DNA of 64,000 nucleotides, from the NCBI GenBank assembly GCA_944324465.1, contig CALUWI010000001.1, forward strand, positions 159,023 through 223,022, read 5' to 3'. The stretch is from an uncultured Mucispirillum sp. (GTDB taxonomy: Bacteria > Chrysiogenota > Deferribacteres > Deferribacterales > Mucispirillaceae). Below are positions 1-64,000 of the stretch, piece after piece; the first letter of the stretch is position 1, and each line of letters begins with the position of its first letter. Below the pieces are notes generated by a model, which saw only the letters and a list, made by a program, of their open reading frames with translations, did not search any database and was not told where the DNA came from. Position numbers and translations under genes: made by a program.

Positions 1-1086
1 GTCACTTTGGATATTTGTATCCATTTTTGTTTCTTCTATAAAGTGTAAAAGCAGTTCATCTAAATCGATAATAACAGCAGTGTTTGGATAAACTGATGAT
101 AATACTGGGTCATACATTATATTTAATTCACCATATTCTGTATCTATTTTATCAAGAGAAATTCCATACTCTTTTAATAATGAGCCGCCGCCACCTGCAA
201 ATGTTTTAATGGCATTATCATTAAGTTTCGCATTAAAGCCAGAGCCTGTAAGCATTACTTTATCCCCTGCTGAGCCTTTATCTGCCATAGCACCTAAAAT
301 TTCATTAATAGTGCCTACTTTAAATTTATCAGGGCTTGTAATACTCATTACATTAGTTTTAATATAGTGGAAAAGTCCGCCAGTAACATATAAAGGCTCA
401 CTGCCTGATAAATCCTTTTTTGGCTCGCCAAACATTAAAGACTGCTCAATATCGTTTTGATGAAGTCTTAATATTTTATTTCTTTCTGCCTTTCTTCTGC
501 TTTCAGCTGATGTGCCGTCATCACCGTATTCTCCCTGGCGGAGTTTATTCCGTGTGATTTTTAATGTTCTTCTAAAAGTCTGGCAGTAGTTAAAGTTATC
601 TTTTTTAAGCAATACCGTACCTTTTGGTGCTGTGCTGCCCTCTGGGTATGCTACAGAAATATTTACAAGGGTTGCATTAGTGTCATCTGCATCTGCTGCA
701 ATTTCTTTTGCACTTGTAACACCATATCCCCTTGTAACAGTTAATGTTTTACCACTTACGGCTGTTACTCTCATCTGCTCATGGGTTTTAATGTCTTTAA
801 TAATAGAGCCTTCTGTTAAAAAAGTAACATTATCTTCATCTGTTACAACAGTTAAAGATGTTTCAGAAGAACCTGTTGGTGTTACTTTAAATGTTGGCTT
901 ATTAAGCCTTGTTTCAAGCCATTCAAATTTTTGGTTTGTTTCGCTTATTACTCTGCCGCGAGCCTGCAGCATCATAAATAATGGGGATAATTTTGCATTT
1001 TGAAATATTTTATCCCTTAAGCCTACGCTTCTTTTTACTAATTCTGATTGTGTGTTTGTTGTATATGTATCATAAATTACGCTCAT
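1..1086 (-). CDS. Phage major capsid protein (SU10-like), 3' end cut by window edge
   Basis: Open frame of 362 codons running off the left edge, so the C-terminus is missing. It starts at the ATG complementary to 1084-1086 behind a strong AAAGGAG site. The protein begins MSVIYDTYTTNTQSEL and contains a TEGSIIKDIKTHEQM stretch followed by a LTVTRGYG motif, the TRG-type region common in SU10-family (HK97-fold) capsid proteins, then a glycine-rich AGGGGS loop near residue 310. Position directly after portal and scaffold-like genes fits a major head protein that forms the icosahedral shell. The family call rests on sequence recognition and gene order. Confidence 0.75.
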   Translation of the reverse strand, partial: MSVIYDTYTTNTQSELVKRSVGLRDKIFQNAKLSPLFMMLQARGRVISETNQKFEWLETRLNKPTFKVTPTGSSETSLTVVTDEDNVTFLTEGSIIKDIKTHEQMRVTAVSGKTLTVTRGYGVTSAKEIAADADDTNATLVNISVAYPEGSTAPKGTVLLKKDNFNYCQTFRRTLKITRNKLRQGEYGDDGTSAESRRKAERNKILRLHQNDIEQSLMFGEPKKDLSGSEPLYVTGGLFHYIKTNVMSITSPDKFKVGTINEILGAMADKGSAGDKVMLTGSGFNAKLNDNAIKTFAGGGGSLLKEYGISLDKIDTEYGELNIMYDPVLSSVYPNTAVIIDLDELLLHFIEETKMDTNIQSD

Positions 1087-1108
1087 TTTTTATCTCCTTT
1101 ATAAATTT

Positions 1109-1801
1109 TTATATAAAATTTTCATAGCCTGCCTGTTTCTGGCTTGCATTTGCATAGTTACCGCCCTTTATTGCTTTTGGCGGAAATACTGTGTTTTCAT
1201 TTATACCTGCTTGTGCCTTTTTATCTGACACTAAACCTTTATATATATTATCATAAAATGTAATAAGGGTTTCTATATCCCCTTTCATACGGGACATAAT
1301 TATATTTTTTGCATCTCTGTATGCCATATTTTCAAAAGCATTTCTTGCTGCAGTTTCTACCTGCTCATACATTGTGCCGTATTTTTCATGCAGGCTTTTT
1401 TCAAACTGCTTCATTTTTATTTCCTGCTCTTTTTCTTTTAATGCCTGCTGTTTAAAGTATTCAAAATATTCCCTGTGTGCTACATTTTCCATATTAAATT
1501 TTTCACCAGTATATTTTTCCACAAGAGATACTGCCTGCTCATTAATATACTTAATATCTTCAAGGCTTAAGCCCTCAATATAAGATACTGCTGGAGTATT
1601 TGCATGTATATTCCCTGCTGTATTTTCTTTTTGGGCTGCCTGCTCCTGCTCCTTTCTTTTTGCATAAAGCATTTCAAAAACTGATAAAATTTCTACAGGA
1701 ATATTTTTTTCATCAATATTTCCAGTTTTACATTTATCTAAAAACTCCTGAATATCCATATTTTTACTGTTTGTTTCTTTATCTTTTATATTTTCATTCA
1801 T
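1109..1801 (-). CDS. Phage scaffold-like protein
   Basis: A 230-residue, highly charged, Gln/Glu/Lys-rich protein predicted to be mostly helical, with a coiled-coil-like stretch around residues 95-150 (KQQALKEKEQEIKMKQFEKS). It has an AAGGAGTA ribosome site seven bases before ATG. It lies between the portal-side genes and the capsid gene, the usual place for a head scaffolding or capsid-assembly protein in tailed phages. No protease motif is visible, so a scaffold fused to a prohead protease is unlikely. The function is inferred from position and composition only. Confidence 0.5.
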   Translation of the reverse strand: MNENIKDKETNSKNMDIQEFLDKCKTGNIDEKNIPVEILSVFEMLYAKRKEQEQAAQKENTAGNIHANTPAVSYIEGLSLEDIKYINEQAVSLVEKYTGEKFNMENVAHREYFEYFKQQALKEKEQEIKMKQFEKSLHEKYGTMYEQVETAARNAFENMAYRDAKNIIMSRMKGDIETLITFYDNIYKGLVSDKKAQAGINENTVFPPKAIKGGNYANASQKQAGYENFI

Positions 1802-1805
1802 TTTT

Positions 1806-2054
1806 TTACTCCTTATTTACTGATTTATTTATCAGCATTTTTTTTGCGTCTTCTCCATGAGAAATATCACGCTTTATATCATCATCTATTTTCTTTATTA
1901 TATAAGCCATACCATGCAGCTTTCTAATATTTTCACCCTTTTCTAAGGACACAAATATTTCTTTTTCATAAGTTTTTAAAAGCGGTAAAATATATTCGGC
2001 TGCAAGTATAGCTTTTTCGCCTTTTTCTATACGGCTTTTAAGAATGTTTTTCAC
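1806..2054 (-). CDS. Small phage protein of unknown function
   Basis: An 82-residue, Lys/Glu-rich helical protein starting MKNILKSRIEKGEKAI. The start is GTG, supported by an AGGTG site just upstream inside the end of the portal gene; the two genes overlap by 17 bases. It ends four bases before the scaffold-like gene. I do not recognise a family. Its place between portal and scaffold suggests a head-assembly accessory protein, but nothing in the sequence proves this. Confidence 0.5.
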   Translation of the reverse strand: MKNILKSRIEKGEKAILAAEYILPLLKTYEKEIFVSLEKGENIRKLHGMAYIIKKIDDDIKRDISHGEDAKKMLINKSVNKE

Positions 2055-3783
2055 TTTGCACCTGCTCTCTCAGCTTATCTAAACTTATCAGATAATTTTC
2101 TGTATCTTTAAGCCCGCTTTCTTCTAATATTTTTGCCATCAAGTTTCTTATGCGTTTATTATCTGTTAAATTCCTTGGCTCGCCTATTTCTATCATCATA
2201 GCAAGTGCATTATTTAATGCTCTGCGTCTTGTATCTTCATGCCCGCTTGATAAAGACTGGGATATATTTAAATCAAAATCTATATCCTTTATATCCTGCG
2301 GATTTATCTCTATTGTATCATTTAAAAGACGCACAACCTGCTTATTATCCATAAACCTTTGGTTCTGATATACTAAAAATCTGTATGTTTCTTTTAAAGT
2401 TTCCGCAAAATTTAAAACAATAGCCTGAACCTGTGCGTTGGCTGATTCATACTTTATAACTGCTTCTGTTGCTGTCTGACTTTCAACTGACTGTTTCAAG
2501 CCATGTTTCATTTCGCTTACCCCTGTTACCTTTTGGTTTTCCTTATCAAAATATTCCACTAAGGAAAATGAATTCTCACTTATTACTTCAAAGGGCTCTG
2601 GAGCAAATATATTATTAATATCTGCACTATCCCGCACTGCCACATACTGCTCACTTGTTACCATTTGTGAAGGATTAAGCAAATCATCTACTTTATAAAA
2701 TATCTTCCTGTTATTATTCCGCCTTGTATTTTCTAATATTTCCCTTATTAATGCTGTCTTTATTATCTGAGTGTTTTCAGAAAGCTCTGCAAGCCCTCTG
2801 CCTGCTATACTGTCCATTGATAAAAATGGTGCAAATACAAAAAAAGGATACATTGAATAAGTATTTTCTTCTATTGATAATATCTGACTGCCACAGTAAG
2901 TTATCACCACATCTTCTAATAAGCCGTCATTATCAATATCTATCCTGCCCCAGTATTCATTAAGCATATACAGCTTTCGTGCCTTATTTTTATCGCTGTA
3001 AGACACATACTGAGTTTTATTCACATCATCATCTTCATAAGTGTAAATATTATCTTTTATTTTTGAGATATTTTTATATACCCCCTCTTTTTCCCTGCGG
3101 ATTAAATAATCATAATTTACCAGCTTCCTGTGTATTACATAATCTGCTTCCTGTAATGATAATGCACTTGCATCAAATAAAAATTCATTATATGGCAGCA
3201 CTTCAAAAACAGGCTGATTTTTGCTGATATATGATACCTTATATTTTACCCTGTACTTTTCTATACCGTTTATATATACAGGGTCTGATTTTACATTAAA
3301 GCCTGCATCAATTAATGACTGCAGTTTTTCATAAGTTACAACTTCCTCTATTTCTTTTTCACCATACTCTTTTATCCACAATACCTTTAATGCAGCACAG
3401 CCTGTTATAAGTGCATTTGTAATAAGCCGTGTAAATATAGTATGGTACGGATTTTGTGCTGTTATCTGGTAATTTAATAAAGCCTGCATTTTTGCTGCAT
3501 TTTCTTCATCTTCACCGCTTCTTGCTGTAACTTCTACAGGATTAGATGAAAACAGAAGTTTATTAATATCAGGCATTAATGCTCTGATAGTTACTAATAC
3601 ATCACGGCTGATAAAAGAACTTTCAGGCATTCTGTATTTTTTAGTATCTATCTTCTCACCATTATAAAGCTCATAATATTTTTTAAATTTTGGCTTTAAA
3701 TGCTGGTTATAGTAACTTAAAGCCTGTTCTTTATCCCTTTTTATAATCTCTAAAATATCTTTATCTTCTAATTTTACTTTCAT
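2038..3783 (-). CDS. Phage portal protein
   Basis: A 581-residue protein with the long helical layout of P22-type portal proteins. Around residue 75 it has the MPDINKLLFSSNPVEV segment and the following RSGEDEENAAKMQALLNYQI stretch typical of this group, then a wing region with a Ca-like loop (IDIDNDGLLEDVVITY) and the C-terminal helix set with SEMKHGLKQSVESQTATEAV. Portals form the dodecameric ring at one capsid vertex through which DNA is packaged and ejected, working with the large terminase, whose gene lies just upstream (16-base gap). Length matches the family. It appears intact, so this prophage module is not obviously decayed here. Confidence 0.85.
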   Translation of the reverse strand: MKVKLEDKDILEIIKRDKEQALSYYNQHLKPKFKKYYELYNGEKIDTKKYRMPESSFISRDVLVTIRALMPDINKLLFSSNPVEVTARSGEDEENAAKMQALLNYQITAQNPYHTIFTRLITNALITGCAALKVLWIKEYGEKEIEEVVTYEKLQSLIDAGFNVKSDPVYINGIEKYRVKYKVSYISKNQPVFEVLPYNEFLFDASALSLQEADYVIHRKLVNYDYLIRREKEGVYKNISKIKDNIYTYEDDDVNKTQYVSYSDKNKARKLYMLNEYWGRIDIDNDGLLEDVVITYCGSQILSIEENTYSMYPFFVFAPFLSMDSIAGRGLAELSENTQIIKTALIREILENTRRNNNRKIFYKVDDLLNPSQMVTSEQYVAVRDSADINNIFAPEPFEVISENSFSLVEYFDKENQKVTGVSEMKHGLKQSVESQTATEAVIKYESANAQVQAIVLNFAETLKETYRFLVYQNQRFMDNKQVVRLLNDTIEINPQDIKDIDFDLNISQSLSSGHEDTRRRALNNALAMMIEIGEPRNLTDNKRIRNLMAKILEESGLKDTENYLISLDKLREQVQSEKHS

Positions 3784-3799
3784 AATATTATACCTTTAA

Positions 3800-5236
3800 T
3801 TACCTTAACATTACAGAAGGCAGCTGCCTTTTATCTGAACGCACATTTCCTGCAAATGTTAATGCAAGAGCATCTGCACAATCAGGACTTGCAAGCCCCC
3901 GTTTTTTCATATCCTGCTTTTTCTCTAAAAGAATTTGAGCATTATCACCTCTGAAATAATATTCAGGCCCTGCTAAATCTTCCTTTAAATCTGTATCCTG
4001 GGGAATATCTGCCATTTTCAGCCAGTCCGCCATTAAACACCACATTTCAGCCCGTTTATTAATATATTTATCTTTTCTTTCGGGTCTGCCTGCAAAATCC
4101 ACTCCTGTTACATTGTAACCCATCCACTTAAGCCTGTCGTAAACTCCTGCACCTACTCCGCCCATATCAATAAATACGCCGTCAGGTTTAAAATCGTTTA
4201 TCTCTCTTATTACTGCATCAGAAACTTCCAGAGTATCAAGTGATGAGTACTTTTTTAAATCGTAAAGTTTTAAACCCTGCCGCCTTGCTATTACTGTTTT
4301 ATCTTCTCCAAACCTTGCCACATCAACACCTAATATCCTTGGTGCATGAATATATACACTTTCTTCTATATTTCTTTCTGCTGCAGCTGTAATATCATCC
4401 CGCTTAATCAAAGAAGCACTGCCCCCAGACGGAAACTCACCAAGCACTCTAACTTTTACAAAGTCGCTGTCTAATCCGTAATCTTCCACCCATTTATTTA
4501 TCTGCCTTTTATCTGTTATAGGCACTGTGCGGCTGTCCACTTTTTTAGTTATCCACCTGTGCCTAAACCTGCCAAAACATTCATAAAATCTGCCGTCACT
4601 TCTTGTTGGGTTGCCAAAGCATACAAAAAATATTTGTGTGTCTTTATCTGTTAATGCTCCCTCTGCTACTTCCCATATACATGATGGTATGGCTGATGCT
4701 TCATCAAATATAATTAATATTCTGCCGCCCTGATTATGCAAGCCTGCAAATGCCTCCGGCCTGTGCTCACTCCAGGGAATAGCATCTATCCGCCATGTTT
4801 TTTCATACCTTTCATCACTGGAATATATGGCTGTTTTGCTTACTTCAAACATACTTTCCACAATAGAAAGCCTGTGCCATTTTGCAAGCTCTGCCCATGT
4901 TTTGCTTTTAAGCTGATGCTCTGTATTTGCAGTGATTACCCCCTTTGTATTAGGTTTTGTTGCCAGTGCCCAGAGAGTAAGCCATGAAACAAGAGCACTT
5001 TTGCCTATTCCATGGCCAGATGATACTGCAATCTGCACAGCTTCACTTAAGCTGATTATGCCGTCCCTTAAATTTATAAGCACATCTTTCTGCCAGTCTA
5101 ATATGCTGTGGTTTTTAAGCTCATCTTTACCCCATGGAAAAGCCGCCTGCACAAATAAAAGCGGGTCGCTTTCTGTGCGGGCTAAAATATATGCTAAATC
5201 ATGTGCTGCAGCAGATGATGCACGCTTTTTACTCAT
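3800..5236 (-). CDS. Phage terminase large subunit
   Basis: About 478 residues from the ATG at 5236, which I prefer over 5251 because a GAGG site precedes it. The ATPase part has a Walker-A-like SSGHGIGKSALVSW (about residues 80-95) and a Walker B ending in DEASAI (about 175). The C-terminal nuclease part contains GVDVARFGEDKT (first acidic metal ligand), FIDMGGVGAGVYDRL and SPDCADALALTF, the usual RNase-H-like acidic triad positions. The enzyme cuts concatemeric phage DNA and pumps it into the head. It overlaps the small-subunit gene by 8 bases, indicating coupled translation. Confidence 0.9.
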   Translation of the reverse strand: MSKKRASSAAAHDLAYILARTESDPLLFVQAAFPWGKDELKNHSILDWQKDVLINLRDGIISLSEAVQIAVSSGHGIGKSALVSWLTLWALATKPNTKGVITANTEHQLKSKTWAELAKWHRLSIVESMFEVSKTAIYSSDERYEKTWRIDAIPWSEHRPEAFAGLHNQGGRILIIFDEASAIPSCIWEVAEGALTDKDTQIFFVCFGNPTRSDGRFYECFGRFRHRWITKKVDSRTVPITDKRQINKWVEDYGLDSDFVKVRVLGEFPSGGSASLIKRDDITAAAERNIEESVYIHAPRILGVDVARFGEDKTVIARRQGLKLYDLKKYSSLDTLEVSDAVIREINDFKPDGVFIDMGGVGAGVYDRLKWMGYNVTGVDFAGRPERKDKYINKRAEMWCLMADWLKMADIPQDTDLKEDLAGPEYYFRGDNAQILLEKKQDMKKRGLASPDCADALALTFAGNVRSDKRQLPSVMLR

Positions 5237-5600
5237 CCTGCTGAGCCTCATCTATAAGTTTTTTTGCATTCTGCATAAGCTCTGCCATATCATCTTTGCC
5301 GGCTGTTACTTTATCACTGTAACCAAAGCTGCATTTTAAGTTAAATATGACTCCTGTTGTTGCATAGCTTTTATCTGTAAGCATATCAATTGTCTGGCTT
5401 TCCATTCTTAGCTTAATGCGGTTAATAACTGGTGCAAATTCTGGATTTTTTTCAAGCTCTAAAAACTCGCTTTTATCTGCAAATCCCATGTAATATGAGA
5501 TGCCGGCTATTGAGCATGGCTTATTCTGCTGCTCCTGCTCTGCAAAATAGCTTTCTGCCATTTTTTCTAAATCTTTTGGTTTTTTATATTTTTTATTCAT
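5229..5600 (-). CDS. Phage terminase small subunit
   Basis: A 123-residue protein with a clear AAGGAAAA site before its ATG. The N-terminal half (KPKDLEKMAESYFAEQ, then CSIAGISYYMGFADKSEFLEL) has the helix-turn-helix layout of phage DNA-packaging small subunits, which recognise the packaging start site. The C-terminus is an acidic helix. It is the first gene of the leftward head operon and overlaps the large-subunit gene. No integrase or lysogeny gene lies to its right, so those parts of the prophage, if present, must be outside the window. Confidence 0.75.
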   Translation of the reverse strand: MNKKYKKPKDLEKMAESYFAEQEQQNKPCSIAGISYYMGFADKSEFLELEKNPEFAPVINRIKLRMESQTIDMLTDKSYATTGVIFNLKCSFGYSDKVTAGKDDMAELMQNAKKLIDEAQQDE

Positions 5601-5875
5601 TATTTTTCCTTAATTATTTTATTTATCATTTGCTATATGGCTAATATATACAAGAAAAAATATCAGGTGTCCGTTATGTCCGAAAAAGATAAGGAAATGA
5701 AAAAGATTATATATAACCAGTATTAAACCATTACAGATAAAAATATACTTTCATAAACTTAACTTAAAATTTTCAATATAAAAAACAATATTTTTACTTG
5801 ATAATATGCTGATTAAAATATATAATATCTCCGATTATAATATTTTATGGATAGTATTTATTACGGTGAATTATT
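5601..5875. other. Spacer between prophage operon and chromosomal genes
   Basis: AT-rich, no long ORF. It holds a short direct repeat, TGTCCG, spaced by three bases at 5668-5682, and a 16-codon frame (starting MSEKDKEMKK) on the plus strand from 5677 that I cannot support as a gene. It should contain the promoter of the leftward head operon. It could also hold the prophage boundary, but I see no recognisable attachment site. Confidence 0.3.
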
Positions 5876-6793
5876 TTGGTTAAAAAATTACTAATATTAT
5901 TGTGTCTTATTGTTATGCCATTATATGCTGCTGCTTTTGATAAACCGTTCTTTGTAGACAGCTACTCTGGTATTGAGTTTAAAAGACTTAATAACAAAAC
6001 ATATTTAGCTGTTTATGAAGTTACTCAGGAACAGTGGTATAAAGTAATGAATACTGCCCCATTCTATTTTAATAAAGGCGGTTCTTATCCTGCTGAATCT
6101 GTTTCTATTGGCGATATTCAGAAATTTTTAAATACATTAAATGCAGCAACACAGTCTAATTACAGGCTTCCAACAGTAGCTGAATGGAAAGAAGCAGTTG
6201 GCGAAGTTCGTATAAATAGAGATGATGTTTGTTCTTATGCAAACTTTTATGATATTTCATCTAATGCAGTTAACAGGTTTGGCAATGCTTACTTTGAATG
6301 TGATGACAAATTCCCAAATACTGCACCAGTAGGCTCTTTCTCTGCTAACAGTAAAGGATACTATGATTTATTCGGCAATGTAAAAGAATGGCTCTGTAAC
6401 TCAGAAAGTGACAGAACTAATACATGTGCAAATCTGCTTGGTGCTGCAAGCCTTGCAGTTGCAGGCGGCGGATTTAGTGACGGTCCAAAAGAAATGAGAA
6501 AAGTTGTAAAAGATGAAAGAACTTCTTTAAGATATGCAGGTCTTGGTTTCAGACTGGCAGTTGATGCAGCATCTATTAACTCTAATGCAGTTACTGATAA
6601 TATTAATAAACCAAATGTTTTAGCACCTGTTACTACTGTACCTGTTGCTCCAGTAGAAGAAAATACTCAATACACTCCACCAGCTTCAGCACTAGATAAC
6701 CAAAGAAATGATGTAACAAATAACCCAGAACAAAATCAGGATGAGCCGCTGCCTGAAAGAAAATTTAAATTCCTGCCATTTTTAAGAGATTAA
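5876..6793 (+). CDS. Exported SUMF1/formylglycine-generating-enzyme-fold protein
   Basis: 305 residues with a TTG start preceded by GGTGA. It has a signal peptide (MVKKLLILLCLIVMPLYAAA). The body shows the family landmarks in order: PAESVSIGDIQKFLNTLN, YRLPTVAEWKEAV, GYYDLFGNVKEWLCN and a final RYAGLGFRLAV. In true formylglycine-generating enzymes the segment before the last motif carries catalytic cysteines. Here it reads AGGGFSDGPKEMRK without cysteine, so sulfatase activation is unlikely and a binding or structural role is more plausible. The last 80 residues are a Pro/Asn-rich tail ending in a basic KFKFLPFLRD. It appears monocistronic. Confidence 0.75.
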   Translation: MVKKLLILLCLIVMPLYAAAFDKPFFVDSYSGIEFKRLNNKTYLAVYEVTQEQWYKVMNTAPFYFNKGGSYPAESVSIGDIQKFLNTLNAATQSNYRLPTVAEWKEAVGEVRINRDDVCSYANFYDISSNAVNRFGNAYFECDDKFPNTAPVGSFSANSKGYYDLFGNVKEWLCNSESDRTNTCANLLGAASLAVAGGGFSDGPKEMRKVVKDERTSLRYAGLGFRLAVDAASINSNAVTDNINKPNVLAPVTTVPVAPVEENTQYTPPASALDNQRNDVTNNPEQNQDEPLPERKFKFLPFLRD

Positions 6794-6807
6794 GGAAGTA
6801 AACCCTG

Positions 6808-6834
6808 ATTTTATCCAAAAAAGTTGGATAAAAT
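6808..6834 (+). terminator. Hairpin after the SUMF1-like gene
   Basis: Perfect 9-bp stem ATTTTATCC / GGATAAAAT around a 9-base loop, 15 bases after the stop codon. The following bases are AT-rich but there is no clean T-run, so termination strength is uncertain. Confidence 0.45.
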
Positions 6835-6867
6835 ATATAAACAGAAACTGAAAAGTCTATAATTTTT

Positions 6868-7020
6868 TACAAGCTGGAACATTATAAGATTCTTCGCTGT
6901 CGCTCTGAATGACAAGGGTAGGATGCCCGCCCGCTTGCGTAAGTGCGGGAGGGGAGCGTCTTTTGCGACGCAAGGACTTTCCGACGAATAGGAAGGAATG
7001 AAAAGTCCGCAGCTGGACCG
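6868..7020. repeat. GC-rich hairpin block in the intergenic region
   Basis: In an otherwise AT-rich spacer (6794-7186) this block is distinctly GC-rich. It contains nested dyads: CCGC..CGCTT-GCGT-AAG..GCGGG around 6929-6952, GCGTC-TTTTGC-GACGC around 6957-6972, and GGACTTTCC paired with GGAA..AAGTCC up to about 7011. It starts with a TTCGCTGTCGCTCTGAATGAC-like segment. This looks like a dispersed palindromic repeat of foreign or selfish origin, not coding. Confidence 0.5.
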
Positions 7021-7074
7021 AAATTTTTATTATTGTTTAAACAGTTATTACAATTATTTATATTTTTACATATA

Positions 7075-7125
7075 TTACCAAGTAGTTATAGCATTTTTTA
7101 ATAAAAAAATGGGGTACCCCAGCAT
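7075..7125. repeat. Possible degenerate end of the MITE-like element
   Basis: The stretch AGTTATAGCATT followed by A7 and TGGGG closely resembles the right end of the element at 54406-54828 (AGTTATTAGCATT, A7, TGGGGG). The outer tip differs (TACCCCAGC), and no convincing left end or target duplication was found upstream. It may be a decayed relative or a chance match in AT-rich DNA. Confidence 0.3.
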
Positions 7126-7161
7126 ATTATTTTCTTGACACATGTAAAAATACACTATACT
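7110..7161 (+). promoter_or_regulatory. Promoter with an upstream 12-bp palindrome
   Basis: A perfect palindrome TGGGGTACCCCA (7110-7121) sits 13 bases before a consensus -35 TTGACA (7135-7140), followed after 15 bases by TATACT (7156-7161). It is placed to drive the metzincin-like lipoprotein gene; the palindrome could be an operator or an accidental structure. Confidence 0.5.
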
Positions 7162-7186
7162 CTTAATTATAATAAAGAGGTGGCTT

Positions 7187-8005
7187 ATGAAAAAAATCAA
7201 TTTAATCTTCTTATCATTGCTATTTGGCTGTGTGCTTTTTACAGTAAGCTGTGCAGACCAAGACACAGATACAAATGGGGGGGGGATAGCTGGTTACGGT
7301 CCTGGATATGACCCTAATGACCCAATAGATGCTAAATATCCATACTGGCGAGTTACTATAAAAGATTTTGGCTGCAGCAATGGCACTACATGCACTTGGA
7401 CAGTAGCAGAAAAAAAAGCAGCTATTAAAATAATGGCAAGGCTTCGTGCTATGCTAAATATTCCAGAATTTCAAGATGTTTTTAGGAAAAATGCTCCATA
7501 TATTGTAGATAAAGATGCTTCTTATGAAGGCTCTCCATATTCTGTAACTATGGGTTCCACATATGATACAGAAAGATTATTATGGTCTATTCTTAATGCT
7601 GATTTTGAAGTCACTTATAGAAAACAAGATAGTCTTAGTGGCGGTATAGCTTCTGCAAATGTGGGTAAAAGTTTATATGTTCAGCTTGGGTATAACCCTG
7701 ATGTATATAATTTTGATTATGTTTGTAACTTTCCAAATACAACTTATACAGGAACAGGAAATAGTGGATATGTTTCTCATACATCTCTAGTATTTCATGA
7801 GCACTTACATAATATGGGTATGACACATGAAAATACAAGTAAAGAGCGTCCTGATGAAGTATCAAGAATACAAATGGTTTTATTTAATTGGTGGTATAAT
7901 GGTAATCCTAAATTAGAAACATCTCATCAAGCACAAATAGATGAAATTACAAAATATTATTTAGAAAAGTATGCTCATTTACTTGAAAGTGATACTTCAA
8001 ATTAG
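7187..8005 (+). CDS. Metzincin-like zinc-metalloprotease lipoprotein, possibly phase-variable
   Basis: 272 residues with a lipoprotein signal (MKKINLIFLS... ending FTVSC, Cys about residue 22), behind AAGAGGTGG. Near residue 207 it carries FHEHLHNMGMTHE, a full HExxHxxGxxH zinc site typical of metzincins. A methionine in RIQMVLFNWW, about 20 residues on, may be the Met-turn. The protein is therefore predicted to be a surface or periplasmic protease tethered by lipid. Codons 31-33 are a run of nine G (7277-7285), an exceptional homopolymer in this AT-rich DNA; gain or loss of one base would switch the gene off. No known subfamily recognised. In the present sequence the frame is open. Confidence 0.7.
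   Translation: MKKINLIFLSLLFGCVLFTVSCADQDTDTNGGGIAGYGPGYDPNDPIDAKYPYWRVTIKDFGCSNGTTCTWTVAEKKAAIKIMARLRAMLNIPEFQDVFRKNAPYIVDKDASYEGSPYSVTMGSTYDTERLLWSILNADFEVTYRKQDSLSGGIASANVGKSLYVQLGYNPDVYNFDYVCNFPNTTYTGTGNSGYVSHTSLVFHEHLHNMGMTHENTSKERPDEVSRIQMVLFNWWYNGNPKLETSHQAQIDEITKYYLEKYAHLLESDTSN
7277..7285 (+). repeat. G9 homopolymer inside the lipoprotein gene
   Basis: Nine consecutive G residues encoding Gly-Gly-Gly just after the lipobox. Such tracts are classic slipped-strand contingency loci; the present length keeps the gene in frame. Confidence 0.7.
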
Positions 8006-8035
8006 ATATATTCATCTATTAAATTAAAAATTTAG

Positions 8036-8069
8036 CAGAGTGTTAAAAAAATATTTTTCTAACACTCTG
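8036..8069 (+). terminator. Hairpin terminator after the lipoprotein gene
   Basis: 10-bp stem CAGAGTGTTA / TAACACTCTG around a 14-base A/T loop, 31 bases after the stop codon. The 3' side continues TATTAAATAA, only weakly T-rich. Confidence 0.6.
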
Positions 8070-8136
8070 TATTAAATAACTTATATTTTTACAGAAAAAA
8101 TTATTTTTAGTGCTTATCCTAAAATTTTTAGATAAA

Positions 8137-9117
8137 TCAACAGCCGTAAAACTGCCTTATCAATGCAAGCACTTCATCTATGCCGTTAGTCTTATATATA
8201 TTTGTTCTGAAATCTGATGCACTATCAAGCCCTTTGCAAAACCATACAGCAAACTTTTTTAATACATGCATATAATGGGTTTCTTTCATACCCCTGCCCT
8301 TTGTATGCTCTAACATATAGCCCCAAAGCTCTATTAATAAATCACCAATTTCTTTTGGAGCTAAATAATTATATAAGTCTGCATCACTGCATTTATCTTC
8401 TATTGCTTTAAATACCCATGGTGCTTTCATCATACTTCTTCCAAGCATAATGCCATCAACACCTGTTGCTTTCATTTCCTTATATGTGTCATAGCCTGCA
8501 ACACCGCCATTACCAATTACAGTAATCTTTGCTGTATCTGCTATTTCCTGCAGAATATCAAGACGAACAGTTCCGCCAAACATATCACTTTTCGTTCTGC
8601 CGTGAACTACTAATGCATTAACACCTTCATTTTCTGCTATCTTTAAAATCTCTTTATATACAAGGTTTTTATGCTCCAGCCCTATGCGTATTTTTATAGA
8701 AAAAGGCTTTTCTGTTGCCTTGCGGATATTAGATACTATAGCCTGAATTCTTCCTAAATCTCCCAGAAGTGAACAGCCGCCCCCTGCTTTTATTACCTTT
8801 TTTACTGGACAGCCCATATTTACATCAAAAGCATCTACCTGACATTCATTTTCTGCCACACGCACTGCTTCTGCATAATTTTCAGGCTTGCCCCCAAATA
8901 TTTGAAATACAAGAGGACTGTCTGTTTCTATCCTGTCAAGATATTCCATTGTTTCTTTATTTCTTCTTGCAAGGCCTTCCACAGAAATCATTTCTGAATA
9001 TATTATGCCATTAAAAAATTTACGAAGTATTCTTCTATAAGGTAAATGAGAATAACCTGCCAGCGGTGCTGCCACCAGGTCATTTTTTAATAAGTTTTTT
9101 TTAAAAAAATCTGACAT
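8137..9117 (-). CDS. dus: tRNA-dihydrouridine synthase
   Basis: 326-residue FMN enzyme reducing a uridine in the tRNA D-arm to dihydrouridine. Landmarks: VAAPLAGYSHLPYRRI (flavin site start), PLVFQIFGGKPENYAEA, the DVNMGCPVKKVIKAGGGCSLLGD motif with the catalytic Cys, VHGRTKSDMFGG, and VIGNGGVAGYDTYKEM. Length and motifs match the DusB-type bacterial family. It starts in the TAATG overlap with the tsaD stop codon, so it is the last gene of the leftward envelope/tsaD operon. Subfamily (A, B or C) is not settled from motifs alone. Confidence 0.93.
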   Translation of the reverse strand: MSDFFKKNLLKNDLVAAPLAGYSHLPYRRILRKFFNGIIYSEMISVEGLARRNKETMEYLDRIETDSPLVFQIFGGKPENYAEAVRVAENECQVDAFDVNMGCPVKKVIKAGGGCSLLGDLGRIQAIVSNIRKATEKPFSIKIRIGLEHKNLVYKEILKIAENEGVNALVVHGRTKSDMFGGTVRLDILQEIADTAKITVIGNGGVAGYDTYKEMKATGVDGIMLGRSMMKAPWVFKAIEDKCSDADLYNYLAPKEIGDLLIELWGYMLEHTKGRGMKETHYMHVLKKFAVWFCKGLDSASDFRTNIYKTNGIDEVLALIRQFYGC

Positions 9118-10112
9118 TATAATAAACCAATACTATGCTTTGTATCGTAAGCACTGCCTTTGTAATTTAAAAAATTTCTGAATTTATAAAATCTGTATGC
9201 TGCATAAGCTATCATTTCCCCGTTATCTGTACACCTTGCAAGCTCTGGAAAATATACACTTACATTTTTGCTGTTTTCTGCTATTTCCTTAAATACACGC
9301 CTTATTTCTTGATTTGCAGCAACACCGCCGCCAACAACTATCTTATCCCTTTTAAAAAGAGATGCTGCCTGAAATGTTTTATCTGCTAATGTGGAAGCTA
9401 CAGTCCATTGAAATGATGCTGCAATATCTTCAAGGGAAAATTCTTTTTTCTGCACAGTATTAATCACTGCAGTTTTTAAGCCGCTGAAACTGAATTTTAT
9501 TTCGCCTTTGAAAGCCTGCGGAAATTTTACTGCATTCCTGTTACCTTTTTCTGCCAGGTTTTGTATAAATATACCGCCAGGATATGGACCGCCCATTACT
9601 TTTGCTGTTTTATCAAACACTTCACCTGCTGCATCATCTATTGTTCTGCCAATAAGTGTAAAGTTTAATGCTTCATCAACATCAAAAATATGAGTATGAC
9701 CGCCAGAAACAATTAATGCAGTATATGGCGGTTTTAAATCTTTATATGAAAGTTCTGCTGCCAGAATATGTGCTGCTAAATGATGAACTGGCACAACAGG
9801 CTTATGCAGTGCATAACCAAGCCCTTTAGCAAAGGAAACACCTACAAATAATGCACCTATAAGCCCCGGTGCATTTGTTACACCTATAATATCCAAATCC
9901 CTGCCTGTAATTGAAGATTCTTCCATACAGGCACGATATAATGGCTCAATTTTTTGAATATGGTTACGGGAAGCTACTTCTGGAATAACTCCTCCAAATG
10001 CTGCATGTATATCTGCTTGAGAAAAAGTTTTACTGCATAATGTGCCTTTTTCAGAAGAATATACTGCAATAGATGTTTCATCACATGATGATTCTATACC
10101 TAAAACAATCAT
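9117..10112 (-). CDS. tsaD: tRNA N6-adenosine threonylcarbamoyltransferase
   Basis: 331 residues. This ASKHA-fold enzyme transfers the threonylcarbamoyl group to A37 of ANN-decoding tRNAs (t6A), working with TsaB and TsaE. Visible landmarks: MIVLGIESSCDETS at the start, GVIPEVASRNH, the metal-binding VPVHHLAAHILAAE, SGGHTHIF, GRTIDDAAGEVFDKTAK, and late VVGGGVAANQEIR and ARCTDNGEMIAYAA. Length and all key motifs are normal. It overlaps dus by one base and follows the deacetylase gene by 8 bases, so it is cotranscribed with cell-envelope genes. Confidence 0.96.
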   Translation of the reverse strand: MIVLGIESSCDETSIAVYSSEKGTLCSKTFSQADIHAAFGGVIPEVASRNHIQKIEPLYRACMEESSITGRDLDIIGVTNAPGLIGALFVGVSFAKGLGYALHKPVVPVHHLAAHILAAELSYKDLKPPYTALIVSGGHTHIFDVDEALNFTLIGRTIDDAAGEVFDKTAKVMGGPYPGGIFIQNLAEKGNRNAVKFPQAFKGEIKFSFSGLKTAVINTVQKKEFSLEDIAASFQWTVASTLADKTFQAASLFKRDKIVVGGGVAANQEIRRVFKEIAENSKNVSVYFPELARCTDNGEMIAYAAYRFYKFRNFLNYKGSAYDTKHSIGLL

Positions 10113-10120
10113 AATAACCT

Positions 10121-11533
10121 TTAATTAGTCAGCTTTTTAATATCAACTAAATGATAGTTTAATTTTTCAAGCTGTGGCAGAGCTATTTTTAATGCTGCTA
10201 AAGTGTTTGGACGAACATGGCCTATAGCTATTATACTGCCGTCATCTCTTGCTTTTTCTGCTGCTTCATAAATTTTTGCAAGAATTGCTTCCACACTGTT
10301 ATCATTATCTAAAAATAACCTGTTTTCTCCACATTTATATCCAGCTTTCCTGCATTCTTCATAGGCTTTTGTTTGAGCTGTTGTGCGGCTGTCTACAAAC
10401 CTGTTTGTATATTGTTTAGACGCATTTAAGATTTGTTCCATTTTGCGAGCATCTTCTGTAATAGCTGAGCCCATATGGTTATTAAAGCCGTCTACCTTAA
10501 CACCTAAACTTTCAAAATTTTCTTTTACAACACCAGCAATTAAAAGCTCCGGCATATTTGGAAGCACTGCTCCCCTGCCTGGGTCAGTATTTGGATAGCT
10601 TTTTGGTGCCATTGGAAAATGAAGAAATACTGTTTTTCCAGCTTTTTTTGCTACCTGTGCTGTATATCTGCTGTGCTCTAAATGGGGCAGCACTGCAACT
10701 GCAACAGGATATTTTATATCTGCATATTCTTTTGCAAGTTCTGCACTATTTCCGCCGTCATCAAGAAGTATTGCAAACTTAACCTGTTTTTTAGAATATG
10801 GTGGAAGTGGTGGATATTTTGGAGTTTCTGCCACCTGCGGTTTTTCTTTTACAGGCTCTTTCTTTTCTTCCTGTTTTACCACTTCTTCTTTTTTAGGTTC
10901 TTCTTTTTTTACAACTTCTTTTTTAGGTGCTTTTAATACTATATTAAACTCGTCTTTTTTACTGCTGCCTACTACTTTATTTTGAGCAGATTCTACTTTA
11001 TAGCCGTGTTTTCTAAGTATAGAACTTATGGCAGAACTTATGCCACGCTGCATATTTTCATCACATGTAATATCAAAATATGTAATTTCTTTACCTGCAC
11101 TTGTTTTTGACTGACGCTCTTTAACAGATGAGCGGCTTATTTCATGGTCATAAAGCACAAGACGAATTAAATCTGTTATATCATCATGGTTAACTGTTTC
11201 CTGTTCTTTTTTAGTTTCTTCTTTTTTAACAGGCTCTTTTTTAGGCACAGGAACAGTTTTTGCAACCTGCTGTTTCTGCTCTTTTTCTTCTTTCTGTCCT
11301 TTTTTCTCTGCAGTTTCTTTTTTCTGAGCAGGGATAACCGTTACTGTTTTAGGTTCTTCTTTATCTTTTGAACCAGTAATACTCATAATGCTGAAACTTA
11401 TTAAAGCAATAAGCACAGCAATAAGGCCGATGCCTAAAAATAAACCGCCCCCTGCTGATTTAGATTTTGATGTTTTCCTGCGGGTAGTAGTTTTTCTCCC
11501 CGCAGGTCGCTTATTTGTTTGACGAGCTGCCAT
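10121..11533 (-). CDS. Divergent polysaccharide deacetylase (YibQ-like) with membrane anchor
   Basis: 470 residues. N-terminal basic tail (TNKRPAGRKTTTRRKTSKSK), one transmembrane segment (about 31-53), then a long Lys/Glu/Pro/Val-rich linker, a small domain (about 118-200), a second charged linker, and the C-terminal catalytic-fold domain from KQVKFAILLDDGGNS (about 248). The latter has VAVAVLPHLEHS, FLHFPMAP, FNNHMGSAITED and IIAIGHVRP, the landmarks of the DUF610 divergent deacetylases usually found beside envC and ctpA. Likely periplasmic, acting on peptidoglycan or another glycan; substrate unknown. It overlaps ctpA by 23 bases. The linkers are longer than in the E. coli relative. Confidence 0.85.
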   Translation of the reverse strand: MAARQTNKRPAGRKTTTRRKTSKSKSAGGGLFLGIGLIAVLIALISFSIMSITGSKDKEEPKTVTVIPAQKKETAEKKGQKEEKEQKQQVAKTVPVPKKEPVKKEETKKEQETVNHDDITDLIRLVLYDHEISRSSVKERQSKTSAGKEITYFDITCDENMQRGISSAISSILRKHGYKVESAQNKVVGSSKKDEFNIVLKAPKKEVVKKEEPKKEEVVKQEEKKEPVKEKPQVAETPKYPPLPPYSKKQVKFAILLDDGGNSAELAKEYADIKYPVAVAVLPHLEHSRYTAQVAKKAGKTVFLHFPMAPKSYPNTDPGRGAVLPNMPELLIAGVVKENFESLGVKVDGFNNHMGSAITEDARKMEQILNASKQYTNRFVDSRTTAQTKAYEECRKAGYKCGENRLFLDNDNSVEAILAKIYEAAEKARDDGSIIAIGHVRPNTLAALKIALPQLEKLNYHLVDIKKLTN

Positions 11534-12893
11534 ATACTAACATACCTTTTAATACTTGAACTGCTGAAATATATTGTAAATCATCATTTAAAGGCAGCAC
11601 TTGAGATGCTCTTTTTATTGCATCATCTACAGCTGCACTGTTATTATCTTTTTCATTTTCGCCTTTTAAGTGGCCTGATAAATCTTTTTCTTTTATAACA
11701 TAATAATCAGAATTATATTCAATAATACCAGGCTCTACTTCTACATCAGGCTTAATACCTACACCCTGAATAGAGCGTGCTGCAGGTGTATAATATCTTG
11801 ATGTTGTAAGGCGGACAGCTGAACCGTCAGGAAGTGGAACAATAGATTGAACACTGCCTTTTCCAAAAGTAGATTTACCAACAATTACTGCCCTTTTATA
11901 GTCCTGCATAGAACCTGCTATAATTTCACTGGCTGATGCAGACCATTCATTAACTATTATAACCATAGGTATAGTTCTGTTAGAAAAATTAACTGATTCT
12001 GTTTTATAATGTTTTTCCTGTTTATCTCTTTCTCTTGTAAAAACTACTGTCTGGTTTACAGGTAAAAAGATACTTGCAATAGAAATAGCTTCGTTTAATA
12101 AACCGCCGCCGTTATTTCTTAAATCAAGCACTAAACCTTTTGCTCCAGAATTAGTTAATGATTTAACTGCTTCAGTCATTTCTCTGTATGAATTTTCCTG
12201 AAACTGTGTAAGTCTGATATAACCAAGTTCTTTGTCAATCATATCATATTTTACTGATTTTATTTTAATGATTGCTCTTGTAAGAGTTAAGTCAATAGGT
12301 TTATCTTCCCCTTTTCTTGTAATAGTCAGCTTAATTTTAGAGCCTGATTTACCACGCATTTTTTTAACAGCTTCATCTAAAGTCATATTTGCTGTAGGCT
12401 CGCCGTTAATTAATGCAATAACATCACCGCCTTTAATACCTGCCTGCCATGCTGGAGTGTCTTCTATTGCACTCATTACGGTTAATAAATCATTTTTCAT
12501 AGTGATAGTTATGCCTAATCCCCCAAAAGAACCGCTTGTGCTTTGCTGAAAACTGCTGAATTCTTCTGGTGTCATAAAAGAAGAATGTGGGTCTAATTCT
12601 TCAAGCATACCTTTTATTGCACCATAAATGGCTTCTTTTTTATCTATTGGTTCTACATAATTTTTATCAACTAAATCAAGAACTCCCATAAATGTTTCAA
12701 GAGCCTGATACTGGTCATCTGGATTATATTTACCTTTTGAAGATACCTGTGCTAATAAATTATTTATACCCGCATCATTACTATTTGCTGCAAATGCCTC
12801 ACTGTTTGTGCCGTTACTGCTTAACTGTATTACAGCAAATGAAATAAATACTACAGGGACTACTATAAATAAAACTTTTTGGAAAATTTTCAT
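11511..12893 (-). CDS. ctpA: Carboxyl-terminal processing protease (S41)
   Basis: 460 residues from the ATG at 12893, chosen over the in-frame TTG at 12905 because GGAG lies 6-9 bases upstream. Signal/anchor MKIFQKVLFIVVPVVF, then a PDZ domain (GSFGGLGITI to LTLTRA, about 130-205) and the S41 catalytic core: GYIRLTQF, LDLRNNGGGLLNEA, VNEWSASASEIIAGSMQD with the nucleophilic Ser, and GKSTFGKGSVQ with the general-base Lys. Such periplasmic proteases trim tails of target proteins and often control peptidoglycan hydrolases, consistent with the adjacent envC-like gene. Complete. Confidence 0.95.
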   Translation of the reverse strand: MKIFQKVLFIVVPVVFISFAVIQLSSNGTNSEAFAANSNDAGINNLLAQVSSKGKYNPDDQYQALETFMGVLDLVDKNYVEPIDKKEAIYGAIKGMLEELDPHSSFMTPEEFSSFQQSTSGSFGGLGITITMKNDLLTVMSAIEDTPAWQAGIKGGDVIALINGEPTANMTLDEAVKKMRGKSGSKIKLTITRKGEDKPIDLTLTRAIIKIKSVKYDMIDKELGYIRLTQFQENSYREMTEAVKSLTNSGAKGLVLDLRNNGGGLLNEAISIASIFLPVNQTVVFTRERDKQEKHYKTESVNFSNRTIPMVIIVNEWSASASEIIAGSMQDYKRAVIVGKSTFGKGSVQSIVPLPDGSAVRLTTSRYYTPAARSIQGVGIKPDVEVEPGIIEYNSDYYVIKEKDLSGHLKGENEKDNNSAAVDDAIKRASQVLPLNDDLQYISAVQVLKGMLVYGSSSNK

Positions 12894-12950
12894 ATATAAC
12901 TCCAATTTAAAGATTTAACTTTATATTATATAAACTATTTTCAAGATATA

Positions 12951-14168
12951 TCAACCTTTTTTAAACCACAAATTAGGATTTAATGCCTGTTCTTTTTTTC
13001 TAAGCTCAAAGTAAAGATATGGTGCTTCTACTGCCCTGTCCACTATAATATCCCCTAAAACATCGCCCTGACGGACTTTTTTGCCACTTTCTACAAGCAG
13101 AGTATCCATATTTCCATAAACTGTATAGTAAGATGAGCCGTGGTCAATAATCACAAGATTATTAAAATTCTTTACATTGTCTGCAAAAACTACCCTGCCC
13201 TCTGCTACAGCTTTTGCCTGAGTTGTGTTTTCTGGTGATATTTTTATACCTTTATGCATTATCTTAACGCCAGCATCTGCCACAATGTGTTCACCATACT
13301 GTTCAATTATTTTACCTTTTACAGGAACAGGAAGATTTTTTACAAGCCTGCCAAATGGAGAATTATCTGCCATAGCTGTTGCAACAGGTTTATCTTCACC
13401 AAAGGTTTTTATTCTGCCTTGATTAGTGTCTGCATTATTTTCACGCTGAGCAATAGGTAAAGCATTCGCATCTTTTTCTGCCTGCAGCCTTATCTGTTCA
13501 TCAAGTTCTTTTCTTTGGAACTTTAAAAGCTCAATATATTCTTTCCTGCCTGCTTCATCATGCTTAATCATAGTTACCATAGAATTATAGCGGTTTTTCT
13601 CTGCCTGTAATTCTTTAACAGCACTATTTCTGCTTTCTTCTAATGAGGCAAGCTCTAAAACACGGGCTTCTTCTTCTACTTTTAAATTTTTAAGGGTTTT
13701 AACATCTTCATTCAGCTTATCTACTTTAAGCCTTAAATTAATACCTGCTTTTCCTAATATTTCAAGAATTTTAACAGTATCTTCAGGTTTTTCAGATGTG
13801 GTAATAATTTTAATATCTGAATAACCCATATTATCTATCACATACATATTGCTTTTTGCAATATCCTTTTTATTTTCATCAATTTCCTTTGACACTTTTA
13901 CTATATTGCTGCGAATACTGCTTATATTGCTTTCACACCTTTTCTTTTCCTTATTAAGCTCAGAAATAAGCATTCGGTAGTTTGATATTTTAGATGATAA
14001 CACACTTATCTGTTTTGTAATGCTTACTTTTTCTGTCTGCAATTTTTTAAGCTCCGCTTCTTCACTGCGGATATTTCTGTTTATTTCTTCTAAAGATACA
14101 GTCTGAGCATACACAGAAAAAGTGCAGAACAAAAATAATAAAGCAGTAAATAAAAACTTAATCTTCAT
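12951..14168 (-). CDS. envC: EnvC-like murein hydrolase activator with degenerate LytM domain
   Basis: 405 residues: signal peptide (to VYAQ), a long coiled coil (about 22-225), and a C-terminal M23/LytM domain (about 290-400). The three zinc-ligand positions look lost: the usual HxGxD reads HKGIKI, the usual YxHL reads YGNMD, and the usual HxHFE reads LYFELR. This is the pattern of EnvC-type activators, which do not cut wall themselves but switch on amidases when FtsEX hydrolyses ATP. It overlaps ftsX by 11 bases. The symbol is by analogy; the E. coli-type amidase partner is not in the window. Confidence 0.85.
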   Translation of the reverse strand: MKIKFLFTALLFLFCTFSVYAQTVSLEEINRNIRSEEAELKKLQTEKVSITKQISVLSSKISNYRMLISELNKEKKRCESNISSIRSNIVKVSKEIDENKKDIAKSNMYVIDNMGYSDIKIITTSEKPEDTVKILEILGKAGINLRLKVDKLNEDVKTLKNLKVEEEARVLELASLEESRNSAVKELQAEKNRYNSMVTMIKHDEAGRKEYIELLKFQRKELDEQIRLQAEKDANALPIAQRENNADTNQGRIKTFGEDKPVATAMADNSPFGRLVKNLPVPVKGKIIEQYGEHIVADAGVKIMHKGIKISPENTTQAKAVAEGRVVFADNVKNFNNLVIIDHGSSYYTVYGNMDTLLVESGKKVRQGDVLGDIIVDRAVEAPYLYFELRKKEQALNPNLWFKKG

Positions 14169-15051
14169 TGATAGATGATACCTGTTTTAAAAATGATACA
14201 ACACTTGCTTTTGCAGAAAGCACACCTATTATACATACAGTTATGCAGGATACTATAAAATACTTCATATCAGGCATATTATATATGTTTATGCCAGCCT
14301 GCACTAATATGCGGCTGTTGAAAGGTATAAATGATAATGTAAATACTGCCAGACTGCAAATATATGCAAAAAGTGACAAGAAAAATGCACCAAACAAGTA
14401 AGGCACTGATATGAAAGGTCTTGTTGCTCCCACAAGAGAGTAAAGTTTAATTTCTTCCCTGTATTTATATAATGAAAGTTTTACAGTATTATAAACTACA
14501 AAAACAGCAGATAATGCAAAAAGAATACTCATAGCTGTAATAAAAAGCCATGCTCCCCTGCCAATCGCCTTAAACTTTACCATATATTCTTTGCCATAGC
14601 TTACTTCATCTACACCTTTAATATGTCCTGCTTCTGTAACTATTTTATCAAGCGTTTCTTCTAATGTATCACTTGGGTAAATTTCTATAAATGACGGAAA
14701 AAATTCTTCTGCAAAACTTTCAAGGGATGCAGCTTTTGGAGCATTTGCCACAGCAAAAGCCTTTGCATCCTTCTGACTGTAGTATTTTGCATCTGTTACA
14801 TTATCAAGTACTTTTATAGATGCTAATATTTCTTCTGCTATAATATCATTATTATTTGCAAGATATACTCTTATTGTATTAGCCTGAGATAAATGGTTTA
14901 AAAAACCTGCCGTACCTGTGCCTGCCACCCAGAAAACATGATACATAAAAATAACAGTAATAAGAGTTAAAAAAGAAAGAAAATTATTACGAAGTATAGA
15001 AAAAAATCTAATAACACCACGCATAAAGAGATAAGTTAACTTAGAGCTCAT
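14158..15051 (-). CDS. ftsX: Cell-division ABC transporter permease FtsX
   Basis: 297 residues, four predicted membrane segments (about 20-45, 170-195, 215-245, 265-290), and a large periplasmic loop between the first two (QANTIRVYLANNNDIIAEE onwards), which in the family binds EnvC-type activators. The cytoplasmic KLSLYKYREEIKLYSLVGAT motif is the usual coupling helix region contacting FtsE. Overlaps at both ends (ftsE, envC) indicate a tightly coupled unit that links division-site ATP hydrolysis to peptidoglycan splitting. Confidence 0.93.
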   Translation of the reverse strand: MSSKLTYLFMRGVIRFFSILRNNFLSFLTLITVIFMYHVFWVAGTGTAGFLNHLSQANTIRVYLANNNDIIAEEILASIKVLDNVTDAKYYSQKDAKAFAVANAPKAASLESFAEEFFPSFIEIYPSDTLEETLDKIVTEAGHIKGVDEVSYGKEYMVKFKAIGRGAWLFITAMSILFALSAVFVVYNTVKLSLYKYREEIKLYSLVGATRPFISVPYLFGAFFLSLFAYICSLAVFTLSFIPFNSRILVQAGINIYNMPDMKYFIVSCITVCIIGVLSAKASVVSFLKQVSSINED

Positions 15052-15715
15052 TTTTCACCTCATCTCTTATAACTTTGCCTTTTTCCAGCTCTATTTCGCG
15101 GGCTGGATATTTTTCCCTTAAAAATTTATCGTGAGTAGCCATAATTACTGTAGCACCAGTATCTATACATTCTCTTAACACTGCCATAATATTTTCTGCA
15201 TTTTCCTGGTCAAGATTACCTGTAGGCTCATCTGCTAAAATAATTTTAGGGTCATTAATCAATGCTCTTGCAATAGCTACACGCTGCTTTTCTCCACCTG
15301 ATAAGTTTTTAACAACATCATCACGCTTTTCAAATATGCCAACTCTTTTAAGCAGTGGCCATATTCTCTCCCTTGCAGCACTGCGTTTCATATAAAATAT
15401 ATCAAGCCCCAGTTTTACATTATCAAAAACTGTTGAATTTTCTAACAGCTTATAATCCTGAAATATAACACCTATCTGACGGCGTAAAAACGGCACTTCT
15501 ATTCTGCTCATTAAATTTATATCTCTGCCTTCAATGGAAACAACTCCACGGCTTGGAAGCAAATCAGCATATATAAGCCTTAAAAATGTAGATTTTCCAG
15601 CACCTGATTTACCTATAATATATACAAACTCGCCTCGTTTGATTTCCACATTAACATTATTTAAAGCCTGATGTCCCCCTGTAAAGGAAACTCCAACATT
15701 AACAAATTTTACCAA
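15041..15715 (-). CDS. ftsE: Cell-division ABC transporter ATPase FtsE
   Basis: 224 residues with all ABC ATPase motifs: Walker [13 protein letters not shown] (about 36-47), Q-loop [11 protein letters not shown], signature [15 protein letters not shown] (about 138), Walker [13 protein letters not shown] (about 160) and switch His in MATHD. It is the first gene of the seven-gene leftward operon ftsE-ftsX-envC-ctpA-deacetylase-tsaD-dus. The cytoplasmic ATPase pairs with FtsX at the divisome. Confidence 0.96.
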
Positions 15716-15916
15716 TACTTTACTCTCAAAAAAAATTTTTTATATTCTACTAAAATTATTACAATTATTCAAGTTTTTTATATTTTTTTATCTTATGAAA
15801 AAAATCAGCTTATTCATCAATATATTAAAAAAAATTGTAATTTCTTAAATTTTAAGTTTATTTTTTTTGTTAATAGGATTATACTTTAATAGATATATAA
15901 GGTTAGGAGGCTTTTT

Positions 15917-17311
15917 ATGCTGGATGATATCATTTCAAAATTTGCTGAAAATAAAAATATGTTTAATTTTGATTTTTCTCTCAGACCAAACCACGATATA
16001 GACAATCCGTTTACCAAAACATCAATAGATATTATTGACAGCCTGCAGCAGTCTATAGCAAAAGCTGAAAAATCTGTTTTAGCAGATGTACTTTTGGATG
16101 AAGCTAAAGAAAATATTAATTTTTCATATAAAATATACAGCCAGATTATTGATATGACAGCAGAAGATGAAGGGCTTCTTTTTAAAGCAAGACTTATAGA
16201 AATTCTTAATGAGCTTGAAAATAAATATGATAACGAAAGCGAACAGTTTTCTGATTTATTAGATTTTGCAGTTATATTAACAAATATTATAGAACACCAT
16301 ATAAATGCAGACAAACTGAAAAAAGCATTTATAACTACACTTCTTTTATTTGAAACTGTTGAAGAAATGAGAATAAGAAATATACATATCCCTTTTACTT
16401 TAGAATTTAGGGAGTATATTCTTAATAATCACCTTACTTTACTGCATGTAATTACAGCAAAAGCACACCAGCATAATGATAATGAAATAAATAACTTTTT
16501 TATTAATGAAATACTGCAGTACATAAATAAATTTGCTCATAATAAAAATCTTGAAGTATGCTTTGATATGCTTTATTTTGCATCTCTTTTAACAAATCAA
16601 GACACTGCACCTGTTATATCACAGGCTGCTGCAGAACTGCAGAAACATACAAGGCACACTACACCAAAATCTGTGCTTAATTATATTAATGCAGGTATTA
16701 TTTATGCAGATAAAGGCTCAGATGATATGGCAGACTATGTATGCAAAAATATTAAAGATTACCACTGCATAAGCAATATTGCATATACATGCATACTTGT
16801 AGATGATATAGAATGTGCAGAAAAAATTCTTGAATTTTTCTTAGAAAATAAAAGAATACCTAAACAATTTAAACTTTCTTTTTATCAGCAGTTACAAATT
16901 GTATACTCTTTCTTGCAAAATGAAAAAAAATTTGCTAATATAGCAAAAGAAAGATTTGCACTTGGTGATAAAAATGCTTATTTTGATGCTGTAGAAGCAT
17001 ACACTTCACTTGGTGTATATGAGCAGGAAAAAGCAGAACTGCATAATATAGCCTGCAGGCAGGTTCCTGTATATGACTACTGCAGCCTGCTTGCTGATAA
17101 TAAAGAATTTAATTTATTAATAGATAGATTTAATATGATTAAATCTACAAAAGATATAAGCGAAGCTGTAAAATTTATGGATGATAAAGGTATTGCATTA
17201 TATGATGACAATACTAACAAAAGACTGCTTAACATTCTGGAAGAAAAAACTAAAAATTACAAAAAACTTGCAGCACATGTTAAAAGTCTGCTTGATTTAA
17301 TTACAGTATAG
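15917..17311 (+). CDS. Helical protein of unknown function
   Basis: 464 residues, Asn/Lys/Glu-rich, no signal peptide, no membrane segment. GGTTAGGAGG lies about 8 bases before the ATG. The sequence is almost entirely predicted helix, with repeated helix pairs of TPR/HEAT character such as SVLNYINAGIIYADKGSDDMADYV and YFDAVEAYTSLGVYEQEKAEL near residues 255-385. I do not recognise a family. It stands alone between the divergently transcribed ftsE operon and the XRE regulator. A scaffold or adaptor role would fit a solenoid fold, but no function should be assumed. Confidence 0.7.
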   Translation: MLDDIISKFAENKNMFNFDFSLRPNHDIDNPFTKTSIDIIDSLQQSIAKAEKSVLADVLLDEAKENINFSYKIYSQIIDMTAEDEGLLFKARLIEILNELENKYDNESEQFSDLLDFAVILTNIIEHHINADKLKKAFITTLLLFETVEEMRIRNIHIPFTLEFREYILNNHLTLLHVITAKAHQHNDNEINNFFINEILQYINKFAHNKNLEVCFDMLYFASLLTNQDTAPVISQAAAELQKHTRHTTPKSVLNYINAGIIYADKGSDDMADYVCKNIKDYHCISNIAYTCILVDDIECAEKILEFFLENKRIPKQFKLSFYQQLQIVYSFLQNEKKFANIAKERFALGDKNAYFDAVEAYTSLGVYEQEKAELHNIACRQVPVYDYCSLLADNKEFNLLIDRFNMIKSTKDISEAVKFMDDKGIALYDDNTNKRLLNILEEKTKNYKKLAAHVKSLLDLITV

Positions 17312-17560
17312 TATATAAGTATATGTATATATATTGATACAAATTAGTGATAAAATTACTTATTGTGTCATATTTTGTCATAAAAATGTAAATAAAAAAT
17401 AAAAAAAAACTTGTAATAACAAAAAAAATATGTTAAGTCCTACTATAAGACTATACATTAATTATACATACTTGTAATTTTTTAAAAAAAATTGTTGAGT
17501 ATTTATTAATTTAATGTATAAATCATAAATATAAATAAATGTACATAAGGAGCAATTATT
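17312..17560 (+). promoter_or_regulatory. Regulatory spacer with direct repeat and promoter-like elements
   Basis: AT-rich, no ORF. A direct repeat TGTCATATTTTGTCAT lies at about 17366-17381. A candidate promoter TTGTTG (near 17492) with TGTATA 17 bases downstream precedes the leader ORF. Suitable for autoregulation by the downstream XRE protein, but no operator is proven. Confidence 0.35.
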
Positions 17561-17614
17561 ATGACATATATTAAAGGCTTCATAATGAGTTGTGGTAAGG
17601 AGAATTTATTATGA
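17561..17614 (+). CDS. 17-codon leader ORF coupled to the regulator
   Basis: ATG behind AAGGAGCA, encoding MTYIKGFIMSCGKENLL, with its TGA overlapping the start of the next gene in an ATGA arrangement. A second GGAG site for the regulator lies inside it. The placement suggests translational coupling or a leader peptide; whether the peptide itself matters cannot be told. Confidence 0.45.
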   Translation: MTYIKGFIMSCGKENLL

Positions 17615-18258
17615 TAGGAAAAAAACTTAAAGTGTTGCTGAAACAGACCGGCAAGAGACAAATAGATCTGGCAAGACATTTAGGTATCTCTGCATCTCGT
17701 TTATCTAACTATTTAAGTGATAAAAGAGAGCCAGATTTTCAAATGCTTTCTGAAATGGCATACTTCCTAGGCGTTGATTTAAACTATTTTTCCAACAAAA
17801 ATTTTAAAAAGAAACGCAAAGATGATATCTTTGAAGTAGCTGAAGACGGTTATGTTTACGGCAGCGAAAGAGAAAGTATCGTTAAAGTAGCTATTGCACC
17901 AGTAAACGGTAAAAAGAAAGGTATCACTACAAGCACTATTCCTGTTAGTGGTCTTTTCCTTCTTGGAACAAAAAATCCAGAAGAAAATGTTACTGTATTT
18001 GAAGTAAACAGCGAAGTTCCAGCTTTCATTGCTGGCGATAATGATTACTTTATCTGTGTAAAATGTTCTGCTGCTCCACTTAATGACGGAGATATGATAT
18101 TTGAAAACGGCAGAAATATGAAATTTTATCGTTTTTACAGGGATAAAGATTTCGTTGTTCTTATTAACATGGAAAATAACAAAGAGCATTTAAGAGTCAC
18201 TTCTATGAGTGAATTAGAAGGATTCCACAAAGTTCTTTGGCTCATGAAAAAATATTAA
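17611..18258 (+). CDS. XRE-family regulator with S24/LexA-like C-terminal domain
   Basis: 215 residues. The N-terminal helix-turn-helix (RQIDLARHLGISASRLSNYLSDKREPD, about 17-43) is a standard Cro/CI-type domain. After a basic linker, the C-terminal half resembles the S24 peptidase fold of LexA and CI repressors: CSAAPLNDGDMIF aligns with the usual SMxPxxxxGDxv motif, keeping the Ser, and a later NMKFYRFYRD could supply the Lys. The AxG cleavage site is not evident, so it may act as a non-cleaved repressor. It could be a phage-derived repressor kept as a host regulator. It ends before a strong terminator. Confidence 0.8.
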   Translation: MIGKKLKVLLKQTGKRQIDLARHLGISASRLSNYLSDKREPDFQMLSEMAYFLGVDLNYFSNKNFKKKRKDDIFEVAEDGYVYGSERESIVKVAIAPVNGKKKGITTSTIPVSGLFLLGTKNPEENVTVFEVNSEVPAFIAGDNDYFICVKCSAAPLNDGDMIFENGRNMKFYRFYRDKDFVVLINMENNKEHLRVTSMSELEGFHKVLWLMKKY

Positions 18259-18284
18259 TTTCAGCAACTCTAAATGACAACCAC

Positions 18285-18312
18285 GCCCCATTTACATAAA
18301 TGGGGCTTTTTT
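18285..18312 (+). terminator. Rho-independent terminator after the XRE regulator
   Basis: GCCCCATTT-ACAT-AAATGGGGC perfect 9-bp stem followed by T6; 27 bases after the stop codon. Confidence 0.92.
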
Positions 18313-18419
18313 ATTACATATTGTTCAGTTTCATAACAATATAACTTATTTATAAATATATAATTTTTCAAAGCCAACCGTAATATTTATAAATATATCT
18401 GCAAAAAATATAAAAGAAA

Positions 18420-19040
18420 TTATATAAATAATATATATGCCTTTGTTACTCTTACAGCCTGTATTTTAATATTTGTTTGCTTATCTGATAAGTATTTTGA
18501 AAATAAAAGCAGTGCCAGTTTATTTTGGTAATAAGTGTATGCTGGCTTATAATACTTTTCTCCATTTAAGTTACTAAAATCAAGCTCTATAAATGGAAAT
18601 AAGCACAAACCTTTACTTGAAATATTAATAATTTTACCATTTAATGAATTTGCTAAATAATCTTTAAACAGGCAGGAAAGCAGATAGGGCGAAACCACAT
18701 TTACTGCAAACTGGGTTTCAAACCCGTCTGCAGTAATGTTTCTTGTTTTATTTGTTATATCAAAATCTGCTGCATTATTTATTAATACATCAAGTGTTTT
18801 ATATCTGTTTTTATATGTATTAACAGCATCTTTTACACTCTGCATATTAGATAAATCTGCAGTAATATAATCAATATGCCTGCCGCCTGCTTTTAATATA
18901 TCATCACATGCTTTTTCTGCTCTTTCCTTATTTCTGCATATAATAGTAACAAGGCAGTTTTCATTAAAAGATGCCTGCAGTGCTGCTTGAAAGCCTATTC
19001 CGCTGTTTCCCCCTGTAATAATAATATGTTTTTTACACAT
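18420..19040 (-). CDS. Short-chain dehydrogenase/reductase, C-terminally short
   Basis: About 206 residues from the ATG at 19040, preferred over an upstream in-frame TTG. The Rossmann motifs are intact: IITGGNSGIGFQAAL (cofactor loop), CRNKERAEKA (basic residues favouring NADPH), INNAADF, NISSKG with the catalytic Ser, and YTYYQNKLAL with the Tyr-x3-Lys pair. It then ends abruptly with VRVTKAYILFI where relatives continue with the substrate-loop and last helices (usually 250-300 residues). The 3' flank shows no obvious continuation. It overlaps the MFS gene by 8 bases. Possibly inactive or a recent truncation. Confidence 0.75.
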   Translation of the reverse strand: MCKKHIIITGGNSGIGFQAALQASFNENCLVTIICRNKERAEKACDDILKAGGRHIDYITADLSNMQSVKDAVNTYKNRYKTLDVLINNAADFDITNKTRNITADGFETQFAVNVVSPYLLSCLFKDYLANSLNGKIINISSKGLCLFPFIELDFSNLNGEKYYKPAYTYYQNKLALLLFSKYLSDKQTNIKIQAVRVTKAYILFI

Positions 19041-20409
19041 TTTCTCTTTCAAGTGTAGTCTTTAACTGTAAAGCTGCAAAAAGACCTATTAAAACAAATA
19101 CCAGGCAAAGCATAAAGCCATAATTTGCACCATAAGTATATATATTATCAATACCAGCATTATAAGCTTTTTTTGCTCCGTATGATAACATTACAGAAGC
19201 AAGTGCAGTGCCTGCAGCTCCTGCTGTCTGCTGCAAAGTGCTGAGTATTGCTGTACCGTCTGCATTATACTGCTGGGGCAGTGCATTTAATGCATTAGTT
19301 TGAGAAGGTACCTGGCAGAATGCTGCCCCTGTCATAAAGCATATATAGCCTATTAATGCTGTAGTAAATGTTGTTTCTGCAAATACTAAAAAACACATAG
19401 AAAGGCTCATTATAATAAAACCAGGTATAAGCAGTAAACGGACACCTACTTTAGAATATTTTGCACCCATAACTGGAGCAAGCATACCTGAAAATAATGT
19501 GCCGGGAAGTAAAATCATTGATGCTTTTACTGCATTTTCCCCTAATCCCATTTGTGCAAGAATTGGTATTAAAAAAGCAAGAGCAAGCACAGAAGCCATA
19601 GGCATACATACCGTTATAAGTCCTAATGTAAACATTTTATACTTTAATATTTTTATGTTCATAAGCGGATATTTTATTTTAAGCTGTAGAAGAATGAATA
19701 TTCCTAAAAATACAAAGCTAATACATATAAGCAGAATACCATATTCTGTTGAAAGATAGCTTAACCCCATAATAAATGACACAAGTCCTGCACTGCTTAT
19801 GAAAAAAGATTTTATATCAAGATGATAATTTTCCCCTTTTCTTATATCTCTAATAGTAATGCTTCCCATAATAAAAGATACAATAAGAATAGGCAGCATA
19901 AAAAGGAACACCCACCGCCAGCCAAGATATTCTGCAATTAAACCGCCTAAAACAGGACCTAATACAGGAGCAAAGCTCACCACAAGCCCTACAATACCCA
20001 GCAGTGCACCACGCTGATAAGGTGTTGTTTCTTCAAGAACTATATTTGTTAAAAGCGGCAGAGAACAGCCTGTGCCTACTGCCATAATAAGCCTGCCTAA
20101 AAGCAGCATTGTAAAGCTGGTTGCAAAAGCACCCATTATAGTTCCTGTAATAAATATAATAACTGCAGCTTTAAAAAGCAGTTTAGTAGATATTGTTTTT
20201 ACTAAAAAAGGGGAAAGAGGGATAGCTACTGCTAAAAGCAGCAGAAATCCAGAAGTAAGCCATTGAACTGCTACTGCAGACACATGGAACTCCTCCATTA
20301 AATGGGGAGATACAATGGCTAAACTTGTTTCTGAAAATATTCCCATAAAAGTAAGAATAGCAAGGGATATTACAGTTATAATCAGCCTTGCTGAAAATGA
20401 ATTACTCAT
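19033..20409 (-). CDS. MFS multidrug efflux transporter (DHA2/EmrB-like)
   Basis: 458 residues with about 14 hydrophobic segments. Landmarks: VSAVAVQWLTSGFLLLLAVAIPLSPFL near the start, LLLGRLIMAVGTGCSLPLLTNIVLEETTP around 105 and GPVLGGLIAEYLGWRWVFLFMLPI around 150, the motif C antiporter signature and following region of DHA2 drug:H+ exporters. Expected to export hydrophobic drugs or bile-like compounds across the inner membrane. No membrane-fusion or outer-membrane partner lies next to it; the downstream gene is a short SDR with which it is cotranscribed. Confidence 0.9.
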   Translation of the reverse strand: MSNSFSARLIITVISLAILTFMGIFSETSLAIVSPHLMEEFHVSAVAVQWLTSGFLLLLAVAIPLSPFLVKTISTKLLFKAAVIIFITGTIMGAFATSFTMLLLGRLIMAVGTGCSLPLLTNIVLEETTPYQRGALLGIVGLVVSFAPVLGPVLGGLIAEYLGWRWVFLFMLPILIVSFIMGSITIRDIRKGENYHLDIKSFFISSAGLVSFIMGLSYLSTEYGILLICISFVFLGIFILLQLKIKYPLMNIKILKYKMFTLGLITVCMPMASVLALAFLIPILAQMGLGENAVKASMILLPGTLFSGMLAPVMGAKYSKVGVRLLLIPGFIIMSLSMCFLVFAETTFTTALIGYICFMTGAAFCQVPSQTNALNALPQQYNADGTAILSTLQQTAGAAGTALASVMLSYGAKKAYNAGIDNIYTYGANYGFMLCLVFVLIGLFAALQLKTTLERENV

Positions 20410-20452
20410 ATTTTCACCTGCATATTATGTAATGCAGAATGAGAAGATATTA

Positions 20453-21055
20453 TTAAACCAGCTGAACTCCATCCTTCCAGTTATTGTATGCTGTTTTTAT
20501 TATTTCTACACATGAATTAATACCCATATCGCTGTTAACGCTTAAATGATATGAGCGTAAATCACCCCATTTTTTATCAGTATAGTAATCGTAATATGCA
20601 GCTCTGTCTTTATCATATCTTGTAATAAATGATTTTACATTGCTTACTTTGTCGCCATATAATTTTGTGATTCTTTCTATTCTGTTTTCCATAGAGGCAT
20701 AAACAAAAACATTTAAAACATCTTTCCTGTCCTGCAAAACATAGTCTGCACATCTTCCTACAATAACGCAGTCGCCTTCATCAGCTATTTTTGATATAAC
20801 TTCTGCTTCTGCATGAAATACTACATGAGTTAAAGGCATTTGCAGTGTTACATCATAACCTGCATATTTTATAGCTTCTTCTCTATAAAGCTCTGCCTCA
20901 TTAATAAATTTTTCTGACAACCCACTTTTTTCAGAAATCATTTCAACAAGGCCCCTATCATAAAAAGGAATTTTTAGCTGCTCTGCCAGTGCCTGACCAA
21001 TAAGCCTGCCTCCAGAACCATATTCCCTGCTTATAGTGATAATACAGCCAGCCAT
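20453..21055 (-). CDS. Cytidylate-kinase-like P-loop protein
   Basis: 200 residues from the ATG at 21055, chosen because AAGGAGG lies 6 bases upstream; a longer in-frame extension to 21115 lacks such a site. ITISREYGSGGRLIGQALAEQL is the altered P-loop of the cytidylate_kin2 family, with SREYGSGG in place of a classic GxxGxGKS. Further landmarks are FYDRGLVEMIS, CVIVGRCADYVL and RYDKDRAAYYDYYTDKKWGD. The family is common in anaerobes, often beside transport or regulatory genes. The true substrate is not established; an nucleoside-monophosphate kinase role is only inferred. Confidence 0.8.
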   Translation of the reverse strand: MAGCIITISREYGSGGRLIGQALAEQLKIPFYDRGLVEMISEKSGLSEKFINEAELYREEAIKYAGYDVTLQMPLTHVVFHAEAEVISKIADEGDCVIVGRCADYVLQDRKDVLNVFVYASMENRIERITKLYGDKVSNVKSFITRYDKDRAAYYDYYTDKKWGDLRSYHLSVNSDMGINSCVEIIKTAYNNWKDGVQLV

Positions 21056-21243
21056 ATCTGCCTCCTTAATATATACTACTTCAAATACATAGTAACACAC
21101 AGATTTTTGAAACACAAGAATAATAACTATAAAATATTAATATAAAAGACAGATTTTAATAAATTGTATAATAAAAAATATAATGACAATTTTTTATAGA
21201 TGTATTAAATTATAACTGATTAATAATATTACATGAGGAAATT

Positions 21244-22020
21244 ATGGATAACTTAAAAATAGCTGGCAGACAGTTTAAAAGCAGGCTTATGATAGGTACT
21301 GGTAAATTTCAGTCATCATCTGTTATGGAGCAGGCATTAAATGCTTCTGGAGCTGAAATTGTAACTGTTGCATTAAGGCGTGTTGATATTAATGATAATA
21401 ATGACGATATATTAAACCATATTGATAGAAATAAATATCTGCTTCTTCCAAATACTTCTGGTGCATCTAATGCAGAAGAAGCAGTGCGTCTTGCGCGCCT
21501 TGCCCGTGCTGCAGGGTGCGAACCATGGGTAAAATTAGAAGTAACACCAGACCCTTATCATTTACTTCCTGACCCAATAGAAACTTTAAAAGCTGCAGAA
21601 ATTTTAGTAAAAGACGGCTTTAATGTAATGCCTTATATTAATGCAGACCCAGTTTTGGCAAAACATTTAGAAGAAGCAGGCTGTGTAACAGTTATGCCTC
21701 TTGCTGCCCCTATTGGCACAAATAAAGGTATAAAAACAGCAGAAATGATAAAAATAATTATAGAAAATTCATCAGTTCCTGTTGTAGTAGATGCAGGACT
21801 TGGACTTCCAAGCCATGCAGCAGAAGCTATTGAATTAGGTGCAGATGCTGTGCTTGTAAATACAGCAATTGCTGCGGCTTCTGACCCAGTGAAAATGGCA
21901 GAAGCTTTTAAATATGCAGTGCAGGCTGCCTCTCTTGCAGTAAATGCAGGCCCTGCCCCTGTTTCTTACTATGCAAATCCATCAAGCCCAGTGAAAGGTT
22001 TATTAAAGGATATATTATAA
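21244..22020 (+). CDS. thiG: Thiazole synthase
   Basis: 258 residues behind TGAGGAAATT. ThiG builds the thiazole phosphate of thiamine from deoxyxylulose phosphate, dehydroglycine and ThiS thiocarboxylate. Landmarks: [27 protein letters not shown], the [22 protein letters not shown] block, [28 protein letters not shown] and [30 protein letters not shown]. Full length. ThiH follows with one-base overlap (TAATG). thiS and thiF, usually adjacent, are not in the window. No TPP riboswitch is visible upstream. Confidence 0.96.
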
Positions 22021-23147
22021 TGAGTTTTTATGAAGTAATAAAAGAATACCCTTATGACTATGTAAAAGATTTAATATATAATGCAGATGAAAATAAAATA
22101 AAAAATGCTCTATACAAAGAAAGACTTACAGCGAAAGATTTAGCATATCTTTTAAGCCCAAAAGCTGAAATTTATTTAGAAGAAATGGCAGAAATTTCCC
22201 ATAATATTACATGCCAGCGTTTTGGTAAAACTATTAGAATATATGCTCCAATTTATCTTTCAAACTACTGTACAAACAGCTGTATATACTGTGGCTTTAA
22301 CCGTAAAAACAGTATACCCCGTGTTGCCTTAACTCTTGATGAGATAAGAAAAGAAGCTGAAATAGTTGCATCACATGGTATAAAAAATGTTATCCTTGTA
22401 ACTGGGGATAATATGAAAAAGTTCTCTTTTGATATGCTCATGCAGTCTGTAAAGCTGTGTGCTGAATATTTTCCACTTGTTTCAATAGAAGTGCCTTCAC
22501 TTACTTTCAAGCAGTATGAAGAACTGCATAATGCTGGAGCAGACGGACTTACAATGTTTCAGGAAACTTATATAGAGAGCTTGTACCCATCATTTCATCC
22601 TGCAGGTCCAAAATCTGACTATTTATACAGGCTGGATACTCCAGAAAGAGCAGCAGCAGCTGGTATGCGTTTTATTGGTCTTGGTGCACTGCTTGGTTTA
22701 GCAGATTATAGAATAGATACTTTTTATATGTGCCTGCATGCAGAATATTTATCTAAAAAATACTGGCGAAGCCTTATTTCTTCATCATTTCCACGGATTA
22801 GGCATGCAGCTGGCGAATATAAGCCAGAATATAATGTAACTGATAGAAATTTACTGCAGCTTATATTTGCTTACAGAATATTTCTTCATGATGCTGGAGT
22901 TAATATATCTACACGAGAGCCTGCCTCATTAAGAGATAAACTTGTATATCTTGGTGCAACAATTATGAGTGCAGGTTCAAAAACAGAGCCGGGTGGATAC
23001 AGTGCTGCACAAGATGATGCTGCTCAGTTTTCCATAGAAGATAACAGGTCTGTAGAAGAATTCTGCAGCACTATTAAAAAACTTGGCTTTGACCCAGTAT
23101 TCAAAGACTGGGATAATTCTATGCAGGGCATAAATTTTGCTAAGTAA
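22020..23147 (+). CDS. thiH: 2-iminoacetate synthase (radical SAM)
   Basis: 375 residues. The radical-SAM cluster motif is SNYCTNSCIYCGF (about 83-95). Other landmarks are VILVTGD, IEVPSLTFKQYEELHNAGADGLTMFQETY and the C-terminal region with TREPASLRDKL and MSAGSKTEPGGY. The enzyme cleaves tyrosine to p-cresol and dehydroglycine, the glycine-derived substrate of ThiG, which marks the oxygen-sensitive thiamine route of anaerobes. It is coupled to thiG. Confidence 0.95.
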   Translation: MSFYEVIKEYPYDYVKDLIYNADENKIKNALYKERLTAKDLAYLLSPKAEIYLEEMAEISHNITCQRFGKTIRIYAPIYLSNYCTNSCIYCGFNRKNSIPRVALTLDEIRKEAEIVASHGIKNVILVTGDNMKKFSFDMLMQSVKLCAEYFPLVSIEVPSLTFKQYEELHNAGADGLTMFQETYIESLYPSFHPAGPKSDYLYRLDTPERAAAAGMRFIGLGALLGLADYRIDTFYMCLHAEYLSKKYWRSLISSSFPRIRHAAGEYKPEYNVTDRNLLQLIFAYRIFLHDAGVNISTREPASLRDKLVYLGATIMSAGSKTEPGGYSAAQDDAAQFSIEDNRSVEEFCSTIKKLGFDPVFKDWDNSMQGINFAK

Positions 23148-23200
23148 AAAATAATAGTTGATTTATATTGAATTTATTATATAAAATACACTGGTAGGTT

Positions 23201-24202
23201 ATGAAAAAGTTTTTATTTTTACTATTCTTTTTAGGTCTTTTAGCTGGCGGTGGTGCTTATTTATATTTTACAGATTTTAACCTTGTAAAAAAATATATTA
23301 CACCACACATTCATGAAACGGTAATGGCAAAAATACCTGAAAAGATTAAAAAGTATATTACAGTAGAGGATAATGCTTCAAAAGCTCTTAATGAACTTGG
23401 TGCTCCCCTTGATGTACCTGTTACTAAGTTTGATTCCCAATATGTATCAAATGACAACCCTATTTTTGAGGCTTTCAGGAAAGGTACAAAAGAAGATATT
23501 TTAAAAGCAATAGAATCTACTGATAATGTTGATATTTTTGATGTTACTGGCAGAACACCACTTATGTATTCAGCTTTTAGAGATGATACAAGTATTGCAG
23601 AAGTGATACTAAATAAAGGTGCTGATATTAACTTTAAAGACAGGTGGGGACATACTGCATTAATGTATGCTGCAAAATACGGCAATGCAAATATGGTAAA
23701 TTATTTCCTTTCAAAAGGTGCTGATATTAATGTGGTAGGCACTGACGGGGAAACACCAGTTTCTGCTGCTGCATTTGACGGTAATATTGATGTGCTTACA
23801 AAGTTTTTAGACTATGGGGCAGATATAAATATACAAGATGATTATGGCAATACACCACTAATGAAAGCAGCTATTAACGGCAACCAGAAAGCACTGCAGA
23901 TGCTTATAGAGTATGGTGCAAATGTAAACAGCCAGAATAAAGACGGCTTAACAGCTTTAATGCTTGCTTCAGAAAGCGGAAGATATAATACTGCTAAACT
24001 GCTTTTAGATAATGGTGCAGATACTTCCATTAAAGATAATGCAGGTGAAAATGTTTTAGACCATGCAAGGAAATTTGGCCATGACCATATTGTTGCTCTG
24101 CTTCGTCAGTATATGGTAGTAGATGAGCCTAAAATCAATAATAACGGTGATACAATAAATATTAATCTAAATAATAATGATTCAAATATTATAATGCATT
24201 AA
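23201..24202 (+). CDS. Membrane-anchored or exported ankyrin-repeat protein
   Basis: 333 residues. N-terminal hydrophobic segment (about 1-22, LLFFLGLLAGGGAYLYF) as a signal anchor, a linker to about 90, then roughly six ankyrin repeats (from NPIFEAFRKGTKEDILKAIE; DVTGRTPLMYSAFRDD; DRWGHTALMYAAKYGN; GTDGETPVSAAAFDGN; DDYGNTPLMKAAINGN; NKDGLTALMLASESGR) and an Asn/Asp-rich tail. Ankyrin repeats bind protein partners; here the partner would be in the periplasm. It precedes threonine deaminase by 21 bases, but I see no functional link. A related, larger ankyrin protein is encoded at 26529-28784. Confidence 0.85.
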   Translation: MKKFLFLLFFLGLLAGGGAYLYFTDFNLVKKYITPHIHETVMAKIPEKIKKYITVEDNASKALNELGAPLDVPVTKFDSQYVSNDNPIFEAFRKGTKEDILKAIESTDNVDIFDVTGRTPLMYSAFRDDTSIAEVILNKGADINFKDRWGHTALMYAAKYGNANMVNYFLSKGADINVVGTDGETPVSAAAFDGNIDVLTKFLDYGADINIQDDYGNTPLMKAAINGNQKALQMLIEYGANVNSQNKDGLTALMLASESGRYNTAKLLLDNGADTSIKDNAGENVLDHARKFGHDHIVALLRQYMVVDEPKINNNGDTININLNNNDSNIIMH

Positions 24203-24223
24203 AAGTGAGAAAAGGTATAGTAT

Positions 24224-25432
24224 ATGGTTAATAATCTTAAAAAAGATATTGAAGCAGCTTATGAGGCTGTTTCTCCTTATGTAAAAAATATTCCGCTTTA
24301 TCATTCTGCTTCATTTTCAGAAAACTATAGAGCAGGTATATATTTTAAACTTGAAAATCTGCAGAGAACAGGTTCATTTAAAGTCCGCGGTGCATTAAAT
24401 GCGATACTTAAAAATAAAGAAAAATGTGCCAATGGTGTTATTACTGCCAGTGCAGGCAACCATGCTCAAGGTGTTGCATTCAGTGCAAAATTAATAGGTG
24501 TAAAAGCAGTAATCGTTATGCCTGTGCATACTCCGCTTGTTAAAATAAACAACACAAAATCATACGGTGCTGAAGTTGTGCTCTATGGCGAAACCTATGA
24601 TGATGCAGCTACTCAGGCAGAAATACTTGCAGAAGAAAGAGGGCTTTATTTAATTCACCCTTTTAATAATATTGATGTTATAGCAGGACAAGGTACTATT
24701 GCAGTAGAATTTTTAAAAGAAATGCAGGATGCTGATAATGTGATTATACCTGTTGGCGGCGGTGGTCTTGCTTCTGGTATTGCTGCATATTTAAAAGAAA
24801 GCGGAAGTAAAGCAAAAATAATAGGTGTACAGTCTGAAGCTGTAAGCGGTATGACTGCATCTCTCCGCAAAAGAAGAATTGTAAGAGTTACAGGCTCATC
24901 TATTATTGCAGAAGGTATTTCTGTAAAAACACCGGGTGATATTACTTATGAAATATGCTCTAAATATCTTGATGATATAGTTACTGTATCAGAAAATATG
25001 ATAGCAGCATCAATTTTAGAATATATGGAAAAAGCAAAACTTGTAGTAGAAGGTGCTGGTGCTGCTCCACTTGCTGCAATAATGTCTAGAAGTATTGATT
25101 ATAAAGATAAAAAGAACATATTAATAGTTTCCGGCGGAAATATTGATATCAATATGATTTCAAGAATTATCAGTAAAGGTATGTCTACATCAGGCAGATT
25201 TTTAGAAATTACATTAAACCTTAAAGATATACCGGGCTCACTTGCTCATATTACTAAGTTTTTAGCAGATGAAGGTGCTAATATATTAGATATACGACAT
25301 GACAGATTTGGTGCTGGACTTCCTATTGGATTTTCAAGAGTAAATTTAGAGCTTGAAACAAAAAGTATGGAACATATTGAGCAGATAGTAATTTCCTTGA
25401 AAAAAGCTGGTTTTGATGTTACAGTATGCTAA
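24224..25432 (+). CDS. ilvA: Threonine ammonia-lyase with ACT domain
   Basis: 402 residues. PLP enzyme converting threonine to 2-oxobutyrate plus ammonia. Landmarks: NLQRTGSFKVRGALNA with the PLP Lys (about 55), TASAGNHAQGVA, IPVGGGGLASGIAAYLK (phosphate loop), and a single C-terminal ACT domain (about 325-400, SGRFLEITLNLKDIPGSLAHITKFL). The one-ACT layout is that of the shorter IlvA/TdcB-type enzymes found in many anaerobes, so it may serve isoleucine synthesis or catabolism; context does not decide. Confidence 0.93.
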   Translation: MVNNLKKDIEAAYEAVSPYVKNIPLYHSASFSENYRAGIYFKLENLQRTGSFKVRGALNAILKNKEKCANGVITASAGNHAQGVAFSAKLIGVKAVIVMPVHTPLVKINNTKSYGAEVVLYGETYDDAATQAEILAEERGLYLIHPFNNIDVIAGQGTIAVEFLKEMQDADNVIIPVGGGGLASGIAAYLKESGSKAKIIGVQSEAVSGMTASLRKRRIVRVTGSSIIAEGISVKTPGDITYEICSKYLDDIVTVSENMIAASILEYMEKAKLVVEGAGAAPLAAIMSRSIDYKDKKNILIVSGGNIDINMISRIISKGMSTSGRFLEITLNLKDIPGSLAHITKFLADEGANILDIRHDRFGAGLPIGFSRVNLELETKSMEHIEQIVISLKKAGFDVTVC

Positions 25433-25456
25433 GTATATATAAAAAGGAGTACTTGT

Positions 25457-25918
25457 ATGAAGGCAGAATACCTTAACTGCGTTATGGCTGGTGTATTAGA
25501 TGTGATAGACCAGTGCTTTCATGTAGAATGTAAAAAAGGCAAGCCTTATGTATATCATTATGATATAAATTTAAACCACCTTTCTGCTGTTATTAGAATG
25601 GCTGGTGATAAAAAAGGGGCATTTGTTATTGCACTTAGTGAAGATGATGCAAAAAAAATGGCAAGTGCCTTAATAATGGAAGAAAAACAGTTTCTTGATA
25701 AAGATGTTATGGATGCTATCGGTGAAATTATCAACATGATTTCTGGTAGTGCAAAAGGAAAACTTACTGAACTTGGGTTTACTTTTAAATTAAGTACTCC
25801 TACATTTGTATTAGGAAAAGGAACAAGGCTTTTTAAAGAAGTGGAATATGCTCCATATATATGTGTTCCATTTTCAACCGATGTGGGAGATTTTACAATA
25901 CAAGTTTCATTGAGGTGA
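25457..25918 (+). CDS. cheX: CheX-like chemotaxis phosphatase
   Basis: 153 residues behind AAGGAGTA. The motif DAIGEIINMISGSAKGKL (about 93-110) has the ExxN pair of CheC/CheX phosphatases that dephosphorylate CheY-P. Fold pattern (AVIRMAGDKKGAFVIALS and late VCVPFSTDVGDFTIQVSL strands) agrees. It is separated from any chemotaxis cluster. It probably adjusts flagellar motor signalling together with unlinked che genes. Confidence 0.8.
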   Translation: MKAEYLNCVMAGVLDVIDQCFHVECKKGKPYVYHYDINLNHLSAVIRMAGDKKGAFVIALSEDDAKKMASALIMEEKQFLDKDVMDAIGEIINMISGSAKGKLTELGFTFKLSTPTFVLGKGTRLFKEVEYAPYICVPFSTDVGDFTIQVSLR

Positions 25919-25922
25919 TATT

Positions 25923-26312
25923 ATGAAAAAATCAGCTTTATCTATTGCTTTTATTTTAGTATGCAGTATTGCTTTTGCTCAGCCTGTACCGCCTGCAGCA
26001 CCAATATACAGCGAAGTATATACTATTGCTGACTGCCTTAATTCTTATGAAGGCACAACATGCATTATTACTGGCAAAGTAACAGGAATGGATACAGTAT
26101 ATCACCATAACAGATATATTATAAAAGACAGCACTGGAGAAATGTCTGCTAATTTTTCTCACCATGTTATAGGAAATTATACAGATATTACTTCAGGCAC
26201 ATATAAAATTATTGGTGAAATAAGAGGTGTAAACCATCATCCAGATATGCACAGAGCACCAAAACACCATCTTGATGCGCATTTAGCAGTCAGATATATG
26301 GAAAAACAGTAA
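25923..26312 (+). CDS. Exported OB-fold protein (YgiW/YdeI-like)
   Basis: 129 residues with a signal peptide ending SIAFAQ. The mature part (TIADCLNSYEGTTCIITGKVTGM, then YIIKDSTGEMSANFS, then SGTYKIIGEIRGV) follows the OB-fold layout of the bacterial oligonucleotide/oligosaccharide-binding-fold family linked to stress tolerance. The tail is His-rich (HHPDMHRAPKHHLDAH), which could bind metal. It follows cheX by four bases. Family call is tentative. Confidence 0.6.
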   Translation: MKKSALSIAFILVCSIAFAQPVPPAAPIYSEVYTIADCLNSYEGTTCIITGKVTGMDTVYHHNRYIIKDSTGEMSANFSHHVIGNYTDITSGTYKIIGEIRGVNHHPDMHRAPKHHLDAHLAVRYMEKQ

Positions 26313-26320
26313 CATAAAAT

Positions 26321-26525
26321 ATGAATAAAAAAATACTCTCTTATATCTCTTTCTTTGCTTTGTTTTGCACTGGCTGATATAAGAGTTGTTACTGCAAATA
26401 TTTTAGCAGATACAGGAAGAATAAATACTGGGATGGGTATTCTTATGACAATGCAGGCTGCAGGGGCTGCCCTGTTTGTATTCATATTTTCTTATAAATT
26501 TGTAAAAGGCTTTGCAGTTAAGTAA
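26321..26525 (+). pseudogene. Remnant of an MFS transporter gene
   Basis: ATG at 26321 opens MNKK and then shifts frame at an A7 tract (26327-26333); skipping one A joins it to an open frame ending at TAA 26523-26525. That frame reads ADIRVVTANILADTGRINTG, then MGILMTMQAAGAALFVFIF, which strongly resembles the loop and last membrane helices of MFS carriers (TGRxNxxxGxxxTxxxxGAAL). Only about 65 codons remain, so this is a deletion remnant of a 400-residue transporter. Confidence 0.6.
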
Positions 26526-26528
26526 GTT

Positions 26529-28784
26529 TTATTTATCTGTTTTTATCACATCTACTGGTTTGTAATATTTTTTACAGTCTTCATTAATACCGCTTCTGCA
26601 CTCTGCCACAGTATTTTTATCTGATAAAAACTTATCTGCTATAAATTTATAATTCTGAAACTCTTCACTGTTCTGCACATCTACTGATGATGCATCAAAT
26701 AAATCAAGTTTTTCTTTCGCAAGATTTAAAGCAGTTTTATTATCAGCATTTACAAGGCTGTCATCAGCACCACGGGCAATCAGCATCATAGTAATCATTT
26801 TATTGCCGTTTGCTGCTGCCTCCATTAAAAGAGTATTCTGTTTTTCTCCATACCTTGCATTAATATCTGTCTTTGTATTATTAAGCAGTGCTGCAAACAC
26901 ATCATTTTTATTATATGGAGCTTTTGCACAGTAATAAAGTGCTGTATTATTATCTTTATCTGTTATATCCACATCTGCTCCGCCGCTTATTAATTCAAGC
27001 ACTAAATCATAGCTTTCATATCTGCCGCCTGCAGCAATATGCAAAGGTGTTCTGCTTTCATTATCTTTAACATTTACATCTGCTTTATTAGCTATTGCAA
27101 AGTTTACAACACTGCGGATATAACCCTGCCCCTTGTTTTCTTCACTTTGCTCTTTTACCAGCAGATGAAGCAGATTATTATATTTCTCCCAGTCAAGAGA
27201 TGCCTGTTTTTCTATAAAAATATTTGCAAGCCGCACCCTGTCTGCCTGGTCTTTAGACTGGTCAAAGCTGTTTATCACATAATATATTAAATCTGGCTCA
27301 AGGCTTATTTTTGCACCATATACTATTAATTTTATAAATACATCAGGACTGCCGCCTTTTGCTGCATAATAAACTGGATAATGCCCTCTTATTTTCTTAT
27401 TAACATCAAGGTCTGCAACAACTGCTTTTTCCACAAGAGAAACATCGCCAAACTCTGCACCAAGCATTAAAAGGCTTTCTCTATTAGAAAGTTCTAAACA
27501 TGCAGTTGTATTATCAAAATGGTTTGCTTTTGCAATATCTAATGGAGTTTTTCCCTTTTTATTTTTTATTTTTCTATCAGGACTTCCTGTTAAAATAGAC
27601 TTAACATTATCATTCATAGCAGCAATATGCAGAGGAGTATTGCCATCTGCATTCTGAATATTTATATCAGGCTTATATGATGAATATATTTGATAATAAT
27701 CCTGCGGCTTAATATGAAGTATAGTATTGCCATGGTTATCTTTTGCATTAATATCTGCCTTATTTTCCATTAATATACTTATACTTTCTTTCACATTTGC
27801 CATACCTATTGCATCAGTATACTGATATACATAAAAAAGAGGTGTTTTTTTACCTGCATCTCTTGCAGAAACATCTGCCCCTTTAAATAAAATATATCTT
27901 AAAAACCCTGCATCATGGTCAGGCCTTGCAAGAGCTGCCATCAATGGTGTTATTTTATCTTTTCCAGAGTGAGTATTAATATCTGCACCATTATCTATTA
28001 AAAACCTTGCCATATCAAAATAACCAAGAGAAATAGCAGTATAAAGCAGCGTATTATTATCACCGTCAAGCTTATTAATATCTGCACCGTTTTTTATAAG
28101 CAGAGAAACAAGCTGGCTTTTATTTGCTTTTACAGCTTCAAAAAGCGGACGGCTTTTATTATCATTTAATATATTCATATCTGCATGATATTTATTTAAA
28201 AGAGTAAGTGCATTTTCATTAGATGCAAAAAATACTGCTGGGTATTTATCAGGGTCTGCACCTTTTTCTAAAAGCACTTCTGCCATATCAAGATGGTTTA
28301 AATAAAAAGCATAAGCAAGCGGGGTAATCTCTTTATAATTATTAGTATTATTCTGCTTTATAGAAACCAAACCAGGCTGATTTATATTAATATCTTTAAT
28401 AGATATAAGCAGGTTAAATATATCATTTTCTCTGCCTGCTATTGCAATATGCAAAAGAGTTGTTTTGCCAATTGTTTCATTATCTTTAATAACGCTGTAT
28501 AAAAGGTTTGGATTAGTGCCGTTATCAAGCAGAAGTTTTACTTTATCCTGCTCTCCATTAAACACTGCCTGAACAAGCTGATTTTCCTGCTCTGAAAGCA
28601 AATCATCATTTTTAAACTGATAACCGCCGCTGGCATCTTCTGCTGCATGGTTTGCAGGCATTTCCTGATGTGCTGCTGTATAACCATCATCTTCTTCAAA
28701 ATAATCATCTGCTATATTCTGAGCAAAACTGCTGCCTGCATATAAAAAAATAGATATTATTAAAACTATATACTTTTTAACCAC
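26529..28784 (-). CDS. Large exported ankyrin-repeat protein
   Basis: 751 residues. Signal peptide MVKKYIVLIISIFLYAGSSFAQ, then an acidic low-complexity region (about 22-55) and some eighteen ankyrin repeats up to about residue 700, with repeated cores such as GKTTLLHIAIAGRE, DNNTLLYTAISLGY, DKITPLMAALARPD, ESRTPLHIAAGGRY and KQNTLLMEAAANGN. The C-terminus has two Cys (ECRSGINEDCKKYY) that may pair in the periplasm. Likely a periplasmic or surface protein-binding scaffold. It shares the repeat style with the protein at 23201-24202. No partner gene is evident. Confidence 0.85.
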   Translation of the reverse strand: MVKKYIVLIISIFLYAGSSFAQNIADDYFEEDDGYTAAHQEMPANHAAEDASGGYQFKNDDLLSEQENQLVQAVFNGEQDKVKLLLDNGTNPNLLYSVIKDNETIGKTTLLHIAIAGRENDIFNLLISIKDININQPGLVSIKQNNTNNYKEITPLAYAFYLNHLDMAEVLLEKGADPDKYPAVFFASNENALTLLNKYHADMNILNDNKSRPLFEAVKANKSQLVSLLIKNGADINKLDGDNNTLLYTAISLGYFDMARFLIDNGADINTHSGKDKITPLMAALARPDHDAGFLRYILFKGADVSARDAGKKTPLFYVYQYTDAIGMANVKESISILMENKADINAKDNHGNTILHIKPQDYYQIYSSYKPDINIQNADGNTPLHIAAMNDNVKSILTGSPDRKIKNKKGKTPLDIAKANHFDNTTACLELSNRESLLMLGAEFGDVSLVEKAVVADLDVNKKIRGHYPVYYAAKGGSPDVFIKLIVYGAKISLEPDLIYYVINSFDQSKDQADRVRLANIFIEKQASLDWEKYNNLLHLLVKEQSEENKGQGYIRSVVNFAIANKADVNVKDNESRTPLHIAAGGRYESYDLVLELISGGADVDITDKDNNTALYYCAKAPYNKNDVFAALLNNTKTDINARYGEKQNTLLMEAAANGNKMITMMLIARGADDSLVNADNKTALNLAKEKLDLFDASSVDVQNSEEFQNYKFIADKFLSDKNTVAECRSGINEDCKKYYKPVDVIKTDK

Positions 28785-28961
28785 ATTAACTCCATATTGA
28801 CTACTACAACTAAATTAATATATATGACAAAAAAATACAATGAAAAATTCAATATTAATTTCAATTATATATATTCTTTATATATTCAGATAATTATTAA
28901 AATTATACTTTTATAAGTAAAGTAATATCAACTATTTACTATCATTATATTATAAAGCAAT

Positions 28962-28998
28962 AAAAAAGCCTGATAAGGCTGAAACACATTATCAGGCT
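28962..28998 (-). terminator. Terminator of the IclR-type gene
   Basis: 10-bp stem AGCCTGATAA / TTATCAGGCT with a run of T6 on the minus strand, 25 bases after the IclR stop codon. Confidence 0.9.
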
Positions 28999-29023
28999 GA
29001 AAATATTATATAATTATTTATAA

Positions 29024-29842
29024 TTATTCTGCTGTATCATCATAACCCATATATCCAAACTTGCTGGATAAAATCTGGGCAGCTTCTATTAAAAGTGGTG
29101 CTATTTCATTTTCTATTCTTTCCATACTCATGCGGACTTTTGGACCAGATACACTTATACCTGCTATTACTTTACCCATAAAATCAAGCACTGGGGCAGC
29201 AACACAGTGAACATCGTTTTCATATTCTTCTAAATCAAGAGCATATCCACATTCTCTCACATTTGTAATATCTTTTAATAGTTCATCTATATTCGGTATA
29301 GTTTTATCAGTTAACTTTCTAAATTCTTTATTTTCATAAAGGGCAGTAATCTCTTTATTGCTGAGTGTGGAAAGCTGAGCCTTGCCAATAGCTGTTGCAT
29401 AAGCAGGGCCCACATTACCTATACGAGGCATTACCCTGACAGGCTCATCTGTTTCTATAACATTTAAATAAACCACATTACCATGACGAAGCACACCAAT
29501 ATAAGTAGATTCATTTAATTTATTTTTTAAATCAGTTAATACCTGATTAGAAATATCTATAAGGTTTAGTTTATTAATATATGCCTGAGAAATCTGGAAT
29601 GTTTTAACACCAAGTCGGAAGTTGCCTGTATATTTATTATGTTCCACATAGCCATACCTTTCAAGGTTAGCTAACAGCTTATTAACATTACTTTTTGTAA
29701 GCTCTAATGTAGATACTATCTCACTCATGGAAAGCTCATGCTCGCAGTTACCTAAAAGCTCTAAAATATCTATTGCGTTGCTGACAGCCTGAACAGCATA
29801 CTCAGACTTTTCTCTCTTGATTTTACTTTTTTCCACCCGCAT
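29024..29842 (-). CDS. IclR-family transcriptional regulator
   Basis: 272 residues from the ATG at 29842 (an in-frame TTG lies 12 bases further out). N-terminal winged helix (AVSNAIDILELLGNCEHELSMSEIV, TLELTKSNVNKLLANLERYGYV) followed by the IclR effector domain (GVLRHGNVVYLNVIETDEPVRV, AYATAIGKAQLSTL, GYALDLEEYENDVHCVAAPVLD, IAGISVSGP). Members sense small organic acids or aromatic breakdown products. It faces the DUF362 gene across a 358-base spacer, so that gene is the first candidate target besides itself. Confidence 0.92.
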   Translation of the reverse strand: MRVEKSKIKREKSEYAVQAVSNAIDILELLGNCEHELSMSEIVSTLELTKSNVNKLLANLERYGYVEHNKYTGNFRLGVKTFQISQAYINKLNLIDISNQVLTDLKNKLNESTYIGVLRHGNVVYLNVIETDEPVRVMPRIGNVGPAYATAIGKAQLSTLSNKEITALYENKEFRKLTDKTIPNIDELLKDITNVRECGYALDLEEYENDVHCVAAPVLDFMGKVIAGISVSGPKVRMSMERIENEIAPLLIEAAQILSSKFGYMGYDDTAE

Positions 29843-30200
29843 ATAAGCCCCCAAATATTTTACAATTATAAAACAATATTTTAAGTTTATTATATACTAT
29901 TCCTATTATATTATTTTTGTCAAGTAATAAATAATTTTATATACAATTTTTCATATACTTTTACATAAAAAAATATGCAGTATGCTTATAATTATTACTG
30001 CATAGTATATAAAAACCGTTTAAGCTGTTTTAAAATAAATATACTGCTGTATATAGATATATCATATTGCAACTTAATAAAATAGAAGAATTTTTTCATA
30101 CTTACTTAAAATAATAAGCCTGCTGATTTAGTGATTGATATTTTATATACAAATTGATATAGTAAAAAGTATAATATGTGCAAAGAATAAAGAGGTAAAA
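29843..30200. promoter_or_regulatory. Divergent spacer between IclR gene and DUF362 gene
   Basis: AT-rich, no ORF that I can support. On the minus strand TTGACA (29918-29923) and TAGTAT (29894-29899), 18 bases apart, form a plausible promoter for the IclR gene. No clear dyad operator was identified. Confidence 0.4.
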
Positions 30201-31265
30201 ATGAGTGCAAAAGTTTATTATTCAAGTATGAAATGCAATATGAATCAGTCACCGCTGAATAAGATTAAAAAACTTATTAATAAATGCGGTGTTACAGATA
30301 TTTATGGTAAAAATGATATTACTGCTGTAAAACTTCACTTTGGAGAATACGGCAATACTGCATTTCTTCGCCCTATATATCTTCGTCCTATATTAGAAAC
30401 TCTTAACAGGATTGGTGCTAAACCATTTTTAACTGATACAAATACATTATATGTAGGTATGAGAACAAACTCTGTAGACCACCTGCATAATGCAAACTTA
30501 AATGGTTTTGGATATTCTACTCTGCAGACTCCAATTATTATTGCAGACGGTTTAAAAGGGGAGCTTTATACTCCACTTGATGTACCAAACGGCATAATAT
30601 ATAAAAATGCTAAAATTGCTTCAGCTATTGCAAGTGCAGATAAACTATTAGTAATAAATCACTTTAAAGGCCATGAAATGACAGGCTTTGGCGGTGCTAT
30701 GAAAAATCTTGCTATGGGATGTGCAAGCCGTGCTGGTAAAAATGAAATGCACTCAAGTGTACGCCCTGTTGTAGACCCAGAATTATGTACAGCCTGCGGA
30801 AGATGTAAAATGGCCTGCGATGCTGGTGCTATTACAATATCTAAACATGCATCTATTGGCGATAAATGTGTAGGATGTGCAATGTGTATATCTGCATGCC
30901 CAGAACATGCAATTGGCACTGATTTTAATGTTGCCTGCGACACATTACAGCAGAAAATTGTAGAATATGCAGCAGCAGTTCACAACCATTTTAAAGAAGT
31001 TATATATGTCAGTGTACTTACTTCTATTGTGCCAGCATGCGACTGCCACGGCGGAAACGATGCTCCACTTGTTCATGACTTAGGCTTTATGGCATCAACT
31101 GACCCTGTTGCTATTGATAAAGCAAGCTATGATTTAGTATGCAAAACAGCAGGAAAAGATGTATTTCAGGAAGCATGGCCGCACTTAAATCCGCAGGACA
31201 GTTTTGCTCATGCTAAAAAAATAGGTTTTGGAAATACTGAATACGAACTTGAAACTGTAAAATAA
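30201..31265 (+). CDS. DUF362 protein with two 4Fe-4S clusters
   Basis: 354 residues from the ATG at 30201, which has AAAGAGG seven bases upstream; an upstream extension to 30135 is unlikely. The DUF362 fold (VKLHFGEYGNTAFLRPIY, NHFKGHEMTGFGGAMKNLAMGC) is interrupted near residues 190-235 by a ferredoxin-like pair, CTACGRCKMACDAGAI and CVGCAMCISACPEHAIG. The C-terminus continues DUF362 (DPVAIDKASYDLVCK). A cytosolic electron-transfer role is likely, but the reaction is unknown for the family. Divergent from an IclR regulator and followed by a strong terminator, so monocistronic. Confidence 0.85.
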   Translation: MSAKVYYSSMKCNMNQSPLNKIKKLINKCGVTDIYGKNDITAVKLHFGEYGNTAFLRPIYLRPILETLNRIGAKPFLTDTNTLYVGMRTNSVDHLHNANLNGFGYSTLQTPIIIADGLKGELYTPLDVPNGIIYKNAKIASAIASADKLLVINHFKGHEMTGFGGAMKNLAMGCASRAGKNEMHSSVRPVVDPELCTACGRCKMACDAGAITISKHASIGDKCVGCAMCISACPEHAIGTDFNVACDTLQQKIVEYAAAVHNHFKEVIYVSVLTSIVPACDCHGGNDAPLVHDLGFMASTDPVAIDKASYDLVCKTAGKDVFQEAWPHLNPQDSFAHAKKIGFGNTEYELETVK

Positions 31266-31292
31266 TTCAGCTTAATAAGAAATTCATAATAT

Positions 31293-31331
31293 AAAAGTGC
31301 TGGAAAATATAATTTTTCAGCACTTTTTTTA
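31293..31331 (+). terminator. Terminator after the DUF362 gene
   Basis: GTGCTGgAAAA / TTTTtCAGCAC stem with T7 on the plus strand and A4 before it. Confidence 0.9.
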
Positions 31332-31416
31332 TACTCATAATTTTATATCATATTTATAAATATCTAAAAATAAATACTAAAGCACTTAATACTTTCTTAT
31401 GCTGTAAAATTATCAT

Positions 31417-31437
31417 AAAAAAAGGGGCTTTCGCCCC
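31417..31437 (-). terminator. Terminator of the chemoreceptor gene
   Basis: GGGGC-GAAA-GCCCC tetraloop hairpin followed by T7 on the minus strand, 28 bases after the stop codon. Confidence 0.92.
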
Positions 31438-31464
31438 ATAATATCATATTTCAAATTAAAAGGT

Positions 31465-32829
31465 TTAATTTCTACCTGCAATCTGTTCTGAAAGTCTGTT
31501 ATTTTCCTGCAGCATTTCATTAATCTGTTTAGTAGATGATGCAGTTTTTTCTGCCAGTTTCCTTACTTCATCTGCAACAACTGCAAATCCTCTGCCATGC
31601 TCCCCTGCTCTTGCTGCCTCTATTGCTGCATTAAGTGCAAGCAGGTTAGTCTGGTTTGCTATATCATCAATAACTTTAATAATGCTTGTAATATCATTTA
31701 AATTTTTAGCTGCAAGCTCTGACTGAGATTTTTCAATTTCTCTCATTCTTGCTTCACTTTTTAATGCTTCAATATTGCTTAATACTCCTACAATTCTTAA
31801 TGGGCTGCCATGCTCATCACTCTGCCTTTTGCACTGCAGCCTAAACCATTCATATTCCCCATTATTTAAAGTTTTCATTCTACATTCTATATCAAAATAA
31901 TACTGAGTATCGCTGCTGTGCAGAAGTTCATCAACAGCCTTTTCAACTGCTGGCAAATCATCTCTATGAATAACACTAAATAATGTTTTTATATTATTAT
32001 CAAGAGTTTCTTCTGGTTTAAAGCCTAAAAGTTCTTTAAAACGCATAGACCACCAGAACCTGTTCTGACTGTCTGCAATATTTTTTGAATTATCATAAAG
32101 TCTGGCACTCCATACACCATCACTTACCATATTCTGAGAATAATCAAACCTGACAAGAGTTTTTTCAAGCTCTATTTTATTTTTCCTGTCCTCATCAATA
32201 TCTGTTAATGAGCCGCCAATCATTAAAGGGTTGCCCGCTGCATCTCTTTTTACAGTGCCTGTTGCTTTAAACCATTTATATTCACCGTTTTTTAACTGCA
32301 GACGGTATATTACATCATAAGGTGTTTTACCAGTTTTATCTGATAAAGATGCACCAAAAGCAGCAAATATGGCATCATGCTCTGTAGGATGCAGTTTTAA
32401 TGACCAGCTTCCTAATACATTTGGAAAATCTTCCTTATCTTTATAACCTAACATTCTTCTGAATTTATCTGACCACATAAAAGGGGTGTCTATATTGATT
32501 TTGCCGTCTTTTGGATAGTGCATATACCATAGTCCATCGTTAGATGAATCTACCATTAACTGATTTTCTTCTAAAGCAGTTCTTACTTCATCAAGCTCTT
32601 TTTTTAATTCTTCTTCAGCTGCTTCTATCTGCTCCATACTGACACTTTCGCTCTGCTTATCAGTTTTATTTAAAATAGAAGATAACAGCTTTGGTATAGC
32701 TTCATATTTACCGAGAAACAGGTGTTTATTTTCCTCCACTTTCTCAGAACTGCCTGTTGCATTAACATCTTCTAAAATATGAATAATATCATCAAGTATT
32801 TTTTCTTTATATGCACCGCTGCCAAACAT
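31465..32829 (-). CDS. Soluble PAS-PAS methyl-accepting chemotaxis protein with short signalling tip
   Basis: 454 residues from the ATG at 32829, which has AAAGGAGAGGAG upstream; an extension to 32925 would add an artificial hydrophobic stretch. Layout: helical N-terminus (1-75), PAS 1 (about 90-200, with [12 protein letters not shown] and [11 protein letters not shown]), PAS 2 (about 215-345), then a 75-residue chemoreceptor tip with the near-invariant [21 protein letters not shown] and [18 protein letters not shown]. There is no membrane span, and the returning helix of the hairpin is almost absent. This fits cytosolic energy or redox sensing; the ligand is unknown. Confidence 0.88.
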
Positions 32830-32956
32830 AAACTCCTCTCCTTTTTGCAGAAATACCATAAACAAGATAAAAAACACCTGTTTAATACTTTTAATATATA
32901 AGAAAGATGCCTGTTTGTCAACCAAAAATAAAAATAAAATATAACATTGTTAGAAA

Positions 32957-34777
32957 TTATTTATTTTTTTCATTTAAAATATATTCATACACTCTTTCAG
33001 CCAGTTCCTGTGGCAGCTTGCCATAATCCCTGATAATATTGACAGATAACTCTTTTCTTGTATGAATATCAGGGATTGCAGTTAAAAGCTGTTTTAATCT
33101 TTTCTCTCCCATACCTGGAATATTTAAAAGTGGTGATTTAGAAATATTTTTTAAAGCAAGACTTCTTGAATATGTTATTGCAAAGCGGTGGGATTCATCT
33201 CTTAACCTTTGTATAAAGTGTAAAAGTGGGTCATTTTTACGCATAATAACAGGGTTTTTCCTGTTTGGCAGATGTATTTGTTCAATAGTATCTTCAAAAT
33301 CATGTTTTTGCGGACGAAGCGACCTGCTTTTACTAATTGATATAAAAGGTGCAGTAATACCAGCATTTTCAGCAGCTTTCATGGCAGAATTAAGCTGACC
33401 TGTACCGCCGTCTATAATATATAAATCTGCCTCATCATCACTGCCTTCTCTTATATTTTCCCCTTTTCTGCTGAAAAGTTCGCTCATAGATTGAAAGTCA
33501 TCGTTTTCAGCAGACTTAATTCTATATTTTTTATAATACTGTTTTGCAAACTCTCCATTTACTGCCACAACAGATACACCTACAGTAAAGTTGCCGCCTA
33601 AGTGGGAAATATCAACACATTCCACTCTTGATACTTTTTCTACTCCAATTAATTCTGCAAGCCTTGCAGAAACATCTTTCCGCTCCCCTACTTTTAAAAG
33701 ATACTGCTCTGTCTGCAGTTCTGCATTTTTTTGAGCAAGAGAAATAAGTCCTTGTATGCCCCGCTTTCTAATATGTACTTTTTTACCAGCCATAAGGGAT
33801 AAGGCTTCTTCTAATGTTTCATTATATTCTTCCCCATCACCTTCTAGTGCAATAAACTCTGGAAACTGCCTTGTATTTGAATAAAACTGCATAACAAACC
33901 TTTCCAAAAGTTCATCTTCTGTATCTGCAAAAAAGTGAGTAGATACACCAATCATTCTGCCGCTGCGGACAAAGATTTGTGTAATACCTGTTACTCCAGA
34001 AATAGAATGTTTATAAAATACATCAATATTTCTTTCATCGCTTATATTTGTAACAGACTGTTTAGAAAACAGCTTATCAAGAGATAATATTCTGTCCCTT
34101 ACTTTGCCTGCTTCTTCAAAAGCCAGATTTTTTGCATATTCTATCATTTGGGAAGTCATAAGTTCTTTTACTTCATCTACATTGCCTTTAAAGAAACTTT
34201 TTATAGAGTTTACCGTTTTCATATAATCTTCGCGGCTGATTAAGTTTTCACAAGGACCAGGACATTTTTTTATCTGGTATTTTAAGCAGATTTTACCTTC
34301 TTTTAATCTAAATGATGAACATGTTCTTAATGGAAAAACAGCCTGCAGCATTTCTATAATATGCTTTAAATCCCCCACATTTACAAAGGGACCAAAATAT
34401 ACTGCATTTTCATCCTGAGTATTCCTTGTAAAAATAAGCCGTGGATATTCTTCCTGAGTAAGTTTTACATAAGGATAGCCTTTAGAATCTTTTAAAAGAA
34501 TATTATATTTAGGCATTTCTGTTTTTATAAGATTTGCTTCTAATAAAAAGGCTTCTACTTCATTTTCTGTAATAATAGTCTTTACATTGGATGCATGGGA
34601 GAGCATTTTTTCAGTTTTAATTGTTTTCTCCCCTGCATTAAAGTAAGAAGAAAGCCTGTTTCTTAAATTTTTTGCTTTGCCTACATATATTACTCTGCCC
34701 TTAGCGTCCATAAACATATAGACGCCGGGCTTTTGAGATATATCTGAAAGATTAATTTGAAATTTCGGTTTTGCCAA
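32957..34777 (-). CDS. uvrC: Excinuclease ABC subunit C
   Basis: 606 residues. UvrC makes both incisions at UvrAB-marked lesions. GIY-YIG nuclease domain at the N-terminus (GVYMFMDAKGRVIYVGKAKNLRNRL), Cys cluster region (CLKYQIKKCPGPC), UvrB-binding UVR segment (about 200-235), the RNase-H-like C-terminal nuclease (RVECVDISHLGG, LYIIDGGTGQLNSA, RDESHRFAITY) and helix-hairpin-helix (LLNIPGMGEKRLKQLL). Complete. It follows argJ by five bases, so it is cotranscribed with arginine genes. Confidence 0.96.
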   Translation of the reverse strand: MAKPKFQINLSDISQKPGVYMFMDAKGRVIYVGKAKNLRNRLSSYFNAGEKTIKTEKMLSHASNVKTIITENEVEAFLLEANLIKTEMPKYNILLKDSKGYPYVKLTQEEYPRLIFTRNTQDENAVYFGPFVNVGDLKHIIEMLQAVFPLRTCSSFRLKEGKICLKYQIKKCPGPCENLISREDYMKTVNSIKSFFKGNVDEVKELMTSQMIEYAKNLAFEEAGKVRDRILSLDKLFSKQSVTNISDERNIDVFYKHSISGVTGITQIFVRSGRMIGVSTHFFADTEDELLERFVMQFYSNTRQFPEFIALEGDGEEYNETLEEALSLMAGKKVHIRKRGIQGLISLAQKNAELQTEQYLLKVGERKDVSARLAELIGVEKVSRVECVDISHLGGNFTVGVSVVAVNGEFAKQYYKKYRIKSAENDDFQSMSELFSRKGENIREGSDDEADLYIIDGGTGQLNSAMKAAENAGITAPFISISKSRSLRPQKHDFEDTIEQIHLPNRKNPVIMRKNDPLLHFIQRLRDESHRFAITYSRSLALKNISKSPLLNIPGMGEKRLKQLLTAIPDIHTRKELSVNIIRDYGKLPQELAERVYEYILNEKNK

Positions 34778-34782
34778 AGAAA

Positions 34783-35994
34783 TTAACTCCTGTAATCTGC
34801 ATTGATTTTAATATAATCCTGAGTTAAATCGCATGTATAAAATTTTGTTGAGCTTTCGCCAGCATGTAAATCTAATGTAATTGTATACTGCATTTCTTTC
34901 ATAATATTATATGCTTTTTCTTCTAATGAATAGTCTATAATCTTACCATGAGCCACATAGTGCATATCATTAAAATAAATATCTGTTTTATCTGGGTCAA
35001 ATTTTGCACCACTTGCACCAGCTGATGCCATAAGCCTGCCCCAGTTTGGGTCACATCCTGCAAACATTGTTTTTACAAGTGGTGAGTTAGCTATTTTTGA
35101 TGCACACAGTTTTGCTTCTTCATCACTTGCTGCATTTTTTACTTCAATAGTAATCATTCTGCTGGCACCTTCCCCGTCAAGAGCAATCTGGCGTGCAAGA
35201 TAATCCATAATATCTAAAAGTCCTGCTTTAAAATCTTCATAATTATCTTCATTTACTTTTGTGCCACTCATACCATTTGCAAGTAAAAGAACAGAATCAT
35301 TTGTACTCATATCACCATCAACAGTTACTCTGTTAAAAGTTACTTCTACACATTCATTTAAAGCATGCTGTAAAAGGTTCCTATCAATTAAAGCATCAGT
35401 TGTAATAAAAGTAAGCATTGTAGCAAGGCTTGGTGCAATCATACCAGCCCCTTTTGTGCAGCCGCCGATAGTTAAAATACCTGCTTTTGTTTCCACACAT
35501 ACTGCAGTTTCTTTGACAGTTGTATCTGTAGTCATAATTGCTTTTGCAAAGTTAATACCATTATCGTCTGCCAGTCCGTCTATTAAAACATCCTTAACAT
35601 TTATTATTTTTTCTACAGGTAAAGGCACACCTATTACACCTGTTGATGCTATTAATACATTATCACTTTTTACACCTAAGCCTGCTGCATAAGTTTCTGC
35701 AATTTTCCTGCAGTTATTAAAGCCTTCTGCACCAGTGCAGGCATTAGCATTTCCAGAGTTTGCAAATACTGCTGAAACTTTGCCGCCTTTTTTTAATATT
35801 TCCATATCATATAAAACAGGGGCAGCTTTTACCACATTGCTTGTAAAAACGGCAGCTAATTCACAAGGCTCATCACTGAAAATTAAACCGCAGTCATCTC
35901 TTTCTGCTTTTTTACCTTTTATATCTCCATTAGCTGCAGCTGCTCTAAATCCTGTTGGTGTTGTTACTCCACCATAGCTTACTTTACCTAGCAC
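34783..35994 (-). CDS. argJ: Bifunctional ornithine acetyltransferase / N-acetylglutamate synthase
   Basis: 403 residues, GTG start (complement of 35992-35994) with AAGGAGG five bases upstream. ArgJ transfers acetyl from N-acetylornithine to glutamate. It is made as a precursor that cleaves itself before the nucleophilic Thr; the expected KGAGMIAPSLATMLTFITTD motif is present near residue 185. Start and end motifs (GFRAAAANGDIKG, GCDPNWGRLMASAGASG) are normal. Its ribosome site lies in the first unit of a 109-bp tandem repeat that separates it from argC. Confidence 0.96.
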   Translation of the reverse strand: MLGKVSYGGVTTPTGFRAAAANGDIKGKKAERDDCGLIFSDEPCELAAVFTSNVVKAAPVLYDMEILKKGGKVSAVFANSGNANACTGAEGFNNCRKIAETYAAGLGVKSDNVLIASTGVIGVPLPVEKIINVKDVLIDGLADDNGINFAKAIMTTDTTVKETAVCVETKAGILTIGGCTKGAGMIAPSLATMLTFITTDALIDRNLLQHALNECVEVTFNRVTVDGDMSTNDSVLLLANGMSGTKVNEDNYEDFKAGLLDIMDYLARQIALDGEGASRMITIEVKNAASDEEAKLCASKIANSPLVKTMFAGCDPNWGRLMASAGASGAKFDPDKTDIYFNDMHYVAHGKIIDYSLEEKAYNIMKEMQYTITLDLHAGESSTKFYTCDLTQDYIKINADYRS

Positions 35995-36258
35995 ATTATC
36001 CTCCTTATTAAAAAATACATCCTGTATTTTTTAAAATAACGGAATGTCCGAGTAAATCGTCCATTCCTTACGCTCCGCGTCGCTTCGTCCTGAAGCTCCT
36101 TACATTAACCTCCTTATTAAAAAATACGTCCTGTATTTTTTAAAATAACGGAATGTCCGAGTAAATCGTCCATTCCTTACGCTCCGCGTCGCTTCGTCCT
36201 GAAGCTCCTTACATTATCCTCCTTATTAAAAAATACATCCTATACATTTTAAGATAAC
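35993..36258. repeat. 109-bp tandem repeat between argC and argJ
   Basis: Unit A 35993-36101 and unit B 36102-36210 differ at only two positions; a partial, diverged unit C covers about 36211-36258. Each unit carries an AAAAAATAC-5-GTATTTTTT hairpin, a GGAATG/CATTCC dyad with an inner CGA/TCG pair, and a GCTTC-GTCCT-GAAGC hairpin. Each junction also carries a copy of the argJ ribosome site. Confidence 0.95.
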
Positions 36259-36280
36259 TATATCTTTATTTTATTACTTA

Positions 36281-37282
36281 TTATATTAAACCAGTTGTTT
36301 CTTCAATATTCTGCATTATATTAAAGCACTGCACAGCCTGGCCTGATGCACCTTTTAAAAGGTTATCAATAGCTGAAACAATTATAGCTGTATCATCTTT
36401 TTTATATACTGCAATATCTATAAAGTTAGTGTTTGCCACATACCTGATAGCAGGTATTGTATTTTTTACCCTTACAAAATATCTCCCCTTATATTTTTCT
36501 CTTATTGTATTTTCAAGCTCATCTTTTCCTGCTTTTGTTTTAAAATATATTGTAGATAATATACCACGGTTTACAGGCAGTAAATGTGGTGTAAATATTA
36601 CATGTGTATTTTTTTGTACAGCTGATAAAATAAAATCAATTTCAGAATTATGACGGTGAGAAAATATGCCGTATGGTTTTAAATCTTCATTAGCTTCACA
36701 GAATATATTAGTAAGGCTTGGTTTCCTACCTGCACCGCTTACTCCAGATTTACTGTCTGCAATAATAAAAGCATTATCATCAATCAAGCCGCTTTCAAGC
36801 AGTGGATAAAGTGGAGTAATAATAGATGTTGGGTAGCAGCCTGCTCCTGCAATAAGTGATGTTTTTTGTATTTCTTTTGTAAATATTTCTGCCTGGCCGT
36901 AAACTGCCTTTTCCAGCAAGTGGCTTGCAGTGTGAGCCGTGCCATATACTTCTTCATAAATATTTTTATCTTTTATACGGAAATCAGCACTTAAATCTAT
37001 AACTATTTTGCCTTTTTCATATAAAAATTTTGCTGAATCCATAGCTGTTTTATGGGGAAGACATAAGAAAAAAACATCTGCTTTTTTTGATACTTCTTCT
37101 AAATCATTTTCTACTAATATCATATCACATACACCCTGCATTGAAGGGTATATTTCAGAAAACGGCTTTCCTGCATAACTTTCTGATGTGATAACTGATA
37201 AATCTAACTGGCTGTGCCTTGTAATTATTTTTACAAGCTCCACACCTGTATAACCTGTTGCACCAATAATACCTGCACGCAT
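36281..37282 (-). CDS. argC: N-acetyl-gamma-glutamyl-phosphate reductase
   Basis: 333 residues. NADPH enzyme of the acetylated ornithine path. Rossmann start MRAGIIGATGYTGVELVKII, the AGAGCYPTS motif with the catalytic Cys (about 147-155), SGVSGAGRKPS, and HRHNSEI with the conserved His. Length is standard. It is the first gene of the leftward argC-argJ-uvrC unit. The ATG is followed upstream by AAGGGAGAAG, a good ribosome site. Confidence 0.95.
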   Translation of the reverse strand: MRAGIIGATGYTGVELVKIITRHSQLDLSVITSESYAGKPFSEIYPSMQGVCDMILVENDLEEVSKKADVFFLCLPHKTAMDSAKFLYEKGKIVIDLSADFRIKDKNIYEEVYGTAHTASHLLEKAVYGQAEIFTKEIQKTSLIAGAGCYPTSIITPLYPLLESGLIDDNAFIIADSKSGVSGAGRKPSLTNIFCEANEDLKPYGIFSHRHNSEIDFILSAVQKNTHVIFTPHLLPVNRGILSTIYFKTKAGKDELENTIREKYKGRYFVRVKNTIPAIRYVANTNFIDIAVYKKDDTAIIVSAIDNLLKGASGQAVQCFNIMQNIEETTGLI

Positions 37283-37399
37283 AACTTCTCCCTTAAAATA
37301 AAATGATTAATTTGTTATTTATATAATTTATTTCAGTAAAAATAAATAGAAATATTTATAAAATTTATTTATACTTGAAAAAAATGTAAGGAATAAATA

Positions 37400-37663
37400 A
37401 TGAAGATAAAAGTATATATACAGCCAAATTCTAAAAAAGCAGGTTATGCAGGTGTTTATGACGGACTGCCAAAATTAAAAATTACAGCACCACCTGTAGA
37501 TGGTGCTGCAAATGCAGAAATTATAAAAATATTTTCAAAACTTTTAAATATACCTAAATCTGAGATAGTAATATCTTCTGGTCAAGCTTCACGGCTTAAA
37601 ATATTAGATATAAATACAGATAAAAGCCATGAAGAAATAACTGCTTTGCTGGAAAAATTTTAG
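37400..37663 (+). CDS. DUF167 family protein
   Basis: 87 residues with AAGGAATAA before the ATG. Sequence pattern VYIQPNSKKAGYAG, PKLKITAPPVDGAANAEIIKIFSKLL and SEIVISSGQASRLKIL is characteristic of the YggU/DUF167 family, small conserved proteins of unknown role. It converges on the rhodanese gene, with the two stop codons overlapping by four bases. Confidence 0.9.
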   Translation: MKIKVYIQPNSKKAGYAGVYDGLPKLKITAPPVDGAANAEIIKIFSKLLNIPKSEIVISSGQASRLKILDINTDKSHEEITALLEKF

Positions 37664-37980
37664 CGTTCTATTTCACCATGATATCTGGAAATGCCACCCA
37701 TATCTACAATGTTTTCATATCCCATGTGTTTAAGCATTCTTGCTGCACCTGCACTTCTTGCTCCACTTAAACAGTAAACAAAAAAAGGTGTTGCTTTATC
37801 TTTATACTGCATAGAAACTTTGCTTATTTCATCAACTGGAATATTAACACTTTTAGGAATATGGCCGCCCTTATACTCAGAAACAGAGCGAACATCTAAT
37901 ATAACACTGCCTTGAATAGTTTTTGCTTTTGCAAGCTCTTCATTAATGTCTTTAAACTTAAACATATCAAAAAAACCCAT
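37660..37980 (-). CDS. Single-domain rhodanese-like sulfurtransferase
   Basis: 106 residues from the ATG at 37980, preferred over an in-frame TTG at 37992 because GGAG lies seven bases before it. The rhodanese fold is evident from VILDVRSVSEYKGGHIPKSVNIPVDE and the active loop YCLSGARS, with the persulfide-forming Cys in a CxxGxR context. No signal peptide, so cytosolic; it likely moves sulfane sulfur. It is distinct from the large exported rhodanese lipoprotein at 43758-45278. Confidence 0.9.
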   Translation of the reverse strand: MGFFDMFKFKDINEELAKAKTIQGSVILDVRSVSEYKGGHIPKSVNIPVDEISKVSMQYKDKATPFFVYCLSGARSAGAARMLKHMGYENIVDMGGISRYHGEIER

Positions 37981-38055
37981 TTTACTCTCCAAAACAACAC
38001 AATTTTGGTATTATTATAATAAAATTTAAAAAAAGCAAGAAATTTTTTATTATAC

Positions 38056-38083
38056 TTGACTTTTTTGCATATTTTTATATATT
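38056..38083 (+). promoter_or_regulatory. Strong promoter for the leader RNA of the FlaG-like gene
   Basis: TTGACT (38056-38061) and TATATT (38078-38083) separated by 16 bases. A transcript would start near 38090, over 420 bases upstream of the nearest plus-strand ORF. Confidence 0.55.
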
Positions 38084-38089
38084 TTAAAT

Positions 38090-38475
38090 TGTAGAGTTGT
38101 TTATGGTATTACAATAAGTAGGCCAGGGTATAATATTACCTTGGCCTTTTTTCGTAGTATTTTGGCTTTGGAGCGAGGGCCCTACTTAAACAATGATACT
38201 TTAGGTATATGGCTTAGATGGATTTATGCCTTGGCTGCACGGAAGCAGGCTAATACACTTTTTTAAGTGATGATGTCCTTGAATACAGGGAAGATTTAAG
38301 ACTATCTATGTCTAGGTGAACAACACCGGTCTTTATTAGCACCATACCTAAAAATTTTAGAGAAAAAATCTCAAAAAACACTTTATCTGCCTGTGCGCAA
38401 ATATAAAAGGCAGAAAAAGCATGGATGCACAAATGCGAATCAAGTCCATAATCAAAGGACAAATTTTTTGCATTA
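38090..38475 (+). ncRNA. Putative structured RNA or long 5' leader
   Basis: 532-base spacer without a credible ORF. It holds a hairpin AGGCCA..GGTA-TAATAT-TACC..TGGCCT followed by T6 (38122-38156), which would terminate early, then GC-richer segments. An alternative pairing joins AAGTAGG-CC (near 38114) with GGCCCTACTT (near 38187). Further, GTATT..GCTT (38158-38175) can pair with AAGC..AATAC (38246-38261), ahead of a T6 run. Mutually exclusive pairings suggest an attenuator/riboswitch-like leader or a small RNA such as 6S, but I could not match it to a known RNA family. Confidence 0.35.
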
Positions 38476-38512
38476 ATAAATAAGCATATCAGCTTATTAA
38501 AGGCGGTAGAAT

Positions 38513-38950
38513 ATGATAAACATTATGAGCGGACAAACCGCAGTAACATCTACGCCTAATAATGCTCCGCAAAAAAAGGATAAAACAAGCCAGTCAGCAC
38601 AAAACACTGCATCTGACAGTAATACAAGTGCAAAAAGCACTGTATCAAATAATAACAGTATGCAGGAAGATACAGCCATCTTTCAGGCTCAATCAGCTGA
38701 ACAGGCAGAAGGGAATAACCCAGATAAAACTGACTATCAAAAAGAAGCATTAGCTAAACTGGTAGATGATTTAAGAAAAGAGTATATTGAAAGAAATCAT
38801 TATATTGATGAAAATACTCAAATCTCAGTTTTGCAGATAGTCAATACAGAAACGGACCATGTTATTGGGCAGTATCCATCAGACCTTTATTTAAATTTAT
38901 TAACTAAGGTCAGGGAATCTCAAAAACAATTAGTAAATGAAACAATCTAA
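38513..38950 (+). CDS. flaG: FlaG-like flagellar protein
   Basis: 145 residues. The first 85 are low-complexity Ser/Thr/Gln/Asn-rich (TSTPNNAPQKKDKTSQSAQN), and the C-terminal 65 carry the FlaG core: KLVDDLRKEYIERNHYIDENTQISVLQIVNTETDHVIGQYPSDLYLNLL, close to the usual FxxdExtgxxvvkvvDxxTgeVIrqiPpeexl pattern. FlaG proteins affect flagellar filament length. The N-terminal tail is longer than usual. Monocistronic, bounded by a strong terminator. The name is by similarity. Confidence 0.7.
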   Translation: MINIMSGQTAVTSTPNNAPQKKDKTSQSAQNTASDSNTSAKSTVSNNNSMQEDTAIFQAQSAEQAEGNNPDKTDYQKEALAKLVDDLRKEYIERNHYIDENTQISVLQIVNTETDHVIGQYPSDLYLNLLTKVRESQKQLVNETI

Positions 38951-38964
38951 CTCGCTCCCTATTG

Positions 38965-38995
38965 CAGGGGCTTTTTGCCCCTGTTTATATTTTTA
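38965..38995 (+). terminator. Terminator after the FlaG-like gene
   Basis: CAGGGGC-TTTTT-GCCCCTG followed by a T-rich tail; 14 bases after the stop codon. Confidence 0.9.
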
Positions 38996-39083
38996 GATAA
39001 ATTAATTTAGATTCTTCGTTAAAAGCTCAGAATAGACATGATGAAAATTATTTTATTTATATAAAACTTTTCAAAGTTTTCCC

Positions 39084-40235
39084 TTATTTCTTTTCTGGCA
39101 CTGTTTTATTTATAAGTGCTTTTAGCTGGTCTAATTTTTCAAAATATTTCTGCAGATATTCTTTTGATTTTATATTTATTTTTTCATTATATTCCTGCCT
39201 TGTTACAAAGCGGGCATCATCTATTGAAAAACTCTCACTATTATAAAATGACTTTACAGCAAGTCCGTCTTTATCTGGGTATAATATTCTGTTTTCATCA
39301 CTTTCTAATAAAAATGCTTTTTCGTTACCATGACATGATGAGCATAAAACAGTTTCTTTTCTTACAGAGTGTGGATAAGTTACTTTCCACCTGTTTGCAA
39401 TCATTTTATTTTCCTGCCCTACTACTAAATCTCTGTATGTATTTGTAGTAAAAATAATTTTAGAAGGTTTTGCAGGTACATATTTTCCTGTTTTATTATC
39501 TATTACTAGGGGCGGTCTTTCATTTACACGCATAAAACTGCTTTTAAAATATTCATCACTGATTTGTGGCAGTTCTTTTACAAATTCTGCATAAGAGCTT
39601 TCTCTAAACCTTAAATAAAATGTACCAAGCTCCATAGGTACATAAGCTGCATGGCATGAAATACAGGCTACTTTATCATGACCTTTTATGCTGTGGTCTA
39701 TAATTTTTTTATCGTAAGTATGACATTCAAGGCAGTCTTTTGCTTTTGCTTTGCCCTGCATATTATTTTTTGTATGGCATGATGAGCACTGCATACCTGC
39801 ATCATAGTGAACATCTGTAAGCATTTTTAAGTAATATTCGCCGTCTTTCTCTATACCCCTTTTATATCTTTCATGGTCTTCCCTTATTCCAAGACCAGCA
39901 TATTCTATACCTGTATATGTATCTTTATGGCATGTAAGGCAGTCATCAACTTTTGGTTTTGATATATTTTTACCACTCCCTTTGTGGCAGTCCTGGCATT
40001 TTGTTATATGGCATGAATTATAGCAGTGTTTTTCTCCAAATTCGCCGTCAAACTGGCGGAATGTTTTATCTACAAAGGCTTTTTCTGACCTTTTGCCTGT
40101 CATTGTAATATCTTCAATGCTGCAATCTGTGTGGCAGTCTGCACATATCTGTTTTTCATTATATTCTGGGTGCTCTGCATAAACTGCACTAGCGAATAAG
40201 AGGCTTATGAATATCATCATTAAGTATTTTTTCAT
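39084..40235 (-). CDS. Periplasmic octahaem c-type cytochrome
   Basis: 383 residues with signal peptide MKKYLMMIFISLLFASAVYA. Haem-binding sites in order: CADCH, CYNSCH (a CX3CH variant), CQDCH, CLTCH, CSSCH, CLECH, CISCH and CSSCH, i.e. seven CXXCH plus one variant. Most lie in the first 210 residues and one near 300; a cytochrome-free C-terminal helix region (FVTRQEYNEKIN onward) follows. Likely a soluble or complex-bound electron carrier. It overlaps the upstream 12-haem gene by 47 bases, so both are made together. Last gene of the conduit-like operon. Confidence 0.88.
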   Translation of the reverse strand: MKKYLMMIFISLLFASAVYAEHPEYNEKQICADCHTDCSIEDITMTGKRSEKAFVDKTFRQFDGEFGEKHCYNSCHITKCQDCHKGSGKNISKPKVDDCLTCHKDTYTGIEYAGLGIREDHERYKRGIEKDGEYYLKMLTDVHYDAGMQCSSCHTKNNMQGKAKAKDCLECHTYDKKIIDHSIKGHDKVACISCHAAYVPMELGTFYLRFRESSYAEFVKELPQISDEYFKSSFMRVNERPPLVIDNKTGKYVPAKPSKIIFTTNTYRDLVVGQENKMIANRWKVTYPHSVRKETVLCSSCHGNEKAFLLESDENRILYPDKDGLAVKSFYNSESFSIDDARFVTRQEYNEKINIKSKEYLQKYFEKLDQLKALINKTVPEKK

Positions 40236-42045
40236 AGTCTATATCCTGCTGATAGTATTTACTGTCTTTTTCACTGTGGCATACAATACATTTCATTACA
40301 TCTACTGCATTTACTATTTCCTGCCTGCTTAATGGACTTGAGCCCTCGCGCACAATATCTGATTTTGATTTAAACTCTCCATTTTCTACTGCATATATAG
40401 AGTTCAGCGGCACTGGGCAGTTATCACACCTTATGGAAGAAGTTAATGTGCCATTATCTGCAGAAAAAAGCCCATCACCAAAGCCGTAAAAGAATAAAGT
40501 AGAGTGGCAGCTTTCACAGCTTACTGCTTTTTTGCCTGTATTATGACCATAAAATGGAGCATATTTCATCTGAGGTTTTCCTCTGAAATCTACCATTTTA
40601 TCATTTGACATCACATTACCATTTTCATCTATATGGGTTAAAAATGTTTGACATCCTGGAGTAACTGGGGCGATTTTGCCTTTCTGGTTATATGCTAAAG
40701 GAAAAGGATAAAATGTTCTTAAATCTTCTGTTTCTATAAAGAGCCCCTTAGTTTCTTCATTTTTCACAAAGTCATACATTGTTTCTGTTTCATTATATTC
40801 CACATGGCATCCGTAACACTGTATCACATTAGCAGAATGGCATGTGTAACATTCCATTTTATCATGACCTTGAATATTATGCTCCATAGTGCCTGTAATA
40901 ACTTTTACTTCCCTTTCTTTGCCTGTTCTTTTGCTCATTAATATTATCTTATTATCTTTTTCATATACATTAGAATAAGGTCTGCCTTTATCTGTAAGCA
41001 CCATTTTACTTCCATACTCTATTTTATCAATATATGATGAACCTTTTAAATATGGCACCATATTTTCCTTAACTGCTTTAGCTGTTTTTGGTTTTTCAGT
41101 ATATGAGCCATGGCAGCTTTCACAGCTTACTTCTATCTGCTCATACATATTTTCGTAATAGTAGCCATCCCCCATTATTTCCATAGTTGTGTGGCAGTCT
41201 ATACATTCCATACCTTTGGCATGGTGTATATCATCTTGAAAATGACGGGTATTTCTTAACCCGCTTGTAAGGTCAGGGCCTGGCACACCTTCTTTTAAAG
41301 GTACAAGTGCATTATTGCCGTCATACAGTCCTTTATAAGATAATGCAATTCTTCCGCTTCTATTGTGGCAGGCAAGACATACATTATCATCTGGCAGAGA
41401 TTTCATTTCATGGGTAACAGAATGCATGCTTCTGCCCTGCATAGATTTATCATTTCCAGAATATTCTCCAAAATCACCATAAGGGAAATGGCATGTAGAA
41501 CAGCCGGAAGAATGAACACCTTGATACCCCATATCTGCAGCCTGCCCAACATGACATGCTGAACAGAATTTTCTATACATATCTGCAGAAATTGTATCAT
41601 ATTCTGATATATTATCTATTGTAATAATACTACCGTCTTTGCCATATATTTTATCATTATCGTTTTGAGAATAAAGTTTCCCGTTTTCTTCGCCCCAGGC
41701 AGCAAGTGTGTTTTTAATGATACCAGTATTTGTAAGCATTAAAGAAGATGAAACCCTTTTTACTTCATATTCATGACATTTGCCGCATGTCTGCATCCAT
41801 ACTGATGGGTCTGATGGATTATTTTTTCCATACATATTTGCATGTGCCATATCTTTATCCATTGTAAGAGAGTTGCCACCGTGGCAGTCTGTACATGATA
41901 AATTATTGTGAGATGCTGAAACTGTTTCTATACCTTCATGGCATGAAATACATGATGATATTTCTTTATTATCATTAGTAAAAAGATAATAAATACATGC
42001 AAAAACAAAAAGTAAAAGTATTATTAAAAAAACAATCTTCTTCAT
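40189..42045 (-). CDS. Dodecahaem c-type cytochrome, membrane-anchored or lipoprotein
   Basis: 618 residues. The N-terminus is a hydrophobic anchor (IVFLIILLLFVFACIYYLF); its Cys is in a poor lipobox, so an uncleaved anchor is as likely. Twelve CXXCH sites: CISCH, CTDCH, CGKCH, CSACH, CSTCH, CLACH, CIDCH, CESCH, CYTCH, CYGCH, CESCH and CIVCH, plus one CDNCP (near 560) where a haem motif appears lost. A nonhaem insertion lies at about 330-400. It probably passes electrons between the periplasm and the outer-membrane porin encoded upstream. No match to nitrite or tetrathionate reductase types was evident (no CXXCK site). Confidence 0.88.
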   Translation of the reverse strand: MKKIVFLIILLLFVFACIYYLFTNDNKEISSCISCHEGIETVSASHNNLSCTDCHGGNSLTMDKDMAHANMYGKNNPSDPSVWMQTCGKCHEYEVKRVSSSLMLTNTGIIKNTLAAWGEENGKLYSQNDNDKIYGKDGSIITIDNISEYDTISADMYRKFCSACHVGQAADMGYQGVHSSGCSTCHFPYGDFGEYSGNDKSMQGRSMHSVTHEMKSLPDDNVCLACHNRSGRIALSYKGLYDGNNALVPLKEGVPGPDLTSGLRNTRHFQDDIHHAKGMECIDCHTTMEIMGDGYYYENMYEQIEVSCESCHGSYTEKPKTAKAVKENMVPYLKGSSYIDKIEYGSKMVLTDKGRPYSNVYEKDNKIILMSKRTGKEREVKVITGTMEHNIQGHDKMECYTCHSANVIQCYGCHVEYNETETMYDFVKNEETKGLFIETEDLRTFYPFPLAYNQKGKIAPVTPGCQTFLTHIDENGNVMSNDKMVDFRGKPQMKYAPFYGHNTGKKAVSCESCHSTLFFYGFGDGLFSADNGTLTSSIRCDNCPVPLNSIYAVENGEFKSKSDIVREGSSPLSRQEIVNAVDVMKCIVCHSEKDSKYYQQDIDYEKILNDDIHKPLIR

Positions 42046-42226
42046 AATTAAGTATATAATAAATTTATATTTTTTGCACTAATAATATAAAGTATTTTAT
42101 AAATTTTTATATGAATATTTGTTAATATTTTTATATAAGATTAATATACTTTTTTGATTTACTTAGAATGGATAATGTGTGTAACGGTAATAACAAGAAA
42201 ATAATTTATTTTTATAAAATAAATAA

Positions 42227-42245
42227 GGGGAAGCAGTGCTTCCCC
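42227..42245 (-). terminator. Hairpin between the small exported protein and the cytochromes
   Basis: Perfect 8-bp stem GGGGAAGC-AGT-GCTTCCCC followed on the minus strand by T-rich TTATTTATTTT. It would end or weaken transcription after the porin and small-protein genes, so cytochrome levels may be set separately. Confidence 0.75.
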
Positions 42246-42277
42246 CGAAAATATAAACATCTAGGAAATGCTGTATA

Positions 42278-42484
42278 TTAGCAGCCAGACATTCTTGGTT
42301 TTTTAGCTTTTTTAGCTTTTTCTGCATCAACAGAAACTGCATCACCAGCTTTAAATTTGTTACCTTTTACTTCAATAGTAACTTTGTCTCCGTCAACAGA
42401 AACTACTGTGCCAGATTGTGGAGCTGCGAAAGCAAAGTTAGCAGCTACGAAAGTTGTTAATACTACAAGTGCGATTTTTTTCAT
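42278..42484 (-). CDS. Small exported protein ending in Ser-Gly-Cys
   Basis: 68 residues behind AGAGGTG. Signal peptide MKKIALVVLTTFVAANFAFA, then a compact beta-type stretch (SGTVVSVDGDKVTIEVKGNKF) that looks like a small barrel or OB-like fold, then a basic tail AEKAKKAKKPRM closing in SGC. The mature form is only about 48 residues. The rhodanese lipoprotein two genes upstream also ends in a lone C-terminal Cys (AGC). No family recognised. Its position suggests a small subunit of the conduit complex. Confidence 0.75.
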   Translation of the reverse strand: MKKIALVVLTTFVAANFAFAAPQSGTVVSVDGDKVTIEVKGNKFKAGDAVSVDAEKAKKAKKPRMSGC

Positions 42485-42534
42485 AATTCACCTCTTATAT
42501 TATGGAGTTACTACTCCTTTATTTAGTTACCTTA

Positions 42535-43731
42535 CTAGAATCTAAACTGTGTATATAATTCTACAGTGTTAAAGTCTCTATAGTTAGGGTCATTAGGGTC
42601 TTGTTGAGCAAACATAGTTCTTGAATATTGTGCAGTAATTTTGATGTTTTGCCCGTCTATGTAATAGTTAAAGCCTGCACCAACCCAGCTAACATTTTGA
42701 TTATAGAATGCTTGGTTTTTGCTGTCAAGTCTTGCAAAATAGTAATTGTCATATCTTGCGAAGAATTGTAATGGTATGTTTGGAAGCATATAACCTATTT
42801 TTACATAGTAGCCTCTTTTTTGACCATTTTGACCATAAGATTCAGCAGAAGCAAATTCACCTTTATAAGCATCGCCCATATTAATGTCTAAGTATGCAGC
42901 AGATGCAGTGAATACACCTATATTTTCAAAGCCTTGTTCGTAGAAAATATCTACAGAATATGCAAAGTAGTCTTTTGCACCAGTTAAGTTAACTGCATCA
43001 GTATATACAACATTTGGTTCATACTGAACAGCACCACCGATAGTTAATACTTGTTTGTTACCTCTGTAAGTACCTTTCATACCGTAGTCAGTTTCTTTAT
43101 CTTCTAAGAAAGAGAACTGTAAACGGCCTGTATAACGGAACTGGCTCATATCAGATGCAAAAAGGTCTCCACTTTTACCAGTTTTACCTTCCATAACATC
43201 TACACGGTATTGTATCCAGCCATCTAAAATATTACCCCAAACAGCAACACCTATATCACGGCTTGTTTTAAATGTAGTGTTGATGAATAATGAGCGGTCT
43301 AAGTTTAATGGCTCAAAACATGCCTCTAAGTTTTCACGAGTAAGGTTGTGTTTAAATTTACCTAATTGAAATCTTAAGAAGTCAAATGGATCATATCTAA
43401 CTTGTGCATCTAACACATAGAAGTTTTGGTTTGGCTGGTCAGATATGCTTAATGGGTTAATGATTTTATTTTCAATATATTCTGTTTGGAAATAGAAGCT
43501 TAATACATCGTTATATGTACCAATAAACCCAAGTCTGTTTCTTCTAAAGTTTAAGTTTAAGGCAGCTTCGTTATTCATAACGCCTGTGCCTGTATCACGG
43601 TAAGTTAAACCAAACTGAGTATCATAAAATATTTTTAAATAAGCGTTTTCGCCAAGTTCAATAGGGTCAAAAGCATAAACAGAAGATGCAAAAACACTAA
43701 CCATAGATATAATTAACAGTAATTTTTTCAT
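42535..43731 (-). CDS. Outer-membrane porin of the conduit operon
   Basis: 398 residues. Signal peptide ending SSVYA, then alternating amphipathic strands with aromatic girdles (AYLKIFYDTQFGLTY, VLSFYFQTEYI, RFQLGKFKHNLTRENLE) and a terminal FRF, the outer-membrane insertion signal. It resembles phosphate-selective OprO/OprP-type or ExtI-type channels. In porin-cytochrome conduits the barrel carries cytochromes across the outer membrane; the neighbouring genes support that here. It could instead be a simple anion channel. It follows the rhodanese lipoprotein gene by 26 bases. Confidence 0.85.
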   Translation of the reverse strand: MKKLLLIISMVSVFASSVYAFDPIELGENAYLKIFYDTQFGLTYRDTGTGVMNNEAALNLNFRRNRLGFIGTYNDVLSFYFQTEYIENKIINPLSISDQPNQNFYVLDAQVRYDPFDFLRFQLGKFKHNLTRENLEACFEPLNLDRSLFINTTFKTSRDIGVAVWGNILDGWIQYRVDVMEGKTGKSGDLFASDMSQFRYTGRLQFSFLEDKETDYGMKGTYRGNKQVLTIGGAVQYEPNVVYTDAVNLTGAKDYFAYSVDIFYEQGFENIGVFTASAAYLDINMGDAYKGEFASAESYGQNGQKRGYYVKIGYMLPNIPLQFFARYDNYYFARLDSKNQAFYNQNVSWVGAGFNYYIDGQNIKITAQYSRTMFAQQDPNDPNYRDFNTVELYTQFRF

Positions 43732-43757
43732 AGTTATTCTCCTTGTCTACACTTTTA

Positions 43758-45278
43758 TTAGCAGCCTGCTGGAGCTGAACCGCCGCCAGAAGAAGCACCA
43801 CCGCTGTTACCACCTTCATCAGCAGAAAATTCACCAGCTTGATAGGCTTTGTCTTTTTTATTGATTTCTCTACCATCACCATTATAAGAGTTATCGTATG
43901 TAGCTGTTGAAGTTTTACCATTAAATGTTAAAAATTTAGTATATCTTGATGTATCCCATTTAATATTATTTTGAATACTATTTGGTGCAATATTTGCTAT
44001 ACCACCACCTGAATTTTTATAAAATGCTCCTTTTTCTGCATCATAAGTTACAAAATCAGTTGCTGGAGTAACAGGTGTTCCCTGCTGGTTAATAATAGTA
44101 GTTTCGCTACTTACTGCTCCATAGTAAGTAAGGTTAGTCCATTCTGACCAAGAACCATCATAAATAGCTGCATTAGTATATCCTAACACTTCTTTAAATA
44201 CAAACCAGTGTGGAGAAGTTGTTCTGCCTGTTTGACAGTGGAACATAATGCGTTTATTTTTATCTTCAGGTAAGAATGAAGCAGCAGTTGTTTCATCAGT
44301 AGTTAAGCCTTTGATAAGAGCTTGTAATTCTTCATCAGTCATATATCTGCCATCTGCTGCAATATACCGAGACCAGTTATTGTCATAACCATTAATTTCA
44401 TCACCAGATAATGCAAGCTGAGTTTCACCATTCATTCTTCCATCTATTAGATTTTTATTACCAATTACAAATGTTTGAGTAACACCATTAGATGCAACTT
44501 TTGTTTTTGCATTCATAGTAGATACCATTACAGCACTGCCTGTGCCATCTGCTTTTAAAGCACCAGCTTTAACATAATCTAATACTTCACCTATTGGAGC
44601 ACGGTATAAATCCATTTTGCCGCCAGGAAGTTCTTTAACAGAAAATGTTGAAGGTGTAGGTTTATCTGTTCTAAATGGAGCTTTATACTGGTCTATAAAT
44701 GTTTGACCACCATTTGCTGTTGCAAAAGCACCAAAGAAATATTTATCTGTTCCGTGAAGCACTTTAACATGTTTATTAGAAAAACCCCAGTATTTAAGTG
44801 TCCAAAAAGCTCTTGCAAGCATTTGGTTATCATGTCCATAAGAAGTAAGGACTACTAAAGTATTCATATCAATACCAAATTCTCTTAAGAAAGCATTAAT
44901 TTTAGCACCTGAAGCAACCATTGCACTATCTGTGATAGGACCATCACTTCTTGCTTCCATGAAGTAATCTTCCTGATCAAAGAAGTATGCACCTTTAATT
45001 GAACCATAATCTGATGGCATTGAATTTTGTGCAGTTACATATAATATTAAGACTTTTTTGCCATCTGGTGTTACATAGCCAGCATCAATATAACTTTTTA
45101 ATACATCAGCTTCAATTAATGCAGAGCGTGCAACTCCATCTTCAGCATAATAATCGGCAGCCATTTTTTCTCTTTCTTCTTTTGGGTCATCATAGCCACA
45201 TGCAATGAAAGAAACAGCAAGCACTGCCAGCAGCATATATTTAATTAATGCCGCAGGTTTAGAAATGAATTTTTTCAT
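43758..45278 (-). CDS. Rhodanese-domain lipoprotein
   Basis: 506 residues from the ATG at 45278, which has GGAGGGG upstream (the longer frame to 45323 has none). Lipobox FIAC places a lipidated Cys near residue 27. Two rhodanese-like halves: the first (about 55-190, VLILYVTAQNSMPSDYGSIKGAYFF) lacks an active Cys; the second (about 330-400) has MFHCQTGRTTSPHWFVF, a CxxGRT persulfide loop, and YDGSWSEW. The C-terminus is a Gly/Ser linker (GGNSGGASSGGGSAPAGC) with a free Cys at the end. First gene of the operon, like the ExtH-type lipoproteins that precede porin and cytochrome genes in Geobacter. Confidence 0.85.
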   Translation of the reverse strand: MKKFISKPAALIKYMLLAVLAVSFIACGYDDPKEEREKMAADYYAEDGVARSALIEADVLKSYIDAGYVTPDGKKVLILYVTAQNSMPSDYGSIKGAYFFDQEDYFMEARSDGPITDSAMVASGAKINAFLREFGIDMNTLVVLTSYGHDNQMLARAFWTLKYWGFSNKHVKVLHGTDKYFFGAFATANGGQTFIDQYKAPFRTDKPTPSTFSVKELPGGKMDLYRAPIGEVLDYVKAGALKADGTGSAVMVSTMNAKTKVASNGVTQTFVIGNKNLIDGRMNGETQLALSGDEINGYDNNWSRYIAADGRYMTDEELQALIKGLTTDETTAASFLPEDKNKRIMFHCQTGRTTSPHWFVFKEVLGYTNAAIYDGSWSEWTNLTYYGAVSSETTIINQQGTPVTPATDFVTYDAEKGAFYKNSGGGIANIAPNSIQNNIKWDTSRYTKFLTFNGKTSTATYDNSYNGDGREINKKDKAYQAGEFSADEGGNSGGASSGGGSAPAGC

Positions 45279-45766
45279 AACCCCTCCATATTTTGTAGAA
45301 AGTGGATAAATGTTGTAGACCATCTATCTTTTCATTTAATTTATTCCTTTTTTAAATAAAAATCAAGATAAAAAATAACACATTATTATAATTTTTTAAT
45401 CATAGTTTTTTTGTAGAAATATCTTTAAATTTTACGGATAATACAGGTATTTTCTACCCTTTAACTATGACTTAACCAATTTTATATCCTACTATTTTTA
45501 TATCATTTAAAAACTTAATACTACTATTAATATAATGCTGTTTTATTTTAAATATTATGATTTTATCAATTTTATGTGTAAATTTTTAAAATTTAGCATT
45601 ACATATATATTTATATTATTGATTTTTCTTTGAATGAAAATAAAATATAACTATTCAGAATAATAATATATTATTTATAACCTTATTTTACATAAAGAAT
45701 TGTTAGAAAATATTATATGAACATAAAGGAAAAACCTAGTTTAATACTATAAATTATACAGTATTA
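45279..45766. other. AT-rich spacer, nothing coding
   Basis: 488 bases with no ORF I can support and no tRNA-like or strong hairpin structure. It must carry the promoter of the rhodanese-porin-cytochrome operon; several T-rich -10-like hexamers occur, none decisive. Confidence 0.5.
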
Positions 45767-46774
45767 TCAAAAAGATATTTCCATAAATAAATGACCAAAG
45801 GTATGGCCGTAAGGCTGAGTAGTATATTCTTTTGTATAAAGTGTCCATGTATAACCTACCCTTACACCATAATAAGAAACTACTATGCCGCAGGCTGCAT
45901 CCCACCTTAAAATATTTGTATTATATCCTAAATCGCTTGTGCTGTTATTGCCTGTTACAAACAGATTATAAAGCACAACTCTTGGTCCGCCGCCTGCAAA
46001 AAGATATACAGATAATTTATCGCTATGCACTGGGGCAGCATCTGCTAAAGTATTAATTTTCTGCACACCAAAGTCATTATCCAGATTATAACCAATACGC
46101 AAAGTGCCGTATGCACCTAAATGAGTATCAGCATTGCCAAGAGCCACATCAAGAGTGCCTAATATATCCATAGATATAGAGTTAGTTTTAAATATATATG
46201 CTCTTCCAGTCCACTGGTAATATGGGTTTACAATAAATTCTGTACCTATCTGATTATCCCAGCCGTAAAAAATACCTTTATCAAATATAGTATGTATAAA
46301 TGTCTGAGCCTCTTTACCTAATGCATAGGGACCTGTAATGCCAATTTTTATACCTATATGCTCCAGTGTGTTTGCAGTTCTGTTATATATTCCTGCATTA
46401 AAATAAAGAAATCCGCCATATGGATGTTCATTTTCAGGCACATAAGTGCCTGTGTAGCTTGGAGTGTACATTTCCTGATTAATGCTTAAATGAAATCTTG
46501 TTAAGTGGGGTTTATTATAATTTACAACGGATACATTTTTTGCCCAGCTCATTTTATTATCTTCTGTAAAATAATCATATTCTTTGGAAGTATATCCATA
46601 GCGGACGCCGTTTGTATAGTTCCTGTCTGTATGAATAAAGCTGATTTTATCATTTTCCCACATACCGTATATTGCATGTTTTTTATAAGGAACAAGCTCA
46701 GATGCTTCTGCATTTATAGAAAAAATAGAGATAAAAAAGACATTTATAATACAAATTATTACATATTTATACAT
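45767..46774 (-). CDS. lpxR: LpxR-like lipid A 3'-O-deacylase (DUF2219)
   Basis: 335 residues with signal peptide ending INAEA. The mature barrel begins YGMWENDKISFIHTDRNYTNGVRYGYTS, matching the family's N-terminal active-site region (Asn/Asp, then TDRxYTNG). EHIGIKIGITGPYALG followed by QTFIH provides the His expected in the catalytic pair. It ends in a terminal Phe. Such outer-membrane enzymes remove the 3'-acyloxyacyl chain from lipid A and so reduce TLR4 recognition. Activity is inferred from motifs. It stands alone between the conduit operon and the first MITE copy. Confidence 0.82.
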   Translation of the reverse strand: MYKYVIICIINVFFISIFSINAEASELVPYKKHAIYGMWENDKISFIHTDRNYTNGVRYGYTSKEYDYFTEDNKMSWAKNVSVVNYNKPHLTRFHLSINQEMYTPSYTGTYVPENEHPYGGFLYFNAGIYNRTANTLEHIGIKIGITGPYALGKEAQTFIHTIFDKGIFYGWDNQIGTEFIVNPYYQWTGRAYIFKTNSISMDILGTLDVALGNADTHLGAYGTLRIGYNLDNDFGVQKINTLADAAPVHSDKLSVYLFAGGGPRVVLYNLFVTGNNSTSDLGYNTNILRWDAACGIVVSYYGVRVGYTWTLYTKEYTTQPYGHTFGHLFMEISF

Positions 46775-46833
46775 AGACTACACTCTTAATAATATTATTT
46801 AATTGTAAAAGCATATTTTTTATTTGTAAAGGA

Positions 46834-47285
46834 TAAACATATTTGCCTTAACCCTATTTTTTAAAACTGTAATAAAAATCAATAATTTTCCAATAAAATA
46901 GATGTTTTATATTTTTTAATAATATGTATGTATTTGCACAATATTTTACACTATCTCTACCGCCGTAAATCTCATCAAGCAAAATTTTTGTTATTTCATT
47001 CCTTATGCTCCGAATTGTATAATCATTCACAATTTTTTCTTCATTGCTGCAGCAACTCGCTAACGCTCAGACAATCTGACAGCAAAACATTTCGAAAAAA
47101 TTGCTCATATACAATTAAGTCGCAAAGATAATGAAATAACTTGGGGTATCTCTTAAAAGCAGAAATGGGAACATATAATATATTAAGTTTAAATTCCATT
47201 TTTTAATTTCTTATTTATTTTACCTTTATTATTATATAGTTAAGAATATCGTACAAAAAAAATGGAGGTAATGCAGTAAACATAT
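46834..47285. repeat. 9-bp target duplication around MITE copy 1
   Basis: TAAACATAT at 46834-46842 is repeated exactly at 47277-47285, directly abutting both ends of the element. Confidence 0.8.
46843..47276. mobile_element. MITE-like element, copy 1 (434 bp)
   Basis: Non-coding element with imperfect terminal inverted repeats (left TTGCCTTAACCCTATTTTTT; right, reversed, CTGCATTACCTCCATTTTTT). It aligns along its whole length with copy 2. The core 46990-47140 is bounded by the inverted pair GTTATTTCATT / AATGAAATAAC and contains nested stems AATTGTATA / TATACAATT and AATTTTTTC / GAAAAAATT. No transposase gene is present; it would need one in trans. Confidence 0.8.
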
Positions 47286-47410
47286 ATACAAAACATTATT
47301 AAATGTGCTGATAATTGTAACATCACCTAAAAAAAGTGGGAATGAAAAATTTTTCTTTAATTTAGAATAATAATAAAAATTTAATGCTTAATATTAATCA
47401 TAATAAATTA

Positions 47411-47440
47411 GAGCGGGTAAAAACCCGCCCTTTATATTTT
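47411..47440 (-). terminator. Hairpin at the end of the formate dehydrogenase operon
   Basis: GCGGGT-TTTT-ACCCGC stem, extendable by adjacent pairs, just after the cytochrome b gene. The minus-strand T-run is weak (TCTAATTTATT). Confidence 0.6.
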
Positions 47441-48071
47441 ATATTTCGTTTTTCTCTTTTAATTCGTCATACCATCTGCCATGGTGAGCTTTTGCATAGC
47501 TTTCAGGCACTACACCTTTTGTCATACCCATAAAAGATGGACGGCTTGCAGGATGACCTACACTTAAATAAATATGGCCGATAATTACAGCAACCATTAC
47601 TGCCATTCCTGCATCATGTACAGGATATGCCCACCTTACAACTTCTACTGGAAATAACTCTTTAAACCACATAATAAAGCCAGTTATAACCATAGTTACT
47701 GCACCTAAAATTGTAAGAACTGAATTTAATTTCTGACCGCCGTTAAAAAAGTCCTGTTTTGGAACATTTTTAGCCTTGCCTATTAATTCCAGCGGGAACA
47801 TTGCTAAAAATTTAAAATCATAGCTTTTCCAGCTTAAGATATTTTTAGTCCACTGCATAAATCCTTTTCTATCCATTAATATCATAAATGGTGTTGGAAG
47901 TAAAAAAGTTACTGCAAACACTCTATGCACTATCTGCAAAAAGTCAGGCAGTTTTACACCTAAAAATAATGGAAGCCCAGTTAATACAAGCATAATAAAG
48001 CTGATTGCATTAGTCCAGTGAGCTATAACTATAAATTTGCTGAATCGTTTTACATATTTTTCATTACTCAT
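47439..48071 (-). CDS. Formate dehydrogenase cytochrome b subunit
   Basis: 210 residues from the ATG at 48071, backed by GGAGGTGATG; it starts inside the last codons of the Fe-S subunit gene. Four membrane helices (about 15-40, 52-72, 110-135, 148-172) with His in HWTNAISFIMLVLTG, VHRVFAVTF and GHIYLSVGH as b-haem ligands. It anchors the dehydrogenase in the inner membrane and passes electrons to quinone. The Fdn/Fdo gamma family match is clear. Confidence 0.9.
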   Translation of the reverse strand: MSNEKYVKRFSKFIVIAHWTNAISFIMLVLTGLPLFLGVKLPDFLQIVHRVFAVTFLLPTPFMILMDRKGFMQWTKNILSWKSYDFKFLAMFPLELIGKAKNVPKQDFFNGGQKLNSVLTILGAVTMVITGFIMWFKELFPVEVVRWAYPVHDAGMAVMVAVIIGHIYLSVGHPASRPSFMGMTKGVVPESYAKAHHGRWYDELKEKNEI

Positions 48072-48888
48072 GGTCATCACCTCCATGTTTTGAGCCGCCT
48101 GTTACAGTATTTACAACTGCAGCACCAGCAACTGCCACAACTGCAGCACCCATTAATATTTTGCCGGCAGGCTGTATTTTATCTTTCCAAACACTTAAAG
48201 AAGGTGCAAGCTGCGGCTCATCAGGCAGACCATAAACAGATGGTCTATAAGGAAGAACATACATCATCGCTCCACCTTTAATAGAGTTATCTGTTTCCAC
48301 ATTATATGTGCAGGCATCAGGATATTTTTCTTTTAAAACTGCAAGCCTTTCATTAGCAATTTTCACCATTTCTTCACGAGTGCCAAAAAGGATTGCATCA
48401 GCTGTGCAGGTTTTTGCACATGACGGCATATATTTTCTGTCATAGCCATTTTCAATATATTTTTCCACCCTGTCTATACATAAGTTGCATTTAGTAGATT
48501 TTTTAGTTTCTTTATCTACATGAGGCACACCAAAAGTGCAGTTTATTTCACAGTATCCGCATCCTATACATTTATCTATATTATGAGAAACTATACCAGT
48601 GTCTTCTTTTTGAAGTGCATTTGTTGGGCAGCCAAGAACACAGCCTGCAATACCACAGTGCATACACTGGAATTTAAGGAAATCCCATCTTACTTTACCA
48701 TCTGCCATAGTTTCTTTCATACGGATTAAAGTATATGTTTTACTGCTTAAATCCTTATGTGACTGATAATCTCCATCAAAAGGGGTTTTATCAGCAGGCA
48801 GATTTTTCCACTGTTTGCAGGCTACTGAGCAGCCTCTGCATGCAGAGCATTTCTCCACATCATGCAGCATAGCAATTTCTACGGCCAT
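48064..48888 (-). CDS. Formate dehydrogenase Fe-S subunit
   Basis: 274 residues with four 4Fe-4S binding groups: CSACRGCSVACKQWKNLP, CMHCGIAGCVLGCPTNAL, CIGCGYCEINCTFGVPHV and the split CNLC..CAKTC group. A C-terminal membrane helix (GKILMGAAVVAVAGAAVVNTV, about 240-262) anchors it, as in FdnH. Electron wire between the molybdenum subunit and cytochrome b. GGAGGATAAT precedes the ATG; 16 bases after the cysteine desulfurase gene. Confidence 0.92.
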   Translation of the reverse strand: MAVEIAMLHDVEKCSACRGCSVACKQWKNLPADKTPFDGDYQSHKDLSSKTYTLIRMKETMADGKVRWDFLKFQCMHCGIAGCVLGCPTNALQKEDTGIVSHNIDKCIGCGYCEINCTFGVPHVDKETKKSTKCNLCIDRVEKYIENGYDRKYMPSCAKTCTADAILFGTREEMVKIANERLAVLKEKYPDACTYNVETDNSIKGGAMMYVLPYRPSVYGLPDEPQLAPSLSVWKDKIQPAGKILMGAAVVAVAGAAVVNTVTGGSKHGGDDHE

Positions 48889-48904
48889 ATTATCCTCCTA
48901 AATT

Positions 48905-50065
48905 TTAATACACCGGCACATCAACATGTGCTATACGGCGTATTGCATTGCAAAATGTATCAATATCTTTATCTGTTGTAAAATATCCCGGGCTAAGTCT
49001 TACTGTTCCCATTGGGAAAGTTCCTAAAAACTGATGAGTTAATGGTGAGCACTGCAGCCCAGACCTGGTCTGGATATCATAATTTTGGTTTAATACTGCA
49101 CCAACATCTTCTGCCTCCCACCCTAAAACATTAAAAGAAAGTACTGCAGTTCTTGCCATATCAGGTGCTGGACCATAAAGTTTTATATTATCAAAGTGAG
49201 ATAAATATTCCCACAGCCTTTCAATGTGATAAAGCTCTCTTTCAGCTATTTTTTTTATGCCCGTTTCATTAATAAATTTCAGCCCTTCTCCCATAGAGAG
49301 AATACCTGGAACATTATGTGTACCTGCTTCAAATGCTTCCGGCCAGCTTACTGGCTGATACTCTGACTGAGAGTCAAACCCTGTGCCGCCCTCCCTGAAA
49401 GGACGCAGTTTAAATATTCTTTCTCCCAGTACTAATATTCCTGTGCCCTGCAGACCATACAGGCTTTTATGTCCTGCTGCTGCAAGCATATCTATAGGCA
49501 TATTACGCATATCAATAGGCACTATTCCTGCAGTCTGTGCCGCATCTAAAAGCAGAAAGCCGCCTTTTTCTCTGACTATCTGCCCTAATGTTTCCACAGG
49601 CTGCAATGCTCCAGTTACATTTGAGCTGTGACATACTACTGCCAGCTTTGTTTTATCAGTTACCAGCTTTTTAAATTCATCAACTATTACATATCCGTAT
49701 TCATCACATGGGGCAATATCTAAGCTTATAATACCGTCCCTTGCCATTGCCTTTAAGGGCCTTGATACTGAATTATGCTCTGCCATAGTTATAACTACAT
49801 GGTCGCCCTGATTTAAGAAACCTTTTATCGCCATGTTTAAAGCATCTGTAGCACTGTAAGTAAATATTATACGGAAATCTTCCAGCAGATTAAAAAAGTC
49901 TATAAAACTTTTTCTCACACCCTGTACTCCACTTAATGCTTTTGCAGCTGTATTATGGCTGCCTCTGCCGGGAGTACCAGTGCCTTCTGTTACTATTTCT
50001 ATAACTTTCTGACTTACATTATCAGGCTTTGGAAAGCTGGTTGCAGCATTATCTAAGTATATCAT
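48905..50065 (-). CDS. Cysteine desulfurase inside the formate dehydrogenase operon
   Basis: 386 residues, fold-type I PLP enzyme: MIYLDNAATSFPKP, TYSATDALNMAI, VVCHSSNVTGALQPV, the Schiff-base Lys in AAAGHKSLYGLQGTG (about 195-209) and the catalytic Cys in RSGLQCSPLTHQFLG (about 330). It belongs with the CsdA/SufS-like group often annotated as cysteine desulfurase family protein. Placed between fdhE and the Fe-S subunit, it probably supplies sulfur for the sulfido ligand of the molybdenum cofactor or for Fe-S assembly; this is inference. A selenocysteine lyase role is less likely because the dehydrogenase uses Cys. Confidence 0.85.
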   Translation of the reverse strand: MIYLDNAATSFPKPDNVSQKVIEIVTEGTGTPGRGSHNTAAKALSGVQGVRKSFIDFFNLLEDFRIIFTYSATDALNMAIKGFLNQGDHVVITMAEHNSVSRPLKAMARDGIISLDIAPCDEYGYVIVDEFKKLVTDKTKLAVVCHSSNVTGALQPVETLGQIVREKGGFLLLDAAQTAGIVPIDMRNMPIDMLAAAGHKSLYGLQGTGILVLGERIFKLRPFREGGTGFDSQSEYQPVSWPEAFEAGTHNVPGILSMGEGLKFINETGIKKIAERELYHIERLWEYLSHFDNIKLYGPAPDMARTAVLSFNVLGWEAEDVGAVLNQNYDIQTRSGLQCSPLTHQFLGTFPMGTVRLSPGYFTTDKDIDTFCNAIRRIAHVDVPVY

Positions 50066-50067
50066 AT

Positions 50068-50916
50068 TTATGGTTTTACAAGGCTTCCTTTTGAAGTAAA
50101 GCCTGTATCCTCCATTAGTATATCAAGATGAATAGACGCCCAGCCTTCTTTGCCTGCACTGTTATTATCTTCGCCAATATATGTTTTTAAGTAACTGTTA
50201 CAATTATGACATAAGTCTATACGCATATCAGGCTCATCTTCGCTGTCTTTTATACTCATCTTTTTCTGGTCAAGGTTATCACAGTATGGGCAGCCTATTC
50301 GCTTATAAACCCATTCTGTACCACAGTGGTCACAGTGCAGAAAACGCTGTCTGCCTCTTTTAGTATGCTTAAAAAATGCAGTAGATGCATGGTTACCGCA
50401 TACAGGGCATATTCCTTTCTGCCAGCCATTTTCACTGATAAATTCTTCAATTTCTGCCTTTACACCGCTTAATGCTTTTTTAATGGAAACCCATGCAAAA
50501 TATTCAAGATATTCCTTTGCAGCACCTGTTTTTTCAGCCATTTCTTTAAGAAATGTATCATTGCCTTCAAGCACTGCTTTTATTATTTTTATGCAGTTAT
50601 CTTCAGATAACTTACTTAAATCTTTCAAAACATTCTGCATTATTTCAGGCAGTTCTGCAATAAGGCTTTCACTGCCTTTTTTACATATTTCATAAAATAC
50701 TGCACCAGCTTTATTATCTATGCCTAAATCAAGGTCTGTTAAAAGTAATGGTGTACCTTGAATAAACTGCTCTTTAATATGCTTAATATCTGGCATATCA
50801 GCACTTACATTAAAGTTTTCAAGCATTTTTTCAAAAGCTGTATTTAAAGCAGCAATATCTTTTAAATAAGGGTGGCTTTTTACCCATTTTTCTACTGCTT
50901 TTAAAGTATTTTCCAT
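50068..50916 (-). CDS. fdhE: Formate dehydrogenase accessory protein FdhE
   Basis: 282 residues from the ATG at 50916, with GGAG upstream; an in-frame extension to 50955 overlaps the catalytic gene. The C-terminal half has four CXXC pairs, CPVC, CDHC, CPYC and CHNC, of the rubredoxin-like FdhE fold, after a helical N-terminal domain. FdhE acts as a chaperone in the maturation of Tat-exported formate dehydrogenases. Gene order catalytic subunit-fdhE is tight (5 bases). Confidence 0.9.
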   Translation of the reverse strand: MENTLKAVEKWVKSHPYLKDIAALNTAFEKMLENFNVSADMPDIKHIKEQFIQGTPLLLTDLDLGIDNKAGAVFYEICKKGSESLIAELPEIMQNVLKDLSKLSEDNCIKIIKAVLEGNDTFLKEMAEKTGAAKEYLEYFAWVSIKKALSGVKAEIEEFISENGWQKGICPVCGNHASTAFFKHTKRGRQRFLHCDHCGTEWVYKRIGCPYCDNLDQKKMSIKDSEDEPDMRIDLCHNCNSYLKTYIGEDNNSAGKEGWASIHLDILMEDTGFTSKGSLVKP

Positions 50917-50921
50917 TATAT

Positions 50922-53900
50922 CTATGCTCCTGCTTTCACTACATTTACAAGGCACGCTTTAGTTTCCTGTATCCATGTATTTGGGTCGCCTGCATCAATA
51001 GTTAAAAGGTTTGTACTTGCAGCACTGCTTAAGCCTTTAAAGCCCCAGTTATATGGCATCCATACAACTGTACATTCTTCGCCGTTAATATTTAATGTAT
51101 GGATACGATTTGTTACCATTGCTTTTACTTCAATCTCACCCCTTGCTGAGCTTACTTTTACTTTTTCGCCGTTTTTGATACCAAGTTTTTCAGCTAATGC
51201 AACAGGCATTTCTATAAATGTTTCTTTTACAAGTTCATTAAGCCATGGCACATTTCTTGTATAAGCACCAGAACACCAGTGCTCAGAAACTGCTGATGTA
51301 CAAAGCACATAAGGAAAATCTTTTTTATCACCTATTTCTTGGAAGCCTTTTACTCGCGGATAAATTAAGCATGGGTTAGATGCTACATTTTCATGGAGTA
51401 TATTTTTAGTAGGGCTTTCAACAGGCTCATAAAATTCTGGGAACGGGCCGTCACTTGTTACATAAGATACATCTCGCGGAAGTGTGCCGCCTGCTTCTGG
51501 GTCTGCATATACACCGCCAAAAAGACGACCTATACCTTCTGCTGACATACGGAAAGGTTTCTGACCGTTTGCTGTATCTGGGCCGTCTGTTGCAGCTGGA
51601 ACATCAGGAATATCATAACCAGTCCATTTTTTAGCATTTTTATCCCACCAGATAAGTTTAATATTTTCATCATATGGGTTGCCGTTTTTATCGCATGATG
51701 CCCTGTTATAAAGAATATGAATATTGCCTGGCCAAGTCCATGCATATTTTGGGAATATACCAAAGTTGCCCGGGTCTGTTTGGAAATCTTTTCTTAATGT
51801 CTGGTTTTCTCCATTTGCATACACACCAGCATATACCCAGCAGCCTGTAGATGTTGAGCCATCTGCCTGTATTTCGCCTATACCGTTTAAAAGTTTACCA
51901 GTTTTAATATTATATCCGTTAATTTCTTTTAATACTGTATCTGACCTGTTATCTGCAGGGTAATTCCAGTTAGCAAGTTTAAAGATTTTATCTTTTTCTT
52001 CTGTAGAAGCAGAATATTTTTCTCTAATTTTTTGGAAAAGCATATCTATAATTTCTATATCTGGTTTAGCTTCACCTAAAGGCTCTAAACCTGCATTTCT
52101 CCACTGAACAAGACGGCTTGAGTTTATTAATGTACCTTCTTTTTCTAAAAATGATGCTGCAGGTAATAAAATAACTTCTGTATCTATATTTACAGGGTCA
52201 ACACCTTCCCTTTTCTGCCAAAAGCATGCTGTTTCTGTCATAAATGGGTCTGCCACAACAAGCATTTCAAGTTTTTCAAGCCCAGCCTGCACTATATTTA
52301 AGTTAGGGCTTGTAACAAGCGGATTCTGCCCCATAATATATAAAAATTTCATCTGCTTTTCTAAAGCAGTTTCAAATATTCTGTATATTGAATAATTTTG
52401 GTTTGTATTGATTTTTGGCATTAATGGATAACAGAAATCATTTTCTGCATTTGCATTTTCTCCAAACCATGATTTCATTAAGTTAACCATAAATTTTCTG
52501 CGGAAAGTACCGGAATCTTTTGTCCACTCATCAAGAGTCTGCTGTTTATGGTTAGGTGTACTTAAATAGCCAGGAAAATAGTTAAAAAGTACTGCAAAGT
52601 CTGTAGAGCCTTGAACATTTGGTTCACCGCGAAGTGCATTAATACCAGAACCAGGTTTACCTACATTGCCAAGTAAAAACTGCATAACTGTAAAACTTCG
52701 GATATTTTGAACACCTACTGTATGCTGAGTCATACCAAGAGCATACATAACTGTGCCAGGGCGGTTATTTATCATAACTTCTGCAATTTTTTTAATATCA
52801 TCTGCTGGAATACCAGTAATGCTTGATGCAGTTTGCAAGTCATAGCGTTTATAAAACTCACGCATTTTCATCATAACACTGTCTGGGTGAGTTAAATCTG
52901 CAAACTTAGGTTTGCCGGAAGCATCTAACTGATAAGCCCATTTTTTCTTATTATAAGAATGTGTTTCTTCATTATAGCCGGAAAATAAGCCGTCATTAAA
53001 ATCATAATCTTTAGATACAAGCACTGCTGCATTTGTATGAGTTAAAAGATAATCTTTATCATAGCTTTCTGTTTCAAGAATATAGTTAATAACTGCACCA
53101 AGAAATGCAATATCTGTTCCAGGACGGATTTGTGCATGAATATCTGCTAATTTTGATGTTCTAGTGTATCGTGGGTCTACATGAATAACAACAGCACCTT
53201 GTGCTTTTGCTCTCATAATCCATTTAGCACTCATTGGGTGGTTTTCAGCAGCATTTGAGCCTTCAATTAATATTGCTTTTGCATTTTTTAAATCCTGCCA
53301 GCTGTTTGTCATTGCACCTCTGCCAAAAGCTGCAGTTAATGCAGGCACTGTTGATGAGTGGCAAAGACGAGCCTGATGCTCTAAAAATGACACACCTAAC
53401 ATTCTAGTCATTTTAGTCATAAGGTAACATTCTTCATTATGAACCTGAGCACCGCCAACAAAACTTAATGCATCACATCTGTTTACATTATATGTTTTGC
53501 CATTATCTGTTTCTTGAGCTATCCAGTTATCATCACGAACCTGTTTAATTTTTGATGCGATTTTATCAATGGCCTCATCCCAAGAGATATCAACCCATCT
53601 ATCGCTTTTTGGAGCTCTGTATTTAGGTGTAAGGTTTCTGCTGTCTGAATTTGGAATAACAGACATAGATGCCCCTTTACTGCAAAGACCACCTTCATTG
53701 ACAATATGGTCAGAATCGCCTTCCAGGTTAATCATTTTACCCTCTTTTACATAACCAACCATACCGCATCCACAGGCACAGAATGTACAAATAGATGTGT
53801 ATTCTTTTGCATCATCCAGCTTAAAGCCTTTTACTGCTGCTTTTACAGAGGGTATATTAAAACCAAAGCCAGCCAGAGAAAGTCCTGCCCCTGCTGCTGT

Positions 53901-53933
53901 AGTTTTAAGTAATGTTCTTCTGCTTACTTCCAA
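50922..53933 (-). CDS. fdnG: Tat-exported formate dehydrogenase, catalytic molybdopterin subunit (Cys type)
   Basis: About 1003 residues. I place the start at the TTG at 53933, because GGGAGGTG lies six bases upstream; the longer frame (to 53948) would place this site inside the gene. Twin-arginine signal EVSRRTLLKTTAAGAGLSL, then the 4Fe-4S site CTFCACGCGMVGYVK..GGLCSKGASM (about 48-90). The active-site segment ARLCHSSTVPALTAAFGRGAMTN has Cys (TGC) where E. coli FdnG has selenocysteine. Later NPLVTSPNLN and the dinucleotide-binding C-terminal domain (VLCTSAVSEHWCSGAYTRNVPWL) are complete. Oxidises formate in the periplasm. Confidence 0.93.
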   Translation of the reverse strand: MEVSRRTLLKTTAAGAGLSLAGFGFNIPSVKAAVKGFKLDDAKEYTSICTFCACGCGMVGYVKEGKMINLEGDSDHIVNEGGLCSKGASMSVIPNSDSRNLTPKYRAPKSDRWVDISWDEAIDKIASKIKQVRDDNWIAQETDNGKTYNVNRCDALSFVGGAQVHNEECYLMTKMTRMLGVSFLEHQARLCHSSTVPALTAAFGRGAMTNSWQDLKNAKAILIEGSNAAENHPMSAKWIMRAKAQGAVVIHVDPRYTRTSKLADIHAQIRPGTDIAFLGAVINYILETESYDKDYLLTHTNAAVLVSKDYDFNDGLFSGYNEETHSYNKKKWAYQLDASGKPKFADLTHPDSVMMKMREFYKRYDLQTASSITGIPADDIKKIAEVMINNRPGTVMYALGMTQHTVGVQNIRSFTVMQFLLGNVGKPGSGINALRGEPNVQGSTDFAVLFNYFPGYLSTPNHKQQTLDEWTKDSGTFRRKFMVNLMKSWFGENANAENDFCYPLMPKINTNQNYSIYRIFETALEKQMKFLYIMGQNPLVTSPNLNIVQAGLEKLEMLVVADPFMTETACFWQKREGVDPVNIDTEVILLPAASFLEKEGTLINSSRLVQWRNAGLEPLGEAKPDIEIIDMLFQKIREKYSASTEEKDKIFKLANWNYPADNRSDTVLKEINGYNIKTGKLLNGIGEIQADGSTSTGCWVYAGVYANGENQTLRKDFQTDPGNFGIFPKYAWTWPGNIHILYNRASCDKNGNPYDENIKLIWWDKNAKKWTGYDIPDVPAATDGPDTANGQKPFRMSAEGIGRLFGGVYADPEAGGTLPRDVSYVTSDGPFPEFYEPVESPTKNILHENVASNPCLIYPRVKGFQEIGDKKDFPYVLCTSAVSEHWCSGAYTRNVPWLNELVKETFIEMPVALAEKLGIKNGEKVKVSSARGEIEVKAMVTNRIHTLNINGEECTVVWMPYNWGFKGLSSAASTNLLTIDAGDPNTWIQETKACLVNVVKAGA

Positions 53934-54395
53934 AGTAGCACCTCCCAATATTACTTGGAGAAAGAATGCTTAGCATATTTAACTTCATAAGGAATAGAAA
54001 ATCTGACTGCTGCATAAATATACAAAAACAATCTTTTTCCTCTTATTAAATTATCACATTTTTTTTATTTTTACAAGAGATAAAATTATTAATAAATTAT
54101 CGCACTAAATTATATATAATTATTTATCATCTTATTTATCAATATGTTATAAATAAAATTATCTTACAATACATTTTCATTTATAGAATTTTTTAAACAT
54201 TATATAACAATGTTTTATACATAATAATAAGTAATAATTTTTTTAAATATACACATTTTAATAATTTATCTGTATTTTCTATAGACATAAATAAGGAACA
54301 ATATTGAATTTAAATAAAAAATTAAAAATAATATATTTTCTATAAAAAAATTTTAAGATAATAGTATAATATATTTCTTCAAAATAAAACATTAT
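53934..54395. other. Upstream region of the formate dehydrogenase operon
   Basis: 462 very AT-rich bases without a supportable ORF. It must hold the operon promoter; no FNR-type or sigma-54 site was recognised with confidence. Confidence 0.45.
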
Positions 54396-54838
54396 ATATA
54401 AAATACTGCTTCACCCCCATTTTTTTGAAACTATAATTAAAAATACTAATTTATAATAAACTTAGTAATTATTATTTATGTATTTGTAGTATATTTTAAA
54501 CTATCTTACCGCCGCAAATCTCATAAATCAAGTTTTCGTTATTTCATTTCTTATGCTCCAATTCCTTAAACATTCGCTGTTTTTTCTCCACAGCAACTGC
54601 AACTCGCTATCGCTCAGACAATCAGCTTGCTAACCGTTCCAAAAAAACAGCTCATAAGAAATTAAGTCGCAAAGAGAATGAAATAACATGGGTGCATTCT
54701 TTAAAAGCGGATATAATGTCATATTAATATATACTTATTTTTAAGCTCTATTTTTAATTCTAGTAAATATTTTATTTTAATTATTATATAGTTATTAGCA
54801 TTATTGTAAAAAAATGGGGGTTAAGCAGATATAAAATA
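54396..54838. repeat. 10-bp target duplication around MITE copy 2
   Basis: ATATAAAATA at 54396-54405 is repeated exactly at 54829-54838, directly abutting both ends of the element. Confidence 0.8.
54406..54828. mobile_element. MITE-like element, copy 2 (423 bp)
   Basis: Ends are near-perfect inverted repeats over 21 bases (CTGCTTcACCCCCAT plus T6 on the left; the right end reversed has one difference, a for c). Same orientation as copy 1 and alignable throughout. The core 54538-54687 is bounded by GTTATTTCATT / AATGAAATAAC; inner stems are TTTCTTATG / CATAAGAAA and GCTGTTTTTT / AAAAAACAGC. No coding capacity. Confidence 0.85.
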
Positions 54839-55000
54839 ATTATTTTAATGGTGATAATGATAAAAATATTATACTATAAAAATACTATAAATTTAAAATA
54901 TTCTTAAATATGCCGGCTTAATTTATACAAAATCTCTATATATTATATATAATGACAGTTTTAATTTATAAATTATTTATATATAACTGCATATTATATA
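54839..55000. other. AT-rich spacer before coaD
   Basis: No gene or clear structure seen. It lies downstream of coaD, the last gene of the leftward lipid cluster; TATATTATATATTATAT repeats are simple-sequence DNA. Confidence 0.4.
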
Positions 55001-55477
55001 TTATATATTATATTTTTCAATTAGTCTTTTACATACTGGTTCTGGTACAAGGCTTGATACATCGCCTTTATTGTATGCTATATCCCGCACTATTGTTGAA
55101 CTTAAAAATAAATACCTGCTGCCTGGCACCATAAAAATTGTTTCTACATTATTATTTATGCTTCTGTTTGCAAAAGCCATCTGAAACTCATATTCAAAAT
55201 CTGATACGGCTCTTAAACCGCGGATAATATATGCAGCTTTTTTTGACTGCATATAATCTACTAAAAGTCCATTAAATGATTCTACTATTATATTATCATT
55301 ACCAGCAAATACTTCCCTTATCATCTCTACTCTTTCTTCTAAAGTAAATAAATGCTTTTTATTTATATTTTCTGAAACTGCAATATATAGCTTATCGCAG
55401 AATTTTGCTGCCCGCTCTACTATATCTTTATGACCTAAAGTGAAAGGGTCAAATGAGCCTGGGTATACTCCTGTCAT
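55001..55477 (-). CDS. coaD: Phosphopantetheine adenylyltransferase
   Basis: 158 residues. Fourth step of coenzyme A synthesis. Nucleotidyltransferase motif GVYPGSFDPFTLGHKDIVERA with the GHxDI form of HxGH at the start, INKKHLFTLEERVEMI, IIRGLRAVSDFEYEFQMAFANR and the late YLFLSSTIVRDIA. Normal length. Four bases after rsmD; last gene of the cluster. Confidence 0.95.
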   Translation of the reverse strand: MTGVYPGSFDPFTLGHKDIVERAAKFCDKLYIAVSENINKKHLFTLEERVEMIREVFAGNDNIIVESFNGLLVDYMQSKKAAYIIRGLRAVSDFEYEFQMAFANRSINNNVETIFMVPGSRYLFLSSTIVRDIAYNKGDVSSLVPEPVCKRLIEKYNI

Positions 55478-55481
55478 ATAC

Positions 55482-56015
55482 TTACTCCTTAATATAACGC
55501 AGAAATCTGATTATTGTATCACCATATCTGCGTTCATCAATTATCTCAAATTTCTCATGGTTTATAAATTCAGTTTTATAAAATTCTTCATATAATATTA
55601 TGCCGTCATCTTTTAAAATATTGCTGCTGCTGACTGATGCAAGCACTTCATTAGTTTTATACATATTATATGGCGGGTCAAAAATAATTAAATCATACTG
55701 CTTGTTGAGTGTTGTGCATATTTTTAAATAATCGCCTTTATATATATTATATGTGCCTTTTTCCATTAAAGCTGTATTCATTTTTAATGCAGTAATATCT
55801 TTATCTATAAAATCAATATGAGCTGCACCTCTGCTGTATGCCTCTATTCCTAATGCTCCAGTTCCTGCAAAAGCATCTAATATTTCAGGGTAATCCTGCA
55901 TATCAGATATTATAGAAAATACTGCAGAACGAATCTTATCAGTTGTTGGCCGCGTCTTTGAGCCTGCTGGCGAATGAAGCTGCCTGCCCTTTAATAAACC
56001 GCTTACTATCCTCAA
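55482..56015 (-). CDS. rsmD: 16S rRNA (guanine(966)-N2)-methyltransferase
   Basis: 177 residues. MRIVSGLLKGRQLHSPAGSKTRPTTDKIRSAVFSII, then the SAM site ILDAFAGTGALGIEAYSRGA and the N6/N2-type catalytic motif IIFDPPYNMY (DPPY). The start lies inside the radical SAM gene (77-base overlap). Conserved rsmD-coaD order. Confidence 0.93.
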   Translation of the reverse strand: MRIVSGLLKGRQLHSPAGSKTRPTTDKIRSAVFSIISDMQDYPEILDAFAGTGALGIEAYSRGAAHIDFIDKDITALKMNTALMEKGTYNIYKGDYLKICTTLNKQYDLIIFDPPYNMYKTNEVLASVSSSNILKDDGIILYEEFYKTEFINHEKFEIIDERRYGDTIIRFLRYIKE

Positions 56016-56943
56016 GGTAATTTCTCCTTATTTCTATACATATATCTTTAAAGTCATCTTCTTTAATATCCGGGTATATTTCATAATTTTTACTAAATAT
56101 TTTTCTGCCGGTTTTTTTAAAGCCTGAATATCTGACTTTTCCACCCATATCCATATATAAAAGCATTATAAATGTTTTTACAATATCGCCAAAGGATTTA
56201 TGGTGTGCACCTGCTGCTATCTGACCGCTTTCTGCTGCATCTTCTGGCAGCCCCATGCGTATTACCTGCACCTGCTCTGCTGTAAAATGAGCATACATGC
56301 CGCCTGCTGCTAATATCATATCTGCTAAATCTGTACCCTTATATTCTCCACTTAAATATAAACCGTAAAGAGCCGTATTTTTCAGCACTTGAGTAGGATA
56401 AATTCTTGCTGTCTTTATATTTTTCTTAGCAAGAAGTGCTGCATCATCTATACAGGAATATAAACTCTGCTTATACATTCCAGCCATAAGCTGAACACCG
56501 CAGTCTGTAATATTTAATATATCATCTACTGCTTTTTCTGCCTGCACATTTGTATAAGGTCTGCCGTTTGCTTCTAACACATTATTATCAAGGCTTTGTA
56601 TGCCAAGCTCCACAAGTGAAATGTTATAATCTTTAATCTCTGATAAAGTTTCACTGTTTATTGTATCAGGTCTTGTGGAAAAGCGAATTTTTTTAAACCC
56701 GTTATCGTAAGCAAGCCTGTATAAACTTTCCCTTTCCTGCCTTTTGACTGCTGCAAAGTTGCCGCCGTAATATGCAAGTTCATCATAAGATAAACCGTAA
56801 GAAAGCCATGTTTTTATCTGGTTTTCTGCCAGACTTATAAGGTTGTTTTCTGCTTTTACACCGCTTATTGCCTGCTGGTCGCAAAATATACACTTGTTGC
56901 CGCAGGAAGCAAAGGGAAGAAATACTGGTAGGATTTTAGCCAT
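55939..56943 (-). CDS. Radical SAM protein (Elp3-like)
   Basis: 334 residues. Near the N-terminus the cluster motif is CGNKCIFCDQQ (Cys-x3-Cys-x2-Cys). YYGGNFAAV, FSTRPDTINSETLSEI and LVELGIQSLDNNVLEANGRPYT resemble the Elp3/HemN-type core, and ARIYPTQVLKNTALY follows. There is no acetyltransferase domain. Proteins of this type are commonly found next to rnc in anaerobes; substrate unknown. It overlaps rnc by 8 bases. Confidence 0.85.
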   Translation of the reverse strand: MAKILPVFLPFASCGNKCIFCDQQAISGVKAENNLISLAENQIKTWLSYGLSYDELAYYGGNFAAVKRQERESLYRLAYDNGFKKIRFSTRPDTINSETLSEIKDYNISLVELGIQSLDNNVLEANGRPYTNVQAEKAVDDILNITDCGVQLMAGMYKQSLYSCIDDAALLAKKNIKTARIYPTQVLKNTALYGLYLSGEYKGTDLADMILAAGGMYAHFTAEQVQVIRMGLPEDAAESGQIAAGAHHKSFGDIVKTFIMLLYMDMGGKVRYSGFKKTGRKIFSKNYEIYPDIKEDDFKDICIEIRRNYLEDSKRFIKGQAASFASRLKDAANN

Positions 56944-57646
56944 TTTTACTTTGATACTGCTTTAAAGCCAGCGTTGCCGCCTGCTTTTCTGCCTCTTTTT
57001 TACTTCTGCCCTGACCTTGTGTTTTCATTACACCGCATACATCCACTTCCACAAAAAATGTTTTGTTGTGCTCTGGACCTGTGGCAGAAATTAATGTGTA
57101 TTCAGGCAGTCTGCCAAAATCACGCTGGCATATCTGCTGCAGCTGAGTTTTTGCATCACGAAAAGAGTTGCTCTGAACTGCCTCTATTATAAAGTCTTCA
57201 AGTAAATTTAATACTATTGTTTTTACTTTATCATAACCGCCGTCTAAATAAACAGCTGCCATTATAGCTTCAAAAATATCTGCTACTATTGCTTTTTTTA
57301 TATTATCAACACCATTAAATTCACTTTTGCCTAATAATATATTACTGCTTAAATCAATTTTTTTAGATATTTCAAAAAGAGCCGATGAATTTACTATGTA
57401 TGCTCTTAATATAGATAAATCACCCTCTTGAAAATCTGGGTATTTTTTAACAAGATATTCTGTGATTACAAGCTCTACTACTGCATCGCCTAAAAATTCA
57501 AGCCTTTCATAGTTGTAATCAAGACTGTTATCATGAGCATAAGAAGAATGAGTAAGGGACCGTAAAAGCAGCCCCTTATCATTAAATGTATAATTTATTT
57601 TTTCTTCAATATTTGCAATATATGTGCTGGATATATTATTCAACAT
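56936..57646 (-). CDS. rnc: Ribonuclease III
   Basis: 236 residues. Catalytic motif [20 protein letters not shown] (about 45-64) with the acidic metal ligands, second acidic cluster [17 protein letters not shown], and C-terminal double-stranded RNA-binding domain (about 160-230, [18 protein letters not shown]). Complete. It overlaps fabF by 11 bases, as in the common acpP-fabF-rnc order. Confidence 0.96.
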
Positions 57647-58877
57647 ATTTTTTAAATACTAAAGATGCATTTGTTCCGCCGAAACCAAATGAGTTAGATA
57701 AACCATACTCCATTTCATGTTGAACAGCTTTATTTGGTGTATAGTCTAAATCACATTTTTCGTCCTGATTATCAATATTGATTGTAGGTGGAACGATACC
57801 TTCATTTACTGCCATCATAGTAATAATACCTTCAACAGCACCAGCTGCACCAAGAAGGTGGCCAGTCATAGATTTAGTTGAACTGATTTTTACTGTTTTT
57901 GCAGCATCGCCAAATACATCTTTAATAGCCATACTTTCTAATACATCCCCTGCTGGAGTTGATGTACCGTGAGTATTAATATAGCCTATTTTATCTGGAG
58001 TGATGCCTGCATCTTTTACAGCTGCAGCCATACATCTTCTTGCACCATTACCGTCACCTGCAGGAAGTGTAATGTGGTATGCATCACTGCTCATGCCGTA
58101 GCCTACTACTTCGCCTAATATTTTTGCACCTCTTGCTTTTGCATGCTCTAAACTTTCAAGCACAAGCACACCGCCGCCTTCACCTATTAAGAAACCATCT
58201 CTATCTTTATCAAATGGACGGCTTGCTTTTTCAGGTTCATCGTTGCGTCTTGATAATGCTCTCATATTAGCAAAACCTGCAACAGCAAGTGGAGTAATAG
58301 CAGCTTCAGAACCGCCAGATACCATAATATCTGCATCGCCTCTTTCTATAATGCGGGCAGCATCACCTATAGAGTGAGTACCTGTTGCACAAGCAGTTAC
58401 TATGCTTATGTTTGGTCCTTTTAATGAATATTTAATAGAAACAAGACCGTTTGCAATATTAATAATAGCACCAGGGATAAAGAATGGAGATACTTTTTTG
58501 TAACCGCCTGCAAGATATGCTTCCTGAGTATCTTCAATAACTTTAAAACCACCAATACCTGCACCTATGCAGCAGCCTGCTCTGTCATGGTCAAACTGAA
58601 AAGTATCAAGACCAGCCTGTTTAATAGCTTCTTCTGCTGCAGCAAGAGCATAAAAGCAGAAATAGTCATATTTTTTTACATCTTTTTTATCAACATAATT
58701 TTCTGGATTAAAATTTTTAACTTCAGCAGCAATTCTTACTGGGAATGTAGAAGCATCAAATTTTGTAATATAACCTGCTCCGCTTTTACCAGCAATTAAG
58801 TTTTCCCAAGTTTCTTTAACTGAATTACCTAATGGTGTTACACACCCCATACCTGTTATAACAACTCTGTGTTTCAC
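57636..58877 (-). CDS. fabF: 3-oxoacyl-ACP synthase II
   Basis: 413 residues. Condensing enzyme of fatty acid elongation. Catalytic Cys in [20 protein letters not shown] (about 165), His in [12 protein letters not shown] (about 305) and His in [19 protein letters not shown] (about 341), plus the C-terminal [17 protein letters not shown]. Normal length. Downstream of acpP, separated by 126 bases including acpP's terminator, so partly independent expression is likely. Confidence 0.97.
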
Positions 58878-58981
58878 GGCTCCTCCAAAACGAAAAAAAA
58901 TAAAGAATAAGACTTATATATTACAATTAAAAATTATAATATATAAAGCTTATTTCTAATATACAGACATTATATATAAAA

Positions 58982-58999
58982 AGGGCGGATATACCGCCC
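58982..58999 (-). terminator. Terminator after acpP
   Basis: GGGCGG-TATAT-CCGCCC stem followed by T5 on the minus strand; 4 bases after the acpP stop codon. Expected to make acpP RNA more abundant than fabF RNA. Confidence 0.85.
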
Positions 59000-59003
59000 A
59001 TAA

Positions 59004-59243
59004 TTATTTTGCGTTAGCTTTAATAAAATCAATTGCGTCTTGAACTGTTTTGATTTTAGTAGATTCTTCATCAGGAATTTCAATATCAAATTCGCTTTCA
59101 AGTTCCATAATAAGTTGAACTGTATCAAGAGAATCTGCACCTAAATCATCAATAAAAGATGCTTCGTTTGTAACATTAGCTACATCATCAACTTTTAATT
59201 GTTCTGCAATAATTTCTTTTACTCTTTTTTCAATGTCTGCCAT
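59004..59243 (-). CDS. acpP: Acyl carrier protein
   Basis: 79 residues, acidic. [20 protein letters not shown] carries the phosphopantetheine-bearing Ser (about 38). Start behind GAGGAGG. Between fabG and fabF in the usual order. Confidence 0.97.
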
Positions 59244-59292
59244 TTTATTTCCTCCTCACAGAAATAATATTTTATCCCTTGCGGGTTTATTT

Positions 59293-60042
59293 TTATAAGT
59301 ACATACCACCGTTTAAGTGCAGTGTCTGACCTGTCATATAATCAGAAAGCGGGCTTGCAAGATATACTACTGCATTTGCAATATCTTCAGGCTTGCCTAA
59401 TGATTTTAAAGGAATTTTTTCCATATATGCAGCTTTCACATCATCAGAAAGTGATGCTGTCATATCAGTTTCTATAAATCCTGGAGCAACAGCATTTACT
59501 CTAATACCACGAGATGCACATTCTAATGCTGCAGATTTTGTCATACCAATAATACCTGCTTTTGTAGCAGAATAATTAAACTGACCTGCATTACCAGCAA
59601 AGCCTACAACACTTGATATGTTTATAATTTTGCCGTAACGGTTTTTCATCATACCTTTTACCGCTCTCCTTGTGCATAAGAAAGCCCCTTTTAAGTTAAC
59701 ATCAATAACAGAGTCCCATTCTTCTGTTTTCATACGCATAAGAAGATTATCTTTTGTGATACCTGCATTATTAACTAAAATATCTACAGGACCAAGGCTT
59801 TTTTCAACAGCAGAAAACATTTCTTCTACTTCTGCTTCAACATTAACTCTTGCCTTAAATATTTCTGCTTTGCCGCCGTTTTTTCTAATAAGTTCAGCAA
59901 CTTCTACTGCAGATGCTTCACTGCTTGAATAGTTAACTGCAACAGCTGCACCATTTTCTGCTAAAGCTAAAGCAATAGCTTTACCTATACCGCGGGATGC
60001 ACCAGTTACAAGTGCCACTTTATCTTTTAACATATCTTTCAT
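59293..60042 (-). CDS. fabG: 3-oxoacyl-ACP reductase
   Basis: 249 residues, SDR fold: VALVTGASRGIGKAIALALAENG, VNNAGITKDNLLMRM, ISSVVGFAGNAGQFNYSATKAGI (Ser-Tyr-Lys) and VAPGFIETDMT, ending in the usual GGMYL-type tail. An ATG at 60033 is an alternative start. It begins one base after the fabD stop codon. Confidence 0.96.
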   Translation of the reverse strand: MKDMLKDKVALVTGASRGIGKAIALALAENGAAVAVNYSSSEASAVEVAELIRKNGGKAEIFKARVNVEAEVEEMFSAVEKSLGPVDILVNNAGITKDNLLMRMKTEEWDSVIDVNLKGAFLCTRRAVKGMMKNRYGKIINISSVVGFAGNAGQFNYSATKAGIIGMTKSAALECASRGIRVNAVAPGFIETDMTASLSDDVKAAYMEKIPLKSLGKPEDIANAVVYLASPLSDYMTGQTLHLNGGMYL

Positions 60043-60043
60043 T

Positions 60044-60958
60044 TTATAATTTACCTAAATCATCTACAGTTGATATATTTATAGTTTCAACTGTTTTATT
60101 AATTTTTTTAATTAAACCCGTTAATACGCTTCCTGCACCTACTTCAATAAAAGTAGTAACACCTGCAGCAACCATATTTTCAACTGACTGTGTCCATTTA
60201 ACAGTACCTGCAACCTGACGAATAAGTGCATTTTTAACTTCTACACCTGTTTTTTCTACTGCTGCATCTATGTTATTCATTATAGGAATATTTAAATCAT
60301 TTATTGCTGTATTATTTAAATATTCTGCCATAGCATCTTTAGCTGGCTGCATAAGTGAGCAGTGGAATGGAGCAGAAACAGGCAGTGGTACAACTCTTTT
60401 TGCACCTGCAGTTTTAAGTTCTTCACCAGCTTGAGCAACAGCATCTGCACTTCCTGCAATAACTACCTGACCAGGACAATTAAAATTTGCAGGCTCTACT
60501 ATAAAGCCAGTTTTTGAAATACCAGCACATACTTTGCTGACAGTATCTTCATCAAGTCCAAGGACAGCACTCATCGCACCAGCACCAACAGGAACAGCAC
60601 TTTGCATAAATTTACCTCTGTTATGCACTGCTTTAACAGTTTCTTCAAAAGATAAACCGCCTGCAGCATAAACTGCACTGTATTCGCCTAAAGAGTGGCC
60701 TGCAAAAAAAGCCGGCTGCACTTTGTCTTTAATAAGCGACCATATAGATGCACTCATTGTTACAAGAGCTGGCTGAGTGTTTTGAGTAAGTTTTAAATCA
60801 TTTTCTGGGCCATTAAACATAATATCAGACAGGCTGTAACCTAATGCCTTGTCTGCATTTGAGTAAAATTCTTTTACGCTGTCAAACTTATCATAAAAAT
60901 CTTTACCCATACCTACAAATTGTGACCCTTGTCCGGGAAATACAACAGCTACTGACAT
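60044..60958 (-). CDS. fabD: Malonyl-CoA:ACP transacylase
   Basis: 304 residues from the ATG at 60958, chosen because GGAG lies nine bases upstream. FPGQGSQFVGMGKDFYD at the start, GHSLGEYSAVYAAGG with the catalytic Ser (about 89), and VSAPFHCSLM with the His. Transfers malonyl from CoA to ACP. First gene of fabD-fabG-acpP. Confidence 0.96.
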   Translation of the reverse strand: MSVAVVFPGQGSQFVGMGKDFYDKFDSVKEFYSNADKALGYSLSDIMFNGPENDLKLTQNTQPALVTMSASIWSLIKDKVQPAFFAGHSLGEYSAVYAAGGLSFEETVKAVHNRGKFMQSAVPVGAGAMSAVLGLDEDTVSKVCAGISKTGFIVEPANFNCPGQVVIAGSADAVAQAGEELKTAGAKRVVPLPVSAPFHCSLMQPAKDAMAEYLNNTAINDLNIPIMNNIDAAVEKTGVEVKNALIRQVAGTVKWTQSVENMVAAGVTTFIEVGAGSVLTGLIKKINKTVETINISTVDDLGKL

Positions 60959-61239
60959 AAGTTTCTCCATTAATATGGCTTACAAGATAAGATATAAATA
61001 TAATAAATTAAGACTAGAAAAAACTAGAATGGTGGCATTATCTGCCGTATAAAGACGAAAAAAATTGTTTCCTATATTGTAAGCGTATTTTTCTTATTTC
61101 TTATTTAATTTTACAAACAACATTTTGGCAGATTATCTGCCTTTTTTTAAGCCTTATTCTTTTATATATACTAATATTATACAGTAAAATTTATATAATA
61201 TCAATAATTCATTTTATTTATAATATTAACAATAATAAA
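60959..61239. other. Spacer where fabH would be expected, with an orphan hairpin
   Basis: 281 bases without an ORF. On the plus strand GGCAGAT-T-ATCTGCC followed by T7 lies at about 61131-61152, a terminator-like structure with no plus-strand gene upstream. A related ATCTGCC copy occurs near 61039. A direct repeat ACTAGAA lies near 61013-61030. The promoter of fabD must also be here. Confidence 0.5.
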
Positions 61240-62265
61240 TTAATAGTTTAATATACTTGTAAGAGAATCTTTTACATCTCCAACAATAGCTTCATTCATC
61301 TTACTTTCTGCAGCACGCATAGCCACTCTTATACCGTTTGCTACTGCTGTGTCATTAGATGAACCGTGACCTATTACACATACACCTTTAACACCAAGCA
61401 GTGGAGCACCGCCGTACTGAGCACCGTCTGTTTTCTTTTTCAAACTATTAAATGCTTTTTTAGAAAGTAATGCACCTATTTTAGATACAGTAGATGATAA
61501 CAGCTCTTGTTTAAGCATAGATGTCATATATTTTGCTACTGACTGGCTTACTTTTAATGCAATATTACCTGCAAAACCATCACATACCACAACATCAGCT
61601 TCGCCTCTAAATAATGCTTTTCCTTCTACATTACCAGTAAATTTGATAACATCAGTTTTTTTAAGGATAGGATACACTGCTTTTGTAAGCATATCCCCTT
61701 TTCCTTCTTCTTCACCATTACTTAAGAGACCAACTGTTGGATTATCGATATGAAGCACTTTTTTTGCGTATGCTGAACCCATAATTGCAAATGTAACTAA
61801 ATGTTCAGGACGGCAGTCCACATTTGCACCTACATCAAGCATGAAAAAATAGCCTCTTTCATTTGAAGCTGGAAGTATTGTGCCGATAGCAGGGCGTGCA
61901 ACCCCTTCCAGCAGACCTAATACTACCATTGAAACAGCCATAGCTGCACCGCTGTTGCCAGCTGTAAAAAATCCAGCAGCTTTACCGTCTTTTACAAGCT
62001 TTAAACCTATATGCATAGATGATTTGCGTTTACCACGGACAATTTCTGACGGATGGTCGTCCATAGCGATAAACTCATCAGTATGCACTATCTGTATTTT
62101 AGGCTGTTTCTGTTTAGTGCAGGCAGCAAGTTCTTTTTCGATAACTGCTTTGTCGCCCACTAAAATCACTTCCAGATTTGGTGTTTCATTAACAGCCTTA
62201 ACAGCACCTTTTACAACTTCGCTTGGGGCGTTATCACCGCCCATAGCATCAACAGCGATAACCAT
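61240..62265 (-). CDS. plsX: Phosphate acyltransferase PlsX
   Basis: 341 residues. Makes acyl-phosphate from acyl-ACP for phospholipid synthesis. MVIAVDAMGGDNAPSEVVKGAV at the start, GFFTAGNSGAAMAVSMVVLG, FFMLDVGANVDCRPEHLV, GLLSNGEEEGKG and VVCDGFAGNIALKVSQSV are the family landmarks. Two bases after rpmF, in the conserved rpmF-plsX order. Confidence 0.97.
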   Translation of the reverse strand: MVIAVDAMGGDNAPSEVVKGAVKAVNETPNLEVILVGDKAVIEKELAACTKQKQPKIQIVHTDEFIAMDDHPSEIVRGKRKSSMHIGLKLVKDGKAAGFFTAGNSGAAMAVSMVVLGLLEGVARPAIGTILPASNERGYFFMLDVGANVDCRPEHLVTFAIMGSAYAKKVLHIDNPTVGLLSNGEEEGKGDMLTKAVYPILKKTDVIKFTGNVEGKALFRGEADVVVCDGFAGNIALKVSQSVAKYMTSMLKQELLSSTVSKIGALLSKKAFNSLKKKTDGAQYGGAPLLGVKGVCVIGHGSSNDTAVANGIRVAMRAAESKMNEAIVGDVKDSLTSILNY

Positions 62266-62267
62266 GA

Positions 62268-62453
62268 CTATACTTCTTTAGTATCAGCCACTACTTTACG
62301 GCCTTTATATGTTCCGCAGCTAGGGCATACAGTATGAGCTTGTTTTAACTCACCACAGTTTTCGCATTTAACACCAAGAAGTGTAGATGGATGATGGTGT
62401 GACCTTCTCATACCTACTTTGCTTTTTGTTGTCTTGTGTTTTGGATTAGGCAT
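62268..62453 (-). CDS. rpmF: Ribosomal protein L32
   Basis: 61 residues: PNPKHKTTKSKVGMRRSHH, then two CXXC pairs, CENCGELKQAHTVCPSC, as in zinc-binding forms of L32. Between a DUF177 gene and plsX, the standard order. Confidence 0.97.
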   Translation of the reverse strand: MPNPKHKTTKSKVGMRRSHHHPSTLLGVKCENCGELKQAHTVCPSCGTYKGRKVVADTKEV

Positions 62454-62522
62454 TTTTGCTCTCCCTATTTTACCAAAATGGTTATTATTATTTTATATTG
62501 TTTACCAAAAATGGTTTATTTA

Positions 62523-63026
62523 CTACTTTAATTTATCAAGTGCAGCCCAGCGTGAATCTGTCTGTTTAGTACAAGTGCATTTTTCAGTATTTAGTGATGC
62601 ACCGCAGCCCTGACATATACCTTTGCAGTCATCTTTACAGAGCCTTTTTTCAGGCACTAAAAGCAGCGCTTCTTCCCTTAAAAGCTCATGTATATCAAAG
62701 TGGTCTTTTGGTGTAACATACATACCTGCTTCTTCGTCAGATAAACCTTCTTCTCCGTCTGCCTCCATTGGCGGATATTCACCAAGTGGGGAAAGAGTAA
62801 GTATTAAATCTTCTTCTATATCCATATTAACAGGCTCTAAACACCTGTCGCAGGGGCATGAAAAGTGCAGCTTAAGTTTGCCTGTAACCACATAAGCATC
62901 CCCAGCTTTATCTACACGGCCTGAAAAAGATTTAATATCAAATTTATCATCACCTTCGGCAAATGAAAAAGCCTCATCTATAATAAAGCCTTCATCATGC
63001 ACCTGCTCATAATATATAATCATCAC
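62523..63026 (-). CDS. DUF177 (YceD) family protein
   Basis: 167 residues. Acidic protein with a first Cys pair in FSCPCDRCLEPVNMDIEEDLIL and a C-terminal Cys cluster (CKDDCKGICQGCGASLNTEKCTC), typical of YceD proteins encoded before rpmF. The plant/bacterial family is linked to 23S rRNA accumulation. An ATG start is set by MMIIYYEQ; either Met is possible. Confidence 0.9.
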   Translation of the reverse strand: MMIIYYEQVHDEGFIIDEAFSFAEGDDKFDIKSFSGRVDKAGDAYVVTGKLKLHFSCPCDRCLEPVNMDIEEDLILTLSPLGEYPPMEADGEEGLSDEEAGMYVTPKDHFDIHELLREEALLLVPEKRLCKDDCKGICQGCGASLNTEKCTCTKQTDSRWAALDKLK

Positions 63027-63152
63027 TAACTCATCTTATATAATCATAAACATTCGTTGCAGATTATAATAAATATAATAATAATCGTCAAGAGAAAAAA
63101 GCATATACCACATTTTCTATAAGTTGTAAATAAAAAAATTAGGCAGCTATTA

Positions 63153-63182
63153 TATAATGACACTTATAGTCTGTGGACTTTT
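63153..63182 (+). promoter_or_regulatory. Promoter and C-box of the restriction-modification controller
   Basis: TATAAT (63153-63158) is followed immediately by GACACTTATAGTC-TGTG-GACT (63159-63178). This closely matches the C-boxes of controller proteins such as C.PvuII and C.Esp1396I (ACTTATAGTC-yGTG-GAyT), to which the C dimer binds for autoactivation and repression. Confidence 0.75.
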
Positions 63183-63216
63183 TTTCCATATACAATATAT
63201 TTTTATTGAGGTTCAT

Positions 63217-63450
63217 ATGAATTTATTAAACATTTTTAGTTTAAACGTAAAGAAATACAGACAGTTAAAAAAATTATCACAAGAAAAATTAGCAGAAATG
63301 TCTAATCTACATAGAACATATATCAGTGATATTGAATGTGGAAGACGGAATATTTCTATTGAAAATATAGAAAAACTTGCTGGTGCTCTAGAAATAGATG
63401 CATATTTACTTTTTAAAAAGGATGAAAATAAGGATAAATATAATGACTAA
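63217..63450 (+). CDS. Restriction-modification controller (C) protein
   Basis: 77 residues from the ATG at 63217 behind GAGGTTC; an upstream in-frame ATG at 63157 lies in the C-box and is rejected. The protein is one XRE-type helix-turn-helix (KKYRQLKKLSQEKLAEMSNL, HRTYISDIECGRRNISIENIEKLA), with the RTYISDIECGRRN recognition stretch typical of C proteins. It should activate its own operon at low dose and repress at high dose, delaying endonuclease synthesis. It overlaps the downstream endonuclease gene by 8 bases. Confidence 0.85.
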   Translation: MNLLNIFSLNVKKYRQLKKLSQEKLAEMSNLHRTYISDIECGRRNISIENIEKLAGALEIDAYLLFKKDENKDKYND

Positions 63451-64000
63451 AAAAGATTTATTTTTAGAGTTAGCTAAACCAGATCGCAATGGCGTTAGTA
63501 GATGGGTAAATGTAAAAGAATTCACAGGGAAATATAAATCATTGGTATTTGGAAACGGTGCTTCTTGGTGTAGATCTACAACTTCTATCGCGAAAGAATA
63601 TATAATAGAGTTTGATAAAACATTGACAAAAAGTCCAAAAATAGACGCTGTAAGATTAAATGGATTTAATAACAACAATCATTCTCAGCATATTAGAGCA
63701 GACATTAAAAAAGCAATAAAAAAACAAAGATGTGTTGTTTTAGGAACATCAAATCCAGAAGTTGACCATAAAGATGGTCGTAAAAACGATGAACGAGTTA
63801 TGCTTAATCAAGATCAACAATTATCTGATTTTCAACCATTGAGTAAAGCTGCTAATGATGCAAAAAGACAATATTGCAAAGACTGTAAGAGCACTAATTT
63901 ACGATATGATGCTGCAAAACTTGGATATCCAATATCTTTTTATCAAGGTACAGAACATTACGATGATACAAATAAATGCATTGGTTGCTTTTGGTATGAC
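63443..64000 (+). CDS. Type II restriction endonuclease, HNH type, 3' end outside window
   Basis: 186 codons open to the window edge. ATG inside the end of the controller gene. The sequence VVLGTSNPEVDHKDGRKND contains the DHxxG core of an HNH/beta-beta-alpha-metal site, followed by DFQPLSKAANDAKRQYCKDC and CIGCFWYD, giving the Cys pairs of a zinc-stabilised HNH fold (CKDC and CIGC). LGTSNPEVDHKDGR...FQPL is a pattern known from several annotated type II endonucleases. The recognition site cannot be read from sequence. The methyltransferase gene is not seen and is expected to the right. Confidence 0.75.
   Translation, partial: MTKKDLFLELAKPDRNGVSRWVNVKEFTGKYKSLVFGNGASWCRSTTSIAKEYIIEFDKTLTKSPKIDAVRLNGFNNNNHSQHIRADIKKAIKKQRCVVLGTSNPEVDHKDGRKNDERVMLNQDQQLSDFQPLSKAANDAKRQYCKDCKSTNLRYDAAKLGYPISFYQGTEHYDDTNKCIGCFWYD

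Follow-up and report, generated by a model that had tools for sequence, protein, structure and literature searches.

A two-locus ext system in an uncultured Mucispirillum and a possible cysteine relay at its outer-membrane porin

Five adjacent minus-strand genes of an uncultured Mucispirillum sp. encode a rhodanese, an outer-membrane barrel, a small exported protein and two multihaem cytochromes, and the question they raise is what such a set moves across the outer membrane. The related extHIJKLMNOPQS cluster of Geobacter sulfurreducens (GSU2940-GSU2930; PMC5877670, PMC6148476) is counted as an electron conduit despite an H-L unit without a surface cytochrome and a porin mutant that fails on selenite and tellurite. 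We focused on the five genes and their relatives in other genomes. The window is the whole 64,000-nucleotide stretch analysed, and its coordinates are used throughout unless another locus is named.

The ext locus and its transcription units

Open reading frames were called mechanically, and fetched loci were annotated by phmmer matches to the Mucispirillum proteins. Based on NCBIfam profiles, the transcription order in the window is ExtH-I-J-M-N, all on the minus strand. The first gene (43758..45278) encodes an ExtH-like two-domain rhodanese lipoprotein of 506 aa (NF040901, 157 bits, cut-off 200), followed by the outer-membrane porin ExtI of 398 aa (42535..43731; NF040900, 461 bits, cut-off 150) and the small exported protein ExtJ of 68 aa (42278..42484; NF040942, 59.4 bits, cut-off 52.5). 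The last two genes encode the dodecahaem cytochrome ExtM, 618 aa with 12 CxxCH motifs (40189..42045; NF040943, 968 bits, cut-off 800), and the multihaem cytochrome ExtN, 383 aa with seven CxxCH and one CxxxCH (39084..40235; NF040967, 346 bits, cut-off 200). The curated cut-off was passed by all but ExtH, a protein that varies widely among species (PMC6148476) and that here aligns, in the expected place, to positions 12-430 of the 430 in its model. Judged by these profile scores, the ext-family matches of the five genes are far beyond chance.

A first-pass annotation, made from the sequence itself, had described five consecutive leftward genes akin to the ext cluster, with a 12-haem and an 8-haem cytochrome, and these descriptions agree with the profiles, the eighth haem counting the CxxxCH site. 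Its guess of a gut-associated Deferribacterota was also a good one, as the closest named relatives of ExtM are from uncultured Mucispirillum (96% identity) and Candidatus Mucispirillum faecigallinarum (86%). The gene order extHIJKL that it cited holds for H-I-J only, the cytochromes being ExtM and ExtN; their identity as ExtK or ExtL was ruled out by the curated models. ExtKL, a pentahaem (seleno)protein that belongs to the published Geobacter extHIJKL unit (PMC6148476), had no match to its model (NF040886) in this genome and none above the cut-off across 51 genomes of the phylum.

ExtO was another candidate identity for the protein encoded at 39084-40235, which scored 348 bits with NF040968, a model named for the iron-sulfur subunit ExtO. 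It was rejected, and NF040968 seems to be mislabelled, because its 416 positions match the multihaem ExtN and a Rieske ExtO has ~130 residues. The ExtN proteins of Mucispirillaceae are missing the two N-terminal haem sites of their 10-haem relatives and have one CxxxCH site.

The genes for ExtH, ExtI and ExtJ are closely packed and those for ExtM and ExtN overlap. Between ExtJ and ExtM is a terminator-like hairpin (42226..42246, minus strand) with a 9-pair stem and then a T-rich tail, which also folds in an RNA model and whose stem is kept in two congeners. Given this conserved hairpin, H-I-J and M-N are probably two separate transcription units, and the single operon of the first-pass annotation thus stands as five adjacent genes and probably not as one transcript. 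No RNA families were found in positions 38000-54000 of the window. A 12/12 match to the sigma-70 consensus promoter (TTGACA-17-TATAAT) is located inside ExtI, upstream of ExtJ (42700-42728, minus strand), and could allow excess production of ExtJ.

The quinol-side genes are at a second locus

The quinol-side genes O-P-Q-S, with which the Geobacter cluster goes on (PMC5877670), are not in the window cluster but on another contig (C11, about 77.5-85.5 kb), where a second ExtH gene (ExtH2) is divergent from a run encoding a molybdoenzyme, an FeS protein, a cytochrome b, a Rieske protein, ExtP, ExtQ and ExtS, with a TorD-like gene beyond ExtH2. ExtS scored 228 bits (cut-off 100), ExtP 221 (cut-off 290) and ExtQ 137 (cut-off 150), and the Rieske protein occupies the ExtO position. 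For the molybdoenzyme, the best model was PhsA with 277 bits against a cut-off of 694, and the nearest solved chain was 2vpw (176 bits). The enzyme, of the Phs/DMSO-reductase family, is encoded at 11293-13884 of the fetched C11 locus (L010). In M. schaedleri, an uncharacterised reductase (AYGZv1_260003/4) is reportedly upregulated in colitis (PMC5285517); the C11 molybdoenzyme might be this reductase, what is common to both being a broad superfamily.

Compared with the Geobacter cluster, the order of H, I, J, M and N is the same and O, P, Q and S are present in the genome. The Mucispirillum system differs in lacking ExtKL, in having its genes in two unlinked loci, in the Psr/Phs-like molybdoenzyme and second ExtH that join O-P-Q-S, and in an ExtN with 8 instead of 10 haems. 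Several other Deferribacterota have a single run of H-I-J-M-N-molybdoenzyme-FeS-NrfD-O-P-S, with a molybdoenzyme that closely resembles Thermus PsrA (484 bits), and another genus (G021-G023) has a similar two-way split of the ext genes. All seven of the Mucispirillum genomes examined have retained the second locus. Of 51 genomes, 26 have both ExtM and ExtS and 22 have neither (Fisher p 4e-11, overstated by shared ancestry). The retention of both halves together after their separation argues for one pathway.

ExtH and ExtI are a removable front end

Of the fetched loci, 49 extend at least 8 kb upstream of ExtM. What precedes ExtM there is an ExtH-I module, which may include ExtK, or a Psr/Phs-type molybdoenzyme, or the two together; five loci have none of these. 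Clusters of ExtM and OPQS without any ExtHI exist, and some molybdoenzyme modules also encode a cytochrome of the octahaem tetrathionate reductase family together with a rhodanese. Four congeners (G042-G044 and G041, the last with its genome in a single contig) have J, M, N and the second locus but neither ExtH nor ExtI next to ExtJ, and ExtI was not found anywhere in these genomes. Their loci (L046, L054, L055 and L059) show a clean absence of both genes between LpxR and ExtJ. As G041 is the sister of the window lineage in the ExtM tree (support 0.97), ExtH-ExtI was probably lost twice within Mucispirillum. The porin and its rhodanese are a removable front end rather than the core, since they were probably lost while J-M-N and OPQS persist.

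Conserved cysteines of the three non-haem proteins

ExtH has two rhodanese domains, recognised by profiles and by fold matches to 1uar and others, and no redox cofactor motif. Only three of its cysteines are conserved: the lipobox Cys27 (codon 45198-45200), the catalytic Cys348 (44235-44237), which is invariant in the alignment, and Cys506 (43761-43763), which is the last residue. The lipobox-type Cys27 and the two recognised and modelled domains fit the lipidated two-half rhodanese of the first reading. The glycine-rich tail carrying Cys506 (residues 488-506) is disordered in the single-chain model. A C-terminal cysteine was found in 42 of the 50 distinct ExtH homologues, and the eight without it are second-locus paralogues of Mucispirillaceae.

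The predicted single-chain model of ExtI has 16 membrane strands (pLDDT 83.8, pTM 0.82). The sole cysteine of the ExtI in the window, Cys138 (codon 43318-43320; residue 137 of the modelled sequence, from which Met1 is absent), falls within a 32-residue loop after strand 5, which by strand order in the model corresponds to porin loop 3; its position in the pore is read from this order. This loop-3 cysteine is kept in all 45 distinct ExtI homologues, and the 20 residues flanking it are the most conserved stretch of the protein. Jahan et al. mention the single cysteine of Geobacter ExtI but treat it simply as a feature common to outer-membrane proteins (PMC5877670).

In ExtJ, the only cysteine is again the last residue, Cys68 (codon 42281-42283), and Gly-Cys is the C-terminus of all 25 distinct homologues, most of which have no other cysteine. 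As a background, a C-terminal Cys was found in 8 of the 1067 ORFs from the fetched loci, and a C-terminal Gly-Cys in 3; because the loci share descent, these cysteine counts are not independent events. A small signal-peptide-like protein with a Gly-Cys end is encoded in 34 of 39 molybdoenzyme loci, and some of these proteins have no clear relation to ExtJ. The sampled loci are from Deferribacterota, Desulfuromonadota, Myxococcales, Eisenbacteria and Vicinamibacteria. In Geobacter relatives, the molybdoenzyme modules encode a pair of small exported proteins with the C-termini FKKTAGC and KGKKEVSGC (271-591 and 7817-8056 of L166, and similar loci), and a lysine-rich protein with a fixed Gly-Cys end had no good family match.

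What is new here is that the three non-haem ext proteins have cysteines in common at strategic positions. Open-access literature searches combining C-terminal cysteine with rhodanese or Geobacter, or with porin or persulfide, returned no paper. With four defined positions in three proteins, conserved over several phyla, these cysteines offer a test by mutation of the puzzle posed by the Geobacter cluster.

A possible relay of chalcogen cargo

Because the three non-haem proteins have conserved and strategically placed cysteines, we propose that they form a thiol relay. The broader proposal is an ext system in two loci, in which the cysteines of ExtH, ExtI and ExtJ relay a sulfur, selenium or tellurium cargo whose reduction is driven by menaquinol; we favour it tentatively, as a reading that falls somewhat short of probable. 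That ExtH-ExtI-ExtJ form an outer-membrane chalcogen relay, which would supply periplasmic respiration with sulfane sulfur or selenium taken from outside, is a more doubtful proposition. Both build on the gene families, locus structure, co-occurrence, conserved cysteines and porin-type predicted fold described here, whereas the cargo and the way it travels, each step of the relay, the route of the electrons and the membrane side of ExtH are our inference.

In the proposed relay, Cys348 of ExtH would load sulfane sulfur (from thiosulfate or polysulfide) or selenium/tellurium and pass it to Cys506 at the flexible C-terminus. A selenium-substituted rhodanese was reportedly obtained from selenite and glutathione by Ogasawara et al. 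in 2001 (cited in PMC5877670). The anion-type porin ExtI would let the cargo through, with the pore-loop Cys138 as a relay point, and ExtJ would receive it in the periplasm on its terminal Cys68. Electrons from menaquinol may flow through ExtP/Q/O (cytochrome b and Rieske) and ExtS to ExtM and ExtN, and/or through the molybdoenzyme, and would reduce and release the cargo. The terminal cysteine of ExtJ is retained in congeners without ExtH and ExtI, and therefore the three thiols need not form one chain.

Two known systems resemble the relay, by analogy only. SoxY carries sulfur on the cysteine of a C-terminal GGCGG (PMC6067878), and as in SoxYZ the putative sulfur-carrying cysteine is near a glycine-rich C-terminus; there is no homology to SoxY, however, the ext cysteine is at the very C-terminus, and the ext set includes an outer-membrane porin. 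A rhodanese beside a Psr/Phs-type molybdoenzyme is likewise reminiscent of Psr with its rhodanese-type sulfur donor Sud. The Geobacter extI mutant formed Se(0) and Te(0) at 30% and 25% of the wild type, respectively, and its reduction of Fe(III) citrate was not significantly affected (PMC5877670). Chalcogen oxyanions as acceptors are the part of the first-pass proposal on function that survives best with these data. Counting against the relay, a Geobacter strain deleted for extHIJKL reduced Fe(III) citrate at 66% of the wild-type level, and oxides of Fe(III) and Mn(IV) could still be reduced by a strain with extHIJKL as its only conduit cluster (PMC6148476). If true, the relay would be a way of crossing the outer membrane distinct from both a haem conduit and a passive porin, and would show a way to respire chalcogens that are extracellular or toxic; for a bacterium of the gut mucus, the relay could tie respiration to sulfur compounds derived from the host.

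The fold of ExtI and alternative readings

The closest PDB folds to the ExtI model were OprP and OprO, followed by general porins, and sequence searches found no convincing solved relatives of ExtI or ExtM. ExtI is thus similar to the Pseudomonas anion porins in its predicted 16-strand fold, though a modelled likeness of this kind is no proof of anion transport. It differs from them in that the sequences are not detectably related (15% identity when aligned by fold), in its invariant loop-3 cysteine, and in always being beside ExtH in complete loci. ExtI could be a plain anion porin admitting selenite, tellurite, thiosulfate or similar for reduction by ExtM/N or the molybdoenzyme, the cysteines having structural or other roles. 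The fold matches point this way, and Jahan et al. favour a selenite-selective channel (PMC5877670). We consider it unlikely, however, as it leaves unexplained why ExtI always has a surface-type rhodanese as its partner, why ExtH and ExtJ end in cysteine and why the pore-loop cysteine is invariant, and as cells that had lost extI became more sensitive to the oxyanions rather than less (PMC5877670).

In a true electron conduit, ExtM or ExtN would dock in or under ExtI and pass electrons to ExtH or to the outside. As in MtrCAB and Pcc conduits, an outer-membrane barrel gene is beside multihaem cytochrome genes, here for 12 and 8 haems in the same cluster. Unlike in these systems, the barrel is porin-sized (16 strands, 398 aa) and a rhodanese replaces the adjacent surface lipoprotein cytochrome. 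The barrel of MtrB has 26 strands. MtrB was not among the best 50 PDB fold matches of the ExtI model, and by analogy with known porins a 16-strand pore should not house a multihaem cytochrome. No outer-surface multihaem lipoprotein cytochrome is adjacent to the barrel at the locus, ExtM having at most a degenerate lipobox, and ExtH lacks a redox cofactor motif. Although Geobacter ext has been described as a putative conduit and shows partial Fe/Mn phenotypes (PMC6148476), we find this reading improbable for Mucispirillum. The first-pass annotation had spoken of a complete conduit, which is not supported here, and had held that an anion-porin barrel would speak against it; the barrel is OprP-like in its model and best folds, the quinol half is on another contig, and the four congeners without barrel and rhodanese keep the cytochromes.

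Least probable of all, the Gly-Cys ends would be a C-terminal processing or anchoring signal instead of a cargo thiol, which would predict the sharing of this end by apparently unrelated proteins of the same clusters, as is seen, but no hydrophobic segment precedes the terminal cysteine, ExtH already has an N-terminal lipobox, and the loop cysteine of ExtI would be left unexplained.

Genes neighbouring the ext locus

Directly upstream of ExtH is a gene for an LpxR-family outer-membrane protein (45767-46774, minus strand; PF09982, 237 bits), which adjoins the cluster in congeners too; LpxR is a lipid A deacylase. Further upstream is a formate dehydrogenase operon (47439-53948, minus strand) that includes FdhE and, at 48905-50065, a gene resembling cysteine desulfurase. 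Its catalytic subunit has the motif ARLCHSS, the cysteine of which is at the position of selenocysteine in E. coli FdnG. On the other side of the cluster, a separate single-domain rhodanese without an obvious signal peptide is encoded nearby at 37660-37992 (minus strand; PF00581, 64 bits).
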